A DNA stretch of 38,032 bases. Origin: Elusimicrobiota bacterium (lineage in GTDB: Bacteria > Elusimicrobiota > Elusimicrobia > UBA1565 > UBA9628). The DNA is taken from NCBI GenBank assembly GCA_003151975.1, contig PLZD01000013.1, positions 1 through 38,032 on the forward strand. The letters run 5' to 3'. Positions within the stretch are counted from its first letter, which is position 1; the number at the start of each line of letters is the position of its first letter. The notes below the pieces were generated by a model. That model searched no databases and was not told the origin of the DNA. It saw only the letters and a program-made list of their open reading frames with translations. Position numbers and translations under genes: made by a program. Below, piece by piece: positions 1-38,032 of this stretch.

Positions 1-34
1 AAGCGGCTTTGAAACTCTTACAAGTCGATAGTGC

Positions 35-2251
35 CTAATCGACGAGCTCGGAGGGCTGGGCGAAGCGGTTCTTGGCTTCTCCCGCGGCCTTGAGGCCGAG
101 GTTTTCCGGGCGGTTCTTCTTCAGCAGCATGTGCGTGCGCAGATTTGGGTCGCCCTTGATCTCTTTGTTGATGTTCATCACGAGATCGGCCGTGACGTCC
201 TGCGGTTCGACGAGCTGCACGAGGACCTTCATCATGTCGTCGTAGGCGAGGTCGGATTTGCCCCGGCCGGACATCAACGCGACCATGGCCTGGGCGCGCG
301 CCTCGGGCGTGGCCGCCGCGCGCACGGCCGCGACGTCCTTAAGCAAGTCCGTGGCCTTCATGCAGACGCCGCGAATCCACTGCACGCCGTGGTCGTCGGT
401 GTTGAATTCCTTCTTGATCGCGTCACCGTCGACGGCCAGAGTTCCGTCTTTCTTGGCGCCGTTGTCGAGGATCCAGTTGACGACCTTGCGGTCCCAATCG
501 TCGACCAAGGTGTTGGCGAAGCTGCGCACGACGAGCTCGCCCGCGGAGTCGGCGATGGCGGCGACGGCTTTCTCGTTGAGGACCAAGGTGAAAGCCATGG
601 CGCCGTCGTGGTAGCTCGGATAAGCCGTGCTTGTCTGGCCGTGCGCCTGATGCGAGACGGTCGCGGGCTCGGGGGGCAGCAGGCGGTCGAGCGGCAATGA
701 AGTCTTTGGGTTGGGCGCGCCGCCCTTGGCGCCGATCATGCTTAGAATGCCGTTGATGTCGGCGGCCATGTCGCGGACGCCGTCGGAGTCCTTGCGCAGG
801 AAGCCTTCCTGCTGGATGTAGACGGCCTGCGGCGCGCTCGTCTTGCCATCCTTGTCCTTCAGAGAAAAGGCTTGAGCGCTCATCAGCTTGTTGTGCTTGA
901 CGAGCTGTCCCTTGATCGGGACGTCGAAGAGCCCGGTCGCGACGGTTTTCTCGGAACGGTAGATGTGGACCTCGCCGGCTTGGTCGTCGAGCCGGATGAT
1001 CTTGTCGTCGGCCAAGGTCGCGCCGCGGGCGTGATCGAACAAGAACGGAAGCATCAGATGCAAAGTGCTGGCGTCGGTGTGGTTGATGTCGAGGCCCGGG
1101 AAGTTCGCTGGACGCTTAAAGGCCGAGACCTGCTCCTTTTCGAGATCTTTGAAGTCGTTTTGGGCGCGCGCCGCGCTCGCCTGAAGGTTGACCATCCGCT
1201 GGGCCATCTTCAACAGCGTCACGAAGTCGCCCTTGAGCACAGTCGCCAGCTCCTCCATGTCCTGGGGATTCTTCGGGTCGAGTATGAACTCCATCATGAG
1301 CTGCTGGCCGTCGGAGGTCGTGAAGACGAGGCCGATGTTCTCCGTCAGGTAGTGCGAGATCTGATTGGTCAGCGCGCTGTCGAGGACCTTGATCAGGATG
1401 TTGGCCGGCGCCGTGAACACGTGGATGGCGGGATACACGGCGACGATAGCGCCCGACTTGTTGTGGATTCGGGCGTGGGATATGCGAAAGCGAAAGCGAA
1501 TCTTGTCCGAGGACATGCGGTAGACCGTCATCATGGCCGCGCCCGTCTGGCTGACGCCGAAGGAGATCACGGGAGTCGCGACCGCGCCGCTGGCCTCGGT
1601 GAAGGCCCGGCTCAGCGACTCGGCGTGGCCGATGGTGAGCACGGCCGGCAGCTTCCAAAGCTCGCCGACGCCCATCTCGGCCAGGCGCTCGGCCTTGAAC
1701 GGGAAGACGCTCTTCGAGTCGTTGAGCTTAAGCAGACGCCAGATCTCGTCGCACGAGTTCTGGGTCGGCATGGGGCGGATCACCTGCGAGGTCCCGTCAA
1801 AATGCGCGCCGATCCACAGGCCGAAAGTGTCCGCGCCGACTTCCTTGGTGAGCAGATTGTGGCCCAGGTCGAGGGAGACCTTCTGCGAGTCTTCGATGGC
1901 GACCTGATTGTTGGGCATCACGCGAAGCTGGCGCACGCCGTTGACGCCGAGGCCGCCGTAATCCGAGAGGCTGAAAGTATGGTTTAGGGGAATCTGGGCG
2001 TTTCGGCAGATTTGGTCGAGCACGTGGCTGCGCATGTCCTCGCCGAACTTGATCTGCTCGGCGCTGGAGAATCCGCCTTCCGAAGTCGTCGGGGCCGGGG
2101 TCGGCGCTCCGGGCTTGGGGGGCATGATCAAGTCGGTCGTCCAATCGCTCGCATCGTCGGGCGCCGGCGCGGGAGTTTCCGCCGCGCAGGGACGGGAGAC
2201 GATGGCGCCCAAAAGGAGGATCGGTACGATTTTGGCCAATGGGTTGATCAT
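35..2251 (-). CDS. Large secreted protein of unknown function (738 aa)
   Basis: I do not recognise this family. The N-terminus (MINPLAKIVPILLLGAIVSRPCAAE) is a Sec signal peptide, followed by a Pro/Ala-rich linker to about residue 65, so the mature protein should be periplasmic or surface-exposed. The rest looks globular, mixed alpha/beta, with few cysteines and no repeat or catalytic signature that I can name. The ATG at 2251 is supported by a TATAAT hexamer at 2258-2263 that leaves exactly 6 nt before the start, so the mRNA is probably leaderless. The stop lies close to the left edge of the window. It is the last of a run of extracytoplasmic proteins. Gene call secure; function unknown. Confidence 0.85.
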   Translation of the reverse strand: MINPLAKIVPILLLGAIVSRPCAAETPAPAPDDASDWTTDLIMPPKPGAPTPAPTTSEGGFSSAEQIKFGEDMRSHVLDQICRNAQIPLNHTFSLSDYGGLGVNGVRQLRVMPNNQVAIEDSQKVSLDLGHNLLTKEVGADTFGLWIGAHFDGTSQVIRPMPTQNSCDEIWRLLKLNDSKSVFPFKAERLAEMGVGELWKLPAVLTIGHAESLSRAFTEASGAVATPVISFGVSQTGAAMMTVYRMSSDKIRFRFRISHARIHNKSGAIVAVYPAIHVFTAPANILIKVLDSALTNQISHYLTENIGLVFTTSDGQQLMMEFILDPKNPQDMEELATVLKGDFVTLLKMAQRMVNLQASAARAQNDFKDLEKEQVSAFKRPANFPGLDINHTDASTLHLMLPFLFDHARGATLADDKIIRLDDQAGEVHIYRSEKTVATGLFDVPIKGQLVKHNKLMSAQAFSLKDKDGKTSAPQAVYIQQEGFLRKDSDGVRDMAADINGILSMIGAKGGAPNPKTSLPLDRLLPPEPATVSHQAHGQTSTAYPSYHDGAMAFTLVLNEKAVAAIADSAGELVVRSFANTLVDDWDRKVVNWILDNGAKKDGTLAVDGDAIKKEFNTDDHGVQWIRGVCMKATDLLKDVAAVRAAATPEARAQAMVALMSGRGKSDLAYDDMMKVLVQLVEPQDVTADLVMNINKEIKGDPNLRTHMLLKKNRPENLGLKAAGEAKNRFAQPSELVD

Positions 2252-2257
2252 TACGAT

Positions 2258-2263
2258 ATTATA
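2258..2263 (-). promoter_or_regulatory. -10 element, predicted leaderless promoter of the 738-aa gene
   Basis: Minus-strand TATAAT, followed by 6 nt (ATCGTA) and the ATG at 2251. Transcription would start at or next to the start codon. No convincing -35 is visible and no Shine-Dalgarno sequence precedes the ATG. Confidence 0.6.
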
Positions 2264-2321
2264 AGAGGAAAGGAACGCGCTGTAGAGGGCACAAGTGCCT
2301 ACGGCCTAGGGGACTTTGGTC

Positions 2322-3365
2322 CTATTCGCGGCGAGTGAATTCGGAGACGATTCGCTTCACATGCGCGGCGAAGTCCTTGCAGCGCTTTTGCCCGGCTGGC
2401 GAGCGGATGATGGCGAGATCGCGCTCCGCGGCGGCGAGCTGGGCTTTGGCGCGGGCCAACGCCTTCGGGCTCTTGAGCCGATCGAGGCGTTCCTGAAGCT
2501 CGTCGATCTCCTGCTCCATTTCGCCTGCGAGCTCGTCGAAATCCGCGCCGGCGAGCAGAATCTTGTCCGGCAGCTGGCTGGACATCCAGGCGGCGTAGGC
2601 GTCGGGACCTTTGCGCAGTTCCCGCTCGGCCGCATTAGAAAAGCCGCCGCGGTCCTTGCGCGCCACGCCGAGCTCATCGAGGACCTTCAGCGTGATCACG
2701 TGGGCCTCGAGCTCCATCTCCAGCGACTCGGCGGGTATGTTGCGCGTGTGCTGGAGCACGTGCACGAGTTCATGCACGAGCGTGGCCGCCGCTTCCTTGA
2801 TGTCGCGCGCGGCGACCTCGCTGTTCAGATAGAGGACGCGGTCGATGTAGTCGTACTCGCCGTAGTTGTTGCCCAGCGGCCGCAGGACGACCGGCACGCG
2901 CTCGCCGCTTTGACGCGCCAGGCGCTCCGCCTTGCGCAGGACCTCGCGCGCCGTGGGGGATTCCCACGCGGCCGCGACCACCTCAGCGACGGTGGCGGCC
3001 TGCCGGGCCTTCGGCGTCTCAAGAAAATCGCCGGGAGCCCCGGCGGAAAGTTGTCCGGTCCAAAATGTTTGAAGCGTGATCGCGGGGTCCGGCGCGCCGG
3101 GCGCCGGGGAATTGACGGCCGCGGTCAACGCGTCGAGCTGCAGAAAGGACTCGATGCGCGGCGGCGCGCCCGGGGCGGGCTGGGCGATCGGAATGGAAGC
3201 TAAGCTTTGCAGCAAGGGCGCAAGCTCCAACGAACGCAAAGGCGGCTGTTGTTGTATGGGAGAATTCAGAGGCAGGACGGCTCCCAAGTCCGGCATCTTG
3301 GGCACGTCGTGAAAATCGGCCGCCGAAATCCTCGCGGCCACAAAAAGCACGGCTATGATCCTCAC
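2322..3365 (-). CDS. Secreted HExxH metalloprotease-like protein (347 aa)
   Basis: The mature region contains TLVHELVHVLQHTRN, an HExxH zinc motif (HELVH), followed by glutamates (SLEMELEAH) that could supply the third ligand, as in gluzincin-type peptidases. This suggests a periplasmic zinc peptidase or an inactive relative. Near the C-terminus is a charged, probably coiled-coil stretch (EMEQEIDELQERLDRL). An upstream in-frame ATG would overlap the divergent cyclophilin gene. I prefer the GTG at 3365 because it directly begins a hydrophobic signal peptide (VRIIAVLFVAARISAAD) and lies exactly 6 nt after a TATACT box, matching other starts here. Specific family not recognised; substrate unknown. 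Confidence 0.75.
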   Translation of the reverse strand: MRIIAVLFVAARISAADFHDVPKMPDLGAVLPLNSPIQQQPPLRSLELAPLLQSLASIPIAQPAPGAPPRIESFLQLDALTAAVNSPAPGAPDPAITLQTFWTGQLSAGAPGDFLETPKARQAATVAEVVAAAWESPTAREVLRKAERLARQSGERVPVVLRPLGNNYGEYDYIDRVLYLNSEVAARDIKEAAATLVHELVHVLQHTRNIPAESLEMELEAHVITLKVLDELGVARKDRGGFSNAAERELRKGPDAYAAWMSSQLPDKILLAGADFDELAGEMEQEIDELQERLDRLKSPKALARAKAQLAAAERDLAIIRSPAGQKRCKDFAAHVKRIVSEFTRRE

Positions 3366-3371
3366 GCGCAA

Positions 3372-3377
3372 AGTATA
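3372..3377 (-). promoter_or_regulatory. -10 element, predicted leaderless promoter of the HExxH gene
   Basis: Minus-strand TATACT followed by TTGCGC (6 nt) and the GTG start at 3365. This spacing decides the start codon over the longer reading frame, which extends back across the divergent gene. Confidence 0.6.
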
Positions 3378-3460
3378 GACTTTCGCCGCCAGAAATCGCT
3401 TCCCGAAAGTCCCATCAAAGCTTGAGGCAAAAGGCCTACCGCTGCGGCCGCGAAATCTGT

Positions 3461-3466
3461 TAGACT
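3461..3466 (+). promoter_or_regulatory. -10 element, predicted leaderless promoter of the cyclophilin gene
   Basis: TAGACT followed by CGAACC (6 nt) and ATG at 3473. No Shine-Dalgarno sequence is present between the hexamer and the start. It is divergent to the promoter at 3372-3377. Confidence 0.5.
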
Positions 3467-3472
3467 CGAACC

Positions 3473-4201
3473 ATGAAAAATAGAATTTCGACTTTGGTCT
3501 GTTGTCTCTCGTTGTTGTCCCTGGTTTCGGGCTGCAAGCCCAAGGCGACGCCGGCCGACCAGGGCCAGCCGCAGGCCGTAGCACCCGCGGCCGCTCCCGC
3601 CGCGGCGCCTGCCGCCTCCGGGGCCTCCGCCGGGCTGATGGATCCGTCGAAGGCCGTCGAGCAGGCTCCGGCCGTCTTCAAGGCGCGCTTCACGACGACC
3701 AAAGGCGATTTCGTCGTCGAGGTTCACCGCGACTGGGCTCCCAACGGCGCCGACCGCTTTTATAATCTCGTCAAAGTGGGCTTCTTCGACGGCGTCTCGT
3801 TCTTTCGGAACATGGCCGGCTTCATGGTCCAGTTCGGCATCCACGGCAATCCCGCGGTCATGGCGCATTGGCGCGGAGCCGCGATCCCGGACGATCCCGC
3901 GAGCGGCCACTCCAACCAGCGCGGCATGCTGACGTTCGCGATGGCGGGGCCCAACACGCGCACGACCCAGCTCTTCGTCAACTTCGGCAACAACGCCGGC
4001 CTCGACAACCAAGGCTTTCCGCCCTTCGGAAAGATCGTCTCCGGAATGGAAATCGTGGATTCACTCTACAACGGCTACGGCGAGGGCGCCCCTTCCGGCA
4101 TGGGCCCCGATCAGGGCCGCCTCCAAATGGAGGGCAACGCCTACCTCCAGAAAGAGTTCCCGAAGCTCGATTCCGTCAAGACCGCGAAGCTCGAGCCTTA
4201 A
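3473..4201 (+). CDS. Cyclophilin-type peptidyl-prolyl isomerase lipoprotein
   Basis: Residues 1-21 form a lipoprotein signal ending in the lipobox LVSGC, so the protein is membrane-anchored outside the cytoplasm. An Ala/Pro-rich linker runs to about residue 60, then a cyclophilin domain: FFRNMAGFMVQFG corresponds to the FHRVIPGFMIQ active-site strand and keeps the catalytic Arg; RGMLTFAMAGPNTRTTQLFVN and PFGKIVSGMEIVD are the other family motifs. Cyclophilins catalyse cis-trans isomerisation of X-Pro bonds, here presumably of periplasmic or outer-membrane proteins. It converges with the papain-family gene, the two stops being 3 bp apart. Family assignment firm; clients unknown. Confidence 0.93.
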   Translation: MKNRISTLVCCLSLLSLVSGCKPKATPADQGQPQAVAPAAAPAAAPAASGASAGLMDPSKAVEQAPAVFKARFTTTKGDFVVEVHRDWAPNGADRFYNLVKVGFFDGVSFFRNMAGFMVQFGIHGNPAVMAHWRGAAIPDDPASGHSNQRGMLTFAMAGPNTRTTQLFVNFGNNAGLDNQGFPPFGKIVSGMEIVDSLYNGYGEGAPSGMGPDQGRLQMEGNAYLQKEFPKLDSVKTAKLEP

Positions 4202-4204
4202 GCC

Positions 4205-5263
4205 TCATTTGTCGGCCGGCGTGCGGACGGTGACGACCGAGTAGACTCGGCAGAGCTTCGTCAGCGGCACCTCGGGGTTGTCTCCTCCCCACGAGTTGCG
4301 CGTCTCGAAGCGCAGGCCTTCCTTTGGATCGTCGCGGAAAGCCACGAGCGAGAAGGCGTGGTTGGCGTCGTCCTTGGCATCTTCCTGGCCCCACTCCTTT
4401 AATCCCGCCAAGCTCATCGAGACGGAAACCGGGCGCTCCGCCGTGAGCTCTCCGAGGATGGCCGCCTTCTGCTTGGCGGCCGTCTTGGCGCAGTCTTCGG
4501 TCGAGGTGGTCTTGGCTTTCTGGCCCAGGTAGTCGAAGCTCTGTGATTTGACCTTGAAGCCGGAGATCTTCGCTTTGATCTTCGCGCGTTCGGCGTCGAG
4601 GGCGGGATCGTTGCCGCTCAAGAATCGCGCGATGATCTTTTTGGCGGTCGGCTCTTGCTGGAGCTCGGCCCAATGCGTGCGCGGATTGTAGAGGAGCTTT
4701 ACGTACCAGGGCTGGCTCTGATAATCCTTTTCCAGGCCCTCGAGTGTCTTCTGCTCCGCGTCGCGGTAGCGGACGTAGCGGTCGACGAAATCCTTGTACT
4801 TAAGGCTCGTCGCGACTCCGTTGTCGAGCGCGTAATTGATGTCTCCGGCGACGTCGTTGCCCTCCGAGAGCTCGCACTTGCCCGTCGCGCAGAACTTGTT
4901 ATAGAGATCTTTGCTTAGAACCGTGCGGCGGATGAAGACGTCGGCCTCGGACAGCGCGACGTGCTCTCCGTGCGCCCTGAAGTACGCGGCCTCCAGGATC
5001 GACACGGAGCTGAAGGCGTGGCAGGAACCGACGCTGCATTGATTGCGCTGGGCCGGGTCCGGAAACTGCGGCATCGTGTCGACGCGATGCTCGCTGGTCG
5101 TCGCCCAGACCGGCTTGGCCCCCGCCGCGGGGGGAGCCGCTTGCGCGCTGACGTCGCCAGGCGTGATGTCCTTGAGCTCGTCGGCGCGGGCGACGCCCGC
5201 GACGGCGAGAAACGAGGCGGCGATGAGCGGGAGGGCGATGCGGCGAGGGGTTTTGTGTGCCAT
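4205..5263 (-). CDS. Papain-family (C1) cysteine protease, secreted
   Basis: A signal peptide (MAHKTPRRIALPLIAASFLAVAGVARAD) precedes a C1-type peptidase core. The active-site cysteine is in NQCSVGSCHAFSSVSILEAA, corresponding to papain QGxCGSCWAFS with Trp replaced by His. The catalytic His is in NHAFSLVAFRDD and the Asn motif is RNSWGGDN. About 200 residues separate Cys and His, longer than in papain, suggesting an inserted helical segment (residues about 120-240). The start at 5263 is supported by TTGACA-17-TATCCT ending 6 nt before the ATG, so the transcript is probably leaderless. Substrate unknown; the neighbouring HtrA protease suggests a role in envelope proteolysis, which is inference. 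Confidence 0.88.
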   Translation of the reverse strand: MAHKTPRRIALPLIAASFLAVAGVARADELKDITPGDVSAQAAPPAAGAKPVWATTSEHRVDTMPQFPDPAQRNQCSVGSCHAFSSVSILEAAYFRAHGEHVALSEADVFIRRTVLSKDLYNKFCATGKCELSEGNDVAGDINYALDNGVATSLKYKDFVDRYVRYRDAEQKTLEGLEKDYQSQPWYVKLLYNPRTHWAELQQEPTAKKIIARFLSGNDPALDAERAKIKAKISGFKVKSQSFDYLGQKAKTTSTEDCAKTAAKQKAAILGELTAERPVSVSMSLAGLKEWGQEDAKDDANHAFSLVAFRDDPKEGLRFETRNSWGGDNPEVPLTKLCRVYSVVTVRTPADK

Positions 5264-5269
5264 GGGGCT

Positions 5270-5298
5270 AGGATAGACCCAGCCCCTGGCGGTGTCAA
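5270..5298 (-). promoter_or_regulatory. Sigma-70-like promoter, leaderless, of the C1 protease gene
   Basis: Minus-strand TTGACA (5293-5298), 17-bp spacer, TATCCT (5270-5275), then AGCCCC (6 nt) and ATG. It is the clearest canonical -35/-10 pair in the window and calibrates where transcription starts for the other 6-nt cases. Confidence 0.75.
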
Positions 5299-5328
5299 GA
5301 GTACGAAAGGCCCAATAGTTCGGGGCCC

Positions 5329-5358
5329 AAAAGACCTAGACGCCTTCGGCGCGTCTAG
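5329..5358 (-). terminator. Rho-independent terminator of the HtrA-like gene
   Basis: Inverted repeat CTAGACGC (5336-5343) / GCGTCTAG (5351-5358) overlaps the stop codon; on the minus strand it is followed by a short T4 tract (5329-5332). The loop contains CCGAAGG. The T tract is short, so efficiency is uncertain. Confidence 0.6.
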
Positions 5359-6686
5359 TTGCCGCCGTCTTCGTCGTCCTTGGCGGCGTTGGCCTTGTCG
5401 TCGGGCAGGTCCTTGGGCTCTTTCTCGACGGTAATGGTGACGGCGACGTCTTTGCCGCCGCGCGTCACGACGAGCTCGACGCTCTCGCCCGGGTCCTTCG
5501 CCTTGACGGCCTGGGAGACCTGGAACATCGCGGTCTGAGGATTGGCGGCGATGTCCTTGCCGCCGGCGCGCTTGATCACGTCTCCCGCCTTAAGACCGGC
5601 CTTCTCAGCGGGACCGCCCTTGGCGACGGAGTCGACGGCGACCTTATCGCGGTCCTGGCCCTTGCCCGCGCCGAAGACGATGCCGACGTAGCCGACGTCG
5701 ATGGCGCCGGTGCGCACGTACTGCTTAAGCGCGCGCTTGATGCTGTTGGATTCGATGGCAAAGCCCAAGCCCGAGGAACCGCCGGACTGGCTCAAGATCT
5801 GCGTGTCCATGCCCAGCACCTCGGCCTTCGCCTCGTCGGTGCGGTGGATCAGCGGGCCGCCCGAGTTGCCGGGGTTGATCGCCGCGTCGGTCTGAATGTA
5901 GGCGACATAGGGATTGTCGAGCGTCACGTGCGCGGCGCTGACGATGCCCTTGGTCGTGGTGAGGTTGAGTCCCATGGGAAAGCCCATCGCCCAGACGTCC
6001 TCGCCCTCGGCGGCCTGGTCGCTGTCGCCTAGAACGAGCGTCGACCACGCCTTGCCGTCCTTGCGACGGGCGGGAATCTTAAGGAAAGCCACGTCCATGC
6101 CGCGCTTGCCGACCGCGCCGATCTCGGCGATCATATCGGAGGCGTCGGGGTTGTGCGCGAAGGCGTCGTCGGAGAGCTTGATGTGCAGGGTCGGCTTGGC
6201 GCCCATTTTCTTCTGTACTTCGTCGGCCGCGTTGACGACGTGCGCGTTGGTGATGGCCATGACGCCGCCGTTGGGAGCGTTGATGATAAAGCCGGTGCCC
6301 GAGGCCACTCCGCTCAAGACGGGAAGCTTGTCGCGCGAGACGCGCGGGAGCTTCTTCTTCGCCTTGGCCTCCATGTCCTTGATCTCCTCGGGAGTCATTT
6401 CGCCGAGCATGCCGCGCGTCATGGGGTCGAGCTGCGAGCTGTCGATGGGCAGATCGGCGTCCTTGACCTCGTCCCACTTGATCACGACGAGAATTTCGAT
6501 GATGGCGGACTTGACCTCGGAGACCATGCGAGTCGTCGGCGTGTGATCGGGCAGGCCCGCGTCGGATGCGTGAAATTTGAAGCCGCTCAAGTTGAGGGCG
6601 GAAGAGCCCTTGCTTCCGTCGAAGCTCTGGGCCCAGGCTCCGGAGGCGATCAGAATGATGGCGGCGGCGAGGTGAGAGGTTTTCAT
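5355..6686 (-). CDS. HtrA/DegP-type serine protease with PDZ domain
   Basis: A signal peptide (MKTSHLAAAIILIASGAWAQS) targets it to the periplasm. The trypsin-like catalytic triad is visible: His in AITNAHVVNAADEV, Asp in GKRGMDVAFLKI, Ser in NPGNSGGPLIH. A single PDZ domain follows (VAVDSVAKGGPAEKAGLKAGDVIKRAGGKDI), with a charged C-terminal tail. At 443 aa with one PDZ it resembles DegS/HtrA forms more than two-PDZ DegP. Between the signal peptide and the protease lies an unusual insertion of about 90 residues containing a Lys-rich helix. A TACAAT box about 36 nt upstream and an AAGGAA Shine-Dalgarno show a normal leader here. Likely role: degradation of misfolded envelope proteins. Confidence 0.93.
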   Translation of the reverse strand: MKTSHLAAAIILIASGAWAQSFDGSKGSSALNLSGFKFHASDAGLPDHTPTTRMVSEVKSAIIEILVVIKWDEVKDADLPIDSSQLDPMTRGMLGEMTPEEIKDMEAKAKKKLPRVSRDKLPVLSGVASGTGFIINAPNGGVMAITNAHVVNAADEVQKKMGAKPTLHIKLSDDAFAHNPDASDMIAEIGAVGKRGMDVAFLKIPARRKDGKAWSTLVLGDSDQAAEGEDVWAMGFPMGLNLTTTKGIVSAAHVTLDNPYVAYIQTDAAINPGNSGGPLIHRTDEAKAEVLGMDTQILSQSGGSSGLGFAIESNSIKRALKQYVRTGAIDVGYVGIVFGAGKGQDRDKVAVDSVAKGGPAEKAGLKAGDVIKRAGGKDIAANPQTAMFQVSQAVKAKDPGESVELVVTRGGKDVAVTITVEKEPKDLPDDKANAAKDDEDGGN

Positions 6687-6801
6687 TGTGGTTTCCTTGC
6701 GCTCATGTGGGAGCGATGCCTAATTGTAGCTTCCTCCCATAGGACCGTCGTGGGCCGATGGGGAAGAAAAGAACGGCTATTGGGCCCAAGCCCGATTAGG
6801 A

Positions 6802-7581
6802 CTATTTCTGGCAGACGGGGCAGTACATGCTGGTGCGGCCGGCGATCATCTGCCTTGTCGCTTTGAGGGAATGGCCGCACGCGCCCGTCTTGCGGCCGTA
6901 AACGGCGACCTGCTTCTGAAAGCCGCCCGGGCGGCCGAGCGGATCGAGGTAAGCGGAGTCGTCGAGCGTGCTGCCGCCGAGCTCGACGCCGAGCGCGATG
7001 ACGGTTTTGATCACTGAAACGAGCTTCTCGCATTGCGCTAGCGTGAGTCCGCCCGCCGCCTTGCCGGGGCGTATGCCGGCGGCAAAGAGAGCCTCGGTCG
7101 CGTAAATGTTGCCCAGGCCCGCCACGACGGCCTGATCCATGAGCATCGCCTTGATCGGGGCCTTTCTCTTTCTTAACGCCATGAACAGATAGCGAGCATC
7201 GAACTCCGCGCTCAGCGGCTCGGGGCCGAACTCGGGCAGCTCGCAGCCGACACGGCCGAAGCGGCGCGCGTCGTTGAAAGTGACGACTTCGCCTTCGACC
7301 GTGAACTGAAAGCGCGTGTGCGGGCCTTTGCCGCCGAGGATGATCCGGCCGGACATGCCGAGGTGCATGATGAGCTCGCGCCCAACGGAAAAGGAAAGGA
7401 TTAAATACTTTCCACGACGGCCTACCGCGACGATCGTCGCTCCGATCAGAGCGTCGAGCTGTGCTCGCGGCGGCGGGCGGTAAAACGTCGGGCGGCCGAT
7501 TTCGTAGGAAGTCAGCTTGCGTCCCTTGAGCCGCTCCTCGAGAACGCGGCGCACGGTCTCGACTTCGGGGAGTTCGGGCAT
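6802..7581 (-). CDS. mutM: Formamidopyrimidine-DNA glycosylase (Fpg)
   Basis: The N-terminus MPELPEVETVRRVLEE carries the catalytic Pro2-Glu3 of the Fpg/Nei family, which excises oxidised purines such as 8-oxoguanine and nicks the DNA backbone. Further motifs: GRRGKYLIL, LGMSGRI, GLGNIYATEALFAAGI (helix-two-turn-helix) and the C-terminal GRTSMYCPVCQK. The usual zinc finger has two CxxC pairs. Here the second pair (CPVC) is intact, but the first region reads TGACGHSL, with one Cys and a nearby His instead of CxxC, so zinc binding may be altered. At 259 aa the length is shorter than the usual 270. It is the last gene of a six-gene overlapped operon, 1 nt after the beta-lactamase-like gene. Confidence 0.95.
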   Translation of the reverse strand: MPELPEVETVRRVLEERLKGRKLTSYEIGRPTFYRPPPRAQLDALIGATIVAVGRRGKYLILSFSVGRELIMHLGMSGRIILGGKGPHTRFQFTVEGEVVTFNDARRFGRVGCELPEFGPEPLSAEFDARYLFMALRKRKAPIKAMLMDQAVVAGLGNIYATEALFAAGIRPGKAAGGLTLAQCEKLVSVIKTVIALGVELGGSTLDDSAYLDPLGRPGGFQKQVAVYGRKTGACGHSLKATRQMIAGRTSMYCPVCQK

Positions 7582-7582
7582 C

Positions 7583-8485
7583 TTAGTCCTGCTTCCAGTA
7601 TTTTTCGCTTCCCGGCGCGGCCGTCCGGGGATTTCCGCCCCAGTGTTTCCACGCGGCGGCAGAGACTTTGCGCAGGAGCTCGTAGCCTTCGTTGTCGTGC
7701 TTCCAGCTGACGTCGCTTTGGTCCTTGGTGATCACGCTGAGCACGTAGTCGCCCTTCGGCGAGCTGACGAGCAGGACTTCCGACCGCGAATGCTCCACCG
7801 CGCCTTGCTTTGACGCCGCATGGGCGGTCGGCGGCAGCTGGGAGAGGGATTCCTGGTCCAAGAAGGTGCGCGAAAGGACGCGGAACATTTCCTCGCTGGC
7901 GGCGGGGCTGACCGCCTTGCCCTCGAAGATCATGACGAGCAGTTCCGCCATCTCGCGCGGCGTGGTTTGCCCCCAGCCGAACTTCTTGTGCTGTTCCTCG
8001 CGGTCCGGCGTGCGCGCGTTGACGCGCGTGTGATTAAACCCGTGCCCGGCAAGCCAAGCATTGATCGCGGGCCCGCCGCCGGCGAGTTCCTGGCTCCAGA
8101 GTGCTGCCGTGTTGTCGCTGACGGACTCCATGAGCCAGACGAGCTTTGAAGTCGTGATCGTCGCGCTGTCTTTGAACGCGGCGAGCACGTCGCCGTCGTT
8201 GTAGGCCCGCGTCGAGCGGTAAACGAGCTTCTCGTTGTAGCTCAGCTCGCCTTTGTCGATCTTGTCGAACACGCCCACGAGGATCGGGACCTTGATCATC
8301 GACGCGGTCGGAAATTCCTCGTCGGCGTTCACCGCGGCCCAGCGCCCGGAGCGCAGGTCCCGCGCGTAGACACCGGCTGTGCCGTGAAAGGCCGTGGTCA
8401 ATGCCTGCAGTTCGCGAGTGAGCGCCTTATCCTCGGCGGCACGGGCGGGGCAGGCCAGGACCAACAGCAGCAGAGCGGCGTTCAT
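7583..8485 (-). CDS. Class A beta-lactamase-like serine hydrolase
   Basis: A signal peptide (MNAALLLLVLACPARAAE) precedes a class A/penicillin-binding fold. Ser62-x-x-Lys65 (SMIK) and Ser123-Asp-Asn (SDN) are present. The omega loop keeps DRxE (Glu164, equivalent to Glu166), but the following LN is KK. The KTG motif is KQG (in AASKQGAVEH). These substitutions make an efficient beta-lactamase doubtful; many proteins of this family are uncharacterised peptidoglycan-related hydrolases. Its ATG overlaps the histidine kinase stop codon (ATGA), so the two are co-translated. The kinase could sense, or share a condition with, cell-wall stress; that is inference. The fold is confident, the substrate is not. 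Confidence 0.85.
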   Translation of the reverse strand: MNAALLLLVLACPARAAEDKALTRELQALTTAFHGTAGVYARDLRSGRWAAVNADEEFPTASMIKVPILVGVFDKIDKGELSYNEKLVYRSTRAYNDGDVLAAFKDSATITTSKLVWLMESVSDNTAALWSQELAGGGPAINAWLAGHGFNHTRVNARTPDREEQHKKFGWGQTTPREMAELLVMIFEGKAVSPAASEEMFRVLSRTFLDQESLSQLPPTAHAASKQGAVEHSRSEVLLVSSPKGDYVLSVITKDQSDVSWKHDNEGYELLRKVSAAAWKHWGGNPRTAAPGSEKYWKQD

Positions 8486-10482
8486 GACGGAGAAACTTGC
8501 TTGAGCGGCAGGAAGACCACGACCACAGTGCCTTTGCTTTTCTCGGACTCGACGCGAATCTCGCCGCCGTGGCCGTCGATGATCGCCTTGCAGATGGAAA
8601 GTCCCATACCCGTGCCGGCGCGGTCTTCCGGCGGGCGGTCGAGGTCGAGCTCCTGGAATTTCTCGAAGAGCCTGGGCATCGTCGCGGGTTCGATGCCGAA
8701 GCCCGTGTCCTTCACGCTCAGACGCAGGCGCGCGCCTTCGACTTGGGCCTCGAGGTCGATGCGCCCGCCCTTAGGAGTGAACTTGAAGGCGTTGCCGACG
8801 AGGTTGTTGATGAGCTGCTCGAGCTTTTCACGGTCGCCGTCGAAGGGCGGCACCTCGCCGACCACGCGGTGCTCGAGCGTGATTTTCTTTTGCACCGCCG
8901 CCGAGAGATAGAGCGCGTCGGCTTCGGCGAAGAGATCGACGACGCTCACCGGAGTCATGTGGAACTTGAGGCGTCCGGCCTTGATGCGGGCCGCGTCCAG
9001 TATATTCGAGACGAAGAAAGTCAGGCGCCGGCTCGAGTCGCGCAGGAGCGTGAGCATGCTGCGCTGCTTGTCGGTGATCGGCCCGTAAGTGCCGCCCAAG
9101 ATCGCGTCGAGGTACATGATCACCGAGGCCACGGGCCCGCGCAAGTCGTGCGAGACCGTCGAGATGAGCTCGTCCTTGAGCCGGTCGAGCAGCTCGAGCT
9201 TGCGCTTTTCGTTGCGCGACTGGATGTAATGGACGAGCCCCGAGGCCAGATAGACCGCGCACAGCGCGAGCACCGCGATCGTCGGATCGAGCAGCCAGCG
9301 GCGCAGGCCGTACGCGATCACCGAGAGCTCGGTCAAGGCGCCCGCGGCGATGAGCACCGAGAAGCCGCCGCGGATCGGGCCGATGAGCGGCATGAGCCAG
9401 ATCAGAGCGAGGCAGAGCGAGACCAGGCACAGAATCTCGGCGTCCTCCGCCCAGGCGGGGCGCGTCAGAAAACTTCCGCTGAGGATCTGCTCGATGGCCT
9501 GCGCGTGGATCTCGGCGCCGTTGACCAAGGGCTTCACCGGCGTGCCGTGCCAGTCGTTGATGCCGGAGATCGTCAGAGCGATGATCACGATGGAATTTTT
9601 GAAGCTCACCTTGGGGATTTTGGGTCCAAGCAGCTGCCATGCGGAGATCCACCGGTCCTGGCCTATGGGCGCGTAGTATAGACGCAGGGAGCCGTCGGAC
9701 TCCAGCGGGATCGTGCGGGGCCCGATCGTCAGGCCCGCCGGTCCGAGCATGCTTTGGCGGTCGCTTTCGCTCACGCGCAGGGCCTCGGCGGCCAGGCCCG
9801 GGTAGAGCCGGCCGGAGACGGAGCACACCAGAGGCAGCCGGCGCGCCGTGCCGTCGGGGTCGTCGGTGATGTTGCAGCAAGCCAGACCCTCTGCCGCGTT
9901 CTCGAGGACCGGGAGATTGGTCACGGCGCCGGGAAAATCGGGAGGCTCCACCGCGCCGGCCTCCGAGGTGAGCGTCCCTTTCTCCACGGGCAAGCGTCCG
10001 TCTCCGCGGTCGGCCGCGAGGAAGTTCGCGATGGTCCGTCCGCGCTTGAGCGAATCGGCGAGGTCCTGGTCGTGATCGTGCAGGGTAAGGTAGCGCTTGC
10101 GCATGACGGCCCAATCGGCCGGCAGGAACTCGACGAGTTGTCGGGGGGAGGTGCGGTCGGGCTCGGGGAAGACGATGTAGACCGCGACGGCGGACGCTCC
10201 TAAGTCTCGCACGCGGTCAACGAGTTTGGCGATCTCGGTGCGCGGCCAAGGCCACTGGCCGATGCGCTTGAGCGACTCGTCATCGATGTTGACGATGTCC
10301 ACCGGGGAGGCCGCCGGCGCTCGCGGGTGCCGACGGTTGAGCGCGTCGAAGTAAACGCGCCGCAGGGTCTGCAGGGGTGCTGGCTTATAGCCGCAGGCGA
10401 TCAGGAACGCGAAGACGACGAGCCCCGGGATCCAGTAGTGCGAGAATTCTCGCAGCCGGGCCCGCGGCGAGCCGCCGGTCAA
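8482..10482 (-). CDS. CHASE2-domain sensor histidine kinase
   Basis: An N-terminal membrane segment (YWIPGLVVFAFLIACGY) is followed by an extracytoplasmic CHASE2 sensor domain (VDIVNIDDESLKRIGQWPWPR, typical), residues about 45-340. Then come several membrane helices (about 345-420) and a kinase core: H box SHDLRGPVASV (phospho-accepting His), N box LINNLVGNAFKFTP, G1 DTGFGIEP, G2 GTGMGLSICKAI. No receiver domain is fused and no response regulator is nearby, so it is an orphan kinase. The start is a TTG at 10482 overlapping the upstream stop (TTGA), implying translational coupling to the sulfur-carrier fusion gene. The ligand is unknown. Confidence 0.93.
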   Translation of the reverse strand: MTGGSPRARLREFSHYWIPGLVVFAFLIACGYKPAPLQTLRRVYFDALNRRHPRAPAASPVDIVNIDDESLKRIGQWPWPRTEIAKLVDRVRDLGASAVAVYIVFPEPDRTSPRQLVEFLPADWAVMRKRYLTLHDHDQDLADSLKRGRTIANFLAADRGDGRLPVEKGTLTSEAGAVEPPDFPGAVTNLPVLENAAEGLACCNITDDPDGTARRLPLVCSVSGRLYPGLAAEALRVSESDRQSMLGPAGLTIGPRTIPLESDGSLRLYYAPIGQDRWISAWQLLGPKIPKVSFKNSIVIIALTISGINDWHGTPVKPLVNGAEIHAQAIEQILSGSFLTRPAWAEDAEILCLVSLCLALIWLMPLIGPIRGGFSVLIAAGALTELSVIAYGLRRWLLDPTIAVLALCAVYLASGLVHYIQSRNEKRKLELLDRLKDELISTVSHDLRGPVASVIMYLDAILGGTYGPITDKQRSMLTLLRDSSRRLTFFVSNILDAARIKAGRLKFHMTPVSVVDLFAEADALYLSAAVQKKITLEHRVVGEVPPFDGDREKLEQLINNLVGNAFKFTPKGGRIDLEAQVEGARLRLSVKDTGFGIEPATMPRLFEKFQELDLDRPPEDRAGTGMGLSICKAIIDGHGGEIRVESEKSKGTVVVVFLPLKQVSPS

Positions 10483-11897
10483 TACTGCGGGACCGAGGGG
10501 TCGATGCGCTCGGACCAGGCGTGGATGCCGCCGGTCACGTTGGTCGCGTCATACCCTTTGCTCGCGAGGAACTGGCAGGCGCGCGCCGACCGCCCGCCCA
10601 TCTTGCAATGCACGATGAGCTTCTGGCCCTTGTCGAGCTCGCCGAAGCGCTTGTCGAGCTCGCCGAGCGGAATGAGCTTGGAACCCGGGATCTTGGCGAT
10701 CTCGTACTCGTGCGGCTCGCGCACGTCGAGCAGGACGAATTTTTCCTTCTTGTCGAGCTTGGCCTTGAGGTCTTCGACGGATATTTCGGGGATGGTGGAC
10801 ACGGGTTTCTCCTTGAGGCCGCAGAAAGCCTCGTAGTCGATGAGCTGCTTGATGGTCGGATTCTTGCCGCAGACGGGGCAATCGGGATTCTTCTTGATCT
10901 TGAGCGTGCGCCACTCCATCGCGAGCGCGTCGAACAGCAGAAGGCGCCCGATGAGCGGCTTGCCGATGCCAGCGATCAGCTTGATCGTCTCGATGGCTTG
11001 AATCGTGCCGATCACGCCGGGCAGCACGCCCAGCACGCCGCCCTCGGCGCACGAAGGAACCAGACCCGGCGGGGGAGGCTCCGGATAAAGACAGCGGTAG
11101 CACGGGCCGTCTTGCGTCGAGAACACTGAGGCCTGGCCTTCGAAGCGGAAAATCGAGCCGTAGGCGTTGGGCTTGCCGGCGAGCACGCAGGCGTCGTTGA
11201 CGAGATAGCGCGTAGGAAAATTGTCGGTGCCGTCGGCGATGACGTCGTAGTCCTTGAAGAGCGCCAGCGCGTTCTGCGAGGTCAGCCGGACATCGTGCGG
11301 GATCACCTCGACGTTCGGGTTGAGCGCGTTGAGGCGCTCCTTGGCCGAGACGAGCTTCGATTTTCCGACCGACTCCGTCGAGTGCAAAATTTGGCGCTGG
11401 AGGTTCGAGTGGTCGACCACGTCGAAGTCGACGATGCCCAGACGCCCGACGCCGGCGGCCGTGAGATACAGCGCCAGCGGCGAGCCGAGCCCACCCGCGC
11501 CGACGCAGAGCACCGACGAGTTCTTTAATTTCTTCTGTCCTTCCATCCCGACCTCGGGCATGATCAGGTGGCGGTGGTAGCGCTGAAGCTCTTCTTTCGA
11601 AAGTCCGGTCTCGGTGGCCGTAGACCCGCCCGCGATCGCGGGCACGATGAGCACGGTGTCGCCGTCCTTGATCGGCGTGGCCAGGCCCTTGAGGTCGCGG
11701 ATGTCGTCCTCGTTGATGAACACGTTGACGAAGTTGCGCAGCTTGCCCTCGGGCGTGAGCAGCTGTTTTTTCAAGCCCTCATTCTTCGCGAAAAGCGCAT
11801 CCAATGCGTCGCCCGCGGTCTTGCCTTCCACCTTCACCGACTCCTGGCCGTCCGCGAACGGCCTCAGCGCGGTCGGCAGCTTCACTTGAACGCTCAT
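10479..11897 (-). CDS. Ubiquitin-like sulfur carrier / MoeB-ThiF E1 / rhodanese fusion
   Basis: Three modules occur in one 472-aa chain. Residues 1-92 are a MoaD/CysO/ThiS-like beta-grasp domain ending in IVPAIAGGS, with the Gly-Gly internal. Residues about 105-350 are a MoeB/ThiF adenylyltransferase: nucleotide loop GAGGLGSPLALYL, NLQRQILH, zinc ligands CYRC and CPVC, and SCAEGGVLGVLPG with the candidate catalytic Cys. Residues about 370-472 are a rhodanese with active-site loop CKMGGRS. E1 activation normally needs a free Gly-Gly carboxylate, so the carrier may be released by proteolysis. I prefer the ATG at 11897, 7 nt after GGAGG; an ATG at 11903 overlaps the JAMM stop codon. Role with neighbours: thiocarboxylate-dependent cysteine synthesis. 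Confidence 0.9.
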   Translation of the reverse strand: MSVQVKLPTALRPFADGQESVKVEGKTAGDALDALFAKNEGLKKQLLTPEGKLRNFVNVFINEDDIRDLKGLATPIKDGDTVLIVPAIAGGSTATETGLSKEELQRYHRHLIMPEVGMEGQKKLKNSSVLCVGAGGLGSPLALYLTAAGVGRLGIVDFDVVDHSNLQRQILHSTESVGKSKLVSAKERLNALNPNVEVIPHDVRLTSQNALALFKDYDVIADGTDNFPTRYLVNDACVLAGKPNAYGSIFRFEGQASVFSTQDGPCYRCLYPEPPPPGLVPSCAEGGVLGVLPGVIGTIQAIETIKLIAGIGKPLIGRLLLFDALAMEWRTLKIKKNPDCPVCGKNPTIKQLIDYEAFCGLKEKPVSTIPEISVEDLKAKLDKKEKFVLLDVREPHEYEIAKIPGSKLIPLGELDKRFGELDKGQKLIVHCKMGGRSARACQFLASKGYDATNVTGGIHAWSERIDPSVPQY

Positions 11898-11899
11898 CT

Positions 11900-12343
11900 T
11901 CATTCCTCCACGAACTCTTCTTCTACAAAATTTTGCCCATCCTCGCTGCGCATCCACGAGCGGGATTCCTGCGCCTTGCCCGCGCGCACGCAGACGATCC
12001 AGTAGCTGAAGCAGGGCCACGCCATCATAAGGTCGAAGGGCGACGGCCACGCGGGGACGCTGGGGTGCGAATGGTAGAGACCGACGATCGCCAGGCCCCG
12101 CGGCGAGAGCTCGGCCTCGGTCTTCGCAAAAATCTTCGGATCGATCTGATAGCGGTGCGTGCGCGCGTCCGCTTCCCAGCCGTTGGGCAGCGCCTTGATC
12201 TCCTCGACGACGACGGCGCGGCCGTGCTTATGAAAATCCTTGGGCACGCGGCCGATCAGGAAGCCGCAGCATTCCTCGGGGAAAGCTTTTTCGGCTTCCG
12301 TTCGCACCTGTTGCGCCAAAGACGTCGAGACTCGCAGGCTCAT
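11900..12343 (-). CDS. JAMM/MPN zinc peptidase (Mec-like)
   Basis: This 147-aa protein shows the JAMM metalloprotease signature: a Glu in EECCGFLIGR and HSHPSVPAWPSPFD, that is H-x-H-x10-D, as in Mov34/PAD-1 and bacterial Mec. In actinobacteria Mec cleaves cysteine from the CysO-cysteine adduct, and related enzymes trim residues after Gly-Gly of sulfur carriers. Both activities suit the neighbours: a CysM-type synthase upstream and a carrier fused to its E1 downstream. Its ATG overlaps the synthase stop (ATGA). The longer frame upstream of 12343 merely shadows the synthase gene. Two adjacent Cys (ECC) near the N-terminus are unusual. Function by context, moderately sure. Confidence 0.9.
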   Translation of the reverse strand: MSLRVSTSLAQQVRTEAEKAFPEECCGFLIGRVPKDFHKHGRAVVVEEIKALPNGWEADARTHRYQIDPKIFAKTEAELSPRGLAIVGLYHSHPSVPAWPSPFDLMMAWPCFSYWIVCVRAGKAQESRSWMRSEDGQNFVEEEFVEE

Positions 12344-13269
12344 TCTTTCCAAAAGCGCTCGGTCAGGTAGCGCTCCCCCGAATCGGGAAGGATCGTCACG
12401 ATGACGGCTTCCTCTTTTTTCTTCGCGAGCCTTTCCGCCACGCGAAGACTCGCGGCTACGTTCGCGCCGCCGGATGGCCCGAGCAAAAGCCCCTTTTCTT
12501 TGGCGAGGCGCCGGCAGATCGCCTGCGCGTCGTCGGTCGAGACCGAGAGCTTCTCGTCGGCGAGCTTCGGGTCGTAGATTCCGGGCACGATGGCCGTCTC
12601 CATGTGCTTGAGCCCGTCGAGGCCGTGGAGCGCGGCGTCGGGCTCGACCGAATAACACCGGATTGCTTTTTTCAATTCCTTGAGCTTGCGCGTGCTGCCC
12701 ATGAAGGTTCCGCTGGTGCCGAGGCCCGCGACGAAATGCGTGACGCGGCCTTCGGTCTGCTTGAAAATCTCGACGGCGGTCGTGTCATAGTGCGCGCGCC
12801 AGTTGGCGTCGTTGTTGTACTGGTCCGCGTAGAAATATCGCCCGGGCTCGGCGGCGTACAACAAACGGGCTTCGCGAATGGCGCCGTCGGTGCCCTCGAG
12901 CGGGCTCGTGAAGAGAAGCTCGGCTCCATAAGCCTCGAGGATCGCGCGTCGCTGCGGGGCGATCGAGCCCGGCACCGCGAGAGAGACTTTAATCCCGAGC
13001 GCCGCGCAAATCCAAGAGTAGGCGATGCCGGTGTTGCCCGAGGTCGCGTCCAGCAGGACCTTGCCGGGATTGAGTTTGCCGGCCGCTTCGGCTTCCTGCA
13101 CGATGCGAAGGCCCGCGCGATCCTTCACCGAGCCGCCGGGGTTGTGCCATTCGGCTTTGGCGAAGAGCCGCACGCGGCCGTCCAACGCCGGCGAAATTCC
13201 TTGGAGCTCGATCAAGGGTGTGTCGCCGACCCGGAGCGCTGAAGAACGAGAGGGGACGCCTGTCTTCAC
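12340..13269 (-). CDS. CysM-type cysteine synthase (PLP enzyme)
   Basis: A fold-type II PLP enzyme of the cysteine synthase/CBS family, 309 aa. Visible motifs: NPGGSVKDRAGL with the PLP lysine, TSGNTGIAYS for the substrate carboxylate, GLGTSGTFMG for the PLP phosphate, and the C-terminal PDSGERYL. The segment EPDAALHGLDGLKHMETAIVPGIYDP resembles CysM more than CysK. A Lys (GLKHM) sits where mycobacterial CysM has the Arg that binds O-phosphoserine, as far as I can align by eye. Together with the JAMM peptidase and carrier/E1 fusion this supports carrier-thiocarboxylate-dependent cysteine formation. The start is GTG at 13269. It is the first gene of a six-gene operon behind a perfect IscR-like palindrome. 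Confidence 0.92.
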   Translation of the reverse strand: MKTGVPSRSSALRVGDTPLIELQGISPALDGRVRLFAKAEWHNPGGSVKDRAGLRIVQEAEAAGKLNPGKVLLDATSGNTGIAYSWICAALGIKVSLAVPGSIAPQRRAILEAYGAELLFTSPLEGTDGAIREARLLYAAEPGRYFYADQYNNDANWRAHYDTTAVEIFKQTEGRVTHFVAGLGTSGTFMGSTRKLKELKKAIRCYSVEPDAALHGLDGLKHMETAIVPGIYDPKLADEKLSVSTDDAQAICRRLAKEKGLLLGPSGGANVAASLRVAERLAKKKEEAVIVTILPDSGERYLTERFWKE

Positions 13270-13292
13270 GGGGGAACCATCTTTACCTTAAC

Positions 13293-13317
13293 ATACTTGA
13301 CTAAATCAGTCAAGTAT
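13293..13317 (-). promoter_or_regulatory. IscR type-1-like (Rrf2 family) operator palindrome
   Basis: Perfect 25-bp inverted repeat: ATACTTGACT (13293-13302), AAATC, AGTCAAGTAT (13308-13317). Every position fits the published E. coli IscR type 1 consensus as I remember it (ATASYYGACT, RWWWY, AGTCRRSTAT). It lies 24 bp upstream of the synthase start and contains TTGACT on the minus strand, which could serve as the -35, so binding would block transcription. The -10 is not clear. No Rrf2-family regulator gene lies in this window. Confidence 0.8.
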
Positions 13318-13458
13318 TGCGCCGAAAGCGAGTAATAGACGAGTAAATCGATGCAACATCACTGTGAATTGACGGCACCGTTTTTCGGGGTTATCGTTAA
13401 CAAGTTAGGCCGACCATGCCAAAATCCTGTAATTTTTTCGTCGTAAAATATACACATC

Positions 13459-13493
13459 TCCGAAATCGAGGGAGTCCGCCCCGCGGCTATACT
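13459..13493 (+). promoter_or_regulatory. TCCG-N23-TATACT promoter of the S53 protease, leaderless
   Basis: TCCGAA (13459-13464), 23 bp, TATACT (13488-13493), then CTAGGA (6 nt) and ATG at 13500. It belongs both to the leaderless set and to the TCCG promoter class seen mainly after 24 kb. Confidence 0.6.
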
Positions 13494-13499
13494 CTAGGA

Positions 13500-16400
13500 A
13501 TGCGCGCGCGCGTACGGGCCTTTGTCGTCTTTTCTCTCCTTCTGGGGGTCTCCTTCCATGCCGCCGCGCTCGAAATCAGAACCGCGCTTGCCGGCCATGT
13601 GCCGCCGCAGACGAAGACCGCGACCATCGTCGGACGGGCGCCGGCCGATGAGCAGGTCAGCCTGAGCCTGTTCGTCAAACTCGATCAGGCTTTGCTCGAC
13701 AAGACTCTGGCCCAGATCTATGGCGGCAATCCCAAGGCCAAGAAGAATTTCCTAACCCCGGCCCGGTTCGCGCAGATGTTCGGTCTGGCCGAGAAGCGCC
13801 AAGCGATCAAGGATTTCGCGCGGGCCAATGGGCTTGCGGTCGACGAAAGCGTCGACCGCCCCGAAAGCCAAGTCGTCCATGTCTCGGGCCCCGCTGCCGT
13901 CGTCGAGAAGTCCTTCGGCGTTCAGCTCAATCACTATGTTCTGCCGGACGGCCGGCAATTCCGCGGACACGAGAGCGACCCAAGCATCCCTGCGTCGCTC
14001 GCGCCGCACTTGAGCGCGGTCATGGGACTATCGAACGTGCCCGGTCTCGTGCATCCTCACATCCGCATGGCACCGAGCAAGGGCGCGACCCCGGCCTTGG
14101 CCGGGGCCGCGGTTCTTCTCGGCGGCATGACGGGCCCCGGCGGCCTCGGACTGTCGCCCGCAGACATCAAGCAGATCTACAACATGACCATGGCGCTCGA
14201 CGGCACGGGCCAGGTGATCGCGATCGTCGAGCTCGACGGCTTCAACCCGACCGACATCGCGGCGTACGAGACACAGTTCGCCATCAGTCCGCCGCCCGCC
14301 GTGAGCTTTGTCGCCGTCGACGGCGCTCCGCCGAACAAGTGCGGATCCGGCCTGGCGCAGGCCTGCGACGCGACGACCTTCGCGTCCGACTCCGCGGGGA
14401 TGGGCGAGGTCGCGCTGGACATCGAGATGGTCCTGGCCATGACGCCCAATGCCAATCAGCTCCAAGTTTACACGAGCTTCAACACGCTCTCGGATCTGCT
14501 CGACATCTACACGAAGATCGCCGCCGACGACATCGCCGAGACCGTCACCACTTCCTGGGGAGTCACGGAGCAGGACGCCAACCCGGCGTACCTGACGTCC
14601 GAGAACACGGTCTTCGCGCAAATGGCGGCTCAAGGCCAGAGCATTTACGCCGCCGCGGGAGACGACGGCGCCTACCAAAACCAGTCGGAATTCCCCGCGC
14701 TCACGGTCGACGACCCCGGCTCGCAGCCCTACGTGACGGCCGTCGGCGGCACGACGCTCACGGGAGCCGTCGGAGCCTCCGTCGAGACGGTCTGGAACAC
14801 CTGCGGCACGCCCAATACCTGCGGGACCGGCGGCACGGGGGCCGGAGGCGGCGGAGTCAGCGGCCAATGGACGATGCCGACTTATCAAGCGGGCGTCCCC
14901 GGCACCGCGTCGCATCAATACCGCAACACGCCCGACATCGCGCTCAACGCCGACGACTTGAACTCCCCTTACAGCATCTATGTGGCGGGGATTTGGACGC
15001 AGGTCGGCGGAACGAGCGCCGCGGCGCCGCTTTGGACGGGCTTCACGGCGCTGATCAATCAAAACCGCGGCGGAAACCTCGGCTTTGCCGCGCCTTACTT
15101 CTACGCGCTGGGAACCGGACCGTCTCCGGGCACGGTCTTCAACGACGTCATCGTCGGCGACAACGGTTTCTACTCGGCTGGGACCGGCTACGACAACGCC
15201 TCGGGCTGGGGCTCTCCGCAGATGAACGCGATGATCACGGCGCTGACCGGCGTGGCCGTCGTCGCGTCGCCGCCTCCGCCGTCCAACCTCAAGTTCACGT
15301 TCGTCTCGACCAACAGCGTCAGCCTCGGCTGGACCGATGTTTTCGGCAGCAGCTACACGATGGTGCTCTCGACGGTCGCCAGCTTCTCCTCGATCATCTC
15401 GTCGGGCACGGGCCTGGCCGACGTCAACACGACCTCCTACCTCATGCTCACGCCCGCGACCTACTACTTCGAGGTCAAGGTCTCCTCCGACCCCGACGCG
15501 TCGTACTCGGCGGCGATCTCGACCTACGTCCCCGGCCTGCCGCCGCCGCCGCCGCCGGCCAACGTCCAATTCACGGCCGTTTCGAGCAACAGCTTAAGCG
15601 TCGCTTGGACCTTGATTCCGGGCAACTTCTACGAGATGGTGCTCTCGACCAACTCCAATTTCTCGTCGGTCGTGTCCTCGGCCGTCGGCGCGCTGAACCA
15701 GAACACGACGACCTACGCGCTCACACCGGCCTTGTATTACTTCAAGGTCAAAATTTCGACCAATCCCGATCTTTCCTTCTCCGCGCCGATCTCGACGGCG
15801 GTCGCCAACCTCGCGGGCACGGGCACCAGCGGCTCATGCGACCAGGGGACGGTGCTGCAGCTTAGTCCCATCTACGGGCCGCTGACTTTAACCTTCCCGG
15901 CCGGCGCCTGCGGGCCCTTCACCGACATGGTGACCGCGACGATACCGACGGTGATCCCAGGCCAGAGCACCGGACATGGAGGCACGATCGTGCCGTTGGG
16001 ACCGATGGTCGACATTTCCGTTAGCGTGCCCATCAATCAGTTCTCGCTGCCCGTGACGGTGCAGATGACCTTGCCGCCCGTGGCCGCCAACGCCAAGTTC
16101 GTCAAGCTCGCCTGGTACGACCCGAAGACCGGGCAATGGTGGCCCGAGCTCGAGTCGACCTACGATCCCGCCCATAATGTGCTCAACGCCACGATCTGGC
16201 ACAACTCCATCCACGGCGCGGTGCTCGTCGAGGCGTCGTCAGATCTGGGGCAGGTTCAGGTCTTTCCGAACCCCGTCAATTTCGGCACGGCCGTGCGCGG
16301 GACGATCAAATTCATGGGCTTGAGCCCGCAGTCGACGATCAATGTTTACAATCTCACGGGCGAGAGGGTGATCTCGATTGCTCCCGGCATGGCCGCGGGC

Positions 16401-16547
16401 GGCACAGTCAACGACGGGATCAGCGGGACCGCCGAGTGGGATGGGCACAACACGATGGGAAGCCCCGTGGCGCGCGGGACCTACATCTACGTCGTGAGAG
16501 ACGCCGTCGGCCACTCGCATACCGGCAAGATCGGGGTGACCAGATGA
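13500..16547 (+). CDS. Sedolisin (S53) serine-carboxyl peptidase, multidomain, secreted
   Basis: A signal peptide (residues 1-23) leads into a pro-kumamolisin activation domain (to about 190), then the S53 catalytic domain: Glu303 and Asp307 in GEVALDIEMV, Ser506 in GGTSAAAPLW, and the C-terminal calcium-site region NDVIVGDNGFYSAGTGYDNASGWGSP. Two tandem fibronectin type III-like repeats follow (from about 595 and about 685), then a beta-rich domain and a final FlgD/type 9 secretion-like Ig domain (VFPNPVNFGT... GTYIYVVRDAVG). S53 enzymes are secreted endopeptidases active at low pH. The start at 13500 is chosen because it begins the signal peptide and sits 6 nt after TATACT. The stop overlaps the next ATG. 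Confidence 0.93.
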   Translation: MRARVRAFVVFSLLLGVSFHAAALEIRTALAGHVPPQTKTATIVGRAPADEQVSLSLFVKLDQALLDKTLAQIYGGNPKAKKNFLTPARFAQMFGLAEKRQAIKDFARANGLAVDESVDRPESQVVHVSGPAAVVEKSFGVQLNHYVLPDGRQFRGHESDPSIPASLAPHLSAVMGLSNVPGLVHPHIRMAPSKGATPALAGAAVLLGGMTGPGGLGLSPADIKQIYNMTMALDGTGQVIAIVELDGFNPTDIAAYETQFAISPPPAVSFVAVDGAPPNKCGSGLAQACDATTFASDSAGMGEVALDIEMVLAMTPNANQLQVYTSFNTLSDLLDIYTKIAADDIAETVTTSWGVTEQDANPAYLTSENTVFAQMAAQGQSIYAAAGDDGAYQNQSEFPALTVDDPGSQPYVTAVGGTTLTGAVGASVETVWNTCGTPNTCGTGGTGAGGGGVSGQWTMPTYQAGVPGTASHQYRNTPDIALNADDLNSPYSIYVAGIWTQVGGTSAAAPLWTGFTALINQNRGGNLGFAAPYFYALGTGPSPGTVFNDVIVGDNGFYSAGTGYDNASGWGSPQMNAMITALTGVAVVASPPPPSNLKFTFVSTNSVSLGWTDVFGSSYTMVLSTVASFSSIISSGTGLADVNTTSYLMLTPATYYFEVKVSSDPDASYSAAISTYVPGLPPPPPPANVQFTAVSSNSLSVAWTLIPGNFYEMVLSTNSNFSSVVSSAVGALNQNTTTYALTPALYYFKVKISTNPDLSFSAPISTAVANLAGTGTSGSCDQGTVLQLSPIYGPLTLTFPAGACGPFTDMVTATIPTVIPGQSTGHGGTIVPLGPMVDISVSVPINQFSLPVTVQMTLPPVAANAKFVKLAWYDPKTGQWWPELESTYDPAHNVLNATIWHNSIHGAVLVEASSDLGQVQVFPNPVNFGTAVRGTIKFMGLSPQSTINVYNLTGERVISIAPGMAAGGTVNDGISGTAEWDGHNTMGSPVARGTYIYVVRDAVGHSHTGKIGVTR

Positions 16548-17908
16548 TCGCGGCCGTCTTGATCGCCGCGCTCGCCTTGCCCGCCGCGGCGGGAGGGGCG
16601 GGAACTTCGGCGGCTCCGCTCTTTAACTTCAATTGGGGGGCTCGACCGGCCGCGATGGGCGGAGCTTTCGTCGCCGCGGCCGACGACGTCTACGCGACTT
16701 TGTGGAATCCGGCGGGGCTGGCCTTCGTGCCGCAGCCCGAAGCCTCGGCGATGCACGCCGCGCTCGTCCAGGGGATCACCTACGATCAGCTCGCGATCGT
16801 GACCCCGGCCGGCCCGCGCGGCGGCCTCGGCGGACACTTCGCGTACATGAGCACGGGGGGCATCGACCGGACCACCGAGGATCCGGGCGGCTCGTTCAAC
16901 GCCGTGACCAGCGGAGGGTCCTTCCGCGATTCGGAGTTCAAGCTCAATCTCGGCGGCGCGGGCCGCCCCGTGGACTGGCTCGGCCTAGGCGGCAGCGTGA
17001 ATTATTTCCGTGACACGGTGGATCAGAACTCGGCGGATTCGTTCATGATCGACATGGGAGCGCTTGTGCGCGGCGGGATCATGTCTTACGGCTTGACCTT
17101 GCAGAACGTCGGCCCGCAGGTCCGCGGCCAGGACACTCTGCCGACCTTGCTGCGCATGGGCGTGGCCGCCAAGCCCAACGACGATTTTCTCATGACTTTC
17201 GATTACAACTACCATTTCGACAGCTTCCAGAACGCCTTCTCCATCGGCACGGAATACGCTTTCGCCAAGGCCTTGATCCTGCGGCTCGGATTTTCGCGCC
17301 CCTCCGGCGAGGGGGCCCCCGCGATGAAAGTGACGGGGGGCTTCGGCACGGCGATGGGGCCGTTCAAGTTCGACTATGCCTTTACCCCTCAAGGAGCGCT
17401 CGGCAACATCAGCCAGGTCGCGCTCTCCTACACTTTCGGGCCCAAGCGCGGCAAGGCGCCGCCGTCCAAGCCCGAGCCCGTGCCGACGAAAAAGCCCGAC
17501 GCCGAAGTGCCGCCCGAGGAGCGCTTCATGCGCGCCGACGTCATGATCGAGGCCAAGAACTACGCCGCGGCGAAAGTCGAACTCGCCGGCGCGCTGAGTC
17601 TTCTGGCCGCCGAAGACCGGCGCCGCATCCGGTATTTCGACCGGATGGGAGCGATCAGCCTGGCGCAGAACGACCTCGATGGGGCGATGGCGTTCTACGG
17701 CGACGGCCTCAAGCTCGGCGCTTCCTTGGGTCTGTCCGATCCCGACGTCGCCGACGCCTACGCCGGCATGGGGCTGAGCCTGGTCGCCAAGGGCAACTTC
17801 GCGATGGGCATGCGCTTCCTCGAGAAGTGCCTGGAGTTCAAGCCCTCGCCCAAGACGAGGGCTGTGGTCGACGCCAAGCTCCACGAGCTCAGGAAGGGGA
17901 AGAGATAG
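16544..17908 (+). CDS. PorV/UPF0164-family outer-membrane protein with TPR tail
   Basis: A signal peptide (MIAAVLIAALALPAAAGGAG) is followed by the PorV/PorQ-type barrel opening: NFNWGARPAAMGGAFVAAADDVYATLWNPAGLA, which is characteristic. The barrel runs to about residue 305 (ending VALSYTFGP). A Pro/Lys linker then leads to a tetratricopeptide-like helical domain (about 335-454: AKNYAAAKVELAGAL, QNDLDGAMAFYGDGL, KGNFAMGMRFLEKCLEF). PorV shuttles type 9-secreted proteins to the attachment complex in Bacteroidota; here it is translationally coupled (ATGA) to a protease bearing a type 9-like C-terminal domain. Whether this organism has a type 9 system cannot be told from the window. Its 3' end overlaps the convergent GNAT gene by 20 bp. 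Confidence 0.85.
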   Translation: MIAAVLIAALALPAAAGGAGTSAAPLFNFNWGARPAAMGGAFVAAADDVYATLWNPAGLAFVPQPEASAMHAALVQGITYDQLAIVTPAGPRGGLGGHFAYMSTGGIDRTTEDPGGSFNAVTSGGSFRDSEFKLNLGGAGRPVDWLGLGGSVNYFRDTVDQNSADSFMIDMGALVRGGIMSYGLTLQNVGPQVRGQDTLPTLLRMGVAAKPNDDFLMTFDYNYHFDSFQNAFSIGTEYAFAKALILRLGFSRPSGEGAPAMKVTGGFGTAMGPFKFDYAFTPQGALGNISQVALSYTFGPKRGKAPPSKPEPVPTKKPDAEVPPEERFMRADVMIEAKNYAAAKVELAGALSLLAAEDRRRIRYFDRMGAISLAQNDLDGAMAFYGDGLKLGASLGLSDPDVADAYAGMGLSLVAKGNFAMGMRFLEKCLEFKPSPKTRAVVDAKLHELRKGKR

Positions 17909-18350
17909 TCCGGAACATGACGACGTTGCAGCAGCCCTCGTCGAGCACGCCGGCCTGAAATCCGCAGCGCAGATAGAGCGTGATCGCGTCCTGAAACCTG
18001 TCGGAGGTCTCGAGCACGAGCCGGCGCATCCCGCGTTTGCGCGCCGCGGAAACGAGCTTCTCGAGGATGGCGCGACCGAAGCCTCGTCCGCGCGCCTCGG
18101 GGCGAAGGAACATCCGTCGGATCTCGCCGACGCCGCGCCCGCGCGGCATCAAGCCGCCGCAGCCGAGGATTTTTCCATCCGCCTCGAGCACGAGGAACTC
18201 GCCGCCATCGTAGGAGAGAGGCGCCTTTCTTAAGTCGTCGAGCCCGCAACAGTGCTCCTTCCAAAGCCCATATTCCTTGAAGACCGTCTCGACGACGCGC
18301 AGGACCTGAGGCGTGTCGCCGGCTTGCAGGCGTCTTATTCGGGCGTCCAT
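17889..18350 (-). CDS. GNAT-family N-acetyltransferase
   Basis: This is a 153-aa GCN5-related acetyltransferase. The acetyl-CoA loop is RPEARGRGFGRAILEKLV, followed by GMRRLVLETSDRFQDAITLYLRCGFQ (motif B). It transfers an acetyl group from acetyl-CoA to an unknown amine. The ATG at 18350 is chosen because the domain begins immediately (MDARIRRLQAGD) and the longer frame upstream only shadows the transporter gene. It overlaps the NicO-type gene end by 16 bp and is the last gene of the iron cluster; a functional link is not evident. It is convergent with the PorV-like gene. Confidence 0.88.
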   Translation of the reverse strand: MDARIRRLQAGDTPQVLRVVETVFKEYGLWKEHCCGLDDLRKAPLSYDGGEFLVLEADGKILGCGGLMPRGRGVGEIRRMFLRPEARGRGFGRAILEKLVSAARKRGMRRLVLETSDRFQDAITLYLRCGFQAGVLDEGCCNVVMFRTISSPS

Positions 18351-19123
18351 GATGGATGCGCCCCGAAGAGGCCGTTGACCCAGCCCATTTGATAGACGAC
18401 CCAGAGGCCGAAGGCGACGCTCAAAAAGCCCGTGCCCAAGGCCATGACTCTGTCGGCGCGCGACCACCATCGGCCGAGCGAGAGCATGGAAAGTTCCATA
18501 AGCGAGCTCATGATCAGCATGCCGGCCAAAGTTCCCGCGCCGAAGACGAGCAGATACATGACTGCGGCGCGCGGCTCCTTGATCGTCGCGAGCACGAGCA
18601 GGGCCACGGCCGCGCTTCCGGCCAAGCCGTGCACCAGACCGACGGCGCCCGAGCGCGCGATCTGGAAGAGGCCGGCGTCATGGATTAAAGTCTTGAGCCA
18701 GCCGAGCTTGACCTCGCGCAAGTGCGCGTGCTCGTGGGAGTGGCTTTTTCCGCCGAGAGGAAGATGGTGGTGCTCGGGGTCGTGATGATCGTGGCTGTGC
18801 TCATGGATGGGCACGCCGAGGGTGCCGAGCCCGTAGCCCGCCATGTTAAAAACTCCCAGCGCGATGAGGACGAGGCCCACGGAGAATTCCATGCCGAGTC
18901 CGATGCGCGGAGGAATTTGAATCTTGAACAGGATGATGGCGACGCCGACGGCGAATATGGTGATCGTGTGGCCGAGGCCCCAGACCGCGCCGAGAAGCCA
19001 CGAGGCTCCCCATTTCTTGTTGCGCGCCACGATGGTCGAGACGGCGACGACGTGATCTGGATCGGTCGAGTGGCGCATGCCCAGCCAAAAGCCGAAGACG
19101 AGGATGGTGATGATGTTCGTCAT
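18335..19123 (-). CDS. NicO/NiCoT-family metal transporter
   Basis: A polytopic membrane protein of 262 aa. The first helix carries GMRHSTDPDHVVAVSTI, the H-x4-D-H metal signature of nickel/cobalt transporters, and the second carries GLGHTITIF. A cytoplasmic or periplasmic loop is very His-rich (residues about 100-132: EHSHDHHDPEHHH, HSHEHAH), a likely metal-buffering segment. About six helices are predicted. The family includes both uptake and efflux proteins for Ni, Co or Fe, so direction and metal are open. It follows the beta-barrel gene by 31 bp in the Fur-box-controlled cluster, which suggests iron or a co-regulated transition metal. Confidence 0.85.
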   Translation of the reverse strand: MTNIITILVFGFWLGMRHSTDPDHVVAVSTIVARNKKWGASWLLGAVWGLGHTITIFAVGVAIILFKIQIPPRIGLGMEFSVGLVLIALGVFNMAGYGLGTLGVPIHEHSHDHHDPEHHHLPLGGKSHSHEHAHLREVKLGWLKTLIHDAGLFQIARSGAVGLVHGLAGSAAVALLVLATIKEPRAAVMYLLVFGAGTLAGMLIMSSLMELSMLSLGRWWSRADRVMALGTGFLSVAFGLWVVYQMGWVNGLFGAHPSWTPE

Positions 19124-19154
19124 GGGCGGGCGCGCAGGCGTCTATTCTAGGAAA

Positions 19155-19889
19155 TTAGAACTCGTATTCGAGCCGCCACACGACGGTCCAATCGGGCGTC
19201 GCAGTCGAGAGGCCGCGCAGGCCGGCCACGCTGTAAACGAGCTTCCCCTTGGTCGTTCCGACGCGCCAAGTCCCCAGGAAGGCCGGGCCGATGGAGTGAG
19301 TCTGCGTGTCGGCCCGCTGCCAGCGTCCGATGATTCCCGGCTCGCCGAAGGCTTCGACGGCAGGAGAGAAATAGGGATTGAGAAGGTGCGTGTACCTCGC
19401 CGCGTACGAGAAGCCGGTCCCGGGGACGTAATTTGGCCCGAACTTCCACTCGAGCGGCAGGTCTAGCGTCAGCACTTCGGATCCGACCTGCTTCTCGAGC
19501 AGGGGGCCGAGCTTGAAGCTGTGCGGGTTGCCCGCCTGCTGCGCGATCTCGAATTCGCTGATGAGTCCGGCGTCGGCCCACAGCTGGCCGGAATTCGTGA
19601 GCTGGAAGACGTTCTCCCATTCGATCGTGTCGGCGACCATGGCCATGCTCGGGTCCTGGTGCAGGACCTCGTAGACCTCGGTGCGCCAATACGAGGTCGG
19701 CGAGTAAGCCGCCGACATGGCGTGGCCTTGCTGGTGGCTGGCGCCCTTGCCGCTGAAGAAGCCGACATACTCCAGCTCCTTCTCCTGATATTCGACGGCG
19801 GGGGAATATATCTTGAGCTCGGAGGCCTCCTGCGCGGACGCGCATCGCGCCGGAAGCAGGAGTGCGAACAGGGGGAAGATGATGTTCAA
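19155..19889 (-). CDS. Putative outer-membrane beta-barrel protein, iron cluster
   Basis: The product has a signal peptide (MNIIFPLFALLLPARCASAQ) and an alternating-pattern sequence ending in WRLEYEF. A terminal aromatic residue after a beta strand is the usual signal for outer-membrane assembly. I do not recognise the family. The sequence contains repeated Trp/Tyr strand motifs such as LPLEWKFGPNYVPG and GPAFLGTWRVG, about 10-12 strands by eye. The start is TTG at 19889, supported by AAAGGAG five nucleotides upstream. Position between the FTR1 permease and the NicO-type transporter suggests metal passage or binding at the outer membrane; that is inference. Confidence 0.8.
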   Translation of the reverse strand: MNIIFPLFALLLPARCASAQEASELKIYSPAVEYQEKELEYVGFFSGKGASHQQGHAMSAAYSPTSYWRTEVYEVLHQDPSMAMVADTIEWENVFQLTNSGQLWADAGLISEFEIAQQAGNPHSFKLGPLLEKQVGSEVLTLDLPLEWKFGPNYVPGTGFSYAARYTHLLNPYFSPAVEAFGEPGIIGRWQRADTQTHSIGPAFLGTWRVGTTKGKLVYSVAGLRGLSTATPDWTVVWRLEYEF

Positions 19890-19916
19890 TACGACTCCTT
19901 TCTCGGTGGTCGGACG

Positions 19917-20714
19917 CTATTCCTGGGCGAGTTTCGTGAGCGACGAGATCAGGGCGATCGTGCCCGCGTAGAAGAGCGCCTGCAGGCCGCTCGGATTGGG
20001 GGTGTAGCCGACGAGGGTCTTTAGCAAAGTGCCGAGCACGCTCTCGGCGCTGATGAGCCAGGAGGTGTCCCAGAGCGAATCCTTAATCGCGGGAAGCCAA
20101 TCGGCTTGGTTCAAAAACGCCGCGGCTTGGGAAGCCATTCCGGCGGCCAGCAAAATGATCATCCAGCCGGTCACGCGGAAGAAAAGGCGGACCGGGATGC
20201 GCACGAGGCCCATGTAGAGGACCGCGCCGGCGGCGGCACCCGCCAAAAGCCCGATGAGCCCGCCGAGCAGTAGAGATTTGACGCCCGCGCCCGAGGCGGC
20301 CAGTCCATAAAGGAAGAGGACGATCTCGGAGCCTTCCCGCATGACGGCAAGTGCTGCGGCCGCGTAGAGCGCGTTGACGGGCTTGAGGCCCTTGGTCACA
20401 TCGCCGCCGAGGTTCTTCAAGTCTTGCGCAAGTTTCTTGCCGTGCCGCGACATCCAAACGCAGTGCCAGCCCAGCATGGCCACGGCCGTGAAGAGCACCG
20501 CCGCTTCAAATAACGCCTGGCCGGTGCCGGAGACCGCTTGCGCGATGCGGCCCATGAGCGCGGCCACGATGAGCGCTCCCAGGACGCCCGAGCCCACGCC
20601 CCAGGCGACGGCGGTCTTGCGCCCCTTGATGCCGCGCGTGGCGCCCAGCACGATGCCGATGACGAGCGCGGCCTCTAGGGCTTCGCGGAAAACGATGATG
20701 GCGCTGGCAATCAC
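19917..20714 (-). CDS. FTR1-family high-affinity iron permease (EfeU-like)
   Basis: A membrane protein of 265 aa with about seven helices. Two REGLE-type iron-binding motifs are visible: REALE (residues 10-14) and REGSE (in MREGSEIVLFLYGL), as in yeast Ftr1p and E. coli EfeU. It imports ferric or ferrous iron across the inner membrane, usually with a periplasmic cupredoxin partner. That partner is encoded directly upstream, and the GTG start at 20714 overlaps its stop codon (GTGA). The pair lies behind two Fur-like boxes, consistent with induction by iron limitation. No DyP-type peroxidase (EfeB) is found here. Confidence 0.93.
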   Translation of the reverse strand: MIASAIIVFREALEAALVIGIVLGATRGIKGRKTAVAWGVGSGVLGALIVAALMGRIAQAVSGTGQALFEAAVLFTAVAMLGWHCVWMSRHGKKLAQDLKNLGGDVTKGLKPVNALYAAAALAVMREGSEIVLFLYGLAASGAGVKSLLLGGLIGLLAGAAAGAVLYMGLVRIPVRLFFRVTGWMIILLAAGMASQAAAFLNQADWLPAIKDSLWDTSWLISAESVLGTLLKTLVGYTPNPSGLQALFYAGTIALISSLTKLAQE

Positions 20715-21067
20715 TTCTTCTCCGCCGAGGCCGGGGCCGCGGCTTCGATGGTCCCCCGGACTGTTGAGTGAAAGTCGTCGAAGAACTCGTAGCTGCCGGT
20801 CTTGAGCGGTCCGAGAAAGACCGTGCCCTGTGATTTGCCCACGATGACCTGCTCTCGGTGCAGCACGAAGCTCTCGAACTCGGCGGGCTCGGCGTCTTCG
20901 TTGGAAACGATGAGCTTGAACTTCTGCCCGGAGGGGACCGTCAGCGTCCGGGGAGAAAATTTATGGTCCTTGATGGCGATTCGGAAGACCGGAAGGTCCG
21001 CGGCCGAGAGCGGCGACGCCAGCAGGAGGACCGCGGCCCAACTTCCCTTATTGAGACTGAGTTTCAT
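20711..21067 (-). CDS. Periplasmic cupredoxin-like protein, partner of FTR1
   Basis: A signal peptide (MKLSLNKGSWAAVLLLASPLSAAD) precedes a single cupredoxin-fold domain of about 95 residues (FRIAIKDHKFSPRTLTVPSGQKFKLIVSN ... GSYEFFDDFHSTVRGTIEA). This matches the small cupredoxin proteins found beside FTR1 permeases and the N-terminal domain of EfeO. The mature protein has no cysteine, so it cannot be a type 1 blue copper protein; acidic residues and His in EFESFVLH and FFDDFH are candidate metal ligands. It is probably an iron-binding or handover protein for FTR1. It is the first gene of the cluster, and the start codon lies inside a Fur-like box. Confidence 0.87.
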   Translation of the reverse strand: MKLSLNKGSWAAVLLLASPLSAADLPVFRIAIKDHKFSPRTLTVPSGQKFKLIVSNEDAEPAEFESFVLHREQVIVGKSQGTVFLGPLKTGSYEFFDDFHSTVRGTIEAAAPASAEKK

Positions 21068-21071
21068 TAAG
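21047..21071 (-). promoter_or_regulatory. Fur-like operator box 1 (overlaps cupredoxin start)
   Basis: Inverted repeat CTTATTGA (21047-21054), 9-bp spacer, TCATTAAG (21064-21071), one mismatch between arms. The core (TTGAGACTGAGTTTCATT) resembles Fur boxes of the TTGAGAATnnTTTCATT kind. It covers the start codon at 21065-21067 and the same 25-bp design recurs 43 bp away. Confidence 0.6.
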
Positions 21072-21075
21072 GGAA

Positions 21076-21104
21076 ATGATAACAGAAGTCTTATTGAAAG
21101 TCAA
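21076..21104 (-). promoter_or_regulatory. Promoter of the iron-transport operon
   Basis: Minus-strand TTGACT (21099-21104), 17-bp spacer, TATCAT (21076-21081), 8 nt before the ATG at 21067. The -35 is inside Fur-like box 2, so a bound repressor would exclude RNA polymerase. The transcript should be leaderless or nearly so. Confidence 0.65.
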
Positions 21105-21114
21105 TCTCAATAAG
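21090..21114 (-). promoter_or_regulatory. Fur-like operator box 2 (perfect inverted repeat)
   Basis: CTTATTGA (21090-21097), 9-bp spacer AAGTCAATC, TCAATAAG (21107-21114): a perfect 8-bp inverted repeat. Read on the minus strand, ATTGAGATTGACTTTCAAT is close to Fur boxes of the AATGAGAATnATTTTCATT type. It contains the operon's -35. Confidence 0.68.
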
Positions 21115-21127
21115 ACCGGTGGGGCTC

Positions 21128-21931
21128 TTAGCCCTTCTTGCCGTTGAGCCGGTCGATGATGGAATCGAACTTGGCCGGCGGATAGGCGCCGCGCACGGGG
21201 ATGCCGTTGAGCAGAAAGCCCGGCGTGCCGGTGAAATCGAAATCCTTGGCCTCGTCCATGTCGGACTTGATCTTGTCCTTGACGGCGTCGCCCTTGGCGT
21301 CCTTCTCCATCTTGTCGACGTCGATGCCGAGCTCTTTGGCGGTCTTCTTGATGTAGTCCTCGCTGAGCTCGCTCTGGTTCTTGAACAGCGTGTCGTGCAG
21401 GGCCCAGGCTTTGTCGAGGGACTGCAGGGCCGCCGCCTCGAAGTACTGCGCGGCTGGCATCGCCATCGGGTGGAAGGGCAGGGGAGCGTTTTTATAGATG
21501 AAGCGAATGTCATCCCCATACTTCTTGCGCAGTTCCTCGACGGTCGTGAAGCCGCGCTGGCAGTAAGGGCACTGGAAGTCGGAGTATTCCACTAAAGTGT
21601 ACTTGGCTTTTTTATTCCCGCGGACGTGGGCCTTCGAGTCGATCGCGGGCTTGTAGGGCTTCTTGAAAGCATCTTCGTCGGCCTTGGCTTCGGCTTCCGC
21701 GGCCTCTTTCCGCTGGCGGCCTTGCTCTTCCTGCGCGGCCTCTTGAACGACCTCGATGAGCTCCTTGTGGTGCGAGCGCAGGACGTCGAGGATCAGATTG
21801 GGGTTGTCGTCGAGCGCCTTCTTGATCTGGTCGGCGGTCGGGTCGGTCTTGGGCTCGGTCCCGGTGTCGGCGGCGCGAATAATCGCGGCGGGCAGCGAGA
21901 GGATCAGGGCGAGAGTCAGGATATTCTTCAT
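21128..21931 (-). CDS. DsbA-family periplasmic thiol-disulfide oxidoreductase
   Basis: A signal peptide (MKNILTLALILSLPAAIIRAAD) is followed by a helical, charged, probably coiled segment (residues about 30-95) and a thioredoxin-fold DsbA domain. The active site is CPYC (121-124, in YSDFQCPYCQRGF) and the cis-Pro loop is TGTPGFLLNG. The layout, an N-terminal helical extension before a DsbA-like domain, resembles ScsC/BdbD-type proteins, which may oligomerise through that extension. I prefer the ATG at 21931, preceded by GGAG at proper spacing, over the ATG at 21943. It lies 36 bp after the tlpA-like gene; both handle disulfides in the periplasm. Confidence 0.9.
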   Translation of the reverse strand: MKNILTLALILSLPAAIIRAADTGTEPKTDPTADQIKKALDDNPNLILDVLRSHHKELIEVVQEAAQEEQGRQRKEAAEAEAKADEDAFKKPYKPAIDSKAHVRGNKKAKYTLVEYSDFQCPYCQRGFTTVEELRKKYGDDIRFIYKNAPLPFHPMAMPAAQYFEAAALQSLDKAWALHDTLFKNQSELSEDYIKKTAKELGIDVDKMEKDAKGDAVKDKIKSDMDEAKDFDFTGTPGFLLNGIPVRGAYPPAKFDSIIDRLNGKKG

Positions 21932-21967
21932 GGCGTTCTCCATGGACGTCGTCGTAGCAGGACCGCG

Positions 21968-22495
21968 CTACGTCTTTTTTGAGCCCCGCTTGAGACCCAG
22001 GATATCATTTTCCAGTACCTTGGGGTCAATCGGGCCGATGTAGCGCCGCGAGATCCTGCCGTCGGGCGCGATCAGAAAACTCGTCGGCAGGTCGCGCACG
22101 CCGTAGGCGTCTTGGGTCGCCATGTCGGCCAGAATCACGGGGAATTCGGGTTCGTAACGCGCCGCGAAGGCCATGACGTCCTTGCGGCCGCCTTGGTCGA
22201 CGGAGGCGGCCAGCAGCTCGAAGTCGGTCTTGCGGCGCTTGTAGAGATCGTTGAGCGCGGGCATCTCGGCCTTGCATGAGTCGCACCAGGTGGCCCAGAA
22301 ATTAAGCAGAACGACCTTGCCTCGGTAATCGGACAGGGCGACGGTGCGGCCGCCGAGGTCGGCCAGATGAAAATCGGGCGCGGGTTGGGAATCTTGGGCC
22401 TTGGGACCGCTCGACTGCGAGCGGATCAAAGCCGCGGCGAGGGCGACCGCGAGCACGCCGACGGCGATGCGTTGCGTATATGAGGATTGGGGCAT
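21968..22495 (-). CDS. TlpA/ResA-like membrane-anchored thioredoxin
   Basis: Residues 9-25 form an uncleaved anchor or signal (RIAVGVLAVALAAALIR). The periplasmic domain is an AhpC/TSA-type redoxin: VVLLNFWATWCDSCKAEMPALNDLY with active site CDSC (71-74) and the cis-Pro region DLPTSFLIAPDGRI. Such proteins reduce periplasmic disulfides, for example in cytochrome c maturation. CDSC is less common than CxPC. The ATG at 22495 directly follows a T6 tract of a strong hairpin and has no Shine-Dalgarno, so expression may be attenuated. Downstream is a DsbA-like gene, forming a thiol-handling pair behind tetR. Confidence 0.92.
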   Translation of the reverse strand: MPQSSYTQRIAVGVLAVALAAALIRSQSSGPKAQDSQPAPDFHLADLGGRTVALSDYRGKVVLLNFWATWCDSCKAEMPALNDLYKRRKTDFELLAASVDQGGRKDVMAFAARYEPEFPVILADMATQDAYGVRDLPTSFLIAPDGRISRRYIGPIDPKVLENDILGLKRGSKKT

Positions 22496-22552
22496 AAAAA
22501 ATGGTGCCCCTGCCCCGCCCCATGCGTACAGCGCATGGGACGGGACAGGAGC
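22496..22552 (-). terminator. Strong intrinsic terminator/attenuator between tetR and tlpA-like genes
   Basis: A 21-bp stem (22506-22526 with 22532-22552) and 5-nt loop. On the minus-strand RNA all pairs are Watson-Crick except three G-U wobbles; on the plus strand these would be mismatches, which shows the direction. It is followed by ACCA and T6 (22496-22501), directly abutting the tlpA-like ATG. Confidence 0.82.
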
Positions 22553-22559
22553 GGCGGGA

Positions 22560-22589
22560 CTAGCACCCGCAGGGAGTCTTCGGACCCAT
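22560..22589 (-). CDS. Possible 9-codon peptide MGPKTPCGC inside the tetR 3' end
   Basis: An internal ATG at 22589 lies 9 nt after a perfect AGGAGG (22599-22604) and encodes MGPKTPCGC, in frame with and sharing the stop of tetR. Two of nine codons are Cys and the strong terminator hairpin begins 8 nt beyond the stop codon. It could be a leader peptide or merely the tail of the regulator. Low confidence as a separate gene. Confidence 0.3.
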   Translation of the reverse strand: MGPKTPCGC

Positions 22590-23207
22590 GGTAGTATTCC
22601 TCCTGGTGGTGGTTATTTTATGCGAATCTAAAAGCCGGCGGGCGAGCTTGCCCACGCGCGTGAAGACCGATGGATCGCGGTGCGTGCGGGCCAGGAGCAC
22701 CGCTCCTTCATAGAGAGAGATGATGGCTTCCGCCGCGGACTTGGGGTCGAGGTCCTTGTCGAAGCCGCCGCGGTCCTTGCACTTCTTGAGGCAGGCGGCC
22801 ATATTGTCGGTCCAGCCCTTGAAGAACAAGCTGGTGCGCTTGCGGAAGAGCTCGTTGACGTCGCTCATCTCGATGGCGATGTTGGCGACAAAGCACCCGG
22901 CCTTGCAGCCGTTGCCGGTGTAGTGCTTGCCGGCCTCCGTGAACATGCGCAGGACGGACTCCGCGGGATCGCCCTCGGCGCAAAGAGGCGAGACGCGGTT
23001 CTCTTGGTAGTCGCGGATCTTGGCGTCGAGCACGGCGAGCGCGAGCTGCTCTTTGCAGGTGTAGTGATGGAAGAGATTGGCCTTGGTCATCTTGCAGGAG
23101 CGCGCGATCTCGTCCAAGGTAGTCGCGTTGTAGCCGCGCAGGTGGATGAGATGCTCCGCCTGCTCGAGTATGCGCTGCGGCACTTCGGGGTTCGCTTTTC
23201 GTCCCAT
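22560..23207 (-). CDS. TetR-family transcriptional regulator
   Basis: The N-terminal HTH is typical (RILEQAEHLIHLRGYNATTLDEIARSCKMTKANLFHHYTCKEQLALAVLD). The C-terminal segment GNGCKAGCFVANIAIEMSDVNELFRK resembles TetR subfamilies related to AcuR/YxaF, whose ligand is small. The protein is rich in cysteines (about nine, including CKAGC, CLKKC and a terminal CGC), unusual for TetR and suggestive of thiol or metal sensing, which is inference. The start at 23207 is followed upstream by an ACTTAC-N6-GTAAGT operator and a TTGACA-17-TAATAT promoter, so it is probably self-repressed. It precedes the two thiol-protein genes on the same strand. Confidence 0.92.
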   Translation of the reverse strand: MGRKANPEVPQRILEQAEHLIHLRGYNATTLDEIARSCKMTKANLFHHYTCKEQLALAVLDAKIRDYQENRVSPLCAEGDPAESVLRMFTEAGKHYTGNGCKAGCFVANIAIEMSDVNELFRKRTSLFFKGWTDNMAACLKKCKDRGGFDKDLDPKSAAEAIISLYEGAVLLARTHRDPSVFTRVGKLARRLLDSHKITTTRRNTTMGPKTPCGC

Positions 23208-23214
23208 TTGATTG

Positions 23215-23232
23215 ACTTACCGGTCAGTAAGT
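23215..23232 (-). promoter_or_regulatory. TetR operator (autoregulatory)
   Basis: Inverted repeat ACTTAC-CGGTCA-GTAAGT between the tetR start (23207) and its -10. The pattern matches the usual TetR-family operator type with a CCGGT centre. Confidence 0.7.
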
Positions 23233-23234
23233 AA

Positions 23235-23263
23235 ATATTAACACAAGTCCGGGAAATTGTCAA
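23235..23263 (-). promoter_or_regulatory. Sigma-70-like promoter of tetR
   Basis: Minus-strand TTGACA (23258-23263), 17-bp spacer, TAATAT (23235-23240). The operator at 23215-23232 covers the expected transcription start. Confidence 0.75.
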
Positions 23264-23267
23264 GCCC

Positions 23268-23768
23268 TCAGGACTTAAGCCAGGCCGGGATCACCCAGCC
23301 GATCACGAACGCCGTCGAGCCAAGGCATAGGATCGCCCACCAGAAATACGCTCGCCGCGCGGAGCTCGCGCTGACGATCTTGACCGCTGAGATCGCGCCG
23401 CCCGGCGCCGCTGGCGCGAGGCTCTGCTCAGGGTAATAGAGCACGTCCCTGGGCGCCGCGCTCACCGCGTTCGCGTTCTTGAGGACGAGCGGGGCCGCGA
23501 CGGGCGCAGCCGCGGGCGCGGGGGGAAGCGCGGCCGTCACCGGTGGCTTGGAGGCAGTCGAGCTCTGTATCGCGCCGGGCTTCACGTAAGCGGGCGGTCC
23601 CTTGGGCATGACGGTTTCCAATGCCTCGGGCGACACGGACTGGGACAACGCGTCTCCTTGCGGCGCCGGCGCGCTCTGGGTGTTCGCGTCCGCGCGGAGC
23701 GAAGATACGGGCGCTAGGAAAAAGAAGAGCACGGCTAAGTTGACGAAGGCTCTTTGAATGCTATTCAT
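23268..23768 (-). CDS. Small exported protein with C-terminal membrane anchor (unknown)
   Basis: I do not recognise this 166-aa protein. It has a signal peptide or first helix (AFVNLAVLFFFLAPVSSLRAD), a low-complexity Pro/Ala-rich middle (residues about 30-130, including PPAPAAAPVAAPLV) and one C-terminal transmembrane helix (YFWWAILCLGSTAFVIGWVIPAW), so the middle would span the periplasm while anchored in the membrane. AAGGAG lies 6 nt before the ATG. It follows the lytic transglycosylase gene by 12 bp and is likely co-transcribed, hinting at a cell-envelope role. Confidence 0.75.
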   Translation of the reverse strand: MNSIQRAFVNLAVLFFFLAPVSSLRADANTQSAPAPQGDALSQSVSPEALETVMPKGPPAYVKPGAIQSSTASKPPVTAALPPAPAAAPVAAPLVLKNANAVSAAPRDVLYYPEQSLAPAAPGGAISAVKIVSASSARRAYFWWAILCLGSTAFVIGWVIPAWLKS

Positions 23769-23780
23769 GGGATCTCCTTG

Positions 23781-24401
23781 TTATCGTTTGGCGAGCAGGT
23801 ACGGCTCAGATTCGGGATTGGTCCTCATGACAGGTGCGCGCAGCATCGTTGCGGGCGAGCGGTAGTACGCGAACACGTCGCGCACGTAATGCCGCGTCGC
23901 CAGCGGCCAGCGGCGGGGTCTGCGGTGGAACATGCGCGGTCCCGCGTTGTAAGCGGCGACGATCCTCTGCTGGACCCACAGCGGCGCATCAGAGCAGCCC
24001 TTTGCCTTGAGAGCGTAGATGATGCGCGCGCGGCCGCAGAGCACGTCCAGATAGGCCGTCCCGGCGCGCAGGTTCGAGTCGGGGTCGTGCAGTTTGGCGC
24101 GAGGCACGCCCAGCCCCTCCGCGGTCGACGGCATGACTTGCATCAGCCCGCGCGCTCCCTTGGGCGAGACCGCGCCGTAATAGAATCCGGATTCCGCGGC
24201 GATGATGGATTTCACAAGACGCGGATTCAGACGATGGTCTTGGGCGTTCTTGAGGATCAGTCCGTCATAACGCGCGGCCTTCTCAGCTTGAGACATGGGC
24301 GCGCGCCGGCGCGCGCCGCCGGGCTTTGGGCCGACGGATCCCTCGGCCGCCGAACCCGCGTGAATCAGGCACACCAGGCAGACCGTCGCGATTATCTTCA
24401 T
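23781..24401 (-). CDS. Lytic transglycosylase (SLT domain), secreted
   Basis: The signal peptide is MKIIATVCLVCLIHAGSAAEG. The SLT/goose-lysozyme-like domain shows the catalytic Glu in IIAAESGFYYGAVSPKGARGLMQVMPSTAEGLG, the GLMQ motif, and the C-terminal AAYNAGP. Such enzymes cleave peptidoglycan glycan strands with formation of 1,6-anhydromuramic acid. The start at 24401 begins the signal peptide and lies exactly 6 nt after TATAGT; the longer frame adds 12 residues upstream of the promoter box and is rejected. It is the first gene of a two-gene unit with the small anchored protein. Confidence 0.93.
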   Translation of the reverse strand: MKIIATVCLVCLIHAGSAAEGSVGPKPGGARRRAPMSQAEKAARYDGLILKNAQDHRLNPRLVKSIIAAESGFYYGAVSPKGARGLMQVMPSTAEGLGVPRAKLHDPDSNLRAGTAYLDVLCGRARIIYALKAKGCSDAPLWVQQRIVAAYNAGPRMFHRRPRRWPLATRHYVRDVFAYYRSPATMLRAPVMRTNPESEPYLLAKR

Positions 24402-24407
24402 ACAGTG

Positions 24408-24442
24408 ACTATACGCGCTTTCGCGGGCCGCGCCCATGCGGA
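24408..24442 (-). promoter_or_regulatory. TCCG-N23-TATAGT promoter of the lytic transglycosylase, leaderless
   Basis: Minus-strand TCCGCA (24437-24442), 23 bp, TATAGT (24408-24413), then CACTGT (6 nt) and ATG. One of the TCCG promoter class. Confidence 0.65.
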
Positions 24443-24506
24443 GTAATACGCGGGCAGGCGAATAGCTCGCCGCAAGCCGCGGCCGCGAGGCCGAGGAGAC
24501 AAAACG

Positions 24507-25826
24507 CTATGGGGCATGTTCCCCCGGCGGCGGGTCATTGCGGTTGTCCGGGAGGAGCGCGGCGTCGGGTTCCGGGTATAAGAGGAACGGCTTGCGGGCC
24601 TCCTCAAAATCGCGCGCGTCTTTTTCGAACAATTCTTGGAATTTATCGAGGCGGGCGTCGCGTTCGTAAAGATGCCTGAAATTGTCGTTCCCGGTCATGA
24701 GCTTGGCCTCGTCCCAGCGCCAGACGAACTCATTTGGATGGACATGCCGAAGCGCCAGCATGATCTGCAGGAACACGGCCAACGGACTCAGCTTCTCCCG
24801 GTCGGTGATCTTAAGGCGAAGGCCGTGACAGAGCAGACCCGCATAGACGCCTTCGGTCGGCGCGTAATCCTGCGCCGAGATCTGCAAGCCTGCGAGAGGC
24901 TTTCCCTCCATGTTTTTGAGCACCGCCTGCGCGTTCATCCAGGGCGCGCCGATCCAGCGATAGGGCGCGGGCGTTCCGAGCCCTACGGCGGCGTTGGAGG
25001 CTTCGAAGAGAGCGATGCCGGGATAAAGCGTCGCCGCGTCCAGCGACGGCATATCGGGAGACGGCGGCACCCAAGGCAGGCTCGTCTGATCGAACCACAT
25101 GGATCTCGACCACCCCTTCATGGCGATGACGTGAAGCTCGGAATTGCGGACCTCGGCGTTATAAAGGAGGGCCACCTCGCCGGCCGTCATGCCGTGGCGC
25201 ACCGGCACCGCGTAGAACGCTCTCGGCGAGATCCTGCGCAGACTCAAATCGTCGAGCGTGGGCCCCTCGATCGAGACGCCGTTGATGGGGTTGGGCCGGT
25301 CCAGAACGTAAAAGCCGATGTCGGCCCGGGCCGACTCTTCGAGAGCCATGCCCATGATCGCGAGGCTGGTATAGAAGCGCGAGCCGATATCCTGCATGTC
25401 GAAGACGAGCGCATGGAGTCCGGCCAAGTTCCCATGCTTGGGCCGCATGCCTGCGATCCCGCCGGAGGAGAGGCTGTACACCGGGATATCGAATCCGGCG
25501 ATCCGCGCGGTCGAGGAGGAGCTGACGCCCACGCTCTGGCCGTCGCCGGCGATGCCGTAGTCGGGCGAAAAGATCGCGACGAGGCTGACGTCGGGGGCGC
25601 TCGCCAGGATCGCGGCCGTGCTGCGGCCCTTGTTGTCGACGCCCGTGTGATCGGTGACCAGGCCGATGCGTTTGCCGCGCAGTTCCTGAAAGCCCTCGGA
25701 CTCGAGCACATCGATGCCCGTGAGCACGCCGGGCGCGGGAGCGCAGGCGGCCGTGGAGATGAGGATGGCGGCCAGAATCGGCTTCATTATCCTCTGCATG
25801 TCTTTCTTACGCGAAGCCGCTTGCAT
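24507..25826 (-). CDS. DUF1343/NamZ-family exo-beta-N-acetylmuramidase-like lipoprotein
   Basis: The family signatures are clear: RIGLVTDHTGVD, DMQDIGSRFYTSLAIMG, DRPNPINGVSIEGP, and VPVRHGMTAGEVALLYN. Characterised members (NamZ) release N-acetylmuramic acid from the ends of glycan fragments in wall turnover. The usual SPEHG motif reads SPDYG here, so activity may be changed. The N-terminus ends in LISTAAC, a plausible though imperfect lipobox. Three ATGs compete: 25826 (13 nt after TATACT), 25799 and 25787 (nearest to the signal); I list the longest supported by the promoter. It neighbours the lytic transglycosylase, suggesting joint peptidoglycan recycling. Confidence 0.88.
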   Translation of the reverse strand: MQAASRKKDMQRIMKPILAAILISTAACAPAPGVLTGIDVLESEGFQELRGKRIGLVTDHTGVDNKGRSTAAILASAPDVSLVAIFSPDYGIAGDGQSVGVSSSSTARIAGFDIPVYSLSSGGIAGMRPKHGNLAGLHALVFDMQDIGSRFYTSLAIMGMALEESARADIGFYVLDRPNPINGVSIEGPTLDDLSLRRISPRAFYAVPVRHGMTAGEVALLYNAEVRNSELHVIAMKGWSRSMWFDQTSLPWVPPSPDMPSLDAATLYPGIALFEASNAAVGLGTPAPYRWIGAPWMNAQAVLKNMEGKPLAGLQISAQDYAPTEGVYAGLLCHGLRLKITDREKLSPLAVFLQIMLALRHVHPNEFVWRWDEAKLMTGNDNFRHLYERDARLDKFQELFEKDARDFEEARKPFLLYPEPDAALLPDNRNDPPPGEHAP

Positions 25827-25839
25827 CGGGGCTTGCCCC

Positions 25840-25874
25840 AGTATACGCGTCCTCCCGCCCGCCGCATAGTCGGA
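25840..25874 (-). promoter_or_regulatory. TCCG-N23-TATACT promoter of the NamZ-like gene
   Basis: Minus-strand TCCGAC (25869-25874), 23 bp, TATACT (25840-25845). The first ATG is 13 nt downstream, so the leader would be only about 6-7 nt. The element is preceded by GGAATTCC. Confidence 0.6.
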
Positions 25875-25916
25875 ATTCCACCGTGAGTCCCGCGTACAAC
25901 TACGCATCGCCGTGTG

Positions 25917-26201
25917 TCACTCCACCAAGAACCGGCGCGGCGCCGAGCGGGTCGATATCCCTCCGCCCATGTGGGCGCGGGCCGTTAACTCATGTTCGCC
26001 GTTCTCGAAACCGCTCCAATCGTACCACCAGAGCCCGACCGCTTCCCGGCAAGGCATCCAGTCGCCTTCGTCGATGGAAACCTCGACGCCGGCGGCCCCC
26101 GGAGTCGCCGCGATGTGAAACGCGTAAGACGGTCGCGCGATCACGGCGCCCTCGCTGGGGTATTCTACCCGCACGGTCGCGTCTTTATTTCGCGTAGCCA
26201 T
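25917..26201 (-). CDS. Small single-domain Ig-like protein (94 aa)
   Basis: This short protein has no signal peptide. VRVEYPSEGAVIARPSYAFHIAA ... VEVSIDEGDWMPCREAVGLWWYDW ... GEHELTARA follows the strand order of bacterial Ig-like domains of the Big_7 kind, normally embedded in large surface proteins, so a free cytoplasmic copy is odd. AAGGAGAG precedes the ATG. A truncated relative (VRVEYPGEGEVIAQ) occurs at 36513-36629. It has its own TCCG-class promoter and is divergent from the phospholipid-repair operon. Function unknown. Confidence 0.75.
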   Translation of the reverse strand: MATRNKDATVRVEYPSEGAVIARPSYAFHIAATPGAAGVEVSIDEGDWMPCREAVGLWWYDWSGFENGEHELTARAHMGGGISTRSAPRRFLVE

Positions 26202-26227
26202 ACTTCTCTCTCCTTAATCTTCTTTCT

Positions 26228-26262
26228 AGTATGCCCCATCAATCGCTCGGCGGAAATACGGA
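26228..26262 (-). promoter_or_regulatory. TCCG-N23-CATACT promoter of the Ig-like gene
   Basis: Minus-strand TCCGTA (26257-26262) preceded by GGATAAC, 23 bp, CATACT (26228-26233). It is in mirror arrangement with the promoter at 26311-26345, which also begins GGATAACTCCG. Confidence 0.62.
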
Positions 26263-26310
26263 GTTATCCGCGGCCGACAGCGTATTATTACCCTCGATAA
26301 CCAGGATAAC

Positions 26311-26345
26311 TCCGCATTGTGGAGGACTTAGGCGGCGCGTATACT
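26311..26345 (+). promoter_or_regulatory. TCCG-N23-TATACT promoter of the phospholipid-repair operon
   Basis: TCCGCA (26311-26316) preceded by GGATAAC, 23 bp, TATACT (26340-26345). A leader of about 60 nt follows to the ATG at 26414, which has AAGGAG upstream. Confidence 0.68.
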
Positions 26346-26413
26346 CATGATGAGCCCGGCTATTCGGGAAGGGCGAGGCGGGGAAGCACAGGAGAACCCG
26401 CAAAGGAGCTGCG

Positions 26414-26620
26414 ATGAAATCAAGGATTCTGAAACGGATAAACCCCAAGAAGCCGAAACTTTCCGACGGCAACACGCGCGGGCCGGACGCGCCGCTCAAT
26501 GAAGGCGCGGCCGAGTCCTTTCAAGAGGTAGAGCCGACGGGCTTCAAGGACCACCCGCGTTCATCGATCGAGGCCGCCGTCGTGGATCCCGACGTCGAAG
26601 ATACGAAAGGCGGCGAATAA
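26414..26620 (+). CDS. Small hydrophilic protein, unknown (68 aa)
   Basis: The product begins with a basic stretch (MKSRILKRINPKKPKL) and continues acidic and Gly/Pro/Asp-rich, with no predicted structure; it is probably disordered. AAAGGAG lies just upstream of the ATG. It is the first gene after the TCCG promoter and 21 bp before pldA, so it belongs to the phospholipid-repair operon. It resembles in style, though not in clear sequence, the 92-aa protein at 37107-37385. No function proposed. Confidence 0.65.
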   Translation: MKSRILKRINPKKPKLSDGNTRGPDAPLNEGAAESFQEVEPTGFKDHPRSSIEAAVVDPDVEDTKGGE

Positions 26621-26641
26621 AGAGGCGGGCCGCATGAGCCA

Positions 26642-27577
26642 ATGACCCGATTACTGACGATCCTCCTTGTCATTTCCGCGGCGGGCTCGGCCCGAGCCGC
26701 GGGCGCGCCCATGCCCGCGGGCGTGTCGGTCTCGACGGCCTCGCCCGTTGCTATCCCCACGCCCGCGCCGCTGCCGAATCCTCTGGAAAGCAAGATGCGC
26801 ATGCAAAACGCGGTCGAGTCGAACAATCCGTTCGGCCTCGTGCCGCATCGCCCGAACTACCTTCTGCCGTACACATACAACACGAGTCCCAATCAGCCCC
26901 CCTTTGGCGCCCAACAGCATGGAGCAACACTGCAGAAAGCGGAGATGAAGTTTCAGATCAGCTTCCGCCTTCCGGTGTGGAAACACATTTTTGGCCAGGA
27001 TCTCAGTCTCGACCTAGCTTACACCCAGCTATCGTTCTGGCAGGCGTACAATACCCGGGACTCATCGCCGTTTCGCGAAACGAACTACGAGCCGGAGGCG
27101 CTGCTGCGGCTCAATACGCACTTCCACATCCTGGGTCTGGAGAATCAGTCCATTATTTTAGGCGCGGACCATCAATCGAACGGACTCGGCACGGGACCCG
27201 AGAAGCGAAGCTGGAACCGATTGGACGCGGAGTTCGACGTGAACCGCGGAAACTTCGAGTTGAGCCTCAAGCCTTGGCACCGCATCACCGAGCCGGCCGG
27301 CAACGACGACAACCGCGACATCGAGAAATTCATGGGATACGGAGAATTGCGCGCCCGGTACAAGATGGGTTCGCAGGTCGCAAGCCTGCTGTTCCGGAAC
27401 AACTTCCGGGGAGGCGGCGCAAACAAGGGTGCCATTGAACTCGGCTGGAGCGGCCCCTTAGTGCGCCAACTGCGCTGGTATGCCCAGTATTTCAACGGCT
27501 ACGGCGAGAGCCTCATCGACTACAACCATGTGAACCAGCGCATCGGGGCGGGCATTCTATTCGGAGAATGGCTCTAG
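26642..27577 (+). CDS. pldA: Outer-membrane phospholipase A (OMPLA)
   Basis: A signal peptide (MTRLLTILLVISAAGSARAAGAP) precedes the PldA domain. The catalytic His177-x-Ser179 in GADHQSNGLG and Asn192 in KRSWNRL match the His-Ser-Asn triad of OMPLA. Barrel strands include SLDLAYTQLSFWQAYN and EALLRLNTHFHI. OMPLA hydrolyses phospholipids that reach the outer leaflet of the outer membrane, giving lysophospholipids and fatty acids. The two downstream genes encode the transporter and the acyltransferase that recycle those lysolipids. An AGAGGCGG sequence lies about 15 nt before the ATG. Very confident. Confidence 0.93.
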   Translation: MTRLLTILLVISAAGSARAAGAPMPAGVSVSTASPVAIPTPAPLPNPLESKMRMQNAVESNNPFGLVPHRPNYLLPYTYNTSPNQPPFGAQQHGATLQKAEMKFQISFRLPVWKHIFGQDLSLDLAYTQLSFWQAYNTRDSSPFRETNYEPEALLRLNTHFHILGLENQSIILGADHQSNGLGTGPEKRSWNRLDAEFDVNRGNFELSLKPWHRITEPAGNDDNRDIEKFMGYGELRARYKMGSQVASLLFRNNFRGGGANKGAIELGWSGPLVRQLRWYAQYFNGYGESLIDYNHVNQRIGAGILFGEWL

Positions 27578-27596
27578 GACCCTGGATCGGGGATGA

Positions 27597-28820
27597 ATGA
27601 CCATGAATAGCCGGCTCAATTATCCGCTGCTGCTGGCCAGCCAATTTTTGAGCGTCTTCGGCGACAACCTCATTCTCATGTTCATTCTCGGGCCGTTCTT
27701 GAAGCAATTCGAAGCCGGCAAGATCACGGGCGAAGCGCAAAGCCTCGCCGTCATATTTTACACCAGCCTCTTGTTCATACCTTGCGTTTTGCTGGCGCCC
27801 CTGGCCGGCTACCTCAACGACCGCTTTTCAAAAAATCGCTGGTTGACCGGCGGAAACCTGGTCAAATTGGTCGGCGCCGCCCTGGCCTGGTTTGGCCGGG
27901 GTTCATCCCCCGCTTGGCTTGGGATCGGATATTTCACCATCGGAATCGGGGTCTGCGTTTATTCGCCCGCCAGGTACGGCATCCTGCCTGAAATTCTGCC
28001 GGCCGAGCGATTGGTCAAAGCCAACGGGTTGATGCAAGCTCTGACGCTCATCGCCATTTTGACGGGAAACATCGGCGGCTCGGCCGCGTTTGGCCGGGCT
28101 CCGTTGGGGACATGTTATCTCATGGGCATCGGCGTTTACGGGATGTCGCTTGTCCTGAGCCTTTTGATGTCCCATACCCCCGCTTATCCGGGAGTGCGCC
28201 TGCGAGGCAGCCTGCGCCATTTTTTTTCAAACCTGGCCGAGCTCTTTTCGCACGGGAGACTGGCGCGGATATTGGTCGGTACGGCATTGTTTTGGATTTG
28301 CGGGGCGATCCTCAAAATGAATTTTCAGTCTTGGGGCCAGCAGGTTTTGCGATTGACGACCATGCTGCAAGTCAGCCTGCTCGGTCTCTGGTTGAGCGTC
28401 GGCATCATGATCGGCAGCGTGTCGGCGGGGCTGATTTATGCCGTCGGAGATTTGCAGGCGACTCGGCTTTATGGCTGGCTGCTAGCCTCCGGTATCGCGG
28501 CGCTCGGAAGCATGCGCTGGCTCATGAGCCATGGCTTGCGGTATCCCAATTATGTGGCCCCCGTCCTGCTGGTTTTTGCGGGGGCGGCTGCCGGTCTGTT
28601 TCTTATTCCGCTCAACGCGGCGCTGCAAGCCGAATCGCCCAAGGACAAGCTGGGCAAGACCATCGCCACGCAGAACGGCTTTGAAAATCTCGCCATGCTT
28701 GGCGGCGCCTTCCTGGCGTTTATCGACGTCAAAGCGGGGTTTAACCCGTCGGAACTCTTTCTCGCGCTGGCCGTGTTTGCCGCCGTCGTGGGAAGCCGGC
28801 TCAAGATCCCCGCCAAATGA
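27597..28820 (+). CDS. lplT: Lysophospholipid transporter (LplT-like MFS)
   Basis: A 407-aa major facilitator protein with about 12 helices. The segments LLASQFLSVFGDNLILMFILGPFL, APLAGYLNDRFSKNRW, GVCVYSPARYGILPEILPAERLVKANGLMQ match E. coli LplT closely. LplT flips lysophosphatidylethanolamine across the inner membrane so that Aas can reacylate it. The two ATGs (27597, 27603) are both possible; GGGGATG precedes them. The stop overlaps the aas start codon (ATGA). Context with pldA and aas makes the assignment strong. Confidence 0.92.
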   Translation: MTMNSRLNYPLLLASQFLSVFGDNLILMFILGPFLKQFEAGKITGEAQSLAVIFYTSLLFIPCVLLAPLAGYLNDRFSKNRWLTGGNLVKLVGAALAWFGRGSSPAWLGIGYFTIGIGVCVYSPARYGILPEILPAERLVKANGLMQALTLIAILTGNIGGSAAFGRAPLGTCYLMGIGVYGMSLVLSLLMSHTPAYPGVRLRGSLRHFFSNLAELFSHGRLARILVGTALFWICGAILKMNFQSWGQQVLRLTTMLQVSLLGLWLSVGIMIGSVSAGLIYAVGDLQATRLYGWLLASGIAALGSMRWLMSHGLRYPNYVAPVLLVFAGAAAGLFLIPLNAALQAESPKDKLGKTIATQNGFENLAMLGGAFLAFIDVKAGFNPSELFLALAVFAAVVGSRLKIPAK

Positions 28821-30946
28821 AAGCGATCATCCGCCTGCTCTTGCGGTCGTTGTTCGGGTTTCGCGTCCATAACCCCGCGGTTCTTGACGCGCCCGGCCCC
28901 GTCATGCTGCTGCCCAATCACGCTTCCTGGTTCGATTGGCTCTTCGTGGCGGCCTGCCTCGACGACCGCTGGAAGATCGTAGCCTCCAACCAGGTCGCCC
29001 AGACCAGCTGGCTGCATCGGCTCATCATGATCAACCGGTTCACCTTTCTCGTCGATACCGATTCCCCGTACGCCGTCAAGCGAATGGCGGAATATTTGAA
29101 AGAGGGCGGCAAGTTGGTCCTTTTCCCGGAGGGCCGCATTTCGCGCACCGGCGCCCTGATGAGGCTCTTCGAAGGCACGGGCTTCCTGCTTTTCAAGACC
29201 AAGGCGAAAGTCATCACCTGCTATTTGCGAGGCACCAACCGGCTGCCCTTCTCGCCCAATCCGAACCGAAAAATATGGTTCCCGCGCGTCAGCGCTCATT
29301 TCGGCGAGGTCCTGACGCCGCCGGACTTGACGGGCACGAAAACTATGCGCGCGCGGCATAGGCTCACCGGCTGGCTGTACGAGGCGATGGTCAAGCAGCA
29401 ATTCGACATCGAACTCGAGGCCACGCCCAAAAACGTATTCGCGGCCATCCTGCAAACGGCGCGCCAATGCCAGGATGCCGTTGCGGTGGAAGATGTGACC
29501 CATCGGAAATTAACCTACCGGCGTTTGTTGGCGGGGGCGGATGCGATGGCGCGGCAGTGGCGCAGGCTGTGGCCCGGCCATTACAACGCGCGCATCGGAG
29601 TGATGCTGCCCGCTTCGCTGGCCATGCCGGTGACGATGCTGAGCCTTTGGGAGGCGGAGCTGATCCCGACGATCTTCAACTTCTCCGCGGGTGCCGCGAC
29701 CATGCTGGGATGCGCGCGGCTGGCCGGCGTCAAGCAGATCATCACCTCGAAAGAATTCCTGGAGCGGACCAAGCTGGACGTGAAGGCGATAAAGGATGCG
29801 GGCATCGAATTTATTTTGTTGGAGGATGTCAGCGCCCGGATCACGCGCGGCCAGCGATGGCGCTCGCTGCTGCGCGTCGCTTTGAACCCGCGGAGCCTGA
29901 TCCCGAAGCCGAGATCGGAGGTGGCCGTGATCCTTTTCACCAGCGGCTCGGAAGGCGTGCCCAAGGGAGTGGAGCTGACCCACACGAACCTCTTGGCCAA
30001 CATCCGCCAATTGCTCTCCGTGTTCGATCTAAACGACGGGGACCGTCTTTTCAATTCGATGCCGTTGTTTCACAGCTTCGGAGTCATCGGCATGGCCCTC
30101 CCGCTGATCCATGGCTGTTATGTGTTTCTTTATCCATCACCGCTTCATTACCGCGTGATCCCGGCGCTGATCTATGACTTGGACTGCACCGTGTTTTTCG
30201 GCACCAATACGTTTTTGAACGGCTACGCGCGCAAGGCCAATCCGTTCGATTTCCGCTCGCTGAGACTCCTTTTCGCGGCCGCGGAAAAACTGGAGGAAAG
30301 GACCGCCGACATCTGGGCGCGGCAATTCGGCACGCGCGTCTTGGAAGCTTACGGCGCGACCGAATGCAGCCCGTGCATCACGGTCAATACCCCGATCAAT
30401 CCGCGCTTCGGGTCCGCCGGAAAATTCATGCCGGGAATGGAGTATAAGCTCGAGAAGGTGGAAGGCGTCACCGAGGGCGGACGATTGTGGGTGCGCGGCC
30501 CGAACATCATGTGCGGCTATTTGAACGTGGAGGCCGATGAGAAGTTCGTGGCCTGCGGCGGCTGGTACGATACCGGCGACGTCGGACGCGTGGACGAAGA
30601 CGGCTTTCTCTACATTCTTGGCCGCCTAAAGCGCTTCGCCAAGGTCAGCGGCGAAATGGTCAGCCTGGCCGCCGCGGAGGAAGCTTTGGCCGGGGCGTTT
30701 CCGCAGTACGGCCTGCGCTTTCAAATCGCCGTGGTGGCCCGGCCCGACTCGGACCGGGGCGAAGCGCTGGTCGCAGTCTGCAACGAGCCAAGATTGAAGC
30801 CGGAGGAAATCCGCGCGGCGATCAGCAAGAAAGGGTTGAGCAATCTTTACGTCCCGAAGGAGATCAAATTTGTGCCGGACATTCCGAAGCTCGGCACAGG
30901 TAAAGTAGACCACCGCGAATTGCAGAAAATCATTACGGCAAGGTGA
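28817..30946 (+). CDS. aas: Bifunctional lysophospholipid acyltransferase / acyl-ACP synthetase
   Basis: Residues 1-200 are a PlsC-type acyltransferase: NHASWFD (His35-x4-Asp40) and FPEGRIS. Residues about 220-709 are an AMP-forming acyl-activating domain: LFTSGSEGVPKGVELTH (P-loop, about 373-389), YGATECSP and YDTGDVGRVDEDGFLYILGR. The length of 709 is close to E. coli Aas (719). The enzyme activates a fatty acid on ACP and transfers it to lysophosphatidylethanolamine on the inner face of the inner membrane. It is translationally coupled to lplT. The next gene, a Crp/Fnr-type regulator, begins 3 bp after its stop. Confidence 0.95.
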   Translation: MKAIIRLLLRSLFGFRVHNPAVLDAPGPVMLLPNHASWFDWLFVAACLDDRWKIVASNQVAQTSWLHRLIMINRFTFLVDTDSPYAVKRMAEYLKEGGKLVLFPEGRISRTGALMRLFEGTGFLLFKTKAKVITCYLRGTNRLPFSPNPNRKIWFPRVSAHFGEVLTPPDLTGTKTMRARHRLTGWLYEAMVKQQFDIELEATPKNVFAAILQTARQCQDAVAVEDVTHRKLTYRRLLAGADAMARQWRRLWPGHYNARIGVMLPASLAMPVTMLSLWEAELIPTIFNFSAGAATMLGCARLAGVKQIITSKEFLERTKLDVKAIKDAGIEFILLEDVSARITRGQRWRSLLRVALNPRSLIPKPRSEVAVILFTSGSEGVPKGVELTHTNLLANIRQLLSVFDLNDGDRLFNSMPLFHSFGVIGMALPLIHGCYVFLYPSPLHYRVIPALIYDLDCTVFFGTNTFLNGYARKANPFDFRSLRLLFAAAEKLEERTADIWARQFGTRVLEAYGATECSPCITVNTPINPRFGSAGKFMPGMEYKLEKVEGVTEGGRLWVRGPNIMCGYLNVEADEKFVACGGWYDTGDVGRVDEDGFLYILGRLKRFAKVSGEMVSLAAAEEALAGAFPQYGLRFQIAVVARPDSDRGEALVAVCNEPRLKPEEIRAAISKKGLSNLYVPKEIKFVPDIPKLGTGKVDHRELQKIITAR

Positions 30947-30949
30947 TAT

Positions 30950-31687
30950 ATGAAAACCATAATGCGGGTCGGCGTGCCGGTTTTGCTCGAGCCGCCCCGG
31001 GACGAGGCATTCCACGGGAATCTTAAGACCTTCCTGCCTCAATTGGAGCTGTTCCGCGATATCACGCCTTCTGTATTGCAGGAGTTCGCCTCCAAATTGC
31101 GCGTGCACCGGTTCGCCGCCAACGAACACTTGCCCGCGCAGGCGGAGTTGGAGCAGAGCTGCTGGATCGTGCTGGAGGGGGTTATCGAGCGCAGGGTGAT
31201 CTCATCGGCGGGAAACATGACGGCCGTCGACGTGGCCGCGCAGGGAGACATCTTTGGCTGTCTCTTCGGCGCCTGCTCCGTGCCGATGCACGTCGAATCG
31301 GTGGCCTTGGCGCCGTCGATCGCCGCCAGCATATCTTGCGAGGATTGCAGAGCCATACTGCCGCACGCGCCGTTGTTCAACCAGAATCTGATCCGCCTGT
31401 TGTCGAGGCGATTGCGCGAGGCGCGGGAGCTCAGAGCGATGACCGCGGAGCCAGCGAGAATAAGAGTACTCTGGACCCTCCTCTTGCTTTATTTGAAGCT
31501 GGGAGCGGAGATCCCGTTAACGCGGACGAACATGGCCGAAGTCGCTGGCGCGGCGAGGGAAACGGTAATCCGCACGCTCTCGCCGCTCGAGAAGAAGGGA
31601 GACATCCGCACTGTGCGGGGCAAGATCCATGTTCTCAATCCCCATGGCTTGGCGGAATTCTTGGAGAAGATCAAAGCGCCGGCTTGA
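30950..31687 (+). CDS. Crp/Fnr-family transcriptional regulator
   Basis: A cyclic-nucleotide-binding-like domain (residues about 30-140: FRDITPSVLQEFASKLRVHRFAANEHL) is followed by a winged HTH (PLTRTNMAEVAGAARETVIRTLSPLEKKGDIRTVRGKIHVLN). The canonical cAMP pocket RS is not evident and an Fnr-type Cys cluster is absent, so the ligand is unknown. At 245 aa it is of normal length. It starts 3 bp after aas and may regulate this operon. The recurring TCCG promoter element is not a Crp/Fnr palindrome, so a direct link to it is doubtful. Confidence 0.9.
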   Translation: MKTIMRVGVPVLLEPPRDEAFHGNLKTFLPQLELFRDITPSVLQEFASKLRVHRFAANEHLPAQAELEQSCWIVLEGVIERRVISSAGNMTAVDVAAQGDIFGCLFGACSVPMHVESVALAPSIAASISCEDCRAILPHAPLFNQNLIRLLSRRLREARELRAMTAEPARIRVLWTLLLLYLKLGAEIPLTRTNMAEVAGAARETVIRTLSPLEKKGDIRTVRGKIHVLNPHGLAEFLEKIKAPA

Positions 31688-31734
31688 CCCGTCCATGCCG
31701 CAATACGGAGTTTTACGCGGAACGCAGGTAGAAG

Positions 31735-31769
31735 TCCGGATTGTGCCGACGCCAAGCGGCGGCTATCCT
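31735..31769 (+). promoter_or_regulatory. TCCG-N23-TATCCT promoter of the exbB-exbD operon
   Basis: TCCGGA (31735-31740), followed by TTGTGC, total 23 bp, then TATCCT (31764-31769). The ATG at 31771 would lie upstream of the transcription start and is rejected; the ATG at 31801 has GGAG five nucleotides upstream. Confidence 0.6.
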
Positions 31770-31800
31770 TATGGTACGGGGCTGGAATGATCGGAGCAAG

Positions 31801-32427
31801 ATGAAATCACTTCTGATGTCTTTGGCGGTCACCGGCGGCGACTGGGTGATCTGGGCGCTCGGCTTGGCCTCGGTGGCCGCGGTCGCCGCGATGTACGACC
31901 GCTTCCAGCTCCTGCGGGCCGAGGCGGCCGCGCTGGCGATGCTGCGCGGGCCGTTTCTCGCCGCGCTGCAGGCCGACGATCCGGTCGCGGTGCGCAAGGC
32001 GTTGACTTCTTATCCCGGAAGCGCCTCGCGCGCGCTGACCGAGGCGCTCGACAACCTGCCGCGCGGGCCGGAAGCCGCGGCCGAGCACCTCGCCGCCGCG
32101 CTCTCCGACGAGCGCCGCCGCCTCGATCGCCGATTGCTGATTCTCGGCACGCTGGGCAACAACGCGCCGTTCATCGGACTGTTCGGCACGGTGCTGGGCG
32201 TCATCAAGGCCTTTCGCGACCTGTCGCAGAGCGGCGCGGGCCCGGAAGTCGTGATGGCGGGGCTTTCCGAGGCGCTCGTCGCGACCGCGGTCGGCCTGCT
32301 CGTGGCCCTGCCGTGCGTCGTCGCTTTCAACAATCTGCAGAAGCGCGTCCGCAACCTTGTCGGCGAAACCGAGGCGTTGGGCCGCCGCCTGGGCGCGTCG
32401 GCGCGCGCCGAGACCAAGCGCCGCTAA
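31801..32427 (+). CDS. exbB: ExbB/TolQ/MotA-type proton channel protein
   Basis: A 208-aa inner-membrane protein. Helix 1 is TGGDWVIWALGLASVAAVAAMYDRFQLLR; helices 2-3 carry the family motif LGTLGNNAPFIGLFGTVLGVIKAFRDLS ... VATAVGLLVALPCVVAFNNL. ExbB pentamers with an ExbD dimer form the proton-driven motor that energises TonB. The next genes encode ExbD and a TonB-like fusion. Start at 31801 selected by Shine-Dalgarno and promoter position. The assignment to Exb rather than Tol is by neighbourhood and is uncertain. Confidence 0.9.
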   Translation: MKSLLMSLAVTGGDWVIWALGLASVAAVAAMYDRFQLLRAEAAALAMLRGPFLAALQADDPVAVRKALTSYPGSASRALTEALDNLPRGPEAAAEHLAAALSDERRRLDRRLLILGTLGNNAPFIGLFGTVLGVIKAFRDLSQSGAGPEVVMAGLSEALVATAVGLLVALPCVVAFNNLQKRVRNLVGETEALGRRLGASARAETKRR

Positions 32428-32437
32428 AGGAGCCCCC

Positions 32438-32839
32438 GTGGAAGCCTCCGACGACGAAGAAGGCGGGATCACCGGCATCAACATTACCCCGCTCGTCGAC
32501 GTGACGTTGGTCGTGCTGATCATCTTCATGGCGACCGCCCCCCTGATCGCGCGCCGCGCGATCAAAGTCGACCTGCCCAAGGCCGCTCTGCACGAGAAAA
32601 CGGAGACCGACGCGCTCAGCGTGGCGCTCGACGGCGCGCGGCGCCTGACGCTCTCGGGCAAGGCCGTCACCGCGGACCAGTTGAAGCGGGCGCTGGCGCT
32701 CGCGGCGTTGGCCGACCCCGGCCAGGCGGTCACGGTCGCGGCGGACCACAACCTGCCTTACGGCGAGGTGACGGCACTCCTCGACGACATCCGCGGCGCC
32801 GGCGTGCGCAAGGTCGGGCTGGAGGTCGCCCGCAAATGA
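32438..32839 (+). CDS. exbD: ExbD/TolR-family proton channel protein
   Basis: A 133-aa protein with a single N-terminal helix (GINITPLVDVTLVVLIIFMATAPLI); Asp21 in PLVDV is the conserved proton-carrying residue of ExbD/TolR. The periplasmic domain follows (LSVALDGARRLTLSGKAV ... VAADHNLPYGEVTALLDDIRGAGVRKVGLEV). The start is GTG at 32438, set by AAAGGAG six nucleotides upstream; the longer frame only shadows exbB. Its stop overlaps the next ATG (ATGA), so the TonB-like protein is co-translated. Confidence 0.92.
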   Translation: MEASDDEEGGITGINITPLVDVTLVVLIIFMATAPLIARRAIKVDLPKAALHEKTETDALSVALDGARRLTLSGKAVTADQLKRALALAALADPGQAVTVAADHNLPYGEVTALLDDIRGAGVRKVGLEVARK

Positions 32840-33942
32840 ACCGAGCGCCCGAGGCTCCGCCTCCCGCACGTTCGCTCGCCGTGTCGTCTGCCCTCCACCT
32901 CGCCTTCTTTTCGCTGGCTCTGTTCGGCGCTCACCTGCTGGGGTCCGTGTCGACCGCGCCCGTGCCGCCGATGGAGATCGTGATCTCGACCCCGGCCAAG
33001 GTCGAAGCGGCGCCGGAGAAGCCGGCCGTCGCTCCGGTGAAGCCGCCGCCGAAGGCCCAGGTCGCCAGGAATCATGAAGAGCCCATGTCCAGGACTCGCA
33101 AAGCCGCGGAGTACGGCAATGTCCACGCCCAATTCGCTCTCGGCGGGTCGTATTACATCGGTCGCGGGGTCGCGCAAAATTACGGGGAGGCCGCGTCTTG
33201 GTTTCGCAAAGCCGCCGACCAGGGAGATTCCCGGGCGCAATCCAATCTCGGGACGATGTATTACGAAGGTCACGGGGTCGCCCAAAGTTATGCGCAGGCC
33301 GCGTTCTGGTATCGCAAGTCCGCCGACCAGGGCTATGCCGATGCGCAATCCATGCTCGGAGTCATGCACTACCAAGGTCTTGGGGTCGCCAAGAATTATC
33401 GAGAGGCCGTGTCCTGGTTCCGCAAGGCCGCCGAGCAGCGCTATCCCGAGGCGCAATACTATCTCGGGGGGATGTACCGCGATGGCGATGGAGTCGCGAA
33501 GGATTACGAAGAGGCCGTCGCTTTGTTTCGCAAGGCCGCGGAGCATCGCTATGCCCCGGCGAGTTACGCTCTCGGGTTGATGTACTTCCAAGGTCATGGG
33601 GTCGTTAGGGATTATCAAATGGCCGCGACTTGGCTTGGCAAGGCCGCGGAACACGGTCAAGCCGATGCGCAATACTTTCTTGGGGCGATGTATGACCTGG
33701 GTCTAGGGGTCGTCAAAAGTCCTGGAGAGGCCCTATTCTGGTATCGCGCAGCAGCGGAGCAGGGCAATGCCGCCGCGCAGGGCGCCCTTCGGGAATTGGG
33801 AAAATCTCATGGCAATACTCCAGGAGCCCCCTCGCAGGGCCAGAGACCCAAGCCAGGTCCGACAGCGCCCACGGTGGTTTCCCACGAAGAAATCTGGGAC
33901 ATGATTCATGCCGCTATTAATCGTAGGGCGGGGGATAAATGA
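32836..33942 (+). CDS. TonB-like N-terminus fused to Sel1 repeats
   Basis: The N-terminus is TonB-type: short cytoplasmic lead, one helix (residues about 13-38) containing Ser17-x3-His21, the Ser/His face by which TonB contacts ExbB/D, and a Pro/Lys/Ala-rich periplasmic linker (about 42-76). In place of the TonB C-terminal domain there are six full 36-residue Sel1-like repeats plus a partial seventh (33097-33744 and beyond), each of the RKAAxQGxxxAQxxLGxMYxxGxGVxxxYxxA type. A short basic tail (about 335-368) follows. Sel1 repeats form superhelical protein-binding scaffolds. So the motor may drive or position a protein complex instead of a TonB-dependent receptor; that is inference. Confidence 0.85.
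   Translation: MNRAPEAPPPARSLAVSSALHLAFFSLALFGAHLLGSVSTAPVPPMEIVISTPAKVEAAPEKPAVAPVKPPPKAQVARNHEEPMSRTRKAAEYGNVHAQFALGGSYYIGRGVAQNYGEAASWFRKAADQGDSRAQSNLGTMYYEGHGVAQSYAQAAFWYRKSADQGYADAQSMLGVMHYQGLGVAKNYREAVSWFRKAAEQRYPEAQYYLGGMYRDGDGVAKDYEEAVALFRKAAEHRYAPASYALGLMYFQGHGVVRDYQMAATWLGKAAEHGQADAQYFLGAMYDLGLGVVKSPGEALFWYRAAAEQGNAAAQGALRELGKSHGNTPGAPSQGQRPKPGPTAPTVVSHEEIWDMIHAAINRRAGDK
33097..33744 (+). repeat. Six tandem 108-bp Sel1 repeats
   Basis: Each unit encodes 36 residues; the repeats are similar also at DNA level, so other frames show periodic patterns. Units begin with codons for RKAA or GKAA. They are coding repeats and not a CRISPR array or satellite. Confidence 0.88.
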
Positions 33943-34003
33943 CGGAGAGCACTTTCAGCTTTTTTTCTCCGGCCTCGCTCCAACAAATAGGCCAGAGTTC
34001 CGC

Positions 34004-34009
34004 TAAACT
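34004..34009 (+). promoter_or_regulatory. -10 element, predicted leaderless promoter of the catalase-like gene
   Basis: TAAACT, then CTACGC (6 nt) and ATG at 34016. A T7 tract at 33960-33966 lies upstream. No TCCG element at the 23-bp position. Confidence 0.5.
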
Positions 34010-34015
34010 CTACGC

Positions 34016-35095
34016 ATGATTCGATTCCTCTTGGCGGCCGCGCTGCTCCAGGCGCCCTGGGCTTTCGCCGCTCAATCCTACGAATCCGTCCCTCCGGGCG
34101 AGGCGGAAGCGACCGCCGAAATCACCGCGCTGATCAAAGACACGGTCGCCAAGGACCAAAAGGAGACCGGAAGCGCTCATCGCGACGTTCACGCCAAAGC
34201 CCACGGCTGCGTGCGGGCGCAATTCCGCGTGAACGAGAAGCTCCCTCCGGAACTGCGGCAGGGGATTTTCCAGGAAGGCCGCGTTTATCGGAGTTGGATA
34301 CGCTATTCCAACGGCGCGGGACGCGCGGCGAAGGATTCAAAATACGACGTCCGCGGGATGGCGATCAAGCTCCTCGGCGTGCCGGGCCCCAAGCTCGCCG
34401 GCGACGAGAAAGCGACCCAGGATTTCCTGCTGATTAACGGTCAGGCCTTCTTCGTCCGCGACGCGGCCGACTACGTGGAGTTTTCGAAAGCCGCGGCGGC
34501 GGGCAAACCGTTTTCCTTCTTCGTCCACGGCTTCAATCCATTCCGGTGGCGGTTTCATGAGCTGAGGATCGCGTTTGCCCTCCTGCGTAAGAAGGCGGAG
34601 AATCCTCTCGACATCCGGTACTGGTCCCTGACGCCCTATTTATTGGGCGAGGCCGGTCCCGTGAAATATTCCGCGCGTCCCTGCGCGGCCGCTTCGGTCG
34701 AAAAGCCCGACAAGAATAAGCCTGACTTCCTGCGCGAGGCGATGTCCGCCCGGCTGAAGAACGGCGGAGCGTGCTTCGAATTCCTCGTCCAGTTGCGGAC
34801 GGACCCGTCTCATGAGCCCGTCGAGGATCCGACCGTGAGGTGGAACGAAAAGGCGTCTCCTTTCCGGCCGGTCGCGACGATCGACATTCCGGCGCAGCGC
34901 TTCGAAAGCCCGGAGCAGCAGAAATTCTGCGAGGACCTCTCGATGAACCCTTGGCATGCGGCGCCGGAGCACCGGCCTCTCGGCGGGATCAATCGCGTCA
35001 GGAAGGTCGTTTACGAAACCATCTCGAAGTTCCGCCATGATTTAAACGGCGCGCCGCGCTCGGAACCGACCGGCGACGAGACCTTCGCGCAATAG
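34016..35095 (+). CDS. Periplasmic catalase-related haem protein (y4iL-like)
   Basis: A signal peptide (MIRFLLAAALLQAPWAFAAQS) precedes a catalase-fold protein of 359 aa, shorter than full catalases (about 480 or more). HRDVHAKAHGCVRAQFRV contains candidate distal His; ATQDFLLINGQAFFVRDA matches the catalase core; NPWHAAPEHRPLGGINRVRKVVYETISKFRHDLNG contains the RxxxY motif that supplies the proximal haem tyrosine. It resembles the y4iL-like branch of catalase-related proteins, whose activity is not established: peroxidase or haem-dependent chemistry are both possible. ATG set by a TAAACT box 6 nt upstream. Confidence 0.87.
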   Translation: MIRFLLAAALLQAPWAFAAQSYESVPPGEAEATAEITALIKDTVAKDQKETGSAHRDVHAKAHGCVRAQFRVNEKLPPELRQGIFQEGRVYRSWIRYSNGAGRAAKDSKYDVRGMAIKLLGVPGPKLAGDEKATQDFLLINGQAFFVRDAADYVEFSKAAAAGKPFSFFVHGFNPFRWRFHELRIAFALLRKKAENPLDIRYWSLTPYLLGEAGPVKYSARPCAAASVEKPDKNKPDFLREAMSARLKNGGACFEFLVQLRTDPSHEPVEDPTVRWNEKASPFRPVATIDIPAQRFESPEQQKFCEDLSMNPWHAAPEHRPLGGINRVRKVVYETISKFRHDLNGAPRSEPTGDETFAQ

Positions 35096-35118
35096 CGCGT
35101 AGACGCCTATGTATTATT

Positions 35119-35153
35119 CCGCATAGTCGGGGGTCGGGACCGGCGGTATACTC
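35119..35153 (+). promoter_or_regulatory. TCCG-N23-TATACT promoter of the PqiA-like gene
   Basis: TCCGCA (35119-35124), 23 bp, TATACT (35148-35153). The leader runs about 20 nt to the ATG at 35179, with GAGGG six nucleotides upstream. Confidence 0.65.
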
Positions 35154-35178
35154 CCCCTAGAGCGTCGAGGGAAATCCA

Positions 35179-36504
35179 ATGACGGTCCCGCCAGAAAGGG
35201 CTGCGCGCGTCGCTCTCCTTACCATGTCCGATCGAACGAGACTGCTCCTGATCCTGGTTCCCGTGCTGGCGGTCAACGTCTTCTTGGGCGTCGATATCTA
35301 CCGCCTCTCCTCGCGGCGAGAAAAGGTCAAGGAAGACTACAGCCGGATCAACAGCATACGCTACGGGCTTCTCTCCGTGGATTCATGGGAAGAGCGCATC
35401 CGATCGGTCCTCGTGCGCAAGATCGGAGACTTCGAAATATCCAAGGGGCAGGAAGCCATCCTGCGCAGCGAGATCTCAACGGCTCTCAACACGCTGATCA
35501 CCGAAGCGGACAAGATGCTGCAGACGCGCCAAAGAACCCTTAAAGGCAAAGTGCGAAAAGTGCTCATCCGGGAGTTCGTCGACATGGACGACATGCGCAA
35601 GAAGGTCCCGGCCTTGACGCAGGCCATCCTCGATGAGCTCCAGACGCGCAGCCATCAGAGGAAGTTCAAGAAGATCGCCCGGAAGGACCTCGACGACTAC
35701 GCGGCGCAGACCCATGACAATCCCGACGACACGGCGCAGCATAGCGCGCTCTTGGCCCGATACCAGGCGGCGAGCGTCGCGGATTTCAACGGCGGCGCGG
35801 GACGGCGGCTTCAGTCTTTGGATTCCGACATCCAGGGCTGCACCGCCCTGATGCTCGACAGCGCGCTGGTATTCCTTTTCGCCTGGTGGCTCGCGCGCAG
35901 GAAGCCCGAGCTGCACAGCCCCCTGTTTTCCTTGTCGGCGGCGTTTGCCCTCGTTTTGCTCCTCGTAGGCCTAGCCTCGCCGATGATCGATATCGACGCG
36001 CGGATCAAGAACGTGGATTTCCTGCTGTGGGGGGAGCACGTTCAATTCAAAGATCAGATCTTATTCTTCAGAAGCAAGACCATCCTGCAGGTGGTCGGGA
36101 TATTGCTGGAAACAAGGAAGGCCGACTCGATCGTGGTGGGCGCGCTTCTTCTGCTGTTCAGCGTGCTCTTTCCGATCTTCAAATTGATCTCGATGGAAGC
36201 GTACATGCGGGGCGGCGTTGAGGTCAGGAGGAGCAGGTTGGTCGACTTCTTCGCGTTCCGGTCGGGCAAATGGTCCATGGCGGATGTCACCGTGGTGGCG
36301 ATCTTCATCGCCTACATCGGCTTCAAGGGACTATTGAGCAACCAGCTGGCCGGACTCAATATCAAGGCGGAGTACGTGGAGATCATCGCCACCAACGAAA
36401 CGGCGCTGCAGCCTGGATTCATCATCTTCGGGGCCTTCGTGCTGTTCGGTTTCGCGCTTTCGGAAATCTTGAAACTTGTAAGAAATTCAAGCCCGCTTCA
36501 GTGA
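35179..36504 (+). CDS. PqiA-like membrane protein with extra N-terminal domain
   Basis: The C-terminal half resembles PqiA: LLLLFSVLFPIFKLISMEAYMRGG followed by FRSGKWSMADVTVVAIFIAYIGF, the WSM-D signature of that family. The N-terminal half has one helix (RLLLILVPVLAVNVFLGVDIY), then about 170 charged, mostly helical residues (about 50-215) that are not part of PqiA, then further helices (from about 220). PqiA proteins work with an MCE protein (PqiB) in intermembrane lipid transport; no PqiB is in this window. Nearby phospholipid genes make a lipid role plausible, but this is inference. Confidence 0.75.
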   Translation: MTVPPERAARVALLTMSDRTRLLLILVPVLAVNVFLGVDIYRLSSRREKVKEDYSRINSIRYGLLSVDSWEERIRSVLVRKIGDFEISKGQEAILRSEISTALNTLITEADKMLQTRQRTLKGKVRKVLIREFVDMDDMRKKVPALTQAILDELQTRSHQRKFKKIARKDLDDYAAQTHDNPDDTAQHSALLARYQAASVADFNGGAGRRLQSLDSDIQGCTALMLDSALVFLFAWWLARRKPELHSPLFSLSAAFALVLLLVGLASPMIDIDARIKNVDFLLWGEHVQFKDQILFFRSKTILQVVGILLETRKADSIVVGALLLLFSVLFPIFKLISMEAYMRGGVEVRRSRLVDFFAFRSGKWSMADVTVVAIFIAYIGFKGLLSNQLAGLNIKAEYVEIIATNETALQPGFIIFGAFVLFGFALSEILKLVRNSSPLQ

Positions 36505-36512
36505 GGAAAACA

Positions 36513-36629
36513 ATGGTCAAGCGCAAATTAGATTCGGCCTCAAAGATCGAGAATGCTAAGAGCCGCCCTGTGGTGAGAGTCGAGTATCCCGGCGAGGGCG
36601 AGGTCATCGCGCAGAATCTTGCGGAGTGA
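36513..36629 (+). CDS. 38-aa protein, truncated relative of the Ig-like protein
   Basis: GAGG lies 5 nt before the ATG and the gene starts 8 nt after the PqiA-like stop, so it could be translated. Residues about 20-33 (VVRVEYPGEGEVIAQ) repeat the start of the 94-aa Ig-like protein (VRVEYPSEGAVIARP), then the frame ends at a stop codon just before a TCCG promoter. It looks like the remnant of a duplicate whose 3' part was lost. Confidence 0.55.
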   Translation: MVKRKLDSASKIENAKSRPVVRVEYPGEGEVIAQNLAE

Positions 36630-36636
36630 GTACAAT

Positions 36637-36672
36637 TCCGCATAGCTGCGGCGGTGAGGGGCGAGTTATCAT
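36637..36672 (+). promoter_or_regulatory. TCCG-N24-TATCAT promoter of the small Cys-rich protein gene
   Basis: TCCGCA (36637-36642), 24 bp, TATCAT (36667-36672). The leader runs about 75 nt to the ATG at 36752. It is the one member with 24 bp instead of 23. Confidence 0.5.
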
Positions 36673-36751
36673 TCAAGTAGTCGATGCGGGAGACTAACAT
36701 GAAACGCAGCGCTTCGGTTGTGTGGCATGGAATGTATCAAAGGAGATTCTA

Positions 36752-37087
36752 ATGGAAAATAAATGTTCATGCGGCGGGCAATCCGGTTGTGCCGGCGAAC
36801 AAGGCGCCTGCGGCCATGAGGCTTGCGAGACCAGGAAAGCGGCTTGCTGCCAAGTGGAAAAGGCCGTTGAAATGTGGACCTGCGCCGGTCACCAAGCGTG
36901 GAAAGAAGTCCATGTGGAGCTGTTGAAAGCCAAGATCCTGAAGGCTTGGGGGCCTCAGATGGAAAAGACGGCCGACGCCGTCGTGGAAGCGATGGGGACC
37001 CAATGGCAAGCGGCGCTGGCCCAAGGGAAGGCCAAGGCGGATCTGAAACAAAAAATCGCGTCGATCTTCAGCGAGCAAAAACAATAA
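36752..37087 (+). CDS. Small Cys-rich-headed helical protein (111 aa)
   Basis: I do not recognise this protein. The first 33 residues hold seven Cys and some Gly/His (CSCGGQSGC ... CGHEACETRKAACC), a likely metal-binding or redox head. The rest is helical and amphipathic (WKEVHVELLKAKILKAWGPQMEKTADAVVEAMG...LKQKIASIFSEQ). There is no signal peptide. AAGGAG lies 5 nt before the ATG; the alternative ATG at 36722 lacks one. It is the first gene of a run of three tiny genes. Confidence 0.7.
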   Translation: MENKCSCGGQSGCAGEQGACGHEACETRKAACCQVEKAVEMWTCAGHQAWKEVHVELLKAKILKAWGPQMEKTADAVVEAMGTQWQAALAQGKAKADLKQKIASIFSEQKQ

Positions 37088-37106
37088 TCTAGAATTGGAG
37101 GCGCAC

Positions 37107-37385
37107 ATGAAATCGAAATCGAAGTCCAAGCCCAGGCCGCAGGGCCCTCGTCTTGCGCCGGGGATGCAGAAAACTCACGACGTCTCGCCGTCCGTTGTTC
37201 CGAAGGAGATGCCGCAGAATGTCTTCACGCCCATGGAGACCGGCCAGCCGGATCAGGAGCGCGTTCCAGGCTTCGACAACCCCCAGGCCGCGCAAGGGGG
37301 GCTCGGTCCGCTCAATCAAGAAGGAGAGGGCGAACGCCAAAACGATCAGCTCGCGGCGCTCGAACAGATCGAACCGGAAGGCTAA
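37107..37385 (+). CDS. Small disordered hydrophilic protein (92 aa)
   Basis: The N-terminus is Lys/Ser-rich (MKSKSKSKPRPQ) and the rest is rich in Gln, Glu, Pro and Gly with no hydrophobic core, so it is probably disordered. GGAGG lies 6 nt before the ATG at 37107, which is preferred to the ATG at 37095. Its neighbours are likewise very small. In character it resembles stress-linked hydrophilic proteins, but there is no family evidence. Confidence 0.65.
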   Translation: MKSKSKSKPRPQGPRLAPGMQKTHDVSPSVVPKEMPQNVFTPMETGQPDQERVPGFDNPQAAQGGLGPLNQEGEGERQNDQLAALEQIEPEG

Positions 37386-37414
37386 AACTATTCGCGCGCC
37401 GCAAGGAGGCTCCT

Positions 37415-37600
37415 TTGGCGAGATACGGACACAAAGCCCAGTTGAAAGTTCGCCGCGCGATGCACGAGCTTAAACGAGGAGAGCTTAAGTCGGGCCGCTC
37501 GGGAAGAAAGGTCACCAGCCGCAAGCAGGCTGTGGCTATCGGGCTCGCCGAGGCCCGACGGGAGGGCGGAAAGGTTCCAGTCAAGCCGAAGGTCAGTTGA
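37415..37600 (+). CDS. DUF6496-like small basic protein (61 aa)
   Basis: The sequence MARYGHKAQLKVRRAMHELKRGEL ... GKVTSRKQAVAIGLAEARREGGKVP-like pattern is that of the DUF6496 family: MARYGxKAQxKVxxAMHExKxGxLxSGxSGxKVTxxKQAIAIGLSEARxxGxKVP. Function unknown; the proteins are basic and possibly nucleic-acid-binding. The start is TTG at 37415, five nucleotides after AAGGAGG. It lies 13 bp before the alpha-glucan phosphorylase gene, so the two may be co-transcribed. Confidence 0.8.
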   Translation: MARYGHKAQLKVRRAMHELKRGELKSGRSGRKVTSRKQAVAIGLAEARREGGKVPVKPKVS

Positions 37601-37613
37601 GATCAATAAGGCC

Positions 37614-38032
37614 ATGAGCGAAGAAAATCTGGAACGTCATCCGGTATACGGATTTCTTCCCCAGGGAATCGACGGCGTCGATTCCCTGGTCGAACTGGCC
37701 CTGGACATGCGCTGGACCTGGAGCCATGCGGCCGACGAGGTGTGGCGGCAGCTGGATCCCGTGCTGTGGGACCTGACGCATCACCCATGCGATGTCCTGC
37801 AGACGGTTTCCCGGGAGAAGATTCGCAGCGCCCTCGCCGAGCCGGCCTTCCGCAAGAAGATCGACGCCCTCGTGCGGTCCAAAAATCGGGCGGCGGCGGC
37901 GCCCGCGTGGTTTCAGAAGCAGCATCCCAAGACGCCCCTGACCTGCGTGGCGTATTTCAGCATGGAATTCATGTTGAGCGAAGCGCTCCCGATCTATTCG
38001 GGCGGCTTGGGCAATGTGGCCGGCGATCAACT
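37614..38032 (+). CDS. Alpha-glucan (glycogen/starch) phosphorylase, partial
   Basis: The frame opens at ATG 37614 and runs off the window without a stop (139 codons seen). The N-terminal part matches the DUF3417 module (VDSLVELALDMRWTWSHAADEVWRQLDPVLWDLTHHP) and then the phosphorylase start (LTCVAYFSMEFMLSEALPIYSGGLGNVAGDQ). Enzymes of this GlgP type release glucose 1-phosphate from alpha-1,4-glucans using PLP; the PLP lysine is outside the window. AAGG upstream is a weak ribosome site. Partial at the right edge. Confidence 0.92.
   Translation, partial: MSEENLERHPVYGFLPQGIDGVDSLVELALDMRWTWSHAADEVWRQLDPVLWDLTHHPCDVLQTVSREKIRSALAEPAFRKKIDALVRSKNRAAAAPAWFQKQHPKTPLTCVAYFSMEFMLSEALPIYSGGLGNVAGDQ

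Follow-up and report, generated by a model that had tools for sequence, protein, structure and literature searches.

DevR/DosR controls the dormancy regulon of Mycobacterium tuberculosis, and its targets include universal stress proteins. It is an autoregulated NarL-family regulator with often-paired sites, of which the proximal one overlaps the -35 and which can be common to divergent promoters (PMC3029386). BvgA of Bordetella pertussis binds as dimers 22 bp apart on one face of the DNA, the proximal one abutting the -35 (PMC7250471). General stress regulons are known from RpoS, SigB, and EcfG, each a dedicated sigma factor, with OsmC, BON/OsmY, CsbD, YtxH, GlsB, ferritin-like proteins, superoxide dismutase, and Usp among the genes controlled.

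The locus described here is a window of 38,032 nucleotides (the whole stretch of DNA analyzed) from the genome of an uncultured Elusimicrobiota bacterium, called G000. Its promoters share the 22-bp spacing on one face and the proximal site at the -35 with BvgA, but differ in operator sequence, in having usually two sites instead of three to six, and in serving stress genes in place of a virulence regulon. The features listed for DevR/DosR recur as well, whereas the operator sequence, the kinase (CheB-CheR-PAS in G000), and the unrelated lineage are different. The gene content overlaps in type with that of the RpoS, SigB, and EcfG regulons; however, an activator on ordinary-looking promoters apparently takes the place of the dedicated sigma. 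A literature search found nothing describing this system; the control circuit is of a familiar kind, described here in a group that is uncultured.

The promoter element and its members in the window

The TCCGCA–TATACT element is a real promoter-marking element, found at approximately 40 promoters of G000. Six copies of TCCGNA-N22..24-TATNNT are present in the window, where dinucleotide shuffles predict 0.23, and 43 of the 46 strong sites in G000 are intergenic (p = 6e-39; approximately 10% of the G000 DNA examined is intergenic). Comparisons with shuffled and with coding sequence had been proposed in an earlier note on this DNA. Above a score of 12, there are 118 element sites and none in the reversed-sequence control. 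A position matrix built from 69 sites, all from other genomes, recovered seven of the eight sites listed in that note with scores of 23–42; the best score elsewhere in the window is 9.9, and the top score in 200 shuffled windows is 14.8. The promoters and their genes are as follows:

24408..24477, minus strand: regulon promoter; proximal site GTATTACTCCGCATGG (24449-24434), -10 TATAGT (24413-24408), score 39.6 (site 24442-)
23781-24401, minus strand: lytic transglycosylase (SLT; Pfam PF01464), regulon member driven by 24408..24477
25840..25909, minus strand: regulon promoter; proximal site GTGGAATTCCGACTAT, distal site 22 bp upstream, -10 TATACT, score 23.2 (site 25874-), model R1 E=5e-4
24507-25826, minus strand: NamZ exo-beta-N-acetylmuramidase (Pfam PF07075, PF20732; NamZ_N/NamZ_C), regulon member driven by 25840..25909
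26228..26297, minus strand: regulon promoter; proximal site GGATAACTCCGTATTT, -10 CATACT, score 30.0 (site 26262-), R1 E=9e-5
25917-26201, minus strand: 94-aa protein driven by 26228..26297
26276..26345, plus strand: regulon promoter divergent from 26228..26297; proximal site GGATAACTCCGCATTG, -10 TATACT, score 34.6 (site 26311+); it drives the next five entries
68-aa ORF, plus strand, the first of the five
26642-27577, plus strand: pldA (Pfam PLA1), regulon member
27597-28820, plus strand: lplT-like (Pfam MFS_1), regulon member
28817-30946, plus strand: aas-like (Pfam AMP-binding plus Acyltransferase), regulon member
30950-31687, plus strand: CRP-like (Pfam HTH_Crp_2)
31700..31769, plus strand: regulon promoter; full inverted pair CAATACGGAGTTTTAC...GTAGAAGTCCGGATTG, -10 TATCCT, score 31.0 (site 31735+), R1 E=7e-9; the next three entries are its genes
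31801-32427, plus strand: ExbB (Pfam MotA_ExbB), regulon member
32438-32839, plus strand: ExbD (Pfam ExbD), regulon member
32836-33942, plus strand: Sel1-repeat protein (Pfam Sel1), regulon member
35083..35152, plus strand: regulon promoter; proximal site GTATTATTCCGCATAG, -10 TATACT, score 41.9 (site 35118+)
35179-36504, plus strand: PqiA-domain protein (Pfam PqiA), regulon member under 35083..35152
36602..36672, plus strand: regulon promoter; proximal site GTACAATTCCGCATAG, spacing 24, -10 TATCAT, score 26.5 (site 36637+), no distal site detected, small ORFs downstream

The earlier note had counted eight operons, of which the one at 13459-13493 (plus strand), upstream of an S53 protease, drops out: it scores 7.4, at background (the other-genome matrix likewise gives less than 8), and has neither GTANNAC upstream nor AT after TCCGN. 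The other seven stand with small corrections. The element placed at 35119 begins at 35118; 25840-25874, given as TCCG(C/N)A, is a real but weaker member reading TCCGACT; and 26228-26262, given a TATACT-like -10, is likewise real but weaker, with CATACT. The 24-bp gap at 36637 was confirmed.

Architecture of the promoters

The TCCG(C/N)A originally described is present, but the conserved stretch is longer: TCCGCA is part of GTANAACTCCGNATTG, whose end lies 20 bp before TATNNT, usually together with a second site 22 bp upstream. The operator site is pseudo-palindromic, (CG)GTANAACTCCGNAT, and abuts the -35. Of 114 promoters, 97 have a second site 21–23 bp upstream, in either orientation and with a peak at 22, over a background of approximately 1.5 per offset; a clear distal site is missing from 26 of 115, three of which lie in the window. 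Divergent promoters can have one site pair in common. The gap to the -10 is strongly peaked (83 of 136 at a single value), and the distance from the element to the start codon is similar throughout, with a median of 30 bp.

Element promoters are composed of a sigma70-type -10 (TATNNT), a 17-bp spacer, and a -35 hexamer with a mean of 3.3/6 matches, which bears out the poor -35 noticed earlier. Since ordinary promoters of G000 have the form TTGACA-N17-TANNNT (31 versus 0 at a gap of 17), the -10 and spacing of element promoters are standard and the -35 alone is weak. Compared with these ordinary promoters of the same genome, neither a -10 nor a spacing that would mark an alternative sigma was found. 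The two sites lie whole helical turns apart, with the proximal centre at approximately -43.5 and abutting the -35; together with the sigma70-type -10 at standard spacing, this is the arrangement of a paired-dimer activator promoter.

The candidate regulator and competing readings

The activator is likely a NarL/LuxR-type response regulator, encoded on another contig next to a CheB-CheR-PAS histidine kinase. Two genes of contig C39 in G000 (14314-14997 and 16191-16862) encode a receiver plus a GerE (LuxR HTH) domain (Pfam PF00072, PF00196), and a 144-aa paralogue between them (15089-15523) has the receiver domain only. G000 has several regulator paralogues, hence more than one candidate. The CheB-CheR-PAS-HisKA_3-HATPase kinase (C39 10019-14317) overlaps a regulator gene, and HK-like genes adjoin the regulator also in G033, G036, G039, and G043. 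The receiver plus GerE architecture is that of the NarL and MctR families (NCBIfam); NarL is the best solved-structure match, and in sequence DevR matches only moderately (3c3w, E=6e-25). The scores fall below the equivalog cut-offs for NarL (135.6 versus 250) and MctR (185.7 versus 300), and the recognition helix, SVRTAETHREHLSHKL, is a further difference from these families.

The element (E<=1e-4) was found in 13 of 56 genomes of the order, and every one of the 13 belongs to the 16 that carry this one regulator subfamily (E<=1e-55); the p-value of 3e-10 for this co-occurrence assumes independent genomes and is overstated because the genomes are related. Among ten genomes not used earlier, element and regulator were present in the identical three. 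The regulator is present with no detectable sites in G010, G034, and G041, and with one site in G016. The element also precedes regulator genes in G065 (C10, at 8160 and 8918) and G063 (C78, at 6220) and occurs at those of G033 (C140) and G039 (C46). The regulator, linked to the element by co-occurrence and by this autoregulatory position, would bind the operator when phosphorylated.

The earlier note had left the choice between an alternative sigma factor and an activator, and the activator half is supported by the upstream dimer site in either orientation, the sharing of one pair by divergent promoters, the standard -10 and 17-bp spacing, and the co-occurrence with a NarL-type regulator. An alternative sigma (e.g., group-2, RpoS-like) would read TCCGNATTG as the -35 and TATACT as the -10, in keeping with the very strict spacing, the poor -35, and the stress-type gene content. 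Besides a 574-aa protein, the genome encodes two more sigma70-family proteins, either of which might recognize the element promoters, and a 343-aa member (C31:60955-61779) reaches 258 bits on the RpoS model. This is the best RpoS score in the MAG (96% complete), in which no gene exceeds the cut-off for RpoS (378.7) or SigBFG (best 123.8 against 234.35). Such a reading is unlikely: a sigma factor alone is insufficient because it leaves unexplained why a similar site, facing either way, lies 22 bp upstream, the -10 and spacing are those of ordinary promoters, and the element co-occurs with a response regulator. The data suit an activator binding as two dimers, in the style of BvgA or DevR/DosR, better than a new sigma factor. 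That the same regulator would instead repress, its proximal site at the -35 blocking polymerase, is distinctly unlikely given a -35 that is already poor, a strict spacing to the -10 that fits activation, and NarL-family parallels of like geometry that activate.

Another DNA-binding protein could read the element, and the CRP-like regulator of the window lies inside a target operon directly ahead of the 31735 promoter. Its relatives (E<=1e-25) occur only in G000, G007, and G066, and G007 and G066 lack the element; it is also absent from 12 of the 13 element-bearing genomes; with this wrong phylogenetic profile, it is nearly refuted, and a reader of this kind is very improbable. Clustering of the sites on few contigs and two near-identical paralogous promoters on C39 would suit a dispersed promoter-carrying repeat spread by copying, but contact positions alone are conserved, the inter-site and site-to--10 spacers being unrelated in sequence, and the sites stand at much the same distance ahead of start codons, which makes copying extremely improbable. 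Tetranucleotide profiles of the site-rich contigs match the rest of the genome, against contamination or a second replicon behind the clustering. An RNA element gave no Rfam match, and a hairpin would leave variable arm bases unpaired, such as A against G at 31735. The element is, with good confidence, the operator plus promoter of a two-component regulon.

Stress genes and the proposed circuit

Targets of the element include OsmC, BON, CsbD, YtxH, GlsB, lmo0937, ferritin-like proteins, superoxide dismutase, Usp, and peptidoglycan enzymes, so several unrelated stress-protection families are under one control. In the window, pldA and the lplT-like and aas-like genes (26642..30946) are phospholipid turnover genes; G036 and G039 also have the family of the 94-aa protein downstream of the element, and ORFs with a start similar to that of the PqiA-domain protein lie in stress clusters of G033 (C140) and G065 (C10). 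The envelope-maintenance regulon proposed earlier describes the window, where targets are mostly envelope functions, but general-stress markers dominate genome-wide and in relatives. From its gene content, the regulon looks like one for general stress that includes an envelope component.

Under stress, the kinase would phosphorylate the regulator, which would bind CGTANAACTCCG sites as a pair of dimers on the same face of the DNA, at approximately -43.5 and -65.5, and bring in housekeeping RNA polymerase at promoters that are too weak by themselves. One site pair could serve two divergent promoters. The regulator would thereby raise its own expression and activate the general stress regulon with its envelope-repair branch. 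Binding, phosphorylation, start sites, and the inducing signal are what we infer in this scheme. A more tentative proposal is that the core general stress response of the order may be run by a patchily distributed two-component module and not by a dedicated sigma, in which the CheB-CheR-PAS kinase and NarL-type paralogues form a self-amplifying unit that acts on housekeeping promoters by way of paired dimer sites.

For an uncultured bacterial order, an operator is now defined, a candidate for its regulator is named, and approximately 40 promoters are grouped into a regulon; many small proteins of unknown function are assigned to stress protection. The findings suggest a lineage with a two-component activator in the role that is usual for RpoS, SigB, or EcfG.

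Occurrence and layout of the element

The earlier note had claimed eight promoters in which TCCGCA precedes a TATACT box by about 23 bp. In the window, TCCGNA followed after 22 to 24 bp by TATNNT occurs six times versus 0.23 expected. Genome-wide, this raw pattern looks weak (40 matches versus 25 when read backwards); its good matches cluster on the window's own contig, C62, and on C39, C50, C24 and C61, all of them small, and their alignment yielded a longer element, with TATNNT at one identical distance from the half-site GTANNAYTCCGNAT in most of the better matches. A matrix of the proximal site plus the -10, scanned over fetched DNA of the window's genome (G000) and relatives, gave 118 sites versus 0 in the same DNA reversed. 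In the G000 DNA scanned, 43 of 46 sites are intergenic (p = 6e-39), and the median distance from -10 to start codon is 30 bp. Built from other genomes alone, the matrix recovered seven of the claimed window sites and none in 200 shuffled windows, while the eighth, at 13459 upstream of an S53 protease gene, scored as background and was dropped. The observation of the earlier note thus holds for seven of its eight sites, as part of a longer element.

The consensus reads at..ggAGTTnTAC-N12-GTAnAAcTCCGnATTG, with TATacT 20 bp on. With TATNNT assigned to -12 to -7, an assumption on which the promoter coordinates depend, the proximal site runs from about -48 to about -35, a pseudo-palindrome with its centre at about -43.5. 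In 97 of 114 promoters a like site has its centre 21-23 bp farther upstream, most often 22 bp (background 1.5 per offset). This second site may face either way, each site being almost symmetric in itself, and one pair can serve divergent promoters (C50 3254-/3279+; C24 7250-/7276+). Element promoters have poor -35 hexamers, with TTG in 59 of 115, TAG in 25 and TGG in 17. Ordinary promoters of the same genome follow TTGACA-N17-TANNNT (31 versus 0 in the control at the 17-bp gap, little signal at other gaps); therefore, polymerase spacing at element promoters is ordinary, and the paired sites upstream are what sets them apart.

In G000, several regulon promoters sit no more than about 700 bp from a contig end (C59:82, C61:5223, C34:109785), which suggests that the assembly breaks at repeated regulon genes. 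Contig C44 (L056, L057) differs clearly in tetranucleotide profile from the other contigs of the bin (its correlation with the window is about 0.69) and is possibly a contaminant.

A candidate regulator and its distribution

On G000 C39, the gene for a 1432-aa CheB-CheR-PAS-HisKA_3-HATPase protein overlaps that of a NarL-type response regulator, and two paralogues of the regulator come next; a weaker element (score 20.9) precedes the operon. One paralogue (15089-15523) consists of a receiver domain without a DNA-binding domain, keeps its own element-bearing promoter and may act as a phosphate sink. The same regulator type, usually adjoined by a histidine kinase gene, is present on element-rich contigs of G033, G036, G039, G024, G021 and G043, and the element lies directly 5' of regulator genes in G065 (C10 8160 and 8918), G063 (C78 6220), G033 (C140) and G039 (C46).

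The regulator subfamily (≥54% identity over full length; next full-length homologues ≤40%) was found in 13 genomes among 57 relatives searched, and the matches to R1, a sequence model of the element, listed at E ≤ 1e-4 fell in regulator-bearing genomes only. Of 56 genomes from the order, 16 have the regulator; the element occurs in 13, every one of them among those 16 (p = 3e-10, valid if genomes are independent). Among ten genomes added with this wider set, G062, G063 and G065 have both and the other seven neither; R1 was built without sites from these three, G011 and G016. Presence is patchy within genus g9 and across three families, making shared ancestry unlikely as the whole cause. Element sites were not detected in G010, G034 and G041, which have the regulator and possibly use a variant operator; their same-subfamily kinase-regulator pairs (C55, C120 and C17, respectively) have no detectable sites or nearby stress-gene cluster. 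The window's CRP-like regulator was rejected as reader of the element, its distribution across genomes being unlike the element's.

Proposed mechanism

Phosphorylated regulator dimers would bind near -43.5 and -65.5 on one DNA face and recruit the housekeeping holoenzyme. Such a system would work like BvgA, which has the same 22-bp dimer spacing with the proximal dimer abutting the -35 (PMC7250471), and like DevR/DosR, with cooperative site pairs, the proximal one overlapping the -35, divergent promoters and autoregulation (PMC3029386), the element here preceding regulator genes. The regulator scores under the NarL and MctR equivalog cut-offs and hence belongs to neither. No published description of the system was found in open-licence papers, which is weak evidence that none exists. 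The earlier note had left open an alternative sigma factor or an activator: paired upstream sites, ordinary polymerase spacing and regulator co-occurrence favour the activator. The genome has three sigma70-family genes, all scoring below the cut-offs for RpoS and SigBFG, and therefore a group-2 sigma may still have a role at these promoters.

Regulon content

A family of proteins of about 75-120 aa recurs under the element, and similar-looking ORFs adjoin the regulator also where a genome has few detected sites or none. The window member has no Pfam match and carries the motif VEYP..Y.F.I....VEVSID.G.W...REA.GLWW.DWSGF.

Small-protein family and PilB-type genes
Window 25917-26201, minus strand: small-protein family
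G000 C39 31157-31384: small-protein family
G036 C157 near 2200: small-protein family
G039 C48 11086-11394: small-protein family
G010 C55 6439-6792: small-protein family or similar-looking ORF
G016 C110 4455-4799: small-protein family or similar-looking ORF
G000 C39 1162-3348 (L045): PilB-type T2SSE ATPase with receiver
G000 C57 7510-9732 (L053): PilB-type T2SSE ATPase with receiver

The PilB-type ATPases, whose receiver domain is C-terminal, are encoded within or next to operons driven by the element.

Downstream genes recurring in at least two genomes include YtxH, GlsB/Transgly_assoc, lmo0937/DUF5670, OsmC, a ferritin-like protein, an L,D-transpeptidase, an outer-membrane beta-barrel protein and a superoxide dismutase-family protein. 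Further targets are BON, CsbD, Usp, aldehyde dehydrogenase, phosphatidylserine decarboxylase, CheW and DUF1264 in G000 and a YflT-like protein in G036. The envelope-maintenance regulon of the earlier note fits the window, whose targets are mostly envelope functions (SLT transglycosylase, NamZ, pldA-lplT-aas, ExbBD-Sel1, a PqiA-domain protein), but is too narrow for the wider set, with OsmC, CsbD, Usp and other stress families. Overall, the set is best described as a predicted general stress regulon, one branch of which serves the envelope.
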